64,000 nt of DNA from Dermatophagoides farinae (Eukaryota; Arthropoda; Arachnida; Sarcoptiformes; Pyroglyphidae). The stretch covers positions 8,702,001 through 8,766,000 of the forward strand of contig NC_134677.1 of the NCBI RefSeq assembly GCF_024713945.1, read 5' to 3'. Numbering within the stretch: the first letter of the stretch is position 1; the number at the start of each line of letters is the position of its first letter. Under the pieces are notes generated by a model. It saw nothing but the letters and a program-made list of their open reading frames with translations. It made no database searches and was not told where the DNA came from. Shown piece after piece: positions 1-64,000 of this stretch. The position numbers were made by a program, and so were the translations under genes.

Positions 1-25
1 TGATGAACCATGAAAGGTCACCACC

Positions 26-3000
26 ATGAAACGAATCGTCATCATCATCATCGAGGACGTTTATCATCATACACACACATACACACACACACACACAACA
101 TATATGGCTTATATAGATTTTCAGGTAAAAAAAAATAAAAAACATTGGATTTCATCCACATTTGTGGTGTTTGATCCATAATAAAAAAATTTCTGTATAA
201 AAGGATTCAGTCGTTTTTTTGTTGTTCCTATTTTTTTTTATTATTATTTTGACTAAATATAGCCACACAAAACGCGCGCTCATTTGTTAAACATTAATCT
301 TCGAGTGTTTCTGTATGAGAGATAGAGAGACATTGAAAATTGAATGTAGGAAAAAAACAAGACGGCAATAGAAAGAAAAGAGAGAGAGAGAGAGAGAGAG
401 AGTAGGTAGGATGAATCAACGATGAATTGGATGTATAAAAATTCAAAAGAAGAAAAAGAAAAAAAAATTGGCTATATTTGGAACATTCAGAAAAAAAATA
501 AAACTAATTCCGCCACATTCATTTCAAACCGCCGCCACTGATCAAGGGTATTTTCACTACCACACAACAAGTGTTTTTCAAGCACACAAGGCAAAAAGGT
601 TTTCGTTTCTGTACACTTTACACGAACAAACAAACGATGGTCAAAACCATTAAAAAACACTGGTTATTAGTTTGCCAATAACAATGATAAACGTTTTTCT
701 TTCTGTTTGTTTGTTGTTCATTCGATTCGATTTGGTCATTACTAATATAACAAATGATTAGCGGTCAATGTTTGGGTCACCTGCGTTTTTTTTAGTTATG
801 TTTGGTCATTTATTTAACCAATTTAGCCATTGTTTAACATTATGTAACAAATGAAAAAAAAATACAATGTAAATGATCATAATAATAATAATATCTAGAT
901 CAAAATAGTAAACAATTTCAAATTAATTATAGCGGTAAATATGTTTTGCTTTGTTCAAAAATAATTACCGCCGGTGGTTGTGTTTATTTGCTTGCATTCG
1001 TCTGGAACATGTAAACGGTGGTGGCTTATTTTTATTAATTGTTTTTTTTTCTTTTGGATGAATGTGGTTTTTTTCATTTCTTTCTTTCTTTTTTTTCCAG
1101 GATCACATAGCCGAAGTATTACGTAAATGGGAACAAATTGATGATGAAATATGGGCAAAAATGATTTTTATGACTCGTAATAGACGGATAGCCAAAGCAT
1201 ATGTTCGTGTACCGGCCGTTATAATTGATGGTACCGATAATGGATTTGATGGCTATCGAGTTGGTTTAAATGGTTTCGAAGATCCATTTAGAGATCCAAT
1301 GACTGATCAATTAATGAATAATATTGAAAAGGTGTGGAAAGAAAAAAAAATAATAATTTTTATTTTCATTTCAATTAATTTGAAATTTTCAATTTCCATC
1401 CATATAGGGCTGTCGAATCGGTATCGATGATAATGGAAATATATTAATAAAACGTTATAGTATGGCAAATGTTTATGTACGATCATATCCATTGGATTAT
1501 AGCCATTCATGTGTTGATAATAACGTGATACGAATGAATGGCTTGCTAGAACTGCAAAAAAGATACATATTATTCGATATGTGTAAATTTGAAATGGCAA
1601 TGATGAATGAATTAAAATCAGCATATCCTGATCGTAGCCGTTTAGAACAACAATGTATCGTTATTATTGGTTTTGTTCGTGATAATCCAGATTCAATATT
1701 GGATATGCCTTGTTATGTAATGCTTATCAATATTGTTGCATTGGATATGCTCAAATCGAAATTAAATCCAGGTAAGTTGAATGATGAAACTTTCTAAAAT
1801 TTTATCGTTTTTTTTTGTCATTTATAATAAAGTCATGTATCGAAATATTGTCCCCCATAAGAAACGTGTTCCGGAATTTGTATCAATATTTCAACAACAA
1901 CAACAACATGATAATGATGGTGATAATCATAGTGATTGCTGTTCAGGTGATGATGATGATGATGATAATCATTATCCAATATATGGACAAATAATAGAAT
2001 CATCATCATCATATGGTGATAATTATTTATGGAAAAATAAAAATAATCATCGATATAACGAAAGACGTGGATTACTATATTCACACGAAAATGGACCACA
2101 ATCAATGCCAACATTGGCAAATATTCATCATCCATTACGTTATTTACCTCGTCTGGAACAAGGACAATCAGAAATGTCAATTCATTCAATGACGATGAAT
2201 AATAGACCACCTAAATTACCGCCGCGTGATAAGAAAAAACTTTCTCGTCAAATTAATACAATAAAATCGGCAAGAAAAAGTCAAAAAAATCATAATAATA
2301 ACAATTCTACTATAAGACGATCGGTAGAGATTCCATCACCGGATTATCATCATAATGAAGAAATATCGACCATTAAATCTAGATCAAATCGAACAAATAC
2401 GAAATGTATGAATGAAAATAGTAATAATGGTGAAAATATTTATGGAACAATAATGTTAACTAAAAATAATGGCTATCAAACATCATCGACAAAACAACGT
2501 GAACTAAATAGCCATCATAATAATAAAAATTGGCCAACAACAACAACAATCAATGATCGATATGAACGTTCGATGACAAAATCAATGCCAACATATTGTA
2601 TACGTAATAATAACAATGGTAGAACCGTGACTGGTCCATCTTCATTTCATAATCATCATCATTCAAATTCTACATCTTTTAATCGTACATTTATTGGTAA
2701 GTTGATGATGATGTTTTATGTCATCATTGTTCATTCATTTCTTTCTTTTTCTTCCATTCTTAAAAAGGTGATGGCCCAAATCTTATAATGAATCATCATC
2801 CTCATCATCTTGATGAAGATCCATATTATTCAGGTCTTGAAGCACGTGTGACATCGAATCGTTTGCATAGAAATCATCATAATAAAAATAATGAAGATGA
2901 AGATGTCGTCCAAACAAAAATGAAAGGTCTAAATTGGATGATGCGTAAAGTTCTTTCATCCAACTATATTAATATGCTTACATCACGACGACAGAAAAAG

Positions 3001-3195
3001 CAAAATAATAATAATAATAATAAAATACCAAAATCAAAATCCTCAACAAATGAATCATCTACGGATTCAGATCCCTATGTATCCATTAATGATGTTTATG
3101 AACCTATCTATGGTTATGGTATCAACAACAACAACAATATGAATTCTCGAATGTCAAATGGATGGCCAACTATTCAGGCTCGAATCAAACAATAG
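26..3195 (+). CDS. MH2-like domain protein, resembling the arthropod 'expansion' family
   Basis: Modelled exons are 26-124, 1101-1331, 1408-1771, 1833-2696 and 2768-3195, about 661 aa, all joining in frame with GT/AG ends. Residues from the end of exon 1 through exon 3 form one compact domain, with segments such as HIAEVLRKWEQIDDEIWAK and, near its end, MLINIVALDMLK; I read this as the MH2-like (SMAD/FHA superfamily) domain of 'expansion'-type proteins, from memory. Exons 4-5 are a low-complexity Asn/His/Ser tail with an Asp run, a PPKLPPR motif suited to SH3 binding, and three I-Y-G tyrosine motifs. The start is uncertain: an in-frame stop lies at 11-13, ATGs at 26 and 104 are both possible, and upstream exons may lie outside the window. 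If the family call is right it is cytoplasmic and not a DNA-binding SMAD, since no MH1 domain is visible. Confidence 0.62.
125..1100 (+). other. Large first intron of the MH2-like gene
   Basis: This 976-nt intron is far longer than the usual 40-100 nt here. It begins GTAAAA and ends with a pyrimidine tract and CAG at 1100. It holds a (GA)n run at about 380-402 and homopolymer tracts. No coding segment is convincing. Confidence 0.55.
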
Positions 3196-3532
3196 TGTTA
3201 TTCTTCATTCTAACAGTTTGTTTCCATTTTTCATTTGCATTTATTTATTTTCCATAGTCATCAACATTCTCATTTCATCAACATATATTGATTGATTGTT
3301 AGAGTTATTACTCATCGTTTATTTCAAACATTTAAATATCTTTGTCTTTTTTAAATTGAATATTTTTTTCAAAAAAAAAAATTTCAAATAAAAAAATATT
3401 CCCGAAAATATTAAATTTGTACGACCAAGAAAGTTCTTGAAAAATCTAAAAAAAATAAAAATCACGAATCAATTTGTTTGTGTTTATTTTGGGTGTATTT
3501 TTTTTAACAACAAAAATTTGAAATCTATAAAA
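3196..3532. other. Intergenic spacer between the MH2-like gene and strumpellin
   Basis: AT-rich 337 bp between two genes on the same strand. It carries an AATAAA at 3387-3392. The strumpellin frame is open upstream of its ATG, but those codons are low-complexity and unlike the family. Confidence 0.5.
3387..3392 (+). terminator. Candidate poly(A) signal of the MH2-like gene
   Basis: AATAAA lies 192 nt after the stop codon and before the next gene. Use of this signal is inferred from position only. Confidence 0.4.
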
Positions 3533-6500
3533 ATGCATGATTTTCTTGAAGATAATAATGTCTGTGGTCAAAATCTATTACGAATTGTTTCGCAGGGCAA
3601 TGCCATCATTGCTGAAATTCATCATCTTTCCGATATGGTACCGAATGTGTTTCGAATGGAAACAATCAGTTCAAATAATCGCCAAAATATGAATAATAAT
3701 AATTTCAGTGATCTAATAATGGATTTCAATTATTTTAAATCATCCGATTCGATTGAACGGCGTATTGAAAATGATGAAAAATTATTGATCAAAGATGAAG
3801 AATTACGTGAAACATATATCGAATTATTAGTGAAATTTTATCTACTTTTCGAAAGTATACATCGATATGCAATCGATTTGGAACGTTATCTAACTGAATT
3901 AGATGATGGAATTTACATACAACAAACGATTGAAACCTGTCCTGATGGATCATGATGGTAAACAATTATTATGTGAAGCTTTATATCTGATGGGCGTCAT
4001 TCTGTTGACAATGGATCATGAAATCAATGGAATTGTTCGTGAACGTATGCTAGTCTCTTATTATCGATATTCAGCATCTCGATCTTGTGATTCTCGCATT
4101 GATGATGTGTGCAATTTGATTCGTTCTACCGGTTATGTACCAAACACTAAACGACCGATAAATTATCCTGAAGATTTTTTTAAACGTACTAAAATTCGTA
4201 CTAGTTTTGCGCGATTGATTATTGGACGTTTACGTACAGATGATGTTTATAATTTATCATCTGTTTATCCTAAACCTGAACATCGTTCAGTTGGCCTATC
4301 CACACAGGCATCAATGCTATTCGTATGTTTGTATTTTGTTCCAGAAATTCTGTCTACTGAATTTGCAATAATGCGTGAAATAGTGGATAAATTTTTCGCC
4401 GATAATTTTGTCATCTCTATCTATATGGGAACCATCGTTAATCTGATTGAACATTGGGATCCATATAAAGCGGCTAAAGCAGCATTAAACAATACCGTTG
4501 ATGGTAAAAATATTCGAACCTGTGCAAAACGATTCCGTAGCGAAATGGAAGATTTAAATGGAAAAATTCCACAATTTCTAAAAGAAGGTATCATAACCGA
4601 AGAAACTATTCTGAATAAAATTAATGAATATATGAATACAAGCCGCAATGCTAATGTTACATTACGTTGGATTATGTTACATACAGTACCGATGCAAGGT
4701 GATTTTATTGACACCCACCAATCAATGAAACGTTGTCGACAGATTCGTGAACAAATTATTACCGAACTTAAATTCAATTCAATAGATCTGTTTCATTTAT
4801 TATTGAATACATCTGAATTCGAATTACGTATACGAGATATTTATAAACAAATTCTACAGAATCGTCACGATAAAGTGATTAAATATCGTGAAGAATCCTA
4901 TAGCCGTATCAAAGAATTGGCCGAAGTGTTTTCCGGACAAAAACCATTGAGTCGTATTGAACCGAATGCAAATCTTCAGAATTGGTTTGAAAATTTTGCC
5001 AAAAAAATCGATGATATTTGTTTGGAGACGGATAGTGACCGAAATCAGGCCAATCAAATGTCAAGAAAATTAATACAGCTAATTAAAGCATTGGAAGAAA
5101 TTCAAGAACTTGGCCAACTTGAAAGTAATCTACAGATCAAACAATGTCTATGCGAAACACATAATTATCTTTGTTTGATGATCAAAACTATTGGTATTCG
5201 TGATGAGATATTGGTTACACAACAGATTATTGCCGATCTTTCATATGCATGGCGTATCATTGATGATTGTTTCACACAATTCATGCAAAAAGGAATTAAA
5301 AAAGATCCAAGTTTAGTTGCTAAACTTCGTGCAGCATTCTTGAAACTGGCCTCGGCTCTAGATTTACCATTATTGAGAATTAATCAGGCATCATCACCGG
5401 ATCTGATAATGGTCTCACAATTTTATTCATCCGAATTAGTTTCCTATGTTCGTAAAGTATTGCATATTATTCCGGAAACAATGTTTACATTGATGGCCAA
5501 CATAATCAATATACAGACTAATACGTTACGAGAACTGCCTACACGTTTAATGAAAGATCAATTGAAAAATTATGCACAATTAGATGAACGTTATGAAATT
5601 GCTCGATTAACGCATTCAATATCGGTTTTTACCGAAGGTGTATTGGCCATGAAAACCACATTGGTCGGTGTCATACAAATTGATCCGAAAAAATTATTGG
5701 AAGAAGGTATACGAAGAGAACTTGTACGACAGGTAGCTGCTGCCTTTCATCATACAATAGTATTTAATTCAAAATCGAAAAATATTGAAATTTTATCAAA
5801 ACTTGAAGAATTGAAAAAAATAATGGATGGTTTTCGTCGTACATTCGAATATATACAGGATTATGTTTGTATAAATGGATTGAAAATGTGGCAAGAAGAA
5901 TTATCACGAATAATCAATTATAATGTTGAACAAGAATGTAATGCTTTCATGCGGCAAAAAGTTCTTGATTATCAATCATTATATCAATCAAAATCGGTAC
6001 CGATACCAAAATATCCACCATTAGATCAACAATCATCGAATTTTATTGGCCGTATTGTAAGAGAATTAACACGAATCACTGATTATCGAACCACCATCTA
6101 TGTTTATGGTATTTCTGCATGGCATGATCAACGAACACGTTCAGAAATTATTGATTCAAAGTTATTTTCATTAATATTGAAAAATTTCGGTGTAGCCGGT
6201 ACCAATGGCTTGGATAGATTGCTTTCATTTCAAATTGTTGCCGAATTGAATACAATATTCACAATGATTGATACGAATTTTACACGTAGTAAATCAACAA
6301 TCGAATGTTTTGCAATAATCAATAATTATTTGAATAATGAAACACCCAATGGTATTATAACTTGTAAGTTTTTTTTTATTTTATTTTTTCATTATAATTT
6401 GATATAATTAATTGTCTCAATCCCTTTTCATTGATAGCTAAAAGTTTTATTGGTCATTATCTACCGATGATGAATCGTTTATCAAAAATTCTATCCAAAT

Positions 6501-7356
6501 TGGCCGAATCGATTGGACATCTTGGACAGTTACAAATTATCCGTCAGAATCTTGTTTATGAATTACGAATGGCATCAAAATTTCATGCAAGACAATTGTC
6601 ATCAGCATTAGAAGTCTTGAACAATGCTTTAATGACCGATTTTCAAAAACAATCCACTAATATCATTAATGATGAATCATTAGAAGCTACTGAAAAACTT
6701 TCATCAATTTTCAAAGATGAAAGTCCACTTTTATTTGAATTATCCAATTATCTTGAATATAATGGTCAATCTGAACCGTTACTTAAGGTAAGCAAAAGCT
6801 ATATTAATGAAAAAAAACTTTAAAAATAACGTTTCCAATTTTTTTCCCTAAAAGATTTATACAAAAAATCGTTTACCACCAAATTTCGAGACCATATTAT
6901 TATTGTTGCTCATTTCACAGATGCCAAAATTTATTTATGTTAAAGATATTAATGCATTAACATCATCAGTATCTAGTCAGAAGAATAATGAATCAATCGA
7001 TGGTACACCATTCATTTTCGGCATATTAACCATACTGCGACAATTCCATAATGATTTGTCCATACGTTTCTTTCGTTTTAGTTCACAATTTGTTAACGCC
7101 TGTATTCAGGCAGCTCATTCGCCAAAGTTAGTTTCATTTCTCATTCATAATGAATTCCTAAGAAAAATCTCTTAATTTATGTTTCCATTTCAGTCAACAA
7201 AAACAGGACATTCCAATCGAAGCATTAAACATGTTACAATTTCTACATCATTGCTGTACGTTTGGTGGTTATAAACGTAAATTAATTACTCAATATTTAC
7301 CGGATTCAATATTTGATCAATTTCATTGCCTTGGATTGTATTCATTTGCAAAATGA
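3533..7356 (+). CDS. WASHC5: WASH complex subunit 5 (strumpellin), with an apparent one-base frameshift
   Basis: Strumpellin is the large core subunit of the WASH complex, which activates Arp2/3 on endosomes for retromer-dependent sorting. Exons are 3533-6363, 6438-6787, 6855-7126 and 7194-7356. The product is about 1204 aa if one base is skipped, against about 1159 in human. Similarity is strong throughout: the start MHDFLEDNNVCGQNLLRIVS, then MLVSYYRYSASR, NEYM-type helices, KLRAAFLKLASALDLPLLRI and RIINYNVEQECN. The ATG at 3533 was chosen because the family begins M-x-D-F-L. Frame break: translation from 3533 ends at TGA 3953-3955, while the family-like reading resumes in the +1 frame from 3939; skipping T3938 restores alignment without gaps. 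The rest of the gene is open and conserved, so sequencing error, true frameshifting and a recent lesion all remain possible. Confidence 0.93.
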
Positions 7357-7603
7357 TAACACACAGTGATTTGTTATTCATTCATTTCAATTGATCGACC
7401 ATGAAAATAGACGATCAATCAATTTTTTTTGTTTTTGACATTCAATTTTTACATCCTTCGGAAGCAGCACTCACACTCATTTCAGCTCAAGGCTTCCGTC
7501 AGATGGGCGGCTATGTGATTGTCTTCAAACTCAAATAAAAATTTTTTAAAATAAAAATTGAACTCAATTTGCCTATACTTTGCCAGTAAATCAAATTTTT
7601 CCG
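7357..7603. other. 3' flank of strumpellin
   Basis: Sequence between the strumpellin stop and the foldback palindrome. An AATAAA at 7534-7539 is the likely poly(A) signal. Nothing else is recognised. Confidence 0.45.
7534..7539 (+). terminator. Candidate poly(A) signal of strumpellin
   Basis: AATAAA lies about 180 nt past the stop codon and just before the foldback palindrome. Assigned by position only. Confidence 0.45.
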
Positions 7604-7624
7604 CAATTTACTTTTTTTTGAACT

Positions 7625-7643
7625 AAGTGCTGCCATCTATTGA
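7625..7643 (-). promoter_or_regulatory. CTCF-core-like motif, left arm of the palindrome
   Basis: The minus strand reads TCAATAGATGGCAGCACTT. Positions YAGRKGGCRS of the known CTCF core are matched. Only the outer C/G positions differ. Factor identity is inference. Confidence 0.35.
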
Positions 7644-7811
7644 TAGCAATAACAACCAAATTTCTGAGGTGCCGAAAGTGGCGGCCCCTAGCGGATTTCT
7701 ACTCAACTAATTTTTTGCATTTTTTGTCATTTTTTCGTAAAATTTTAGTTCAGTGTAAATCCGTTAGGGGTCGCCACTTTCGGCACCTCAGAAATTTGGT
7801 TATTATTGCTA

Positions 7812-7830
7812 TTAATAGATGGCAGCACTT
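7812..7830 (+). promoter_or_regulatory. CTCF-core-like motif, right arm of the palindrome
   Basis: The plus strand reads TTAATAGATGGCAGCACTT, one base different from the left-arm copy and in the opposite orientation. Factor identity is inference. Confidence 0.35.
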
Positions 7831-7916
7831 GGTTCAAAAAAATAATAAATTGACTGAATGGCTGTAGATTGAACAAACATTAATGTTCTGACGGTGAAAT
7901 TCTTTTATCTTTTATA

Positions 7917-7922
7917 TTTATT
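7917..7922 (-). terminator. Candidate poly(A) signal of agrin
   Basis: TTTATT on the plus strand, AATAAA on the minus strand, lies 35 nt downstream of the agrin stop codon. This spacing is typical of the short 3' UTRs here. Confidence 0.5.
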
Positions 7923-7956
7923 AGTCTTAAAAATCTATCTTATAAATAATTGTTTA

Positions 7957-10900
7957 CTAATTGAAAGAACAGTCAAATGAATTCTGTACATTATTTATGA
8001 TCAATATTCCTTCGATTTTAAGCATTTCTATACAGCCGATAAAATTTTGATAATAAGCCGGTGTAAGGCCATTTGGTAGCGAATGGCATCCACCGATCCA
8101 TAGTTTTCCATTTGTATTCAATTCATTGGCGCCATCCTGAGAAAGAGAGCTGGACATGTATTTTTCATCCACTTCCATAGTGCCTATTCGTTTATCTCTG
8201 TGGAAAAAAATTCCAATAAATCAATGTATTTTTTTAATGATGAAATATCCAAATCAATTTTCATACCTGGTTAGTGTAACCTGATGAAGTTCACCATCAT
8301 TGATCTTGATTGAACTTCGTATACTAAGATAAGTGGATCGTATACCTAGATTAAAACTGAATTCCAGATAACCATCGATCAATATTAATGCAATATAATC
8401 CGAAATTGTATTCGAATCATTGCTCAACCAAAAGATTAATCCATCTTCATTTTTTGTCCGTAATTTCAATTCGATTAAATTTTTATGATAATTAATTCTG
8501 AAAAAAATATGAAATAAAATAAAATTCATTAAGTAAAAATGTAAAAAAATTCTAGTACAATTGCAAATCCACTGTAGTCATATTGTCCAAATAGGATCTT
8601 CGTAATATTGAATTGGAATTCTTTTCGATAGCTATTAAAAATAAAAATGTGAGGTACAGATGTTATAAGAATAATTTCGACAGATCGGTTTACCTTTTTC
8701 ACAAAATTCACCGTGATAATTTGGCTGACAACGGCAAATGAATGCATTTACTGGCAAAAAAAGAATTCATCATTAATCTTTATAATAATAACAAATTATC
8801 GATCACTTACACCATGGTAAACATTGGCCATTATGGCATGGATTTTCTACTCCACAAGGTGGACCCTGATATGGTTGAACATTCACTAGATTTATTGCCT
8901 TATCAATAATGTTTCGTTGTATGATGCCATTGACCACAATACGTTGTATTGCTCCATTAAAATAGTCGCTAACATTTTGTGTGGAAGGCATACCACCCAG
9001 ATATAATGGTTGATTGAGATTTAATTCATTCAGATTTCCGATTGCCATATCTGTCAATAAGGGACTGTGATTCGTTGCAAATAATGAAAAATTAATTCAA
9101 ATGGAAATAATTTGTTGATTATAACATACTCATCATCCATTTGTAACATTCCAATTTTAGATTGACGTATCATGACTATTCGATGCCATTCTCCAAGTTT
9201 CAATCGATTTTGAGACCTGGATTTTTTTTCCCAAAAAATTATCACATCAGTCATAAATAGAAATTACATGAAACTTACTTGATAGAAACACTTCCACTAT
9301 TTTTGGCGCGAGAAAAAAAATCCAAATATCAAATTTGAAAATAAAGATTTCACTTTTTTACCTTTTGTTTTTTGGATTTCCAAGATTAAAATCAAAATAA
9401 ATATGACCCTGATTTAGATGAAGTTGAAGGAAATCACCTTGAGTATGGCCATTGAACATGACTAAACCATTCAATGCTCGTGTCATAAGCCAAACTGTTC
9501 GAGAGGAACAAATGTGGATTTTAATTTCTCAAAATTCTATCATCAATACGAAACCAACCTTCAATTACAAATGTTTGGCTAACACCTTGTAACGTTGGCA
9601 ATTGTACATAGGATTGATTCCAGAAATCCATGACAGCAACTGAATGAGCTACATTTTGAAAAAAAATTTGGTAATAATATTTTCAGGTAAAATTTTTTTC
9701 TTCTGGCTTACATTTATTACAAACATGATGATCATATTGACAGAATGTGCATTTATGTCCTGAACATATTTTCGTTTCACATTGTTCACCAATAAATTCT
9801 TTTGGACATATACATTTAAATGATAAATTACGTTGCCGACATTTGCCACCATTTTTACAAAACGATTGATTACAAGCACTTTTGTCACAATTTTCTAAAT
9901 TGGAAAAAAATCAATAATTTTAATTCAATCAAACACACACACAAACAACGTACCGATATTGATCCAGTTAATAAATTCGGAATTCTGATCCAAATGAACA
10001 CGATTATCATTAATGATCAATGAATGTAGACAACCAGTAAAGTTTTTCTTTACGCTTAGAAGATCGGCAAATTTTTTCTGATTCAATGATGGTAATCCAC
10101 CGATGAAAAGACTATGACCTAAATCTAAAAGTTTGTGAGGACCTTCACTTTTGCCGATTATCTGATCATTATTTATAGATAGTGAAGCTTCGGCAAATTG
10201 ACGATTAATCTGTATGACTAGATTACGGCCAAGTGTAACAGGCTTTGATCCTTTCAGAACAACAGTTCCACTTCCCAGATTGAATCTTAATTCAATAAAT
10301 GAATTTTTGATAATCAATGCAATATAATCGCCTTCTCCCGTATTTGTTTGTCCATTATACAGAATGATACCATCCATAGAAAATGTTATGATTTCCAATT
10401 TAATTTTCACTTTCGAATGTGCTTTAAGCGTATCCATTTCGAGGAAAGCATCACCGTTGAAGTGAATATTTTCCGATTCTTCATATCGATAATCATAATC
10501 AACCATTGTTGGCATGGTTGGACCGGTATTCAAAACAATCTCATTTTCGGACATGTCCAACATTTTAGTCAAACGAACATCATAATCTTGATAACGAGTT
10601 GAACGACGTACTGGACTTGTTGTGGCAGAATCTTGAAATACAATCGTAGTAGGATAACAACTATCCGATGGTAATGACATGATAGATTTGTGCGTTTTAC
10701 ATGAATACAATTTCAGATGGCATTCAGATTCATAGATTTTTCCATCACTACCACATACTGGATCCGTACTGAAAGGACAATCAAAATCGCAAACACAATG
10801 GGAATTTTTGCATATTGCACTGAAATTGCATTGAATATTATCAGTACAAGATATCATATCGGTCGTAATATTGAGGTCGATTGGACATTGATCCAGATGT

Positions 10901-13486
10901 CCAAATGTTGTTTCCGAACAAATATCACATTTCATTCCTTGGAATCCTGGTTAATTGGCATTAATTTTTGTTTGTTGATCAATCATTGAACATTGATAAA
11001 TTACCTGGTTTACACACACAACGGCCAGTCATTTGTTCACAATCGATTCGAGATGATCCAATTTTATTGCATTTACAACCTAAAATTGTTATAATTTAGA
11101 AAAATGCATAGAAAAAACAATAGCATTGTACTTACGAATACATCCGGCATTTCCTTCGGAAATCTTATGCAATCCCCAATAACCAGCTTCACAACGATCA
11201 CAACGAACACCACCAATACCTGTGTTAAGAAACGACAGCGCAGTTGCCGTAAATTATTACATGTCAACATTCTAATATTCGAACTTAATCCAATTTTGTA
11301 TTTTAATGTAAAACTTGTTCTAAAATTGCATATTTAGTTTGGCGATGTTAACCACTGAATAAAAAACTACAATAAAATTTATCCTTTTACAAAACGTTTT
11401 ACTTTGTTTGTTTGGATCGTTTAGTAATTCAGAGATAGATTTCGTCACATACCTGGTCTGCAATAACATTGATGTGATCTGGGGTCACATTTGGCCAGAT
11501 ATGACCCAAGTCGATTACATTGGCAAATACTCGGACATCCAGCCTGATTCGGTCCAAGTGCCAATGTTTTCTGATCAGGACAGCAACCGAAAACCGTATC
11601 GGAACAATCTTCATCGAAATCCAATTCCTGACAACATTTAGCAAAATCCAATCCTTTATGACAGTAGCTATTTTTCGGACAATTCTGGTGCTGACAATCG
11701 TATTCTTTTTTGGTATATTCATTGATCAATGGTGGCTGGCCTTGACAAGGTATGTTTAAAAATCTTTTACAAAAAATCATATCCATTTTTTTAATATCTT
11801 GTTGTCGGTTACAAATTTCTTCGCGAAATATGCATTCATTTTCATAGATACGACCATCACTTCCACAAATTTTCTCCGAATTTGCCGTGAATATTGAGCA
11901 ATTAAAATTGCAATAACAATTATAGCGATCTGATGATTGATGATCAATCATGCATATTCCACCATATTTACATGTATTATATTGGCATCGTGTGCTTAAT
12001 GAATCTGTGATTTTGAGCAATGGAATTCTTCCTTCACAAGAGCCTTTGTATTGTATGTTGATTATTTTAGAACTTGAGCATGCAGAAACCATTAATTGAC
12101 ATTGATTTTCATAGGTAACATTATTTGATCCACAAACAGGATCAATATAACTAGGACATTTTTTTGGACAAATACAGGCTCCATTCTCACATCGGGCACC
12201 GAATTCACAATGAACATTTTGACATGAATTACATGGACCACGTTTGATGACTAAAATGTTTTGTCGTTTTTTACAAGCACTAACTCGTAATTCACATTCA
12301 TTCGTATAGGTTATCAGATCGGAACCACATACTGGATCATATTTCTTTTTGCAATTTGTTGGACAAACACAATGGCCACCTTGATCATCGGTTTCACATT
12401 TGGAATAATAAAGACAATTGATATTTTCACATCCAAAACAAGAACCATCGGAAAATGTAACATTATTGATTTGTTTTTCGCACATGTCCTGTCGGAATTT
12501 GCATCGATTTTTGTATGTTAACAAATTGCTACCACAAACAGGAGCATATTCTTCACTACATTGTGGACAAAGACAACTATAATTGCCTGTCGGTGATAGG
12601 CCACAAATTGAACCATATTTACAGATACCATGATTTCGGTGGCAAAAATTTTCCAAATCACAAGTACCCATATATCGGATGCTAATATTTCGATGATTGA
12701 TGCAAGCCTGACGTTTTAGATCGCATTCAGAATCATATGTTTGGCCATCGGTACCACATACCGGTTTCAATATCTTACTACAACTGGTTGGACATTGACA
12801 TGTAGCTATTCCATAGCGATTAATTTCACAATCTTGATATTGTGAACATTTCAATGATTTGCATGCATTGTTTTCTGAACAAGCTTTCTGATGTAATATT
12901 CGTAAACTTTTCGAACTTCGACATGCTTCCACTCGAAGTGTACATTCATTGATGTATGTTTTGCCATCACTACCGCAAACAGGTTCGAATTCATTTTCAC
13001 AAGCGCAATTACATTTACAGATTGGATTACGATTATCATCCACTTGACATATTTGTGAGGCAGGACATTTTACACCATAACATGGATCTAGGAATGAAAC
13101 AATTATAGAATTCGAGAATTTTATTTTTTTGTTTGTTTATACAACATACCACAAGAACCATTGTATCGTACATGTATTTCTTTTGAAAATTCACATGCAT
13201 GTCGATTCAATTCACAAAGATTAGGATAATCACGGCCATCTGTACCACAAACTAAACGACTTCCTCTTGAATCACCATATGATGGACATTTCTCCATACA
13301 AACACATTCAGCTGTACGGCCATCGAATGATATAATACATTCGGCACCTAGATGACAATTTTTCTTGTAACAAGGATTTGTTGGATCCAAAGTGGATCGA
13401 TAACATGATTGAATGGATGGAAAATGATTGGCTAAAACTATAATAATAATAAAGATTAGATTTGTCACAAAAACATCTGATAACAT
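7957..13486 (-). CDS. AGRN: Agrin-type secreted proteoglycan core protein
   Basis: Fifteen exons: 13486-13150, 13087-11453, 11219-11136, 11079-11005, 10937-9954, 9894-9712, 9648-9559, 9494-9362, 9296-9279, 9216-9130, 9064-8811, 8750-8694, 8631-8559, 8497-8267, 8197-7957. They join in frame to 1493 aa. Order: signal peptide from ATG 13486 ending near SIQSC; Kazal 1 in exon 1; Kazal 2-7 all inside exon 2; the agrin-type GCCPDQKTLALGPN segment; two laminin-EGF modules; Kazal 8; a linker; LamG1; EGF; LamG2; EGF; LamG3 ending SFDCSFN. Kazal units show C-x-PVCGSDG-x-TY-x-N-EC. Agrin organises basement membrane and, in vertebrates, synapses through LamG3 binding. No NtA or SEA domain is visible. Exon 9 is only 18 nt, inside LamG2. 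The ATG at 13486 is preferred because the codons further upstream lack an ATG and precede the hydrophobic signal. Confidence 0.9.
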
Positions 13487-13725
13487 AATATTGATGCAAA
13501 AAAATTTTATGATGATGATAATAATAAGATTAAATTCATTGCTCAATTTTATTCTTGTTTTGTTCTGTCAATAAACTGAATTTACTTTCATATATAGTGA
13601 TGATGATGATGGAACACACACACACACACACGCACAACAATAAGAATCCTGATTCTGTATCATCAAAATAATATATGAAAGCGTCATAGAATAGTAGATG
13701 ATCCAAGCGTTGTATATTGACTACA

Positions 13726-13737
13726 ACAGATGGCGTA
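13726..13737 (+). promoter_or_regulatory. AGATGGCG motif upstream of agrin
   Basis: ACAGATGGCGTA lies about 240 nt upstream of the agrin start codon. It shares AGATGGC with the motifs at 7625, 7812, 38150, 50065 and 60615. Function is inferred only. Confidence 0.25.
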
Positions 13738-15480
13738 TATATCCAGAAAAAAGTCGATTCTATTATGAATCGGAAATGTGTGTGGCCACGATAAGAATTG
13801 GTGAAGGATTGAAAATAAACAAATCATATTGACGACAATCTGGACCAAATAATAATTGGTATAATGGCTATTTATCTAACGATATGTTATTTTCTCGAGA
13901 TTATTGTCATCATCATTATTGTACTGTTTTTTTTTCAGTGGTTTTTTTTAATGCTGAGGCTTAAGTTTTTTTTTATTGGTTCTATTATACAAAGAGTAAT
14001 AATTTCTTTGGTTTTTTTCTTTCTCCATCTTCGAAACAAAAATGAATCAAGTGGATCGTCAAGACATTGAGATTGTAATGATGATGATGATGATGATGCG
14101 TTCATACTATATGCAATTTGAAAGAATTTTTTGTGCACTTGTGTTATTCGCCAATCGAATCGATCTATTGGCCATCATGCCGGCGTCCAGCACCTGTGTA
14201 CAAAGAAAAAGATGTGTGTGTGTGTGTGTGCGTTGTTATCGATGAAAATCAAATTGAATAGAATCGAATTTGATCCAAGTCATTTGTTTTTGAATAACAA
14301 AAACAAAGCGGTCATTTTTTTGCCGATATATGGATGATGATGATAATAAAATGAATGATTTTCAAACATGGAAAAATAAAATTGAAGAAAAATGAAAAGA
14401 AAACCACTAGCAATGTTTATTGTATATAAGCAAGAAAATAATCTATTAATCGATTATCGAAATATATCGGTTGGAATCGAGAATTGGCAGTGAGAAACAA
14501 AAAAGAAAAACGAATCAAATCGATGAATATTCAAATTGGCTCAAAACTTAACCAATCGATAATTGTAATGATGATGATGATGATGATATATTCTACTCAC
14601 TTAATTTGATTTGCTTTTTGCTTTGAACAAAATGTTTTATTTGAACTTTTTTTTTCTCTGTGTGACTATTGGCAAGTATAAAAGGATTATATTGTTTTCA
14701 TTTGATTCATTCATTCATTCATTCATGGACAAAAGTCATGATTGAATTTTTTTTTTTTTTTTTTTTGATTCGAATCATTTAAAGTTTCTTTTCTTCGAAA
14801 TTATATAATTTATTGACTTGGATTAGGCAAATTAAAAAAAAAAAAATAACCGTAACCAACCAGAGCTAACAAAAATCGAAGGATTTATTTATTTTGTTCA
14901 CACTCAAACACAATAGTCAACTGCAGACATTTTGGGCAAATGGATCGGGGATTCTTGTTTCATCGTTCGATTTGATTCCATTTCATTCGATTTGGTTCAT
15001 TTTAGAATATTGAGATTCTATCACCCACAATATGTGTGTGAGTGTGTGTGTGAAAAATAAATTCGATTCTAACGAGAAAAAAAAAATTTTTTCAATCGAA
15101 AAACTCAAAAGTCATCTATTTAAATTACATGTCGTTGTGAATGAGTGATACAATACAATTTTTGTTTCTTTTGCTTGTAAGCAAAAAAAAAAAAAATATT
15201 TCAATGAAATTAAATAATTTCTATATGTGTCTGTATGTGTGTGTGACAAATAATGGAATGAAAAAAATTGTCATTTGAATTATGTATTGTTTACCTTTTT
15301 GATTAAATTATCATCTGCGTATAAATTCAAAATATTTCAATTAGCAGAATAAGAATCACTAGATGAGAAAAATCGAACGTCATTGATATGATGATGATGA
15401 TTTGTAGATTCGAATTCTTGAATTCTTTTACATTCGAATATAAAAACGGATTTGGATTGGATCTATTCTAGTATCATCAG

Positions 15481-15507
15481 CCACACACACACACACACAC
15501 ACACACA
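15481..15507. repeat. (CA)n microsatellite
   Basis: About 13 CA units in the divergent intergenic region. A second block lies at about 15607-15623. Together they create a spurious open frame. Confidence 0.85.
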
Positions 15508-16316
15508 TATGGAAGAAACCGAAGAAAAAGGAAAGAAAGAGGCGGCGTGGCTTGGTGGGCCGGGCACACTTATTTTTTTTTGTGTTCTATTCTTTTTTCT
15601 GGAACATACACACACACACACACATATGATAGAAGAGTTGATCGCAGTGGATGCATCGAATGCGCCGTTACATTTCATTGTTTGCTGGTTTTTTTTTTGG
15701 TCATAATAAATATTTTTTTTGGCGGCATTATTTTTACAATGAACAAATCTTCATTGTGTTTGAATTGTGTCGACAGTGGAATCATAATAACGATGATGAT
15801 GATGATGATATTCATATGAAACAAAAATCTTTCAGATCAATACAATCAAAACAAATGCCAAAATATTCTGTTGAAAGTTGACACAAATACAAAGTTCAGA
15901 TTCCAATCAAATCATTGATCGATTGTTGTTGATCATCAAAAGGTATGTATTATGAATTTTTGATTAATTTTTTTTTCAGAAATTCGAAACGTTTTCTGTG
16001 AAAAGAAATTTGTAAATTTCATGATAAAACGTACGATACCTGTTTGAACTATGAATTGAATTGAATTTTATCTCTTGCTCATGAAAAACATTCATTCGAA
16101 ACAATCATTTTTCATGTGTGGAAATTTTCTATAAAAAAAATTTCATCAATCATTCAAATGTTTTTCCAAAAAAATTTCCCAAAACATGATGATCATGACG
16201 ATAAAAATTTTGAATCTATTAATTTGGTTAGCATCTCATCGTCATTGTCGCCTATAAATATTGGCTTCTGATCAATATCAAACATTATTATCTACAATGA
16301 TCCATTTTGGGCGTTT

Positions 16317-16344
16317 TGTGTATGTGTGTGTGTGTGTGTGTGTG
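16317..16344. repeat. (TG)n microsatellite
   Basis: A TG/GT run with one interruption, upstream of the membrane-anchored agrin-like gene. It pairs with a (CA)n block about 190 bp downstream, so a local hairpin is possible. Confidence 0.8.
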
Positions 16345-16977
16345 TTGTATGTGCACACAGATCTTATATTGACATTTGTAATTAATTCCATTTGAAGCAA
16401 ACAACAACAAGTTTTAGTATTTAAATGTTTGTATAAGTTTTTTTTTCTTTCTTTCGTCGTTTTTCCTGGTTTTCTCGTTTTTTTCTCGTCTTAGTCTTCA
16501 ATTTGGTTGTGCAAATAATAATAGCCCGATACAAACACACACACACACACACATCAAACACACAAAAAAAAACGAAAATACCGTTAGCGTAACTAACCAA
16601 ATGAATGAATAAATGAACGAATCAAACAAGCAAGCTAAATTCAACATAAACAGAAACTCTTGGGACATAGAGAATATTATTACAATTACAATAAAATACG
16701 ACGACGACGATATACACAATGATAAGAGAATATCATCTCAATATGATGAGACCGAAATTTATATATTGGAAAAGAAGATAATTCACCTATTTCATCATCA
16801 TATTATTATCAATATATTGAAATTGCTCCCCTTTTGTGTAAATATAGAAATTTTGTTTTCAATTCTCATTCTCTTGTTATCACTTATCTTTAGTTTGATT
16901 TTTTTTTCTTTGGTTTAGGCATAGAATTCATAATTCATCAAACATATCATCGCCATCTTATTAATTAAGAAAAAAAA

Positions 16978-19900
16978 ATGTTTTTAACAACAATCAATCG
17001 AACAAATGATTCCAGCTATCTTGTACAAAGTTATGGTGTTGCTGGTGGTGGTAATGATCGAATCGAAGATTGTTCACCATATCCACATCAACAACAGCAA
17101 TACAAATCTTCAACAGCCGGCCTTTGTCATCTACCAACAACAACAACGGCAACAACAACTGTAGAATTGGCCAATGTCAATCATCAAAATCAACATAAAT
17201 TGATTACCAGTAAAATGACATATTATGCATTAATGGTTATATTAATTACCGGTATAATGGTTAGTTGAATAATCGAATCAATTCAATATTCAAGTAATAT
17301 TCTAAAATCCAAAAATAAATTTAGATGTTGGTAGTCGTACCACTTGGAAGTACATTTTTATTTATCGATTGTAAGTGAAATAACGATTTTTTCACATTTT
17401 TTTTGTGTATTGTTTTTAAATCACACCAAAACACATTATCTAAATGAAACGGAAATCTTTCATCAAGAACCATATCAATTTTTTTTTCAAAAGTCAAACA
17501 CACACACACACACATCAATTCAATATTGATGATTGAAATGTCTTGATATAAATAGAATAGAAGCTCTCTTTTTTGGATGGATCACCATCATCATGAAAAA
17601 AAAAAATTGTTCATCATATTCAGATTCAAGCCTTCTGGGAAAACTCAAAACAAAACAAAAAAAAAACTGTATTTTGTTTTTTTGCATGTCAATGATGTTT
17701 TTTTTCCATCTCTCAATTCGGATGTTCACCGATCATCATCATCATCATCATCATGATCATCAACACCTGAGGTGTTATTGTCTCGGTTACACCTTTATCA
17801 TTTACATCCTGATTGTTGATGTTGCTGTTGATGATGGAATTGTTTATAAAGATGGTCCCGATTGGTTTTTTTTTTGTTCATAAATGCTGCATTTTCAATC
17901 TTGTCATAAGTATTGAGCTATTTCCAAAATCTGAATATATATCTGTATGTGGCCTATCGACAGATTTGATAATTCCAAAAGAATTGTGTTTCGCATGAAT
18001 TGTTTTGATAGATGAGGGTATCGAACAAACAAGTTTGTTAGCTAAAAAAAGATATAGATTAGAAAAACTATTTATCTATCTATGTAATAACAACAACAAC
18101 AACTACTACTGACTAGTTAGTAGTAACTGATAATCACATTTTGATGCCCGGCACATTATATGTAAAATGATATTCAATGATCAATCATTGTTGAGGTAGT
18201 GTAAGATTTTTTTTTCTCGTGATTTCCATTCAATATTGATATAGCTAACCTTTTTTTACTCTTTTATAAAATCATCGATGATAATGATGATGATGATGGT
18301 ACCGCATTTATCAATTCGATTGAATGAAAATATAATTTTTAATTATGAAACCCTTTTTTTTCTTTTCTTTTTCAATTTGATTTTTTTTGTTTCATTTTCA
18401 ATTTCGGAATATTCTGTGGGTAACATATTTGTATTTTTTTTAATAATATAGATAAACAACAGCTTGCACAACGGAAATCCAATAAAAGCGGTACAAACAC
18501 AAGTTTGACAATACGAATATGGATTTATTGAAATTTTTTTCTTTTTTTTAAGATTTTTGCAAATCTAAATGTCAATATGGTGCTGAATGTATATTGGATG
18601 AATATACAAATCAAGCATACTGTCGTTGTCCATTAAGTTGTCCTGATGATTATCAACCTGTTTGTGGTTAGTATATACAATGATGATGATGATAAATTTT
18701 TTCATAATTGAATTTTTCATCTTTTTCTTTTGACCTTTGGAATAGGTTCAGACGGTACAACATATATTAATCAATGTCATCTAAAATATGAATCATGTAA
18801 TAAACAACAAAACATACGTATTGCATCAAATGGTACTTGTGGTAAGTTTTCATTCATGTTTGTTTTCATTAATCTTAGTAAGAGAAAAAAGAGACAATTC
18901 CTATTTAGTATCGGAACAATCATCGATATCCTTCTTTGTTATATTGATGAAAAAAAAGCATTTTGATGTGGGGATAGAGAGACAGGGAAAAAAGTAGACT
19001 AAAGTGATCGGAAATGAAGAATTCCCATAGAGCAAGAATATAATGGACATTGACACACACACACACACACACTTATACACATAACGAGAAATAATTACAA
19101 ATATAAATAATAACTTTTTTTCTGGCCTTTATGTGCCATTCATTTCAACATGATGCACGATAACTATAAGAGATATGATGAACCAAGATTCAGATCATAA
19201 GCCATTTTAGATCACTTTATTTTGATAATGATAAAAGAGATAGAGAGAGAGAGAGCATATCTTTTTTTCTCATTTTTTTTTTGGAACTCCATTTGAATCG
19301 CCCATCATCGGATAAGCATCTCTCTTATCCGACGATAGATAGGATGATGATTTTATTTTATTTTATATGCAATTATTTCCCCATATATAAGAATGGCGAT
19401 AGTTAAGTGTATGGACATTTAACAACAACAACAGCAGCAATAATAATCGAGCCAATTTCTTTCTATGTACTTTAAATGTGATAAATAGTTCGGATGTTGT
19501 TGAATATAGAATATTCGAAAACGATATCAATCGTCAAAAGTAGATTTTTCCACTTCCTATGGTGATGATGATGAGACAATATAAAAACCATAATGCTTCT
19601 TGAAATGACCAAAATGCATGATTCCACATTCATCATTAATTGTTAGACAAAAAAAAATATTCATTCCATAAATGGACAATTTGATCCAGAGAGAAAAAAC
19701 TTCATTTAAAATGAAAACAGAGATGATGATGATAATGATGATGATGCTTAAAATTAGCTTCTGGCATTGGGTGTGCGTGTGTTAAAAGCTACAAGTTTTT
19801 TTTTCTTTTTGGTTATATGTAACAAACATTGAATGTTGTTCAAAACGTTTTTTTTGTAGTATTTCTGTTAACATTCATCGATCCATTCATTTATTTATTC

Positions 19901-22313
19901 ATTCATTCATCCATCGTGTTTTTTTTTTTTTTTTGTTTACTTAGGCACGCATTCTTTTTCATCCTATTTACATAAAGATACATCCCACACACAGGGCCCG
20001 GCACATTCGGGTATATACAATGTACATACATACACACACTCTATGAATGATAAAAACAAGACAAATATCGGTATTTGAAAGATATTAATGTTTGTGTGTG
20101 TGTGTCTTCTGTATGGGAAAGGAAAAGATGGCACCCACCATTAAATAGATGGATGACTTTGCCGGTGGTTTGACACGACGACGATACTTATAGATATGAC
20201 ATTTTTTTCGGTCTATGCCTGTGTAACACTATTTTAAAATTGCGAGAAAAAAAAAGAAAATCAAATTCACTACTTTTTTTCTCGATTTTAAAATGAAAAT
20301 TAATTATCCAATTGTTGACGCTATATGATAATGTTTTATTGTTTGCTTTGTCATCTTTTTTCCCTTAAAATGAAAGGCAAAACTATCTTGAGAATATTCT
20401 TCTTAAAATTCAAATTCAATTCTTCGAATTTCATCATCATCATGGATTTCAGAATCAAAAAAAAAAAAAAAAATCACACCCACAAAACCTAAGACAAACA
20501 AAACAAAATGGGTAATATTATTACGAGTTCATCATTCTCAAAATGAAAAAAAAATTGAGAAATGTGTGATCTGTGTGTAATGTAAAAATTAATGTATTTA
20601 TAATTTATTATTAGATACGTGTGATGCATTGAATTTTTGAACATTTTTTTTTGCACCAGTTTGTGAGACAATGAGACAAAATAAGACACATCCATATAAT
20701 AATAGAACAACGACAACAACAACAACAACAAATCAAACCGTATACACATAGTTTCAAAAACTGAGGAGTTAGAAAAAAAAAGTTAACTAACTTTGACATG
20801 AATCCATATGGGAGATTTACACATTATTTTACATCCCTTTTGTGTATATTGTGTTTTGTCTTTCTCATCTTTTTTTTTTGCTTTCAGTTCAGTTCAGTTG
20901 GGTTCGTGTTGCTTTTCAATATTCACACAAACACACACACACATCTATCCGTAATGAAAAGAGATGTTTGAGTGTGTATGAATGAACATTGAATTTTTTT
21001 TTTGTTATTTTTAAATTTAAAATTTTTTCGACTATATCAAATCCATTTACCTCATTATTCATCATCATCATCATCATGATGTTTTTTTGCATATCGAACA
21101 TATCGAAAATTTTTTCCACAAAGGGTTATATCGATATTGTTGTTGGCCATTTGACATTTGACAAAATAAACCTTTTTTTCCAAATTGAAATTGAAATTCA
21201 AACAATTTAAACCGTCATCATTTTGTTGTTGAAATGGTACATTGAACTTGTGTAATTTTGTTTCGTACATAATAAAAAAAATATAATGATGATGATGATG
21301 ACGATTGTCAAGGTTGGATGTCATTCCAAACAGTCTATATTAATGTTTGATTGTTCAATCGAATTGAGAATCTATAATAGCAACAACAACAACGAAAAAA
21401 AAACCATCAGTTAAATTGATTTTCAAATGAACATTATCCCATTATCATGAATCCGATCCTTTTATGTCTGTCTCTCTCTCTCTTTCTGTCTGTCTCTCTG
21501 TCTTTGTGTGTGTGTATGAAATTCATGTTATAAAAAGGGATATTTCCAAAATCCAATTGACATTGAGAAAAAAAATGTTTGGTTTTTAATTAATAAAATC
21601 TGTTTCGATTCTGTGTCATTTTGATATCCGGTTTTTTTGTTGTTGTTGTTTTTGTCATTCAAACATTTAAAACATGACATCATTGCGAATCATTGTGAAT
21701 AATTAATGGTCATGAAACAAAAGTGTTAAATTGAACTGTCGAAAGTTCTCAATCCGATTAGACTGTATCGAGAAAAAAAAATTTTTGAAAATTTTTTTCA
21801 TGAATTCATGTATATTCCCCTGTACTATCAACATTTTGCATTTGAGGAAATACAACGCCCAACTGATGATGATGATGATGATGATTGCCCATCATTCATA
21901 ATCAAAATAATGAATGAATGAAAATGGAAAAACAAAAGAAAAAAAAACAAAACAAAAAAATGTTGATGGAATTTGTATAAAGAGAATCACATTAAACAGG
22001 TCATTAATATTGACAAACATTTAACACATAGTGAAAATGAAAATGAAAGAATATCATAGAGATCATAACATCTAGATAGACAACAACAACAGAAAAAAAA
22101 ACCATACAAAATGTATATGTGCATATAATTCTCAATGATGATGATGACGACGAAAGAAAAACTTGCGAAATTTGTTTCAGAATTTTTTTTTTTCATATAT
22201 GAAAATTCTATATGAATGAAGAGAGATTCTCTAGAGAAATCGATGGCATCCTCTATACGCTTTTCGTATCTTTTTCTCTTATCATTCCTTGTCTGACAGT
22301 TGCAGAAACAATA

Positions 22314-22383
<70 letters not shown>

Positions 22384-22551
22384 TTCAACGATGAACACTT
22401 ACGAATAAAAAAAATACACATCCATGGTTGGTGAAACTATATGTATTTTGATCGATAGTGTTAGATTGTGTTAGACACGATGATGATAAACGAAAACAAA
22501 TCACCATTTTTTCGATGATGATAATAATGATATGATGATAACATTAAAAAA

Positions 22552-22584
<33 letters not shown>

Positions 22585-25500
22585 CAAGAGTTGCAATGGT
22601 GATCTTTTCATTGTCAGACACACAGACACATAAGTGAGGAAAAAATGTAAAATTGTAACAAAAAATATAATCACACATTGATTTTGAATCAATTTTTTTT
22701 CCTCTGAATTTGAAATCAAAAAAAAAAAAAATCAAACTTGAAAAAAATGGCCAAAAGTTTTTTCTCTGTAGTTAATTCGAATTTTTTTTCATAAATTGGA
22801 TGTATAGTGAAACAAAAACTAAAACCAAGAAGAAACCAAAAAAAAAAAACAAAGAAAAAAAACCAATTTTTTCTTTCTATTTCTTTTTGTGAACAATTAA
22901 CATAAATCAAGCGAATGAATGAATGAATGAAAAAAAGTGAATCATTGAGATTTTAACATGAAACACACACACACATATTTTGTGACAATTTTTTTTTGTT
23001 TTGTTTTAAACTTTACATTTCAAGTTTTTTTAAATGGAAAAAAATGGAAAATTTTTCTTTTTCTTTTTCTTCATACATATATATACTTTTTATGAATCAT
23101 TTCTCTCTCTTTTTTCTATGATGACATGATGAATCCAAAATCAAATCAAAAATTTTTTTTCTTCTCTCATGGAATGGAAATCGAATTAAGTTAATTTTTT
23201 ATTCACATTTTTCTTGTTGTTGTTGTTGTTGTTGTTGTTCAGATGCAGCCCTTTGTAAGAATGTTGTCTGTCAACGTTATCAACGATGTCAAGTGGACGA
23301 AAATGGCCATACTAAATGTGTTTGTTCATCACAATCATCGGATGTTTGTTCGATGAATAATAATCACCATCAACAACCAGGTATGATGTGATGATTTGAA
23401 ATTCAAAAATAAAATTTCCATTTTCAATTCTTTTCACAATTTTTTTTTTACATTGAATAATGAAAAATCAAGTTTGTGGTTCGAATGGAAAATTATATGA
23501 TTCATTATGTGAATTGGAAAAATATTCCTGTTTCTATAATATCGATGTTGTACCGGTCGATAAGAATTTCTGTACAAAGACAACGATAACAGCGACAACA
23601 AAGACTAACAAACAAAAGACAAAATGGTCCGATTATTCAAATAATAATGATGATGATGATGATGATGCTATTTATTCTACCATTGATCGTAAGGATGGTG
23701 GTATCGTATGTGGTGATCAAGTATGTCATCATTATGCTAAATGCCAATATATCAATAGACAACAACAATCAACAAACACATCATTATCAAGCCTGAGGAC
23801 AACAACAACAACAACAACAACAATAGCTACAATGAAGACGTGTCAATGTCAGAATAATTGTTCAAATGGTATGATTGTTGTGTGTAAACCCCCGAAGAAG
23901 AACTAAAAAAAAACCAAATATTTTTTTTTTGTATTAATTGCTTTACTCTTTGAATTTGGTTATTTTTATTTTTCTCTTCTCTCGTACCCAACAACAACAT
24001 CATCATCAACAACAACAACAACAACAACAATGATTGTTTATTTTCTCAAATTGGAAGAATATGATCCAGTTTGTGGTAGTAATCATCAGAATTATGCAAA
24101 TGAATGTGAAATGAGATCGTATGCTTGCTCTAGGCAAATCGATATTACTGTATTACATCATGGTGTTTGTGGTATGTCAGTTCACACAAGATCAATAATT
24201 GTTATCTAATCGAATAAATATAGGCCAGTGTTATCCTGAATGTCAATATTATTCAAAATGTCAGCTAAATGAAAAAAATATTCCTGAATGTATTTGTCCA
24301 CAAGTTTGTATTCGGTAAGATGATGTGTTTTTTTCATTTTTATTTCCATTGATTCTGTTTCTTACGATTCATTTTACTCATTGTTGAATTTTTTTTTTGT
24401 TCTAAAACAACAAACATGAACATAACTCATTCAGTGTTGATCAGCCTGTTTGTGGAGATAATGGTAAAAACAAAACAAAACAAAAAAAAACAACATCTGA
24501 GCTTTCCATTTTCATTGATATTTTTTTTTATATAGAATAGCTATTTAGATTGATAATAGATAAATAGAATGTAAAACAAGCCCAAAAAAATAGGCATCAC
24601 ATTACAGACACACACACACAACATTTTTTTTTTAAATTGATGATGATTACAATTAAATTTAATAAGGCGTAACATATGAAAATGAATGTGAATTACGAGT
24701 AGCATCATGTCGTATACGGAAACAGATCAAAATTCATTTCAATTCTAGTTGCGGTAAGCGTATTTTTTTCTATATTTATTCATTTTTTTTTACAATTCGA
24801 TTAATGGCTCTTCTTTTTTTTTCGTTTGTTTGTTTGTTTATTTGTACACTTTATCCTGATAAAATATTCTGCTTTTTTTTAATATATATATATAGATTTA
24901 TGCCACAACGTTATTTGTCACTACGGTAATTTGCATCCCATTTTTTCGATTATTCCATTTTTGTGGATCGTTTTTGTTTTCTCGTTTCGCGTTTGGCTCA
25001 TTGTATGATAGTGGTTCCTATTTTTAGTTTATGTAGTGGCCAATTTACCGGATAATTATAATTATTATTTACGAACCATTCAGACCGCGAAAACAAAAAA
25101 AACGATCCACCATTTAGATCCAACATTGGATGTATTCTTTTGTTGTTGTTGTTAATATTCTGGATCTTTTCTTTTTTTTTATTATCATTTTTACAGGAGC
25201 TACTTGTGTGGATGGTGAATGTCTATGCACGGATAATTGCCAAAACAATCTAGTTGAGCCATTATGTGCTAATGGTAAGTCCTAGCCTGCCTGCCTTCCT
25301 GCCTGCATGATTATTAACGCTTTGATAACGTTGGAATTGATTAACACTTTATTTACGGTGGTTGGAGATTTTTTTTTTTGTTCGATTTGTTTATCCATAA
25401 TACAAACGAAAACATTTTCATTGATGATTAAAAAAAAAACACACCAATTATTTATTTTGTTTTTTTTAATAGATGGTAATACATATCGTAATGAATGTGA

Positions 25501-26862
25501 AATGAATCGAATGGCTTGTAATAGCCGTAAAGAATTGATTGCGTATGTATTATATTTTATTCATATAAAAACGATTCCCATTCTAAAGTATTTTATGTTA
25601 GATTATTCTATGGACAATGTGAAGAGACAAATGAAAATTATTTAGAAGAATTTTCATCATTAATTCAAGATCGAATTCAAATTGAATCTGAACATTTATC
25701 ATCATCATTGATATTGGACAATACTAATATCGATTGTAACATGAATGAAATGGTATTATTTTAGTCATGTTTTGTAATATATATTGAATTATGATGACTA
25801 ATATTAAACTTATTCAACAACAACAACAAAAAAAAATTAGAATCGAACTTGTCGGTTACATGATGATATGGATAGCAACTACATACACATTTGTGGTATG
25901 GATTTTTGCTACTGCTGACCATAATTGAGAACTAATCCCCGATTGTATTCTAATACCCACAAATAGATAATCGAATATTTCAATCCAAATGCGATATGCT
26001 ACAATATGGCTGTCATGGATCGAAGCAACAAATCAATTGTACCAAACGTAAGCCAATCGTTTGATTTGTCGTTGTTGTTGTTGTTGTTGTAGTTGAATCA
26101 TTGAATCGATATTATTGTTATTGCAGATTATTGTCATTGCCATAAGAATGGTATAGAAAGATCTATTACTCAATTATGTAATGAAAAAAATGGTCAATGT
26201 TCCTGTAGAAAAGGATTTCAAGGCATAAAATGCGATTCATGCGCCACGGACTATTGGAATGCTGCTGGAACAACAATCAATAGTAAAGGCAATTATTCTA
26301 AAAACAAATTCTTTGAATCCATTGCTTTTTTATTGATTTTTATTTTTATTTATTTCATTCAATTCAACAGACATGGATTGTAAACGTAAGAAATTGAAAA
26401 TTTTTATTTGAAAAAATGATGATTATAAAATAATTAAAAATATATACATAGCATGTAATTGTAATCCGATAGGATCGATCAATCAACAATGTAATGATTT
26501 CAAAGGAAAATGTGTTCATGATGATTCAATAAAAAACAACATCAATAATAATGGCACTTTTTCATGTTTGCGTAATCGATGCCGATTTGGAGCAATTTGC
26601 CAATCGAATGGTTCCTGTACATGTAATTTTAATTGTAAATCTATTCACCATAATAATAATAATAATCATCGCCATCAACAACAACAACAACAATCAATCT
26701 GGTTAGTTGATCAATTTGGTGATTATCGTTGTTATATAATGAGAATTTATTATTCATAGTGCTTCGGATGGTTCAATTCATAAATCAATGTGCCATTTTC
26801 GTCAGTATATGTGTAATTTACAAAAACGTTTACAAATTATCAAAAATTGTCGTGTTCATTGA
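16978..26862 (+). CDS. Membrane-anchored agrin-like protein with Kazal and laminin-EGF modules but no LamG
   Basis: Twenty-one exons: 16978-17259, 17325-17370, 18452-18490, 18553-18666, 18746-18841, 23243-23380, 23473-23868, 24058-24171, 24224-24314, 24435-24463, 24667-24753, 24896-24925, 25197-25274, 25473-25542, 25602-25752, 25841-25895, 25967-26047, 26127-26282, 26371-26385, 26452-26701, 26760-26862. They join in frame to 806 aa. There is no cleavable signal: a Thr/Gln-rich cytoplasmic head of about 80 residues precedes a hydrophobic span (YALMVILITGIMMLVVVPLG), suggesting a type II protein like vertebrate TM-agrin. The ectodomain has six Kazal units, most split by a phase-1 intron just after the PVC cysteine, then a laminin-EGF module (CRKGFQGIKCDSC), a shortened second one, and a final Kazal ending at TGA 26862. 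No LamG or SEA domain follows. Whether it is an agrin paralogue or a separate Kazal protein is not settled. Confidence 0.82.
22317..22378. repeat. (GA)n microsatellite, about 31 units
   Basis: The longest pure dinucleotide array in the window, uninterrupted for about 62 bp. It lies inside the large intron of the agrin-like gene. A GAGA-type factor could bind it, but that is speculation. Confidence 0.95.
22554..22581. repeat. (GT)n microsatellite
   Basis: About 14 GT units in the same large intron, about 180 bp after the (GA)n array. Confidence 0.9.
24959..25114. repeat. Short inverted repeat within an intron of the agrin-like gene
   Basis: GTGGATCGTTTTTGTTTTC at about 24963-24981 is matched in inverse by GAAAACAAAAAAAACGATCC near 25089-25108. 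This gives arms of about 20-25 bp around a loop of about 105 bp, inside the intron between exons 24896-24925 and 25197-25274. It may be a small MITE-like element or a pre-mRNA hairpin that brings two splice sites together. Confidence 0.5.
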
Positions 26863-26934
26863 TTAATTTTTTTTTAAATTTTTATGATAACACATTTGTC
26901 TATCGTACAATTTTTTTTCCACTATTATCATTCA

Positions 26935-28025
26935 CTATTGTATGTTGCCTTTACGAAATTTGTCTAGTTCATAGAATGATGCTTTAACAATACGGCCACC
27001 AAAATAGCGGCCATTCAGATCGACCAATGCTTTGATAGCTGAATCAACGTGTGCAAATTCAATAAAAATTTTTACAGCATCTTCATCACTTTCATAATCT
27101 TGTTTTTCATAAATCTGACATTTAATCACTTCACCATATTTTGAACATTCTTCTTTTGTTTCTGGTTCTAATTCGGCATCCACTTCACCTGGACCAACCA
27201 TATTACGTAATAGTAACACTTTAGATGGATTTTTCAACATTTCAGTGATAGGCAAATCTTCATTTTTCTTTTCATTTTCGTAGATAATTTTACCTTGAGT
27301 TTTACTGGTCTTCTCTACCTGTAATGCTTTATTGATGCCTTGTTCTTCTTTACCAAGACCTTGGCCTTCTTTGTAGCCCATTTTGGCCATTATTTTGGCA
27401 GCCACTGAACTAACTTCAAATCCTCTGGGTATTTTATTCGAATTTGAACTGGCGACTTTTTCAACATTTTCCAATAAAGATGCTGGCGGTGCAAACGTTG
27501 CCGATGTTTTGCTTTTTGAATCCGATGATGATCGATGGTTGTTCGTGTTTTCATATTCATCATCATCATCATCGTCATAATCTAATCCAAGACTTCGAGT
27601 GGCTATCACCTGTGATTTTGATGCTTTCTTTTCTTGTTGTTCGTTGCGTTCTTTGATTAATTTCTCATAATCATTTGGCCATCGTGGATCGTATTCCTCA
27701 TTAATGTCCCAATCACCACCAAGTATTGAAGCACCTTGCTTAGTCATATTTAACTGTGTTACACTGATGACCGGAGTGGGCAGAACCTCGTCCATTTTGG
27801 ATGATATGTTTCTGTTGTAACCTCCATACAATGATGATGGACTTGGCTTGTAATTGTTCTTCGGATATAAAACGTGAGGTAAACTTGACACATTGTTAAT
27901 CATGAAATTCTAATTACCTTTGCAGTCGTTCTTTTTACTTGAAGATGATCTTGTAATAATTTGATGCTCGATGTTTTGCTGTTCGATTCATCATTTCGTG
28001 TTATAATATCATCGTATAATGACAT
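26935..28025 (-). CDS. RBM17: Splicing factor 45 (RBM17)
   Basis: SPF45 is a spliceosome-associated factor that recognises U2AF-ligand motifs in SF3B1 and others through its C-terminal UHM and helps choose alternative 3' splice sites. Exon 1 is 28025-27918 (start MSLYDD, as in the family). The second exon ends at 26935 and begins at 27858 or 27846; both acceptors fit the frame and both have weak pyrimidine tracts. This gives 343 or 339 aa. Visible features are the early EYDPRWPNDYEK motif, a G-patch (KIMAKMGYKEGQGLGKEEQG), and a UHM/RRM beginning VLLLRNMVGPGEVD and ending GRYFGGRIVKASFYELDKF. The acidic Asp run between them is mite-specific. Its stop lies 72 bp from the stop of the convergent agrin-like gene. 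Confidence 0.93.
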
Positions 28026-28173
28026 TTTGAAGATTTAAAATTGTTTTTTTTTTTGCAAAAAATTTCTACACTCGAAAAGGCTCTAAAAAAAATTAAACTT
28101 GCAGCATAGACTGTCTATTTAAACTCCATTTAGCACATCATGTATAAATAGTAGAACAATGATTGAATTTGAA

Positions 28174-28179
28174 TTTATT
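28174..28179 (-). terminator. Candidate poly(A) signal of NAPE-PLD
   Basis: AATAAA on the minus strand lies 65 nt past the NAPE-PLD stop. It is about 150 nt before the start codon of the same-strand SPF45 gene. Confidence 0.5.
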
Positions 28180-28243
28180 AAGACAAAGTAAAATTAAAAT
28201 ATCACAGAAGATCAAAAAAAAGGTAATTATAATATACAATGAT

Positions 28244-30005
28244 TTATGTAACAATTTTATTCTGATGAGTTGATTCAACCTTTCCGCTAGGGGTGATGAT
28301 ACGAGTTTCACCATGCATGAATGTGGCAAATTTTTTACAATTAATCCTAGCCTTTTCGGCTTCGATTCGTAATTGATTACGTGGCTCTAAAAAATGCTAG
28401 AAAAGAGACAATGTTAAGATTGATTAAGAATGAATAAATTCAATTACATACTTCATCTGAAAAAGCAAATGTGCCCCAATGAATGGCTACAGAAAATTTA
28501 CTTCGTAAATCTTTATGTAGTTGAACAGCTTCAGCTGGATTAATATGCTGATATTTCATATATCTTCGTGGTTCATACGATCCAATTGGGATGGCCGACA
28601 CATCGAATGGGCCATATATAGATCCAATTCGTTTGAATACATCACAAAAACCGGTATCACCGGTGAAAAAGAATCGATAACGAGGACCTTTAACTACCCA
28701 ACTTCCCCATAAAGATTTATTGTCATCAGTCAATGTTCGTTTACTCCAATGTTGTGATGGTGTGAATACGAATGAAACTGAAATTAAAATTGATTGATTG
28801 ATCTAATTGATCACTATTTACTTTAAGATATTACCATCATTTTTGTCGGGTACACAATTCTCTTCCCACCAATCTAATTCGACAACATTTTCACAGCCAA
28901 CTCGACCAAACCAATCACCTGTTTTGAATTTATTATTTTCAAACGTTCACAATGTGTGGAGAACAACGAAACAAACCTAGACCGATAGGAATGAACCATC
29001 GAAGATCCGAGCCGTATCTTGCATTTAATAGAACGACAGTGTTTAAATCAAGATGATCATAATGTGAATGTGATATGACAACGGCATCCAGATTCGAAGG
29101 AAGATCATGAACCTATAAATAAACAATAAGTCAAACAATGAGTCAAAAATAATCGAATGGAAATAGAAAATCACCGTGCATGGAGGATCGCGATAACGTT
29201 TTGGACCAATCACTTGACTAGGTGATGCTCTTTCGCTAAACATTGGATCAGTCAATACTGCCATATTATCGAATTCGGCCAACACAGAAGCATGACCTAA
29301 CCAAGTGATTCGAAATGAATTTTCTGGTGGTTCAGTTGAAATATTCGGCTCCAGAATGGGTAAATGTTGATTCAGATCCTTGAAGAAAAAAATTCTAATT
29401 ATTTCTTTTTTTCTTTATCAACAACACAGGGGTTGTGATGTGTGTGTGTGTGTGTGGATTACTTTTTTCGATGCAACATTGCTTTTGTCACGTGAAAGTC
29501 CTAGCTTAAGAATGTTGGTAAATGTAGGCGATCTATAATTGGGCCATGGATTCTGAAATTTTCCACCAATCATCATTGATGATTCTAGATCCAAACGATT
29601 GACGACCGTATGTCTTTTGACCACCTGGCTAGTGGTTGAATTTTGTCGACTTAATTGTGAATGATGTGAAGGACATAATGATGATGTACTGGCAATCAAA
29701 TCATTCGTACAATACATTGATTGTCTTGATGCATGAATCGGATTATTAACCTTAAGATGATTATTATTATTATTATTACTTTCTGGAACATATTCCAATT
29801 CCGAATTAACTGGTCGTATTGGAATATTGGCTCTTTCACTATCATGACGATATTTATCCTTTCCCGATGAACAAATGACAGCATTACGGCTAACCAATTT
29901 CTTTTCCGAACCGGATGTTATTACAGAGCTATCATTATTATTATAATCATCATTTTGTTCACAAGAATTGGTTCGTTTGGATAAAAATTTAAATTTTTGT
30001 ATCAT
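28244..30005 (-). CDS. NAPEPLD: N-acyl-phosphatidylethanolamine phospholipase D
   Basis: This zinc metallo-beta-lactamase-fold enzyme cleaves N-acyl-phosphatidylethanolamines to N-acylethanolamines (anandamide class) and phosphatidate at membranes. Exons are 30005-29463, 29378-29175, 29112-28977, 28918-28835, 28777-28452 and 28396-28244, giving 481 aa. A Ser/Asn-rich, poorly conserved N-terminal half of about 150 residues precedes [14 protein letters not shown], where family similarity begins. The catalytic core is intact: [24 protein letters not shown], the zinc motif [49 protein letters not shown] and AIHWGTFAF. It is longer than the human enzyme (about 393 aa) because of the head. The SPF45 start codon lies only 219 bp downstream on the same strand. 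Confidence 0.95.
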
Positions 30006-31108
30006 TTTTCAATTGATGAATAAATCACACATATAATCACATCTTATTTTGAATAATAAACCATTGGTTTTTACGAATCTTTAACAAATATTTTTGGCAC
30101 ATTTTTTTAAAGGAAAAAAATCATTAAACATCACAAAATATAATGAAAAGAATCGATTGATTGTTCCATTTCAATAATGGCAACAAAAGAATAAAGAATT
30201 TAGGCCACACAAAAAAATTGTATATACAAACACACACACACACACACACACATGCACGCACAACCTTCATTGATCAATGTTGCCATTGACTTTGTTTTGT
30301 TTTGTTGTTTTTTTTTGTTTTGTTTCTCTTTAACCAATTCAGACAGACACACACATACACACATACACAGAATATTCTACAAGTTGGCTTCAATCTTTTG
30401 TGAGAGAGCGCAATATCTATTTTTATATTCTCATCATCAGTGTGTTTGTTGGTTCCATTAAGAATATCGCTTCATTCATTCATTTGCTCATTCTTTTTCT
30501 TCATAATGTGACTTTTTCAATGATGATAATTGAATGATTTTTTTCAAATACAAATATACAGTAAAAATGTAGTGATAATAATTTTTTTTAATTTAAAATT
30601 TTTTTTCCTTTCCATTCAACATTTGTATTCCACAATAATATAATTTTGGTATTTTGGTATTTTTTCTTGTCATCATTTTCGTCAATCATAAATATATAGT
30701 AATAACATAGACATTATCAATGCATTAATTCAATCAAAAAACAAATTACGATCATACAATCAATCAATCAATCAATCAATAATTATAATGTAATAATAAA
30801 AACAATACGGAACAAATCATGTTCAGATTGATCAATGATTGATGATGATGATGATGCAAATGGAAAAAAACAGGAAAATATAAAATCGAATCGAATCTAA
30901 TATTATAGACTTTAAAATATTGAGAATTCATGCATATAAAATGATGAGTTGGGTGTGTCGGTGTGTGTGTGTGTACGTTTTTTAGTTGATGTTTTTTTTT
31001 TTGTTTTGTTTTGATGATTTTGAAATTTGAACCAGGAAACAAAAAAAAAATTTCGAAATTTTCTTCTTTCGCTACAATTCAGATTTTGATAATGTACATT
31101 TTTATAAT
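30006..31108. other. Intergenic region upstream of NAPE-PLD
   Basis: About 1.1 kb between two minus-strand genes, holding the NAPE-PLD promoter and the 3' flank of the Nudix gene. It contains (CA)n at about 30230-30251 and (ATCA)n at about 30758-30780. No gene recognised. Confidence 0.5.
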
Positions 31109-32146
31109 TCAAGTCGATGGATATAAATTTCTTCTTGGTTGCAATGAATTTGTTTTTGTCGTCATAAGATCACATTGATTTTGAGTCATTATTCCATGCT
31201 CATCATCATCATCATCATCATTATCATTACATTGTATTGATGTTGTCGTCGTTGTTGTTGTTGTTGAGCTTAGAGATATGAATTTTGTTTGTTCATTATG
31301 ATTGATTGATTGCGAATCATAATTTTTTGATGATGATGAATCAATAAGATTATTATTTTTCGAAATTATCGTTGCTATTGTTGTCGATGATGATGGACCA
31401 TTGAATGTTGCAGTCGTCGTTGCCGTTAATTGATCCGATGATAATAAAAGATGTAATTTTGGTGATGATGATGTTTGTATCATTAATTTTATATAAGTAC
31501 ATTGGACCGGTTTATATATTGCCAATAATTTCAATGCTTCCTGCACAGGGAACCAACAACGTTTTCGACCTATTGTAAAAGGAATAGTAAAAATAGTTTT
31601 AGATAACAATAACAATAACAAATCAAAAGAAAAATTTACTTTTTGAATCTTCATAATCATCAAGTTCTTCATGAACTTCAAGTACAAAAACTGAAGTACG
31701 ATGTTTTCGTTGTGTATTCTGTAGTTGTTTTTTTTTCACGAAAAAAATTTAAATTAATTTTCTTTTCAAGAATGTAAACTATAAAAAAAACAGAAAAAAA
31801 TAATGTACCTCCTCCTCGCCATCACAACATACCTCGATGTCACCTAATGAACGTTTTACGACACCTTTGACACCGGCTTCTTCTTCTGTTTCACGAATAG
31901 CGGCTTGTGTTGGATCTTCATTTGGTTCAACACCACCACCCGGTACAATCCAATATTCTGGTGCACGGGTACTGGTGACAAGCATAATCTAAAGAGAAAA
32001 AAAATTGATTCAATTTCATTCAACAATCAAAAAAAAAAAAATCAATTTCTTACCTCACTTTCATCTGGATCATGTACACATAAACAGGCGGCTCGTCTAC
32101 GAAAACCATCCTGGTCATATGTTCGAACTTGTTTTTCTTTTACCAT
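31109..32146 (-). CDS. Diphosphoinositol polyphosphate phosphohydrolase (Nudix, DIPP/NUDT3 type)
   Basis: DIPPs remove the beta-phosphate from inositol pyrophosphates (IP7, IP8) and can cleave diadenosine polyphosphates. Exons are 32146-32054, 31988-31833, 31718-31640 and 31569-31109, giving 262 aa. The start is KEKQVRTYDQDGFRRRAACL, close to human NUDT3, followed by WIVPGGGVEPNED. The Nudix box is complete except that a Thr replaces the usual hydrophobic residue in REUXEE (RETEEEAGV). The family segment RKRCWFPVQEALKLL follows, then a Ser/Thr/Asn/Asp-rich tail of about 90 residues absent from vertebrate DIPPs. The neighbouring plus-strand gene encodes the kinase that makes the substrate. Confidence 0.93.
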
Positions 32147-35100
32147 TTTTGTTTCGTGTTGAATGAATGGATTTTTTTTTGTTGGACAAAATTTTTGAGA
32201 ATGAGAAACAAAAAAAAAACTTGAACAAACGATAATATTACAAGCAAAAACGAAAAATTGCAACGATAATCAATAATTATAAACAAGAGGAAAAAATGTA
32301 ATGATGATTTTTGTCAACTATTTTGTCGAGTATTGTCATTATTCATCATCATCATCATTAATCGGTAATTTGTATTGAATTGAATTCAATTTTTCGTCAA
32401 AAATATTGGAATTTTCTTTTTTTTCTCCAAAGAAAAAACTGCCGTTATTGAGCATAAGCATATCTTGAGGAAACAATATCATCAGCGTCGTCTTAATTGC
32501 ATCAATGATAACACAAGATCAATATATTGTAAATAATGATGAAATAATCATTTTCTTTCAATGATGTTGACTTTGAAAAAAAAACAAATTATGATGATGA
32601 TGATGATGATATAAGAAGAGATGAGTATTGGATGTCGTCGTTTTTGTTTTTTGGATGATTATGATGGAAACGAATCAATAAATCTGTAAATCAGAAAGAA
32701 AAATAACACATACGATTATATTATATTACGTTTAAATTGGATTAAGAAAAAAATTTTTTTTTTTGCGCTTCAAAAATTGAAAAAATACAACATCAATCAA
32801 AGACAACGATATGTGATCAATTTATTATTATTATTATCATCAAACACACACACATTCCTAACATTTACTTTTGAATTGATAATTAATCTCACGCAAATAA
32901 CAAGAAATTAAACATATCCTTGTTGTGTTTTTTTTTTAAATTATCGGTTAGAAAACAACTCAAATGACAATGACATCATCATCAAGAACAGCAACAGCAG
33001 CAGCAGCAACAACAACAACAAAAACAGGCAATTCAGATGTTTGATAATTAAATCTAATTATTATTATTATTATTATTATTATCAGCAGCACATTTTAATT
33101 CAATTTAACAACTCAATAATCATCATAATATGAAAATGATGATGATGGTGATGATAACACAGAGGCCATCAAGAAAATCTGGTTATAACTGCATTATTGC
33201 ATTCTGTGTAATTTTTTTTTTATGATTGATTGATTGATTGAAGAGAGAGAGAGCAAAACAAACATCATACATACATACATATACATACACAAAAAAAAAC
33301 ATCAAGATCAAATCATCAACATCATACATACTCATGATCAAATAAGCAGAACATTTTTTTAAGGTAAAAAAAATTCTTTCTTCTCATTCGGTTGGTGATG
33401 ATATGATGATGGTAATAATCATCATCATCATCATCGTCATTTTTTTCTACTCAAATTTGTAATGTAGCGGCATAATGTAAATTTTTTTTCCTATGCAAAT
33501 CATGGAAAAGAATATTTTTTTCTTGTTTGCGAAAACAAAACGAAAAAAAAAACAAAATTCAAAATGAATCGGTTGGATGGATGTAAATGTGAAATGAATA
33601 TCATCGAACACACACACACACACACACAGCAGCTACATTAACCTAGACATTTTTGTTTTCATTCAGTCAAAAATTGCAATGTCGTTATTTTTTAATGAAT
33701 TTTTTTTTTAAATCGACGTAAACAACAACCATAAAAAACATTCTTGATGTAATAATGATGATGGTAGTGGTGGTGGTGGTGTGTGTGTGTGGTTAATTCA
33801 TATAATACACGAATCTAGAATACTGGATGATTATGATGATGTCATCGTTATCATTTACATTCACCATAACCTTTATAATTTAAAAAAATTAAAAAAAAGC
33901 AGACCTACCAAACAGCCTACAATGATATGTTGCACAATGATCATCAACAAGAATCAACAGAAGATTTTTATGATGATGTTCATCATTGAAAATCAAAAAT
34001 GATGAAATGGTAATTTTCGTTCCATTTTTTTTCTCCAGTCTCATCACTCATCGATTTTCTTTTATCATCATTGTCGCATATAGAATATTCTATAGATAGA
34101 ACACACACACACATACGCAAACACTGCTATCAAATATAAATCACATGCGCCTAGTTTCATGTTGAAAGTTGGAACTAATGAAAAGCAAATATATTGTATA
34201 TCCATACACAATGTTCCAATTGGATCAAACTTTTTTTTAGCTACAAATTATTGATTATTGACAAGTATTTGCGTGCCATATTCGATCATATTCATCAAAT
34301 CAAAAATGGTCATATGAATGAGAAAAAACAAAAATATTAGCGAATCGATTAAACAAAAAAAAACAGAATTACAATTTTAAATTCTCTTCATTCATAATAA
34401 TGTACAGATAAATCAAAAATAAACTTAAAAGGAAATTTTAAATGATTTAAATGAATGAATGGGAGTAAAAAAAATCAGTTCTTACCGCAAAAATTGACGA
34501 ATCGACAACAGAAACAACAACACAAGACTTTGACCACTTTCAATAATCGATTCGATCATTACGATGATGATAATAATGATGATGATGATGATGACGAAAA
34601 AACAATGACAATGACATTTTCGTTGTCCATATATTGGTGGTGGTGATCGGACAAGGATCACAAATGAATATCATCATCATCAAATGTTGAATGATCAAAA
34701 TATTGATGAAAAAAAATCAATGATGATGATCAAAACACACAAATGAGCCTCTGAATATATTGGAGTTTCATATTGTTGTTGAAATAGAATAAATATATAT
34801 TCAGATAGTTGCTATAGCGCCACACCACTTTACATCACAGAAATATATTCGGTCTATATATTCAACTCAGAGAATAAAATATTCGGAGAAAGAGAGAAAT
34901 ACCAAAGAATTGCAATCGCCTTAAACCAAATTTTTTTTCACCACAAATACCTCATCCAGAAAAAATAACCAAAAGAGAAGCATAAATTCCATGCCTTTTT
35001 TTTCTTCCAATCCTGTAATAAATCAAGTGATTTCGAAAATCAAAGAAAAAAATTCTCAATCAGGATCAATTTAGATTTCTACTTTTCTAATCTCGATTTG

Positions 35101-35485
35101 TTTTCTCAATTCGTTCACATTCACACACACACACACACACACAATCAACCTGATGATAATCAATAAATCAAGTTATTCATTTCAACTCCATCATTCACCA
35201 CTAAATTTGTAATCTTGTTTTGTTTTGGTGGTTTTCAACATTTTACGTATCGAATTTGATACGAAAGAAGACGAAAAAGAAGAAGAAACATCAAACCATA
35301 TCACATTGAAAATAAAGTTGTTCAGTTAGTTTTTTTCTCCTAATTTTCTCTCAATCGGACAAACATGTAAGCCTCATTCGATATTTTCAATTTGTTTTGA
35401 TTAACAAAACGATTTTTTTTTTTGATCTAGAATTTTTCTCGGCCACAACATTAACCATACATTTTATTTTCATGAAAAAGAAAAA
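32147..35485. other. Divergent intergenic region between the Nudix gene and the IP6 kinase gene
   Basis: About 3.3 kb, presumably holding both promoters. It is AT-rich with many (GAT)n, (TAT)n and (CA)n tracts (for example about 33609-33628 and 35122-35142). A GTAAGC at about 35366 and a pyrimidine-rich TAG at about 35430 could bound a 5'-UTR intron of the kinase. No protein gene is recognisable. Confidence 0.5.
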
Positions 35486-37408
35486 ATGAAGACCAGTGAA
35501 AATAACAATGAACAACAACAATGCTATACGAATGAAGAACCTAAAGTATCATCATCATCATCATCAGCCAATAATAATGATTCAACCATTGAATTGGAAC
35601 CATTCATTCATCAAGTTGGTGGCCGTAGTACGATACTTGTATTGGGCAAATATATTTGCAAACCAATCAATGATCGTGAATTATTATTCTATGAAAGCAT
35701 TGATCATTATGCATCAACATTAAAACCATTTTTACCACAATATCATGGAACAATATCTGTAAATTTTGAAGAAAGTAATGATGGCTATATGATCATCACA
35801 ACGAATGCTCGTTTACTTGAAGTTTCACTATCATCATCATCGTCGTCATCTGAATCATTAATAAATAACAGTAAAAAAAAGAATAATGAAACACTTTCAT
35901 CAGATTCTCCTTATCAAAAATTTGTGACCAAATATCGTATTAAATTGGTACGACCAATCAAAGAGATAATAATCGAAAGTCATGAACAAGATGTAGAATA
36001 CAATCGTCAACAGCAACAACAACATGTTCTTTTAAATCTAGAATCGGCCAATAATCAACTGAATTATATTCTTAGGAATAAAGAAAATACAAAAGCTGTC
36101 GATTCGAATTTGAATCATCAAAATCACAGTTCATCATCATCCGGTACAGCAACAGCCGTAACAACAACAAATCTAAATCGTTCCCGTTCAACATCGATTT
36201 CTATACCAAATTTTGAAGATGGTAATTTTAATGATTCTAATGATCTATCAACATTATTTGATAATCAATTCTTCATCAATGAAGTGGGTCAAAATGGTTA
36301 TAGAGACAGCAGCAGCAGCAGCAGTAACAACAGTAGCGGCAATAATTGTAGCAATAAACGTAATAAAATTCAATCACCCGATAGCTATAAACATTCGATA
36401 GGTGGCCATTCCCAACAACAGCAACAACAACGACCGACAATGGCCAATATATCTAGCCCTCGGTTGATTAGTTATAATAGTCTATCCACAACCAAACATA
36501 ATCCATGGGTGTTGAAAACATTTTCCATATTAAGCGAATTCAATGAATCAATGAAAGAACAAAGTATGTATGTTTTTTTTTGATTTGTAATTGTTGTGAT
36601 ACTAATCACATTCAATGATGACAATGAAACTAGAATTCATTCTATTAGAAAATCTTACATCGGATTTTGAATATCCATGTATAATGGACCTGAAAATGGG
36701 TACACGTCTCCACGATGATCATGCAACACAGACAAAAAAACAAAGTCATGAATCGAAAGTTAATGAAACCACTTCTGGTGCGCTCGGTTTACGTGTTACC
36801 GGAATTCAAGTGAGCTATTTTTTTTCTCTGTATTGTTTTTCATTTTTTTTATCCACTAAAAACAAATTATTTAGATCTATGATAAAGAAATGGATAAATT
36901 TATCTGTTATAATAAGTATTATGGTCGCAAATTAACGCCAGAAACATTTCGTTCAACATTGAAAATGTTTGTTTCGAATGAAAATTTTTATAATCATCAT
37001 AAATTATTGGATAAAATGATTGAACGATTACAACGGCTTCGTACAATTATCGTTGGATTGGATAGTTTCCGTTTCTATACAAGTTCATTATTATTAATTT
37101 ATGAAGGAAACACTTGTCATTGTATTGATAATGATGATTGTGAATGTTGTAATCAAGATCAAGATCAAGATAAACCAATGTTTGATGTTCGTGTAATTGA
37201 TTTTGCACATTCAACACATGCCAATCTTCATCATCATAATTATAATAATGATCATTCATCATTGTCACCATCATTATCATCACCAAACAAATCATTATCA
37301 GATATTCAACATCGTGGCTATGATGAAGGATTTGTTTATGGATTAGATAATCTCATTAAAATTCTTTCATTATTCCGTAAAGAATATAATGAACAAAATT
37401 TAAAATGA
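35486..37408 (+). CDS. Inositol hexakisphosphate kinase
   Basis: It belongs to the inositol polyphosphate kinase family; the IP6K branch phosphorylates IP6 to 5-IP7. Exons are 35486-36563, 36634-36809 and 36875-37408, giving 595 aa. The signature PxxxDxKxG is present as PCIMDLKMGTR, with later SSLLLIYEG and the DFA metal motif in VRVIDFAHSTH. FICYNKYYGRKL and ALGLRVTGIQ favour IP6K over the smaller IPMK. The N-terminal lobe starts QVGGRSTILVLGKYICKPIN and is interrupted by a Ser/Gln/Asn-rich insert of about 230 residues before NPWVLKTF. Another low-complexity insert (Asp/Gln and Ser) precedes and follows the DFA motif. Substrate assignment rests on family similarity. Confidence 0.92.
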
Positions 37409-37495
37409 AAAAAAAAATTATATTTGTAACAAATTCTATTAGATATTTTCATCATTGAAATTTATGCTTATAACGTAAACATTGTTGAGATTAAA

Positions 37496-38075
37496 TTAAC
37501 ATGAATCATTGTCACCACCACCATTTTTTAATTGATCAATCAAATTTAATACAATCTTAATATGGGCTTTAATTTTGGCCGAATTTTCCGCCAAAAGTTC
37601 CATCGATTTTTTTAAAATTCCCGTTTTACGATCGATGAATTTCAAAGCTTCATCAAGTGTTAATTCAACAAAACAATCCAATCCAACACATAGATATATT
37701 CGATCGGTATTTGGTCTGTTGTATGGAAAACAAAAACAAACAAAAAAAAATGTTTCACAATTGGCAAATAATTTAGAAGCAAAAAACTTACATAACACAT
37801 TGAACATAGCAATTTGAGCCAATATCATTCATTGTTTTTATCGTTTTCAATTCATGACGATTAATTGTTTCAATTGTCGATTTAACATTATTATAATTGG
37901 CAATTTGTTCACATATCTCTTCATATTGATGAGAAACTTTTTGCAGATCAGTTTTCAATACTTCTTCAACAAAACGTTCATAACGAAAAATTTTTCCATC
38001 AATCGTTGATGATGTTGATGATGATGAATCGATTATATAATCGGCCATAGAATCGGCCATTTCCATACGAGACAT
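37496..38075 (-). CDS. UXT: UXT, alpha-class prefoldin-like protein
   Basis: UXT is a small prefoldin-like subunit of the R2TP/URI co-chaperone module. Exons are 38075-37792 and 37715-37496, giving 167 aa (human 157). The predicted fold is helix, beta hairpins, helix: FRYERFVEEVLKTDLQKV and the following coiled coil, the hairpin region NCYVQCVIPNTDRIYLCVG, then LTLDEALKFIDRKTG and the C-terminal helix. The ATG at 38075 is the first in frame after an upstream stop. A TAGATGGCAACACTT motif lies about 75 nt upstream of the ATG. Its stop is 88 bp from the stop of the convergent kinase gene. Confidence 0.93.
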
Positions 38076-38654
38076 ATTCCGAACACGATCCGCGAACAAC
38101 ACATGTTTGGTAATTCTGATAATTATTCTTTACTACATATAAATTTTAATCAATAGATGGCAACACTTGTGATGATTGAAAAATAACAAACTGGCATTCG
38201 AATTGTTCAGCCATTCATAATTCAAAAAAAAAAAAACTTTTTCATTTCAATTTATTTATTTACAAACTGCCTTATTCCATGTTGCAAAGAGAAAAAAAAC
38301 TGATAATAAATGAAAAAATTCATCAATCAAGAAATCAATTAATATCAACTATATCAAAAATCGTGTGTATCGCGATAAAATTTGAATAAAAATCACATTT
38401 CACCAGGAAAAAAAATTAACAATATTCAGTGTGTTTGTGTGTCATTGTCACTAAAAAAAATCTTAATTAGAGAGAAAAATTTTTTTAATTAAATGTTGTT
38501 GATTGATAATTTAAAAAAAGTGTGTAGTGTATAGAAATTCTAATACAAATGATTTATCAAATGTGTGATGTATGTGTGAAACAAACAAACAGAAATGAAA
38601 TGAGTTTTTTTTGGTTCGGAAACATTAATCAGTGTATGAAGATGATGATTAATT
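38076..38654. other. Spacer between UXT and the cortactin-binding-protein gene
   Basis: About 580 bp containing the UXT promoter and the 3' flank of the next minus-strand gene. It holds the 19-bp motif at 38150-38168. Nothing else recognised. Confidence 0.5.
38150..38168 (+). promoter_or_regulatory. CTCF-core-like motif upstream of UXT
   Basis: TCAATAGATGGCAACACTT matches 18 of 19 bases of the copy in the palindrome at 7625-7643, 30 kb away, although flanking sequence is unrelated. It lies 75 nt upstream of the UXT ATG. Confidence 0.4.
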
Positions 38655-40602
38655 TCAGCTTTTTCCATCAAAACTTAACTTTTTTAAAATAGATGCTGTC
38701 ATAGTTCCTTGTTTTTGTTGACCATTATTACTTTTGTTATTATTAGTTTTGCTTGAAGTAGTCTGTGGTGAATTATTAATCTTATTATTGTTATTTGTTA
38801 TTGCATTCGAATCTTTATTATTATTGTTGTTGATATTTGTTTTATTAAATGATGATGATGATAATATCGCTTGATGAGGAAGAACTGGCTTAATTGAGGG
38901 TTTATTTGGCGGTATCGGTGGTGGTGTTGGTCGTGGACCGGTCGTTGGTTTTTTAACCATTGTTCCTGTTGTCGATATTGATGATGATGATGATGATGAT
39001 GATGTTGTTGTTGTTGACGTCGTCGTCGTGGTCGATATAGATGTTGTTTTGGCAGAATTCTCATAGAACATGACTGTTTGTTTGACAGATGTATCCAAGG
39101 ATTTGGATGATGATGATAATTTCGAATCATTTTCATTATTGTTATTGTTGTTGATGATAGTTATATTGTCAGCTGCTTCTGTTGTGGACATTTTATTTTT
39201 CGTACAAGAATTTGTCATCGTACAATGATGATTCGGTTGCTGTTTGGGTTGTGGAGCAGGTATCGATGGCGGTGGTAATATTATTGTATTATTACTGCTG
39301 TTATTCAGATTCGTATCTTGTGTATGAATACTTTTAGCTGCTATAGTTGCGGTAGTAGTTAATATGGATGCTGGACTAATTGTTTTATTAGCTGCTGCAG
39401 TAATTGGAATTGGTTGAGCAACACTAGCTTTTGGATGAAATACTGGATTAACGGAAGAAAGTGATTGAACTTTTGGACCAACTGGTGTTGTTGTTACAAT
39501 CGATGAACGAACACCTTCACCAAGATTCCATTTCTCTTGATCAACAATATTGCTGTTGAGAGATTTCGATGCTATACATTTACCGGTCGTCGCTTGCAAT
39601 TGAGCCTGTAATGATTCGACCATATTACGTAAACGATCATTTTCAGCAATTAATTCAACATTTTTTGCTTCACTTTCTTGCAGTTGTGAATGAAATTCTT
39701 GTCGTTCTTTATCAAAATCATTTAGATATTTTTCCAATTCAGCTTCCATCTGTAATGATCGTTTACTTTCATCTTCAAGACCTTCGACCATTTCGGCCAT
39801 TTTTCCTTTTTCCGTCGTAAGTGTTTGTTCAAGTTGTTCATTATGATGTTTTTCATCAATCAATTTCAAAATCAATTGTTTACGTTCATATAATAAAGTC
39901 ATTATCATTTGTTTCATATGATCTTTGGTTTCATTCAATTGTTGATTTAATTCTTGTATCTTTGTCTCGTGTTTAATACGATCATAATTTTCAAAATCTT
40001 TTTCATATTGTCCATTTTTTCTTCTCTCCACTTCAAGTTCGTTGAGCATATTTTCATATTGATTTTCCAATAATTTTAAACGATCATTTGTTTTCGCATG
40101 TAATCGCCGTTGATTATTGATTAGATTTTCTAATTGAAATGTTTTTATATTATACAATGCTAATGTTGTTGGATATTCCAATGATGGTTCATAAATGGCT
40201 AATGAATCACGTGATAATGCAATCAATGGATCGGATGAGTATTTTATTGTTTGTTCAGCTGTCAATTCTGTTTGATTATTATTATTTTTCGGTGTACAAT
40301 GATCAATTTGTTTGGTTGTTTTAAAGCCACTGATTGGTTGTATCATGGAACCAACTACTATTGGATTCAATAGTCGTTTGATTTGTTCAGATTTCAATAC
40401 AGCTATGACAATTTCACGTGCCTGTAATTCACCTTCAAGCATTGATACTAATTTAAGTAGATCAGGTCTACTCAAATCTAGTTTTGAATTACGCTGAATA
40501 ATAGTGGGGCAGGTTGAAAAAAATGAATTTTAATTAAAATAATATAAAATCGGTATATTTTCAATTTATAATTACTTTCAATGTTGTATTGAAAAAAGAC
40601 AT
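38655..40602 (-). CDS. Cortactin-binding protein 2 N-terminal family (CTTNBP2/CTTNBP2NL-like)
   Basis: Proteins of this family bind cortactin and striatin/STRIPAK components and regulate branched actin, including in neurites. Exon 1 (40602-40576) encodes MSFFNTTLK and exon 2 (40493-38655) the rest, 621 aa. Residues 10-40 (DLSRPDLLKLVSMLEGEL then AREIVIAVLKSEQ) match the conserved N-terminus of CTTNBP2. A long coiled coil of about 180 residues follows. The C-terminal half is low complexity (Ser, Thr, Asn) with proline motifs PPPSIPAP and RPTPPPIPPNKPS suited to SH3 binding. There are no ankyrin repeats, so it resembles the short CTTNBP2NL form. Confidence 0.85.
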
Positions 40603-41197
40603 GGCTGTCTAATGTGGCAATTGAACGTCCACGTTCGAAATGAATGGGAAAAAAACGTAAAACATATAAATAAACAATAAAGTAAACAAAAAAAAAATTT
40701 GTTTTTTATCGGACAAAAAAAAACATCTAACATTTAGATGGATCCTCTCATGACGGGTCACATGAATGAGAATGATGATGATGAATATAAAACAACAACA
40801 ATCAAAATCAATGGAACAGAATCTATCATCATATTCTATAGTGTAGTATATACAGAGTCTCACTATATTCAATTGACAATTCCATTCAGTCACATATATA
40901 ACACAAGCTATGCTTCTGGTTTTGAGCTCAAGCTTTTGATGGTGATGATGATGAACATCGTCAAATATAGCCCCTCCCATCTTGTCCTATTCTCTATGGA
41001 CAGGATAATCATTATCATTTATTTTTTTCTCATTTCATCACAAGATGTCAGTAAATTCAATATCGATAGAATCCAATATTTTGTACTGATGCTGTTTAAT
41101 GCATGAAAAAAAACACGCGTGCTTTTTATTCCCGTGAATTTTGTTTTTGTTTTGTAATTGTAAAAATTTGCAAAAGCCGATTACACAGGTGAAAAAA
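40603..41197. other. Divergent promoter region between the CTTNBP2-like and nucleostemin-like genes
   Basis: About 600 bp between two divergent start codons. Open frames here show no recognisable family and are probably chance. It includes a TATCGATA-like site (ATATCGATAG) near 41060, resembling the DRE element known from flies. Confidence 0.45.
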
Positions 41198-42983
41198 ATG
41201 ACCAAAGGATTTCACAGTAAGTTTTTCAATCACCGGATTTTCCTATTTTGAAAACAAAAAAAAAATTAATTGAAAATTTTTTTCTTTAGAAAAACCAAGT
41301 AAACGAATACCGGCCAAACGGCGGTATAAAATCGAGAAAAAAGTTCGTGATCATAATCGAAAATTACGAAAAGAATTGAAAAAGAAAACAACGGCAAGAA
41401 ATAAACGCAAAGATCCTGGAATTCCGAATAGTTTACCGTTTAAGGAACAGATTTTGAATGAAATTCAAGAACATAAGAAAATTGCCGAAGAAATTAAACA
41501 AGTGCAAAAAATGCAAATGAAGAAAAATCGTCAGGCTAAACTACAGGAATCTGATGAAGATAAACGTAAACGTGATTTTGAAGCATTGCTTAAGAATGCC
41601 GAAAAACGAGCTGCTGATTTCGAGAATAAAACCACTGTTGAAGAATATTTGATCACTGAAAATTCCATTTCAACTTCGAACACGAAATCATTTTATAAAG
41701 ATGTTCAAAAAGTGATTGAAGCTTCCGACATCATAATCCAGGTTGTCGATGCACGTGATCCGCTTGGTACACGTTGTTTTGAAATTGAAGAAATTATATC
41801 AAAAGATTATCCAGATAAAAAAATCATTTTATTAATGAACAAATGTGATCTTGTTCCGAAAAACAATCTGATTAAATGGTTACAATATTTACGAAATTAT
41901 TTTATAACCATCCCGTTTAAAGCATCTACACAGAATCAGAAACAAAATCTAAGTACAAGTAAAGTGAATATATTGTATAGTTCGGATGAGCTGATGAAAT
42001 CCAGCAAATGTCTTGGCGTAGATTTTCTGATGAAAATTCTCAATAATTATTGCCACAATAAGAATGTAAAAACATCCATTACAATCGGTATCGTTGGTTT
42101 TCCCAATGTTGGTAAATCAAGTGTTATCAATAGCTTGAAACGAACTTATGTTTGTAATGTTGGACCAACGCCTGGACTTACACGTTCGATGCAAATGGTA
42201 TCGTTGGATAAGAAAATCAAATTAATCGATTCACCAGGTATAGTTTTTGCTAAAAATTTGGACAATCAATCCTCGTCATCATCATCATCATCATCGATAT
42301 TGGCTTTACGTAATGCAATCAATATTGATAAACTGAGCGATCCAATATTGCCTGTACAGGCCATTTTGAATCGTGTAAACGCCATTGATTTGATTCGAAT
42401 TTATGGTTTAACCGAATTCAATACGGTTCAAGAATTTTTGTCATTAATTGCAAAACGTTTTGGAAAAATTGTTAAAGGTGGTCGTTTGGATCTAGAATCA
42501 TCGGCTAAAAAAGTATTACATGATTGGAATTGTGGTAAATTAAAATATTATACAATACCACCGGAAAATATGGATTCAACAATCGATGTAAAATTTGTTA
42601 ATGAAATATCAAAAGAATTTGACCTGAATCAGATGACCTATGAACAGATGATGGATGAAAATCTGCAACAATTTCAAAACACACCAATCGATGATACATT
42701 TGCAATCAAACCGTTGGTGACGAAAATTCAAATGACAACGGCAACCGATGATGTTTGTATGATGGAACTACAACAAACTCAAACAAATCCATCGACGAGT
42801 CGTACTGCGGTCACATCATCTGATGATGTTGAAATGAAAGAAGTATCGGGCATGCAATTGAATAAAAATATTCGAACACAATTTAAGAAGGTGAAAAAAC
42901 AACGAAAAAAGGATGCCAAATTATCCAATCAATTGGAACAGATTAATCTACAAGAGGATTATGATTTTGATGATTATTTTTAA
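41198..42983 (+). CDS. Nucleostemin/GNL3-type circularly permuted nucleolar GTPase
   Basis: GNL3-family GTPases shuttle through the nucleolus and act in 60S ribosome biogenesis. Exon 1 (41198-41216) codes only MTKGFH plus one base. Exon 2 is 41290-42983. The total is 570 aa. The Lys/Arg-rich start (KPSKRIPAKRRYKIEKKVR) is the nucleolar targeting segment. G motifs come in permuted order G4-G1-G3: DARDPLG, then NKCDLVP, GFPNVGKSS, PTPGLTRS and DSPGIVF. A Ser run sits after G3, and KRFGKIVKGGRLD continues the family domain. The C-terminus is acidic and basic mixed. GNL3 versus GNL3L cannot be decided because arthropods usually have one gene for both. Confidence 0.93.
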
Positions 42984-43020
42984 TATATAAAAAGAAAAAA
43001 AATTTAAATTTTTGAATTTG

Positions 43021-43026
43021 AATAAA
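43021..43026 (+). terminator. Candidate poly(A) signal of the nucleostemin-like gene
   Basis: AATAAA lies 38 nt past the stop codon and just before a T-rich stretch, a typical arrangement. Confidence 0.5.
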
Positions 43027-43258
43027 TTTCATTTTTTTTTTTTTTTTTGGTTGTCCGCTGATGTTTAATGCAACGAATTGAATCAATTGAATTCTGATGG
43101 TGCTAGAATGTGATGAATTAATTAATTAATTTTTTTTCGTTTTTCATCAAACAAATTGACAATTTGTACAATCTAATCACCATTTGAATCCAATCAATCA
43201 CAATCCGGCTATTTTGACAACAATTTGAATTTATTAGTTCAGTGTTCAACAAGAATCA

Positions 43259-43304
43259 ATGAATGAATGAATGAATGAATGAATGAATGAATGAATGAAT
43301 GAAT
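43259..43304. repeat. (GAAT)n tetranucleotide microsatellite
   Basis: About 11 uninterrupted copies of the AATG/GAAT unit. It lies in an intergenic region with no coding relevance. Confidence 0.9.
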
Positions 43305-44547
43305 GTTGTCGATTGATGTTCATGAATGTGATGATATGAAAAGTTGGTGGCGGTGATGATGATGATGATGATGATGAATATTCCGATATAGTCGTATTCC
43401 GAAAAGTAATGAATTTCTATTGAATATAAGCAAGGGAAATGATCAGTGTGTGTGTGTTTATTTGTTTGTTTACTTTTTGCTTGTTTTTGTCATTATAATT
43501 TTCATTTATATTATTATTGTTATTATTATCTCGGTCCCTATGTTGAATTTAAACACAAACGCCAACAACTACGATGATGAAAAAGAATAAAGAGAACAAA
43601 AAAAAAAAATTTCAAACAAACTTTATAGGTGTTTGGATTGTGAAACTTGTCTCTCTCTCTCTCTTTCATCGACAATATTATAATGATGATGATGAATCAT
43701 GTTTCACAAGTGCAACAAAAAAAAATGTGATTTTTTTTATAGAATTTCAACATACCAATGATTTCAAAAGAGACAATTCTACACAATGATGAATGATTCT
43801 ATTTGATTTTTTTTTTTTTTGTTAATAAGATTCTCTTATTCTTTCTCATTCGTAATATCAGTTCATCGGTATTATGTTTGCACAACATTCTTATTCAAGT
43901 TTTCCGAATTTGTTCAGTCGGTTGTTCGATGAATTCAACGCACACACACACACACAAAGATGTAAAAAGCAAATATTGGCAAAATGAAATTGAAAAAAAA
44001 GTAGAGGGCAAAAAAAAAGAAAAAAAAATTTTATAATTTGAACAAAAAAAACCAACTATGCTGTATGTGCACACACACACACACACACACATCAGAGGAA
44101 TCGGCGTTGGTGATGATGATCATGATGAAGTGAATAGAGAAAAAAATTTAAATAAGGCATTTTGTCATCCGGTAAAATTTTTTTTTGCATTTTTTTTTTT
44201 TTTTTTGGTTGTTGGTCGAAATAAATCTCATCATATTACAAATACAATGATGATAGGAAAAGGAAATGAAACGAAAATCTTTGAAGCAAGAGGTGTGTGT
44301 GTGTGTTTGTAAATTAATTTTTGTGCCGACGGTAATGTTAGATAAATTAATTAATTAATTAATACTGACATGGTGGTTGGATTATAATCAAATTCAACAC
44401 ACAAATCTCATTTCAATGCGTTTTGAAATCGATCAAACTGCTCATGCGTAATATAATAGAAAAAAAACTAAACAAAAAACATTCACTCTTTTTTGATGAA
44501 AAATATTGTCTCAGATTGATTGAAATTTATTTTTTAAAAAAATAATA

Positions 44548-46511
44548 ATGTTGAGCACCGAAGAATCGAAAAAATGTATGGAAAAAGTGATTGATAATCT
44601 AAAGACGCGAGGAACATTCGATGAATTACGTAAACAATGTATGGCCGATGTCGATATAAAGGTATGGATGATGTTGATTGATTCCCATTTGTTTTGTATT
44701 TTTTTTTTTTATTTCAAAACCAAATTTTATTCCTTTCTTTTAGCCATCATATCGTAATCTATTGCAAAGAGTAGAAGGATATGTGAAAAAATTTTTATAT
44801 CAACAACATTGGAGTCCTAGGCTGAATAAAAATCAGCTTCGAAATAGACTTCGAAATGAAATCAATGAGTATGTACACATTTTGTTTTTGCTTTTTATTA
44901 ATGTTATCAATTATCGATCATCAATATAGATCTGATATGCTTCGTAACAATATCAAACATCTTATTGAACAAGTGGTGAATGAAAAAATTCAAAATGAAT
45001 TCCGTAATAAAATTGATGAAGCATTGCATGAATATTTGGGTATCAAAATAGAAGAACCAGAAGTATTGAATGAAGAAAATAAAGACGATGATACTATTCT
45101 CAATAAAGAAAATGACAATGAAATGATTTCGAATAATAAAGATTTAAATTTATCCGTAAATTCGATAATAGATGATCATCAAAATGGTGAAGCTAATCCG
45201 ATGAAATCGGAAATCAAAACAGAGACAGAAACTACGTCATACGATGCCATCATTAATGAAAATGAAGACAACAATATGGATGTAGACATGGACATTGTTT
45301 GGCCAACACCTCCTAAATTAGAAATTCCTACACCCGAACATATTGAACATGAACTGGATTCTTTAGATTCCATACCAATTGAAAAATCTCAAATTGTATC
45401 AGAAAATGTCAAAAGTGATGAAATTATTAATACTGATGACATTGATACAGCAAACAGTGATCCACATAATTCGAATGATACACCCAATCTGTTGGATGAA
45501 GATTTAAAACCAACGGAATGCATTTTCAATGTATCGAAATCAAATCTAGATAAACATGAAGAAGAAGAAGAAAAGAAATCATCGGATCCTGCTCCTGAAC
45601 AACAGTCGTCGGCAATTGTTGATGAGAAAAAGGATAATCATCGTGATGACAACAATGATGAACAAGATGTTGGTGATCAAGAAGACGATATATCCGATGT
45701 TTCATCTGTACATACCAGTGATTTATCCGATTTTGATGACGAAATTTCCATTGAAGGTTCAGATTCTGATGAAGTGACAAAGAAAAAAATTAGTTTGAAA
45801 GTCGTCAAAGAATTAGCTGCATCCATTACCGAAAGTAAAGAAGATCATCATCAACAACAACAACAACTTTCAACACCACCACAATCATCATCATCATCGA
45901 AATCTCAACAATCATTGGATACCAATGTAAAACGAAATGAAGAAAATTCTGAAACAATAAATATAAATAAAGATGATGATTGTAAATCGACTAATAAAAA
46001 CAGCAGCAACAATAACAACAACAACAACAAACGAAAACGAAAGAAAAATCCAAAATTTTTATCATCAGAATTTTCATACAACAACAACAACAATAATAAT
46101 AATAATTCGAAAAAAGTGAAAACAGATGAAATGATAGCATCCGACACACGAAATAATGAAAGTGGTAAACCACAAACGAAAAGAAAACGACTTACGACAG
46201 ATGTTGTGATAGATCAACCTAAATTATCGAGACAAAATTCAAAACAAAATCTACAAACAACAATAAAAAAATTGGAAACACCAACATCAACCAATACTTC
46301 AAGTAATAATAAAACGAATAACAAAAAGAATGTTTCGAAAACCAGTAATAATAGAAATGATTTATCGAGTAAACGTTATGATTCATCGGATCTTTATAAG
46401 CCAAGACATCGTTTATTGTCATCACGTCGTGGACGATCATTAGCCAACAATGATCATCCAATGACACCGGAATCAACAAATTCAAATAATGAAGATAATG
46501 GAGAAAAATGA
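44548..46511 (+). CDS. BOD1-like protein with COMPASS/Shg1-type domain
   Basis: BOD1 and BOD1L1 act in chromosome biorientation (PP2A-B56 inhibition) and, through the Shg1-like domain, with SETD1/COMPASS. Exons are 44548-44661, 44744-44868 and 44930-46511, giving 606 aa. The domain covers residues 1-130: FDELRKQCMADVDIK, PSYRNLLQRVEGYVKKFL, the hallmark WSPRLNKNQLRNRLRNEI, then NIKHLIEQVVNEKIQNEFR. The remaining 470 residues are disordered, acidic in the middle and Asn/Gln/Lys-rich at the end, with basic clusters (NKRKRKKN, KRKRLTT) that may act as nuclear localisation signals. The length suggests a short BOD1L1-type protein rather than BOD1 itself. Confidence 0.87.
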
Positions 46512-46532
46512 CGATAATACTGTTGCATTTTT

Positions 46533-46538
46533 TTTATT
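46533..46538 (-). terminator. Candidate poly(A) signal of Suppressor of fused
   Basis: AATAAA on the minus strand lies 87 nt past the SUFU stop. It sits upstream of the convergent BOD1-like gene's own signal at 46564, so the two 3' UTRs should overlap. Confidence 0.45.
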
Positions 46539-46563
46539 AAGCGAAAAAAATATAATACTTTTA

Positions 46564-46569
46564 AATAAA
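46564..46569 (+). terminator. Candidate poly(A) signal of the BOD1-like gene
   Basis: AATAAA lies 52 nt past the BOD1-like stop codon, with a second overlapping copy four bases on. It is about 55 nt from the convergent SUFU stop. Confidence 0.5.
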
Positions 46570-46624
46570 TAAAAGATGGATGGATTTCTTGTAATAAGCA
46601 AAAAAAAACGATGATAAATTTTTT

Positions 46625-48368
46625 TCATTCCTCTGGCTGTAGAGTAATGGATAAATTAATTTTTTCCCATTCATATGTAATGGGCAAACTTTCCTATAGA
46701 TAAACGCGAGAGTTAATCATTTATATTATCCATATCTCTTTTTTCATATGTTTAGTTTACCTTGTCTAAATATTCAACATTTTCCAATTCAGATAGAATG
46801 ATATCAATATGATCATCTGGAATCAATACCTGAAGCCATGGTCCATGTAATGCATATGGCTGTTCACTATTAACAAATGAACCTGCAACGGCTGTTGTAA
46901 CAAATGTAATAGCGAGATCACCTTGGATATTTTTATATGTAAAATGTCTTCCGTGTTTTAATCGGCCTCTATTATTTTTTTAAAAAAAAAAAAAATTTTT
47001 TTTGCAATTAAGCAATTTATAATTGATGAATATATATCGAGATTACCTTAATGCCAAAGGAAGTAAAACTCCAGCTTCATAATTGAACTTTAAATGGATA
47101 GCATCAAAATGTTTTGTTTGTGTTAATTCGAACGGTTCATTATTGCCCGTTTCACTGGCATATGACATACGAGAGTTACGATCATGTGATACAGACATTG
47201 ATGAATGACGACTTGTTGCACGATTATTTTCGACAATATTAATATTATCAGCCATATCTTGAATGGCATTATCTTCTTTGGTTGTTTTCGTTTCTTCTTC
47301 ATCTTCTTCTTTGGCTTTTTCCTTACCATTATCTTCATTTTGGCTGTTATCATCGATGTCGCCTTTGGCAGTAACAAATGAACAACGAGCACTTACGCCA
47401 CTAAGATTAGATCCTTGTGTAGCAATGCCGTCATCGACAGCTTCTCTTAGTTCGGGATCAATTTCAAAGATAGTTTCACCACGTCTCATATCGGTAATGA
47501 GATATGTACCGCCAACACTTGGTACACTTTTCATTAGATCAATAATGCCCAAACCATTCCATTGTTGAGCTGCCTGTAATTCTTCCAGACAAACACCAAC
47601 AATTTGTATGAAAGTCACCGAACCAAACACTGTTGACACTGTTCCTAATTGTGAATCTTCAGTCATAAGCATATGCTGTATACGTGATTCACTATTATCT
47701 AATGAACAATGCCAGGAAACATGATCACCAGCGCAAAGAATGTTGCCTGTTTGAAAAACATATTTGGCCAAAGCTTGCATTACGGCTGCTGGCCATGTAG
47801 GTGGACTTGTTTCATCGGGTTCTTTTTTCAATCGAAACGTTAATTCAAATCCAAATCCACTTGGTGTGTTTGCATCACTAACACTGTTGTTGTATATCGA
47901 AATAATAAATTTTAAAATTAAATTTTCAACATACAAAAATAAATTTACCGATGAACTCGGCCATCACCATGTAGATCACTAAGACCAAAACTAATGTAAT
48001 GCCAATGCGGTGGTATACCATTCTCTTCATCACCTTTATTAAAATATAAAGATATATAATCAAGCGGATCTGGTCCACCAAGCCTAAATAAACACAAACA
48101 TTTTTATCTAAGAAGAAACTATCCATATCATTCAAATGATTATATACCAGAATTTGATTACAGCTGTCACTTGTAAAGGATTTGGTTGATCGGGATAAAT
48201 TCTTGCACAGCAATTATATAATGCTTGTAATCCAGGAGGTATCATTGGAACCATAACTGTTGATGGCGGTGGTGGTCGAGTCATCAATGACATTGGTGAT
48301 TGACCATTAGCTGCCGTTATAAATTCATTTGGACTATAATTAAAAGGTATATTGTTTCTAATCTCCAT
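46625..48368 (-). CDS. SUFU: Suppressor of fused
   Basis: SUFU binds Gli/Ci transcription factors and restrains Hedgehog signalling in cytoplasm and nucleus. Exons are 48368-48148, 48083-47949, 47883-47047, 46968-46761 and 46693-46625, giving 489 aa (human 484). Conserved blocks in order: IPPGLQALYNCCARIYPDQP, LGGPDPLDYISLY, HWHYISFGLSDLHGDGRVH, PSGFGFELTFRLK, GDHVSWH, DNSESRIQHMLMTED, QQWNGLGI and TDMRRGETIFEIDPELRE. After an acidic variable insert of about 90 residues come FDAIHLKFNYEAG, LKHGRHFTYKNI and HGPWLQVLIP. Both globular lobes are complete, and the disordered loop between them is replaced by unrelated Glu/Lys-rich sequence. The divergent MMADHC gene starts 493 bp away. Confidence 0.96.
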
Positions 48369-48861
48369 ATCTGATCTGAATGTGTTTTAATAATCGATTG
48401 TTGTGATTAGAGAGTTGTAGAAAATGATGAATTTCTAATGACTTATCATATATAAATAAATGATTAATAATGTTATGATGATGATCAGCAATGATAATGA
48501 TAAGCAATCAAAATAAAATTCACAGCATGAATATATTAAGAAAAAAAAAGCCTGTTGCTAATCATTCAACAACAACAGCAAAAAATAGAGAGTGAAAAAA
48601 AAACATATATTGCATTACATTTATGAATGGTAAATCGAACTTGTCCTCAATATACTTGTGTGTTTTGTTGCGTTGAAATATTTTTTGTGGCTACGCGTTT
48701 CTATTCAGTCCATTGGCAGTAATAATAATAAATAATCACATTCAATTCATACACTGTGAATTTTGTTTGGTCTATTATTTTCTTATTGTTCACACATTAT
48801 TGTTATCATCATCATTTTATAACAAAGGGCGGTTTTTATATTCATCACGCATTTAGTCAAA
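48369..48861. other. Divergent promoter region SUFU / MMADHC
   Basis: About 490 bp between two divergent start codons, presumably a bidirectional promoter. It is AT-rich with (GAT) tracts near 48478. No TATA-like or other motif stands out. Confidence 0.5.
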
Positions 48862-49810
48862 ATGATTGCCCCATTGTCACGTATACCGTCGTATTTGATT
48901 CATCGAATCGTACCATCCGGTTGTTTTATTTTTCCAAAAAATTTTGTTTCATTCACCACAAAATCATCATCAATTGCAGTAATGGATCAGAATAATCTTG
49001 TTGGTAGAGAAATTGATCTACTTGAAACAAAAGATTTACGATTTCGTTTACCCGGTAATGTGGGAATAGTCAATGATAATTGGTTATTTAAATTAAGAAA
49101 TCTAAATGAAAATCCACAACCATTGAATGACAAACAACAACCGCAACAGCAACAGCAAAAGATAAATAGTGTTTTAACTTCAATCAGTCATGAAGAACTA
49201 TTGAACAGATTGTGCGACGATAAAGCGATGCCAAATCCACAATCATTTATCGAACAAGAACATGAAAATCTTCATTGTGAAGCTCATGAATGTCCTTTGC
49301 TTTTAGTCAAAGATTTTCAGGAACTATTTCCTCGTAGCAATGTTAATCTATCGAATGGTTTAACAGTTTTGACCATTACACATAAAACCGAACATGATAT
49401 GAGCGTCTGGTCAAAAGAAGTGAATGAAGAACGGGAAAAACTTTTAGAAAAATTCGTTTCAACAGCTCAACGAATGTGTGGCTATTTAAAAGAAAGTGGT
49501 TATTGGGCAGATTTTGTTGATCCATCTTCTGGTCGACCATATTATGTAAGAACAACAAATGAACACTGAAATAGGATCATTTTATCTCATATTTTTTTCA
49601 ATACTATAACAGGGTGACTATACTCCGGCAACATTTTTCGAAACGGATGATCGTTATCGTCGTTTTGGATTTGAAATTGAAGATCTAGGCTGCTGTAAGG
49701 TTGTTTCACATAAACTATGGGGTACAAATGCATTTGTTGGAGCATTATTTACGAATGCATCACATAATTCGGATGTTGTACAACGTTTAGTTGTAAATTT
49801 GGATGATTAA
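48862..49810 (+). CDS. MMADHC: Cobalamin trafficking protein CblD (MMADHC)
   Basis: MMADHC partners MMACHC and directs cobalamin to cytosolic methionine synthase or mitochondrial methylmalonyl-CoA mutase. Exons are 48862-49545 and 49613-49810, giving 293 aa (human 296). The first 35 residues are basic and hydroxylated without acids (SRIPSYLIHRIVPSG), consistent with a mitochondrial leader. A second ATG further on (MDQNNLVG) could start a cytosolic form, as proposed for the human protein. The conserved C-terminal domain contains ECPLLLVKDFQELFP, LTVLTITHKTEHDMSVWS, GYWADFVDPSSGRP, FETDDRYRRFGFEIEDLGCC and KLWGTNAFVGALFTNAS. Upstream SUFU is divergent; UBL5 follows on the same strand. Confidence 0.95.
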
Positions 49811-50291
49811 TCAAAAAAAAGAATATAAATATATCTAAATCTGAATTTTATTCAATTCAAATATTTATAATTTATATATTCTGTCCACTCTTGGTATAAA
49901 AGTTCATTAATTTTGTATGTTATATGGATGATGATGATTTAGGATTATTGTCTATTTTGTTTGTTTGCTTAAAAGAAAAATTTCAAAACTTGTAAATTAA
50001 AAAAAAAAAATTTTAAATATCGAATGATGTAAATTGATTGTAATTCTATTGAAAAGAGAGAAAGATTACGCCATCTATGAACGAACACAATATGCGAATA
50101 TATTGTGACAGTGAACATATTTCTCATCGTGGACTTGTTTTCTTTTTTTTTCTTGAAATTTGATTGATTACAATCTTTAGAATTAAGATTGAGTATCATC
50201 ATCATCATTATTATTCGAACCAAATTTTTCAACTTAAACTTGAAGTTTTTTTTTTTGGTCAAATTATTATCCTCAAACAATATAACCGAAA
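49811..50291. other. Spacer between MMADHC and UBL5
   Basis: About 480 bp, AT-rich. It contains a GCCATCTATG motif near 50070, about 220 nt upstream of the UBL5 ATG. No gene recognised. Confidence 0.5.
50065..50082 (-). promoter_or_regulatory. TAGATGGCG motif upstream of UBL5
   Basis: The minus strand reads TTCATAGATGGCGTAATC. It shares the ATAGATGGC core with the copies at 7812, 38150 and 60615. Confidence 0.3.
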
Positions 50292-50731
50292 ATGATTGAA
50301 ATTACCTGCAATGATCGTTTGGGTAAAAAAGTTCGAATCAAATGCAATTCAGGTATGTTGTTGTTGTTTTGTTGTCATGACCAAAGAAGAGTAAAAAGAA
50401 AATTATTATTATTTATGATTTCTAATTGACTGTAACTAATTTCTTTGTTCTCGAAAACAAACGCGAAAAAAAACTTTGTTTTCGATTGTATTCAGAAAAA
50501 TTTTTTTTTTTTTTGCTTGCTTCTCTTTTCACTTATTCATTATTTCTTTTTCTTTTTCATTATTACACAGATGATACAATTGGTGATCTGAAAAAATTAA
50601 TAGCCGCACAAACTGGAACTCATTGGGAAAAAATTGTATTGAAAAAATGGTACACCATCTATAAAGATCATATTACATTGGAAGATTATGAAATCAAAGA
50701 TGGAATGAATTTAGAGTTATATTATCAATGA
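50292..50731 (+). CDS. UBL5: Ubiquitin-like protein 5 (Hub1)
   Basis: UBL5/Hub1 is a ubiquitin-fold protein lacking a conjugatable C-terminal diglycine; it modifies the spliceosome non-covalently (HIND binding) and is linked to mitochondrial stress signalling. Exons are 50292-50352 and 50571-50731, giving exactly 73 aa as in human. Start [20 protein letters not shown]; then [39 protein letters not shown] and the canonical end GMNLELYYQ with a double Tyr. Near-identity to the human protein fixes both ends. The 218-nt intron is long for this genome. Confidence 0.98.
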
Positions 50732-50913
50732 TGATGATGATGATCAATGGTTGGAAAAAAATAATGATTAACAAAAAAAAAACTAAACAAATATCATCAT
50801 CATCATCTTTTTCATTAACCATTGTGTGACATTGATGTGTGTGTATGTGTTTTTCAATCCAAAAAAAAAAAATTTTGTTTCATAAATTATTTCTCTTTCA
50901 ACAAAAAAAAATG

Positions 50914-50919
50914 AATAAA
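50914..50919 (+). terminator. Candidate poly(A) signal of UBL5
   Basis: AATAAA lies 183 nt past the UBL5 stop. Nearer AT-rich sequence has no canonical hexamer. Confidence 0.4.
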
Positions 50920-51266
50920 ATGTTTTCATTTCCACATCACATAGCCTGCCAATTTCGGGATTTTTCGCCGAAAATCTCCAATCCAGCTACCTTTTGTATG
51001 TTGTAGGCTGATGGATTTTTTTGTTTCTGTAGCTAACCGAGACAAAACTCCAGCACAAATCAAATTGTCGATATTTCTTGGAAAAAAAAAATTGTAAATA
51101 GGATTTGTCATTATATTTTTGATGTTGATGATGTTAATATTTGTAAAAAAAAAATGGATAATCTCAGGTAATGGATTGGTTGGATTGGATTGGATGGAAA
51201 AAAAACATTATCCAAAATGGTAATAAAAATCGATTACTGTTTTGAACTGTGACTAAAAATAGTAAC

Positions 51267-51268
<2 letters not shown>

Positions 51269-51295
<27 letters not shown>
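51269..51295. repeat. (CA)n microsatellite
   Basis: About 13 CA units, ending in an imperfect AAACACAC extension. It lies in the gene-poor region. Confidence 0.85.
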
Positions 51296-51302
<7 letters not shown>

Positions 51303-54300
51303 ATATTTTACAATCAACAACGATGGCTATTTGTGATTTAGTTGTTTTCTTTTTTTTCTCTTGATATATATCAGTCGATTTCTTTATTTCACAATTTGAT
51401 TCAAATAATAATAATTCTTAAAGATCTAGTCAAATTATGAAATGAAATGCATTTCTTTTTGTCGAATCTTTTGTCCATTATCCATTCAATTCAATAATCA
51501 TTAAAAATCTTTCTTTGTTTTGTTTCGTTTTGTTTTTGGCAAGTCTGATTATTAATCACCATTTTTTGTTTTGTTTTCATCATCTGTCTGTTTTGTTTTG
51601 ATTTTTTTTTCACCTATTTCAACCTGATACTCTTTCAACGCCGTCATTATAATCAAATTCAAATACTAATTAACTTTCTACTAATAGCATCATGCATGAT
51701 GATCACCGGTTATATGTTTTTTTTTTTTGGCTTCAAGCAAAATAAGAGAGACGAAAAATTTTTTTTCCTACTCTTTCAACGCCATCATATGATCACATTA
51801 TCCGGATCCGGATTAATAAATAAAAAAGCATTATTCATATCTTAAAACATCGATCAACAACAACAACAACAACCACAAATAAACAACGATCAAAATCGAT
51901 GATGACAACACAAATAAACAAGCTCAAAAGATGGCCAAAAAAAATTTCTTTATTCATCATTCATTTCATTCATCGCTACCAAATTTGAAAAGTAAGTTTT
52001 TTTTCCGAATGCATATGCCACACATGTCATATGGTATGTTGATATTCACTTACAAGTTTTTTTTTCCATATATTTTTAGATTGTTTTTTTTTTCTTGTAC
52101 TCTGGACGCATAAATATACACAATACCGAAACATGAAATAAAAACGAAAAAAAAAACATAAGTGAAGAGAAACAATCTGACAGCCAGCCATTTGATTATG
52201 ATGATGATGATTACTGGATTTTGCTGTGGTCCTTCTTATGATGATGAACAAATTATCAAACCATTGGCGACTTAAAATAAACATGTGTTCTATTTATTAT
52301 TAATGAAAAAAAAAGAATGAACTCGTTTTCAAAATGGACCAAATGTCTTTTCCAACTTGGAAAAAAACAAGATTTTTTTTTCAAAAAAAAACCGGGAATT
52401 TCATTCAATTTTTGGACTGTGACTCCTACACACACCGACCCACCTACAGTCATGATTTTCCAAATGAATTCTGCGCTATTTTGTTTATCGATTATTGAAA
52501 TATTTGAACCGTTGAAAATGAAAAAAAAATTTAATTTCCTGTGTCATCATTATCCAACTTCAAAATCACCATAAATACAAAAATAAGATGCAACGAATGT
52601 TAAAATAGCGAAGAAATTTTTTTTTTTGGTTTTCTTACGAAACACAACACAACAACACTTTTCTGTATTTTTTTTTCTTTCGAGGCTAACCACACATATG
52701 ATATATATCCACATAAGATTAACACCGCTAAGGTCAGAAAGTGAATGATGTGAAATGTTTGTTTTCGATTCCATGATGTTGTATTTTTATTTTTTTTTTT
52801 AATTTTTTTCTTTTCGATGCTGTAACAATGAAATGAAAAAAAAAACGAAATGTTACTCAGTTACCGCAAAATGAATGACAAAGATTTGAGACACCAAATT
52901 GCTATTTAATGATTTTTTTGTTCTCTCTCTCTCTTTTGGCTAAATTTCGGATTCAAACACCTGTATCATCTGTATCATTGGGGCCCAAAATTTTATGGGC
53001 AGCATTTTTTTTTGTCTTTTGAAGTGAACAACAAAAAATGAAATAAATTTTATCGATCCAAAATTATGGACAAAATTACAACAATGACGTCGTCCACGGA
53101 TATTTTTTTTTTTTATTTCAAACAAAAAACTGGATGGGAAAGAAAAAAAAACCTGATCAGTTAAAAAAAATAGGTAAAAAAAACAAGAAAATCTCGATCA
53201 AATGATGAGATGATGAGATTCAACAGAAATTATTTTCCACATTAATTCAAAAAATGGATGGATGGATGTTAAGATGATGATCAAAAATTTTAATTGAATA
53301 GCCAGTGGTTGTTTTTTCGGTTTCTAATCTTTGAAGAAAAAAAAATTTTCCAGTCTGCTTCTTCAAGAAATTTGTTCAATTGCGAACAAGTTATTACCGT
53401 TCAAATTGGAAAAAAACAGAAACAAAAACAGAAACAAAAATCGAGACTATGAAACAAAAATAGCGCCAAGTAAAGCGAACCAAAAAAAAAAAAAAAAAAT
53501 TCGAACACTAGCCACCATAATTATGCAGAAACACACACCTGGCCTTATCGAAAACAAATCCCGTATCTCTTTGAGATTGAGAAAAATAAAAAAAAAACTT
53601 TACAATCAATCGATCTTGATTTGCTGGTCAGTCATTCATTCAAGTGATTAATGCATAATGCATTTTTTTGTTGACCGATTAAACGAACGATTGGATTTTA
53701 AACACACACACACACAGAGTGAGAGAGAGATTGAAAAACGATTAAGGAGAAAGTAGGTTTTTTTTGTATTTTACATGTTATCTGCATTGTACCCGCAATG
53801 ATTACATTATATAACCCGGTAAAGATGAAAAAAAATGGTGCTCATCATCATCATCATCATCATAATAATGAGCTTCAATCCTAAAAGATGCAAAAAAACG
53901 TGATACATTTGTTTGTTTGTTTGTTTGTCTGAGGTAGCCAAAAAAAGAAAAATCTATGAACCCAAATAAATTCGTTGCTAATAATAATAAACAAGATGGA
54001 TATAGAGATAACAAGCACGAGAAATATAGAGAGAGAGAGAAAGGGAAGAGCTGGTTATGTTTATATCTCTATCTAGTTTCATCGATGAGATGAAGAGAAA
54101 GTATCAAAATAATAAATAAACACAAGAGTTTCATGTGTTGCCCGTTGTTGAAATGGTGGGACTCAGGTTATTCAAGACTTTCAACAAGCGCGATAGCCGA
54201 TTTTTTTTTTTTTTGAATATAAGAAGAAAAAGAAATTGAAAATTGTAAAACTAGGCCAAATACCTGTCTGTAATATGTGTGTGTGTGTTTATTTGGCGTC

Positions 54301-54833
54301 TCTTTTATTTATCATCCTCATCATCACAAGGAGTCATCGCCGTTATTACAAGTTAGGTTTATTTTCCTTCTTTTTTTCTGATGTTACACACACACACAAA
54401 TACAACATAAACACTGGAAGGAGAAAATATAGCCAGAATCTATCTTCAAATCTCGATTACTGTGTACTGTATGCCCAGGCAGTGTGTGTGTCAATGATCG
54501 TTTTTTTTCCGTTCCGTTGTTTGTGTTCATATAGTCGTCATCATCAGTAAAATTCGAATAGATGATGTTGATGATGATGTGAAAACCATTTGAAATGAAC
54601 AACGTCGACGACGATATAACGACGTTTTAAATATATTTTTTTTTCTTGGTTAATAATCATAGTGGTGTTGAATTTTGTTTTGTTTTTTGTTTGTTTGTTT
54701 GATTTTGTTTTAGTTTTGGCTTTGATTCATCATCATCATCATCATCATTCTAATTGTTAATTGTTTTTGTTTTTGTTTTGTTTTATTGAATGACAATCAT
54801 ATTCCAAAAAACTAATGTTTTGAAATAATCATA

Positions 54834-57800
54834 ATGAATCTATCATCACATCAACAAATTTTCAAATTGGCGCTTACTCTTCATGGAGTAATAGCGATCA
54901 GTTTATTTCGATTGATATGTGCTGATCCGTTTCCTGTGAATAATTTTGATGGAAACATTGGTGGTGATGTTGGTGGAAGTGTTGTTGATGGTGCCGTTGA
55001 AAGTGGTTCATACGATTCGATCATGCTGCCAAAACGATTCATGTCACCAGATGGTTTAGGATCGAAAATCGATCTACATCTTAGCGAAAATGAAATCGAA
55101 CAAGCATTCAGCATGGGCAAAGATATGGTATATCGGAATTGGAGGCTAGAAGATGAACTTGTTCGTGATGGTGTCTTCACCAATATGAGCCATGTATCAG
55201 CTGTTGGTCGTCATCAGGCAGTCACAACTACACTACCGCTTGGTAATATTCTTGACCATAATCAAGAAGTTTTTGAAGAAACTAGTAAAATTTTATTGCG
55301 AAAGTAATGTCTACTTCTCAATCACAAGTGTACTTGGGTCATTGTTTTCTAAAGAATTTCTTTCCTCATTGTTGTTTTTTTATTCCATCAAAAAATTCAT
55401 CACCATGATTATATAGTTTAACAACAAATCTGGATCCATATGAAGCATCGGAAACGGCTATGGCTTTAGCAAGTGTTCAGTTACGATCACCATTGGCACG
55501 AGCAGCAGTTGATCATTGTCAACAACATATAATGTGTAAACCATCACGATATCGTACAGCCGATGGTAGCTGTAATAATCTACAATATCCTGAATGGGGT
55601 AAATCATTCACCTGTTTTCAACGTTTATTACCACCGGCCTACGCTGATGGACAATCTGAACCACGTAAATCGATGGATGGATATCCGTTACCAAATCCTC
55701 GTGTATTATCTGCCGTCATTCATCGTGATCTTAACTATCCGGCAACATACACACATATGGTCATGCAATTTGGACAATTCGTTGCTCACGATATAGCATT
55801 CACTCCTAGCTCTCGAACAAGTAAGTAATTGTTTGATTGTGCCTTTGTTCATTTGTCTATTCAATTGAATTAAACTTTTATTACACTTGTAGAGGATGGT
55901 AAAATGATTCAATGCTGCCCATGGGGATCTAATCGTCATCCACAATGTTATCCAATTCCATTACCAAAAGAAGATCCATTCTATTCGAAATATGAAGAAG
56001 ATTGTATGAATTTTGTTCGTACAGCTAAATGTCCTCAATGTAAACTTGGTTAGTGTTCAATTTTTTTTGAATAGACCATTCATATTGATTGATGTTCTAA
56101 CCATTACAATTGACAAACAAATCAAAAACAGGTCCACGACAACAGATGAATCAAATCACGGCCTATATTGATGGTTCCATGATTTATGGTAGTATGGAGA
56201 ATGAATCTCGCGCATTATGGACACAGACCGGACCAGGTGAATTAGAGCGATGAATATCATCATCAATCATTTATTCATTCATTTAATTGTTGATTATTTT
56301 TTTCTAGCTGGTCGAATGCACGTGCAAATGGGCGCCAATGGTAAAGAACTACTTCCACAGGCATTGGATGCAACCAACGATCAATGTTCGAAACCTGAAC
56401 AGAATATTTTCTGTTTCAAAGCTGGTTAGTGGAACAATAAAATTTATATGAATGATGACAATTTAATTTTTTGTTTTTGGCAAATAAATTGTAGGTGATA
56501 AAAGAGCAAATCAACATCCAGCATTGACAGCATTACATATAATTATGCTTCGACAACATAATCGTATTGTTAATGAACTTAAATATTTAAATCCATATTG
56601 GGATGGTGAAACACTTTATCAGGAAGCCAAGTAATTTTTTATTTTTGAAATTGATTAATATGAATCATGATGATGATAATCTCTAATCAATTTATAGACG
56701 TATTCTGATTGCTCAATTACAGGCCATAACATATAAAGAATGGTTGCCATTAATCATTGGTCCAGATGCAATGAAATATTTAAAATTAAATGTTCAATAT
56801 AAAGGATATAGCAAATATGATTCATATGCAAATGCTGGTATTATTAATGAATTTTCTTCGGCTGCTTTCCGCTTTGGCCATTCTCTAGTCAATAGTGTGT
56901 TTGCAGAAATTTTACCAAATGGCAAAACAACTGGTTATCGATTACGAGAATTTTTCTTCAATCCATTCGGTTTCTATGAAGGACAATTGGATGCTGTTAT
57001 TAGAGGATTGATAAGCCAGGCTGCACAGAATCGTGATCCATTCATGACGACAGATATGAAAAATCATCTCTACAGACCAAAAGATAATCCATGGGGCCTA
57101 GATTTGGCTGCATTCAATATTCAACGTGGTCGTGATCATGGTATACGTGGCTATCCAGATTATCTGAAATTCTGTTTTGATGAAAAAATTGAATATTGGG
57201 AACAATTGGATCAATATATGCCAACTTCTCAACGGAAAAAATTCCAAAGCCTTTACAAGTACGTACACTGTTGTATTTCAAATTAAATTGATTTATTAAT
57301 CAATCTAATCATTCAATGATTAGATCAATTTATGATATTGATTTGTTTTCGGCTGGTCTTGCTGAATATCCATTACCTGGTGCAGCTTTAGGACCAACAT
57401 TCACCTGTATCATTGGAATTCAATTCTATAATCTTAAATATGGTGATAGATTCTGGTTTGAACATGGTTATCAAGTTCATTCATTCACACCAGGTAATTT
57501 ACATATTCATCTTGTGTTTGTTGATAAGACAAACAAATTAACACATTTTTTTATACACACACACATCAACTAGCTCAACTTCATGAAATACGGAAAATAA
57601 CATTGGCTAAACTTATATGTGCCAATTCGGATGATATACAATATGTACAGAAAAATGCATTCCGTGGTGAAAGTGAAAGGTATGATGTTTTTTCATTTTG
57701 TTCATTTTTATAATTCATTTTCTCCAATTCATAGTAATCCTGTTGTACAATGTAAAACGCTTGAAGATACACATCTTGGACCATGGAAAGGAGCACCAGC

Positions 57801-57918
57801 TGGTGATTTAAGTCAAAAATCATCCGGTCAATATAATCATTATCCACCGCCACGACCACCACCAAAATATCATTATAAACCAATGTACAAGTCTTCAGCT
57901 GCAGCAGCCTCTTCATAA
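54834..57918 (+). CDS. Animal haem peroxidase, secreted (chorion-peroxidase/peroxinectin-like)
   Basis: Ten exons: 54834-55303, 55417-55820, 55893-56048, 56132-56236, 56308-56424, 56495-56630, 56698-57258, 57324-57493, 57574-57679, 57735-57918. They join to 802 aa. Family enzymes oxidise substrates with hydrogen peroxide outside the cell, for example cross-linking tyrosines in egg or cuticle layers. Residues 1-31 hold a hydrophobic signal ending near LICAD. A variable pro-region precedes [17 protein letters not shown], typical of the family start. The distal His and neighbouring Asp are in [11 protein letters not shown]; the calcium loop and [13 protein letters not shown] follow. The proximal His is in [11 protein letters not shown], and NIQRGRDHG is intact. 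The C-terminus is a short Pro/Tyr/His-rich tail ([13 protein letters not shown]). No integrin-binding RGD is visible. Substrate is unknown. Confidence 0.93.
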
Positions 57919-57965
57919 TCTATTTCTTTTTTCTCTCACTTTTTTTTTGTTTGTTTATTTGTGTA

Positions 57966-57969
<4 letters not shown>

Positions 57970-58001
<32 letters not shown>
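57970..58001. repeat. (CT)n microsatellite
   Basis: About 16 CT units in the 3' flank of the peroxidase gene. Confidence 0.9.
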
Positions 58002-58003
<2 letters not shown>

Positions 58004-58337
58004 CGTTATCATAGTCATCATCATTCATTGAACGATTGGATTTTTTTTTCTAAATATTCATTTTTATTCATGATTAAAATTATCAAAAAAAAAACAATCT
58101 ATATATGAAAAAAAAACATGAATCTATCGGCGATTGATAATTTTGGCCTATCGATCCATTCATTACTATGATACTGACACAAATAAAATGCACAAACATT
58201 GCCATAAAAAAAATGCAAAAAACCGATGATCAACATAGTCACATCACATTTTCTCTTTCTCTTTCTCATTCGATTTGATTGATTATTATTCAACGACAAT
58301 GTAATTTTTTTTTCTTATTATTTCGATGCTCAACTAT

Positions 58338-58343
58338 TTTATT
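58338..58343 (-). terminator. Candidate poly(A) signal of the PM20D1-like gene
   Basis: AATAAA on the minus strand lies about 60 nt past the stop codon, in a T/A-rich stretch. Confidence 0.45.
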
Positions 58344-58402
58344 TTTTTATTTTTTTAATTTGAAAAAAATATCAAAAAAAAAACAAAAAAAATTTCTAAT
58401 AA

Positions 58403-60290
58403 TTAGAATTCATCTTTAACTTTTATCGGATCTAATCGTTCACGATCTGAATTAATCATAATATGATGATAGAAATTCACTACTTTCAGATAATTATCAA
58501 TCGATATTCGTTCATTATGGCCATGAAATAATTTGGTTGTTTCTTGTGTTAAAAATGCCGGTGAAAAACGATATACAGATTTAGTGAATGGTAAATACCA
58601 TCTATGAATGAAAATGGATGAAATTATAAATTAAATTCAATAAGAATATTGAATAATAAATACCTTGTATCAGTGGATGCCACCATAATTGACGGTATAA
58701 CAATAGTATTGGCAAATACTTGTTGAATAGATTTACTTATTGTTTCGTAACCGAATGAATCACGACTATATGGTGATATAGGATGTGCTTCAATATAATC
58801 ACCTTTGATTTTAATTTCAATTCGATCATCGTTTATTAATTTTCGATCATATTCCAAAACATCTGATACACTTTGTATTGGATGTATACGATGATTTATT
58901 ATAGCTGTTGCTTCACTAGGCAAAACATTTTCCTATCCATATAAACAATTCATTAATACAATGATATTATGATGAACAAATGACTAACCTTGAAACCACC
59001 GTTAATAATTGTTGGTGCACTAGTCGTTCGGACCAATGCATTATTACTCGGTTTACCGGACATTATTTTGGCAAGGATTGGACCAAACATCCATAGATTA
59101 CTGTAAAACAATTTATACGGATAAGAAGCCTAATATAATAGAAGAATGAGAATCAGTCAAACATATGACAACAATCAAGATAAACATTTAATTTACATAT
59201 TGAGCAAATTCTTCAAACATTCGTCTTTCTGGACCATGACCGAAAAAATTGCTATGAGCATCTGAAGTGAATCTAAAATTATGAAATTCAAATGAAGTGA
59301 AATTATCATTTATGTTAATAATAATAAGAAAGTAGACTAATTACTTGGATATAGCTTTGGCCAATGTAGTAATTGCAGTTTCATATGTTGGCATCGAAGA
59401 ATGGCCAACCGTACCATTCGAACGAAGTATAACCGAAAGGAAACCTTTTTCAGCAACACCCACCAATGCGACTGGTCGTGATACACCGGGAAAACCATCG
59501 GAAAAAACAAACATTCCTTCATCGAGTAGAAATTCAAATTCTTTGATGCCTTTACGTACGAATGTTTTGGCAATTTCCTGTGCACCATCATTTCCCATGC
59601 CTTCTTCATCATGTCCAAAAGCAATGTAAAATGATCGCCGTGGTTGGAAATTATTTTTCAATAAATATTGCAACGATTCCATGATGGCCTGAATGGGAAA
59701 TATGACTTTGAAATTGCGATCTAATCAAGTTATGTTATGATGCTATACCATAAGAGTATCCTTCACATCGATAGTACCACGACCATAAATATTACCATCT
59801 TTAATGATACCACCAAATGGATCAACATCCCATTTATCCAATTCGACCGGTACAACATCGATATGTGAACAAAGTAGATATGGTTTCAATGATGGATCAC
59901 TTCCTTTCACGTGATATAAAAGACTATAATTGTTTACAGTCTCAAAAGTTACCAATGGCGATGAATAAATTACGGGAAAATCTATTTTTGAAATATGTTG
60001 TTGTCGATTTAATTCATTAACGAAAATTGAATGATTTACATACTTTTTCTTAAAAATTCAGCAAATCTTAACAATTCTGATGTATCATAAACTTGTCTAT
60101 CTTTGGTAATTGTTTTAATACGAATAGCTTGAACAAAACGATCGATAATACCATCACCTTGTATTGGTTCATGTGTTTCATTACATGTTTGCGATTCTTT
60201 TGGATGTGGAAAATAAATTTCAGCCCGAAAGAATAGAATAAATAATGGTATAACGATAGCCACCGGCAATAATTTTATAAAAATTCCCAT
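58403..60290 (-). CDS. M20 peptidase family, PM20D1-like N-fatty-acyl-amino-acid synthase/hydrolase
   Basis: PM20D1 reversibly condenses fatty acids and amino acids to N-acyl amino acids and is secreted. Exons are 60290-60044, 59981-59749, 59688-59345, 59272-59197, 59129-58989, 58932-58664 and 58601-58403, giving 502 aa, the same as I recall for human PM20D1. The N-terminus has a hydrophobic stretch (LLPVAIVIPLFILFF) acting as signal or anchor. Metal and catalytic motifs of M20 are complete: SHIDVVPVELDKW (His and Asp), GRGTIDVKD (bridging Asp), GHDEEGMGN (Glu pair), NGTVGHSSMP in the lid domain, and the last His in FHGHNERIS. Similarity to PM20D1 is clearer than to CNDP or aminoacylase-1, but the substrate is inferred. 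Confidence 0.88.
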
Positions 60291-61499
60291 TTCTTTTTCA
60301 ATGTGTTCAATAATAAAACATTAAAACATCACACATTATGAGTACATCCAATGATCGATCGAGTAAATTATTATTTTAAAAAAATCAGCCTTGAAATAAT
60401 CGATAGATAAGATTAATTGACAATAACAACATTCATCCTCTGTCTGTTAAAAAAATCGAACATGTTTAAAGCAACATGTGTGATCACAATCACAATGATT
60501 GTCAACCGTTAGTCCGGTCAATCGAATGTCAATGATTGTGAAAAAAAACTATTGAAGATCACTTGTGGTTGGTAACAAAAAAAATGTTTAGTCGGGTATT
60601 TCCGGATGTAAACGATAGATGGCAATAAATATCGTTGTTTCACAGAACAATAAACATCAGGCCGAAGATCATTGACTTCATGTGGTTGATTATTTGTTTT
60701 TTTGGCCAGGTTTATTTAACACGCTTCAAATAGGAATTCCTGATCATTCTTTTTTTTTGTAAATTCTTCAAACACGATACTTCAGTGTCTGAATTCTTCA
60801 TTCATCATTAGCCATCTGTTTTTTTTGTACGCTCAATACACTTGATTGATTACTTATATGAATTATCATCGCGACAATTCGTCGTTGTATGAAGAAATGT
60901 ACAAGGTGTGTGTAATTTATTTTAAATTCAAGCCGATGAGTAATCCTATCTAATTGCATAGTGTATCATTACCAATCAAACGCAATCTTAACCAGAGAAA
61001 AAAACATTGTTTGCTTGAAATGAATGAGGAAAAAAATTAATGATTTGTGTGTGTAAGAAGCAAATGTGAAAACTGATCCGATGCCATTTCTTCAGACGAT
61101 TAATTCATCAAAAAAAGAGAATGTTGCATGGCAACTATCACCGTGTGTGTGTGTGTGTGTATAATTTAGTGTGAGAACATACATTTTGGCCATCATTTTT
61201 ACACTTTTATTATTTCACAGATTTTATTTGTGATTGATATCTTCACTTCTAAATTTGTAAATGTTTAATTCACCATGAAAAGTTATCCCGTGATGTTTTG
61301 AGTCCATATCATTGTCAACAAACAAATAAATGAATGACAACACCTTGACGACAATGATTCAATCGAATTCATTGATTCTATTTGTACTCGATTGGAGAAG
61401 ATTCCATTTAATAAATGAGAAACAAATACAGCAAAAGTAATCAACAAATTCTTTATTTTAATCGCATAATAAATCAGACAAAATATCACAAATACAAAA
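60291..61499. other. Divergent intergenic region PM20D1-like / SNX17
   Basis: About 1.2 kb, with (GT)n at about 61143-61160 and an ATAGATGGCAATA motif at 60615-60627. An exon-like ATG segment at 60858-60905 ends in AAG before GTGTGT but cannot be tied to a gene. Confidence 0.5.
60615..60627 (+). promoter_or_regulatory. TAGATGGCA motif upstream of the PM20D1-like gene
   Basis: ATAGATGGCAATA lies about 325 nt upstream of the start codon. It shares the core of the motifs at 7812 and 38150. Confidence 0.28.
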
Positions 61500-63402
61500 A
61501 TGCATTTTTCAATTCCTGAAACCAAAGAAATCAAAAATGGTTTCAAAACATTTATTGTAAGTCATTATGATTAATTCACTGTTTGTTTCTAATCAATTTC
61601 CTTTTTTTTTAATTTTCAACCAAAAATAGACGTATTTAATTTATATAAATGGATCATTCCATTGTTCACTGCGATATCGACAACTTTATCATTTTCATAT
61701 TCAGCTCAAAAAAGCTTTTGGTGCCAATTCTTTATCAGATTTTCCGCCTAAAAAATTTCTTCCATTAAATTCATTACAAATCGAAGAAAGACGTTCACAG
61801 CTAGAAAAATATATCCAAATCGGTGAGTTATATAATCTAGATTACTTGTTAGAATTTTAAAACAAAATTTATATTTACACAGTAAGCCAAGATTCTCAAA
61901 TCATCAACAGCGACATTTTCAATGGTTTTCTATTGGCAGCTCAACAAGAATCGCTTAATGATATCGTAGGCAACGATAGTATTGATGTTTATCAGCTAGA
62001 TTGGCAGCCAGTACGATTGATGACCAATGGACAAGAGAATAGTGAAAATTTATTGAAAAAAATTTGTCAAACCATTGGAATGAATGCAAAATATGTACCA
62101 TATTTTGCATTATATCTTGTTGAACGTTTCGTCCGTGATGATATTGTTACAAATTTTCGTATGATACGACGATTACAAAATTTCGAATCACCTTTATTGA
62201 CATTACGAACAATGATGAACAAAGCAGCTGATAATCATAATAAATTTGTGATCATCATACGTAAATCATATTTTGACATTCAATTCGATCAAGATTTATT
62301 CGACGATGCGATTGCATTGAATTGTATCTATTTACAAGCTGTACATGATATCGAGAATGGACATATCATTTGTAATAATGCGGATACCTTGAAACGGTTG
62401 AATCATTTGAAAATGAATGCAAATAAATTGGAGGTTTGATTTTTTTTTTTTTTTTGAATTGCATTGAACATTGGTGAAATTTTTTTCTAATTTTTCGTTG
62501 TTCAGTATATTCAGTTGTCTAGATTGCAAAAATTTTATGGCTATCTCCATTTTGAACCATGTCTTTGTGATCTACCTTCATTAACGCCAAAAACTAGTGT
62601 AACAATGTTTGCCGGAAATCAAGAGCTTATAATTCGTGCCAATGATACCGATGTATGATAATAAATAATTATTAATACATTCATCTGATTAATTTTTTTA
62701 TATTCAAAAAAAATTTAGCAAGAATACAGTTTCCGTGTTATTCGAATTAAATGTTGGCGTTTGACCACTTCAAATAATCATCGAAATGATTCGTTAACGG
62801 AAAATGAATCACAAGATCATCCGAAAGAAGAAAAAGGAAGATTCGAACTTTCGTTTGAATATCTGATAAATAAAGGTACTTTACAATGGATTACCATCTA
62901 TAGTTCTCAGGTATGTTTGTCATTTATTAAATCACTGACGTATTAATCATTATTGTCTTGTTTACAGGCTGTATTGATCAGTTATTGTCTACAAAGTATG
63001 GTCGAAGAAATGCTACTCAAACGTGAAGGAAAAAAATTCCGTTCCGAAGGTTTGGCTATACGCTATAATACTAGTCCAAATTCAAGATTAGCTAATCAAA
63101 ACCAAATGGATCAAATGAATATCAATACTAATGGTGGTGGTGTTAACATAGCGAATGATAGTGGTTTCGAATGGAATTATTGTAAACAAGATGGATCACA
63201 ATTTCCATTATCCACTTCATCTTCGACAACAACATTGACAAGTGAAAAGAGTCAGAATAGTGAAAAAAGCATGAATGATACAACTGAACAACAACAACAG
63301 CTAAAACTTAATGGAATAACCGATCCATTATCACAACGATTTCAGGAGATATCATTGGTAGAAAATGATGTTTTCGATGAAATTGGAGACGATGATCTGT
63401 AA
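61500..63402 (+). CDS. SNX17: Sorting nexin 17
   Basis: SNX17 recognises NPxY/NxxY cargo tails on early endosomes through its FERM-like module and recycles them with the Retriever-CCC-WASH machinery. Exons are 61500-61556, 61630-61822, 61883-62433, 62506-62652, 62719-62910 and 62968-63402, giving 524 aa (human 470). The start MHFSIPETKE matches the family. The PX domain has SLRYRQLYHFHIQLKKAFGA, FPPKKFLPL and ERRSQLEKYIQ. The FERM-like part includes YFALYLVERF, KFVIIIRKSYFD, FYGYLHFEPCLCDLP, the F3 strands EYSFRVIRIKCWRLTT and LQWITIYSSQ, then LISYCLQSMVEEM. The tail ends with DEIGDDDL, like the human IGDEDL that engages Retriever. The extra length is low-complexity sequence before that tail. 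Strumpellin of the same pathway lies at the other end of the window. Confidence 0.95.
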
Positions 63403-63431
63403 AAAAACACTGAATTTAAATGAAAAAATTT

Positions 63432-63437
63432 TTTATT
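63432..63437 (-). terminator. Candidate poly(A) signal of the downstream minus-strand gene
   Basis: AATAAA on the minus strand lies 82 nt past that gene's stop at 63519. It is only 30 nt from the convergent SNX17 stop. Confidence 0.4.
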
Positions 63438-63512
63438 TGTAAAATAATGTATCGTCAATAATCAACAATGAAAAAAAAATCAATGATTATATTTTTTAAT
63501 AATTTCATTATG

Positions 63513-63518
63513 AATAAA
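63513..63518 (+). terminator. Candidate poly(A) signal of SNX17
   Basis: AATAAA lies 111 nt past the SNX17 stop and abuts the last codon of the convergent gene. Cleavage downstream would place the SNX17 end antisense to that coding region. Confidence 0.4.
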
Positions 63519-64000
63519 TCAAAACATTTGATACGAAGTATGATCACGTGATGGATCATTGTCCATTTCTGTGGTGCCAAGAAATTCTTCCAATTGTCTT
63601 CGATCATCATCATCATCATCATTATCTTGAATGATTATTGATGATGCCGGATTCTTCGATGAATTATCATTTTTTGTTTTCAATTTTGTTGATTTCTTTT
63701 TCTTAGCAATTTGTTGTTGTTGACAATCACCGTTTTGTTTATCCGATGTTTTAGATTTTTTCTTCTTTTTTGTTACACCATTTGTGGTAGATTTATTGTT
63801 GGATTTTTTAATGTCCATCTTTTTTTTAATGATAGATGGTGGTTCATTTTCATTGGAATCGCCAACATCAAATTCATTTAGCTGTGATGAATGTTTAGAA
63901 ATGTACATGTTTTCCAATGCTTCGATTTCATCAAGATTTAGAACAGGAATTTCAGAATTTGGCTGATTTTCTTCACTTTCAACATTACTGGTGGTTTCGG
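63519..64000 (-). CDS. C-terminal part of an unrecognised charged protein
   Basis: Open on the minus strand from the window edge (first whole codon at 63998) to a stop at 63519, about 159 residues, so the start lies outside the window. The visible part begins ETTSNVESEENQPNSE, followed by IPVLNLDEIEALENMY. It then turns into a Lys-rich segment (KKKKKSKTSDKQ) and an Asp run, and ends EFLGTTEMDNDPSRDHTS then YQMF. The lysine-rich linker resembles the hinge of large adaptor subunits such as AP-3 delta, but no domain is visible and I do not assign one. It is convergent with SNX17, 116 bp between stop codons. Confidence 0.6.
   Translation of the reverse strand, partial: ETTSNVESEENQPNSEIPVLNLDEIEALENMYISKHSSQLNEFDVGDSNENEPPSIIKKKMDIKKSNNKSTTNGVTKKKKKSKTSDKQNGDCQQQQIAKKKKSTKLKTKNDNSSKNPASSIIIQDNDDDDDDRRQLEEFLGTTEMDNDPSRDHTSYQMF

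Follow-up and report, generated by a model that had tools for sequence, protein, structure and literature searches.

Two predicted genes of the agrin family lie head to head on opposite strands in a 64,000-nucleotide stretch of the genome of the mite Dermatophagoides farinae (the window: C1:8702001-8766000 of an assembly of 62.4 Mb in 22 contigs). A group 7 allergen frame of this genome is nearer to Der f 7 (9hae, 3uv1; two differences in 194 aligned residues) than to Der p 7. Both gene models have open frames. The minus-strand model starts at the equivalent of the second Kazal/follistatin (FS) unit of vertebrate agrin and runs through three LamG domains, and the plus-strand model stops before any LamG domain. 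A third predicted gene, with an NtA domain and one FS unit, is located on another contig, C5, and is a piece beyond the pair described in an earlier, sequence-only reading of this stretch. Agrin is the top match in the PDB for all three proteins. The explanation that we prefer, with a probability of roughly 0.6, is that an agrin gene was split between FS1 and FS2 and that the block from FS3 to FS9 was copied in inverted position, giving a secreted LamG protein, an anchored FS protein and a free NtA-FS1 protein, with roles proposed below.

Two divergent gene models

Both models were assembled manually around GT-AG sites (19 introns in the plus gene, 14 in the minus gene), so their splice consensus holds by construction; the openness of the frames, over 793 codons (plus) and 1496 codons (minus), does not. 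Transcript ends and splicing of both genes are predicted from the sequence. The sequence-only reading had placed a head-to-head agrin-type pair at 7957..26862, and the models agree with it to the base: these positions are the last bases of the minus and plus stop codons, respectively (Table 1). An AATAAA follows the minus stop by 35 bases. A gene with G-patch and RRM domains adjoins the plus gene on the minus strand, from 26938; the first AATAAA/ATTAAA past the plus stop, at 27061, falls within its coding stretch, which leaves it in doubt where the plus transcript ends.

Table 1. Predicted features of the divergent pair and of the NtA-FS1 gene. Positions are those of the window, except in the last line.
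Feature	Position	Strand	Basis
Minus gene, agrin-type, 15 coding exons, 1496 aa	7957..13486	-	gene model, Pfam, PDB 8s9p match
Exon 1: FS unit m1 (vertebrate FS2 equivalent), preceded by a hydrophobic N-terminus that is likely a signal peptide	13150..13486	-	
Exon 2: FS units m2-m7, intronless (13082-11769); Cys-rich cassette (11606-11535); start of laminin-EGF 1	11453..13087	-	
Laminin-EGF 1 and 2	10885..11525	-	Pfam
FS unit m8, at the position of vertebrate FS9	10657..10848	-	
LamG1	9893..10473	-	Pfam, LamG profile
LamG2, spread across exons 6-11	8860..9712	-	gene model, LamG profile
LamG3	7960..8620	-	LamG profile
Stretch between the two start codons, 3491 bases	13487..16977		
Plus gene, agrin-derived, 20 coding exons, 793 aa, no LamG	16978..26862	+	gene model, Pfam, PDB 8s9p match, codon usage
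N-terminal tail, 80 residues, predicted cytoplasmic	16978..17217	+	gene model, codon usage
Hydrophobic anchor, residues about 81-108, cut by intron 1	17218..17366	+	gene model, Kyte-Doolittle
FS units p1-p5 (p1 18558-18840; p2 23254-23573; p3 23709-24170; p4 24229-24752; p5 24901-25620)	18558..25620	+	Pfam, Kazal profile
Degenerate FS unit p6	25735..26040	+	weak profile match, 13.1 bits, E 0.02
Laminin-EGF 1 and first half of laminin-EGF 2	26132..26513	+	Pfam, PDB alignment
Last FS unit p7, followed by the stop at 26862	26565..26850	+	
NtA-FS1 gene, 381 residues	exons 3842-4445 and 4583-5124 (coordinates of the C5 locus, L012)		Pfam, gene model

The minus protein is ordered as follows: the N-terminus; FS units m1 to m7; a Cys-rich cassette; two laminin-EGF units; m8; a linker; and LamG1, LamG2 and LamG3, with a weak EGF unit in each of the two gaps between them. 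Several FS units, two laminin-EGF units and one more FS unit thus stand in the order characteristic of agrin, with three LamG domains at the C-terminus. Pfam reports Kazal_2 (E 9e-73) in eight stretches, equal to the total of FS units, along with three Laminin_G_2 (1.3e-67) and two EGF_laminin (7.1e-16) matches. The intervening EGF units fall below the Pfam cut-offs (EGF 0.0025; hEGF 0.002), and their Cys pattern was read by eye. Among solved structures, agrin (8s9p) matches at E 2.3e-177, and the runner-up, neurexin-1-alpha, at 2.8e-45. Residues 1-19 are hydrophobic (Kyte-Doolittle mean 2.49) and are likely a signal peptide; a signal peptide and three LamG domains were what the sequence-only reading had given this gene. 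Unit m1 and vertebrate FS2 have the highest specific score in a 15 by 9 table, 48.7 after removal of row and column effects (adjusted, below), the next in the row being 8.1. Neither NtA nor SEA was found in the minus protein by Pfam, the linker before LamG1 included; genome-wide there are three SEA matches, none on C1.

The plus protein keeps the agrin order of FS and laminin-EGF units, although half of laminin-EGF 2 is absent and p6 is degenerate. It has six clear FS units and the degenerate one, with one and a half laminin-EGF units (Pfam: Kazal_2, 2.9e-47, six; EGF_laminin, 4.3e-7, one), and its top solved relative is agrin 8s9p (E 1.6e-72). Unit p6 is assigned as the counterpart of m7 by position only. 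Pfam finds no LamG domain in the protein at E up to 0.1, and because LamG is absent the gene is classed as a paralogue derived from agrin rather than as agrin itself. An NCBIfam query made with p1-p2 alone (148 of the 793 residues) gave no match.

A profile of the three LamG domains has seven strong matches in the window, with E values of 2e-7 or better, and every one of them falls on the minus strand; the plus strand offers nothing better than E 0.36. Six-frame profile searches of the window gave no further notable match, so hidden Kazal or LamG exons in the plus introns or downstream were rejected. Across the genome, 37 LamG matches are listed, of which 15 are on C1 and none of these outside the agrin locus, in a scan that is blind to exon-split domains such as LG2 of the minus gene.

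Order and age of the shared block

BLASTP joins the two proteins in one match (E 1e-67, 27% identity) that covers nearly all of the 682-residue plus query (4-678), in the order FS...LE-LE-FS (LE, laminin-EGF). In this top match p1-p2 align with m2-m3, and p3-p5 with m5-m7; in the second match, p3-p5 align with m4-m6. In permutation tests of the units, the observed order of plus against minus units is equalled by 4 of 720 permutations when p6 is left out and by 124 of 5040 when it is included. Without p7, the test of p1-p5 against m1-m7 is not significant (25/120). The corresponding values against vertebrate agrin are 306/720 for the plus gene and, among sampled permutations, 538/5000 for the minus gene. 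Conserved unit order between the two genes is supported by the BLASTP match and by the assignment scores given next.

The register itself is likely, not proven. Among the 56 assignments that keep the order, the alignment of p1-p5 with m2-m6 outscores all others (raw 666 against a runner-up of 664; adjusted 63.2 against 58.6), and the top scorer among all assignments is out of order (676 versus 666). Counting itself, this alignment's score is reached by 5 of 6720 assignments raw and 50 of 6720 adjusted; extended with p7 = m8, by 24 raw and 95 adjusted of 20160; and extended with p7 = m7, by 5 raw and 4 adjusted of 20160, all fractions to be multiplied by the few possible registers, since the order tests came earlier and suggested the register. 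Unit p7 scores 118 with m7 versus 106 with m8.

A tree of single Kazal units, called for by the sequence-only reading, was built from 24 rows, with p6 and the laminin-EGF units excluded beforehand. It pairs p2 with m3 (81/91), p4 with m5 (80/73) and p7 with m7, at modest support; none of its 21 inner branches is starred, and the rest is unresolved. Gene structure adds two shared landmarks: p1 and m2 are each preceded by a phase-1 intron at the same place, and in both genes a phase-1 intron separates the laminin-EGF units. The suggestion of an inverted duplication is upheld in part: unit order supports the copying of a block, and no clear inverted copy is visible among the longest repeats. Of 109 inverted-repeat pairs, the 25 longest include a single one that joins homologous Kazal exons (48 nt, 73%), and the others within or between the two genes are mostly simple repeats. 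A recent inverted duplication was rejected on this near absence of DNA-level copies among the longest pairs. Introns number 13 in p1-p6 versus none in m2-m7, and laminin-EGF 1 is 35% identical between the plus and minus genes (59% between minus and vertebrate). From the introns, the scarcity of DNA-level copies and the 35% identity, we conclude that the block was probably copied long ago, or was copied and then changed fast.

These same facts could be read as the mark of an ancient arthropod paralogue, with the plus gene belonging to a distinct family of membrane FS/laminin-EGF proteins older than the mites, and the divergent pair being old and not specific to this species. Low identity, the unequal introns and the lack of a DNA-level copy among the longest repeats all suit this possible, though doubtful, origin, as does the plus laminin-EGF 1, which is no nearer to its minus counterpart (104) than to the vertebrate unit (109). 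Fast change of the plus gene accounts for them equally, however, and the two genes still adjoin, share their unit order and are joined by the modestly supported tree pairs p2-m3 and p4-m5.

A genome search with a 275-residue piece of the plus protein rejected a second copy of the gene. Its 23 matches comprise seven in the plus gene, six in the minus gene, one in the C5 gene and nine elsewhere, these last in four places on C1, C3 and C4 that mostly match the laminin-EGF part. L011, a multi-Kazal gene at C1:7.094 Mb, was considered as a relative of the plus gene and set aside; by eye, its units are without the FS pattern. Relatives of the long minus exon were sought in microbial genome, viral and plasmid collections, which have no bearing on arthropods, and none was confirmed (six pattern matches, all in the genome collection).

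The plus product

The hydrophobic stretch of the plus protein has a Kyte-Doolittle mean of 2.63 across 19 residues and is predicted to be a type II-like membrane anchor. The sequence-only reading had described a type II anchor, Kazal and laminin-EGF modules and a stop before LamG; this description is supported, the anchor being type II-like by prediction and the window giving no strong LamG match on the plus strand. Codon usage was scored against seven long frames from elsewhere in the window, three of them without a Pfam match. The plus and minus genes score 0.018 and 0.007 bits per codon, and other plus frames -0.52 and -1.28. The plus protein contains runs of Asn, Gln and Thr. Its 80-residue tail scores 0.21, a value that Gln and Thr runs may inflate and that is reached by none of 1448 overlapping non-coding 80-codon windows (mean -0.27, sd 0.13).

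Translation could instead begin at Met80, directly ahead of the hydrophobic stretch, which would then be a cleaved signal peptide and the product secreted. This is unlikely: the upstream ATG is the first in frame, the 150 bases before it are without ATG, and the tail has coding character. It is more improbable still that the plus gene is a copy degenerating into a pseudogene, as the eroded p6 and laminin-EGF 2 and the homopolymer inserts of Asn, Gln and Thr might imply; its frame is open across 20 exons and its codon usage equals that of the minus gene.

The NtA-FS1 gene

NtA has a single match in the genome, at C5:1649611-1649883, and an NtA exon close to the minus gene was rejected on this basis. 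The protein predicted there consists of a hydrophobic N-terminus, NtA, one FS unit (n1) and a Ser/Thr-rich tail before the stop. Downstream, on the opposite strand, is a frame that we take, by eye, to encode glucose-6-phosphate dehydrogenase. In the PDB alignment, the protein is collinear with agrin 60-254, which comprises NtA and FS1. By score, n1 is nearest to vertebrate FS8, not FS1, and its assignment as FS1 is made by position only.

The C5 and minus genes are complementary, because the former carries NtA and FS1 and the latter begins with m1, the FS2 equivalent. Agrin architecture in the mite thus looks as if it had been cut between FS1 and FS2. The register of minus units 1-6 against vertebrate 2-7 is reached by 18715 (raw) and 4007 (adjusted) of 60480 assignments, so that no significant overall register is found; as n1 is also nearest to FS8, the placement of the split is drawn from m1, NtA and position. 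An assembly error, with mis-oriented halves or an NtA-FS1 gene that belongs upstream of the minus gene, is most improbable: both loci are deep inside contigs of several Mb (C1, 9.17 Mb; C5, 5.42 Mb), and each gene has a start and a stop of its own and is flanked by further genes on either side within the stretches read.

Comparison with known agrins

Membrane-bound FS units occur also in tomoregulin/TMEFF, a type I membrane protein with two FS units and one EGF unit. Like it, the plus protein may meet TGF-beta-type ligands, but the plus protein is type II-like and has the agrin order FS...LE-LE-FS. No treatment of agrin in mites was found in the open-licence literature, judged by title and start of abstract among the matches listed.

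Vertebrate agrin resembles the mite genes in its FS units, two laminin-EGF units, further FS unit, three LamG domains and two kinds of N-terminus (PMC2874008, in its available part; PDB 8s9p). The Cys-rich cassette sits at the same place in vertebrate agrin and in the minus gene. According to the same part of PMC2874008, one vertebrate gene makes both N-termini through different first exons, and the N-terminus is the sole difference given. Both vertebrate forms therefore have LamG, whereas the mite forms come from separate genes and the membrane-type one is without it. Moreover, NtA marks the vertebrate secreted form; in the mite it is found in the third gene, and the minus gene has no SEA.

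The alignment legends of PMC2874008 list no arthropod for NtA, and vertebrates and Ciona, again with no arthropod, for SEA. As far as these legends go, the minus gene looks like an ordinary arthropod agrin. Apis and Tribolium agrin share its FS, laminin-EGF and LamG units, and the available account of arthropod agrin makes no mention of a second membrane-type gene or a separate NtA-FS1 gene (PMC2874008). C. elegans AGR-1, as described in the available part of PMC1939731, is like the minus protein in its signal sequence, FS, EGF-like and LamG units and lack of SEA; it differs from the mite in having seven FS units and two LamG domains, in one gene with one N-terminal form. By 5' RACE, only the signal-peptide form was recovered (PMC1939731). 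NtA in C. elegans is disputed: there is none according to PMC1939731, yet the species is listed in the alignment of PMC2874008.

A model for the three genes

Under the preferred explanation of a split agrin with a copied block, an ancestral gene would have been divided between FS1 and FS2, and the FS3-to-FS9 block would also have been copied in inverted position. The copy would have acquired new first exons, fused to it at a phase-1 intron, and would have lost, or never received, LamG. The minus product would be a secreted matrix protein whose LamG domains may bind cell-surface receptors; a search for dystroglycan (DAG1) gave no match, but neither did its control, so that the result is uninformative. 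The plus product would be a type II membrane protein with its FS units outward. By analogy with rat agrin, these may bind BMP/TGF-beta-type ligands (or proteases), without LamG-receptor activity; the genome holds four TGF-beta-family matches, which are possible ligands. The NtA-FS1 product would presumably be a secreted laminin binder that works in trans.

A stronger version is offered tentatively, at somewhat less than even odds: agrin would be distributed among three genes along functional lines, as a free NtA-FS1 laminin binder, a secreted matrix protein running from FS2 to LamG and an anchored FS/laminin-EGF protein without LamG that serves as a ligand trap at the cell surface, and the membrane form would have an origin separate from that of vertebrate transmembrane agrin. 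Division of function presumes an ancestor with two N-termini, and in C. elegans 5' RACE recovered the signal-peptide form only (PMC1939731), so that the anchor of the mite may be a separate invention.

The activities of agrin are hard to separate, since all reside on a single, very large protein. Should NtA, LamG and anchored FS units be encoded by separate genes in the mite, each could be removed singly. Such removals would test whether the FS half acts alone, for example on BMP signalling, and whether, in an invertebrate agrin, the anchoring to laminin must be provided by the same chain. If the model is true, an agrin-type protein of the membrane need not carry LamG; and if the three-gene reading is true, evolution itself has built a construct of membrane anchor plus FS units, without LamG. 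For the evolution of basement-membrane proteins, a split agrin would be a modest point, though one that can be tested.

Gene structure

The two agrin-type genes clearly differ in intron content. According to the gene models, a single exon of 1635 nt in the minus gene (window 11453-13087) holds six Kazal/follistatin (FS) units, whereas the part of the plus gene that matches it (18553-26047) is interrupted by 13 introns.

Simple repeats (CA/TG, CT, and trinucleotide) are abundant in window 13487-26900, both between the genes and within the plus-gene introns. The plus-gene protein carries homopolymer inserts.

Surrounding features

A separate multi-Kazal gene lies outside the window, at locus L011. 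Judged by eye, its Kazal units do not show the FS pattern, nor did the reading frames inspected there reveal a laminin-EGF module. Within the window, Pfam identified five neighboring genes (see table); five of the ten frames submitted gave no Pfam match.

Features near the gene pair and at L011
Feature	Position	Strand	Basis or detail
Strumpellin gene	window 3903-6404	+	Pfam
Inverted repeat	window 7605-7850		beyond 3' end of minus gene; 104 nt, spacer 22 nt, 90% complementary
G-patch/RRM protein gene	window 26938-27909	-	Pfam
CortBP2-domain protein gene	window 38658-40529	-	Pfam
GNL3L-type GTPase gene	window 41274-42980	+	Pfam
Suppressor of fused gene	window 47046-47963	-	Pfam
Multi-Kazal gene	L011 about 4222-5357 (C1:7.094 Mb)	-	

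Similar copies of the inverted repeat occur at several further sites, on contigs C7, C8, C9, and C10; it therefore appears to be a palindromic, MITE-like repeat of the dispersed type.
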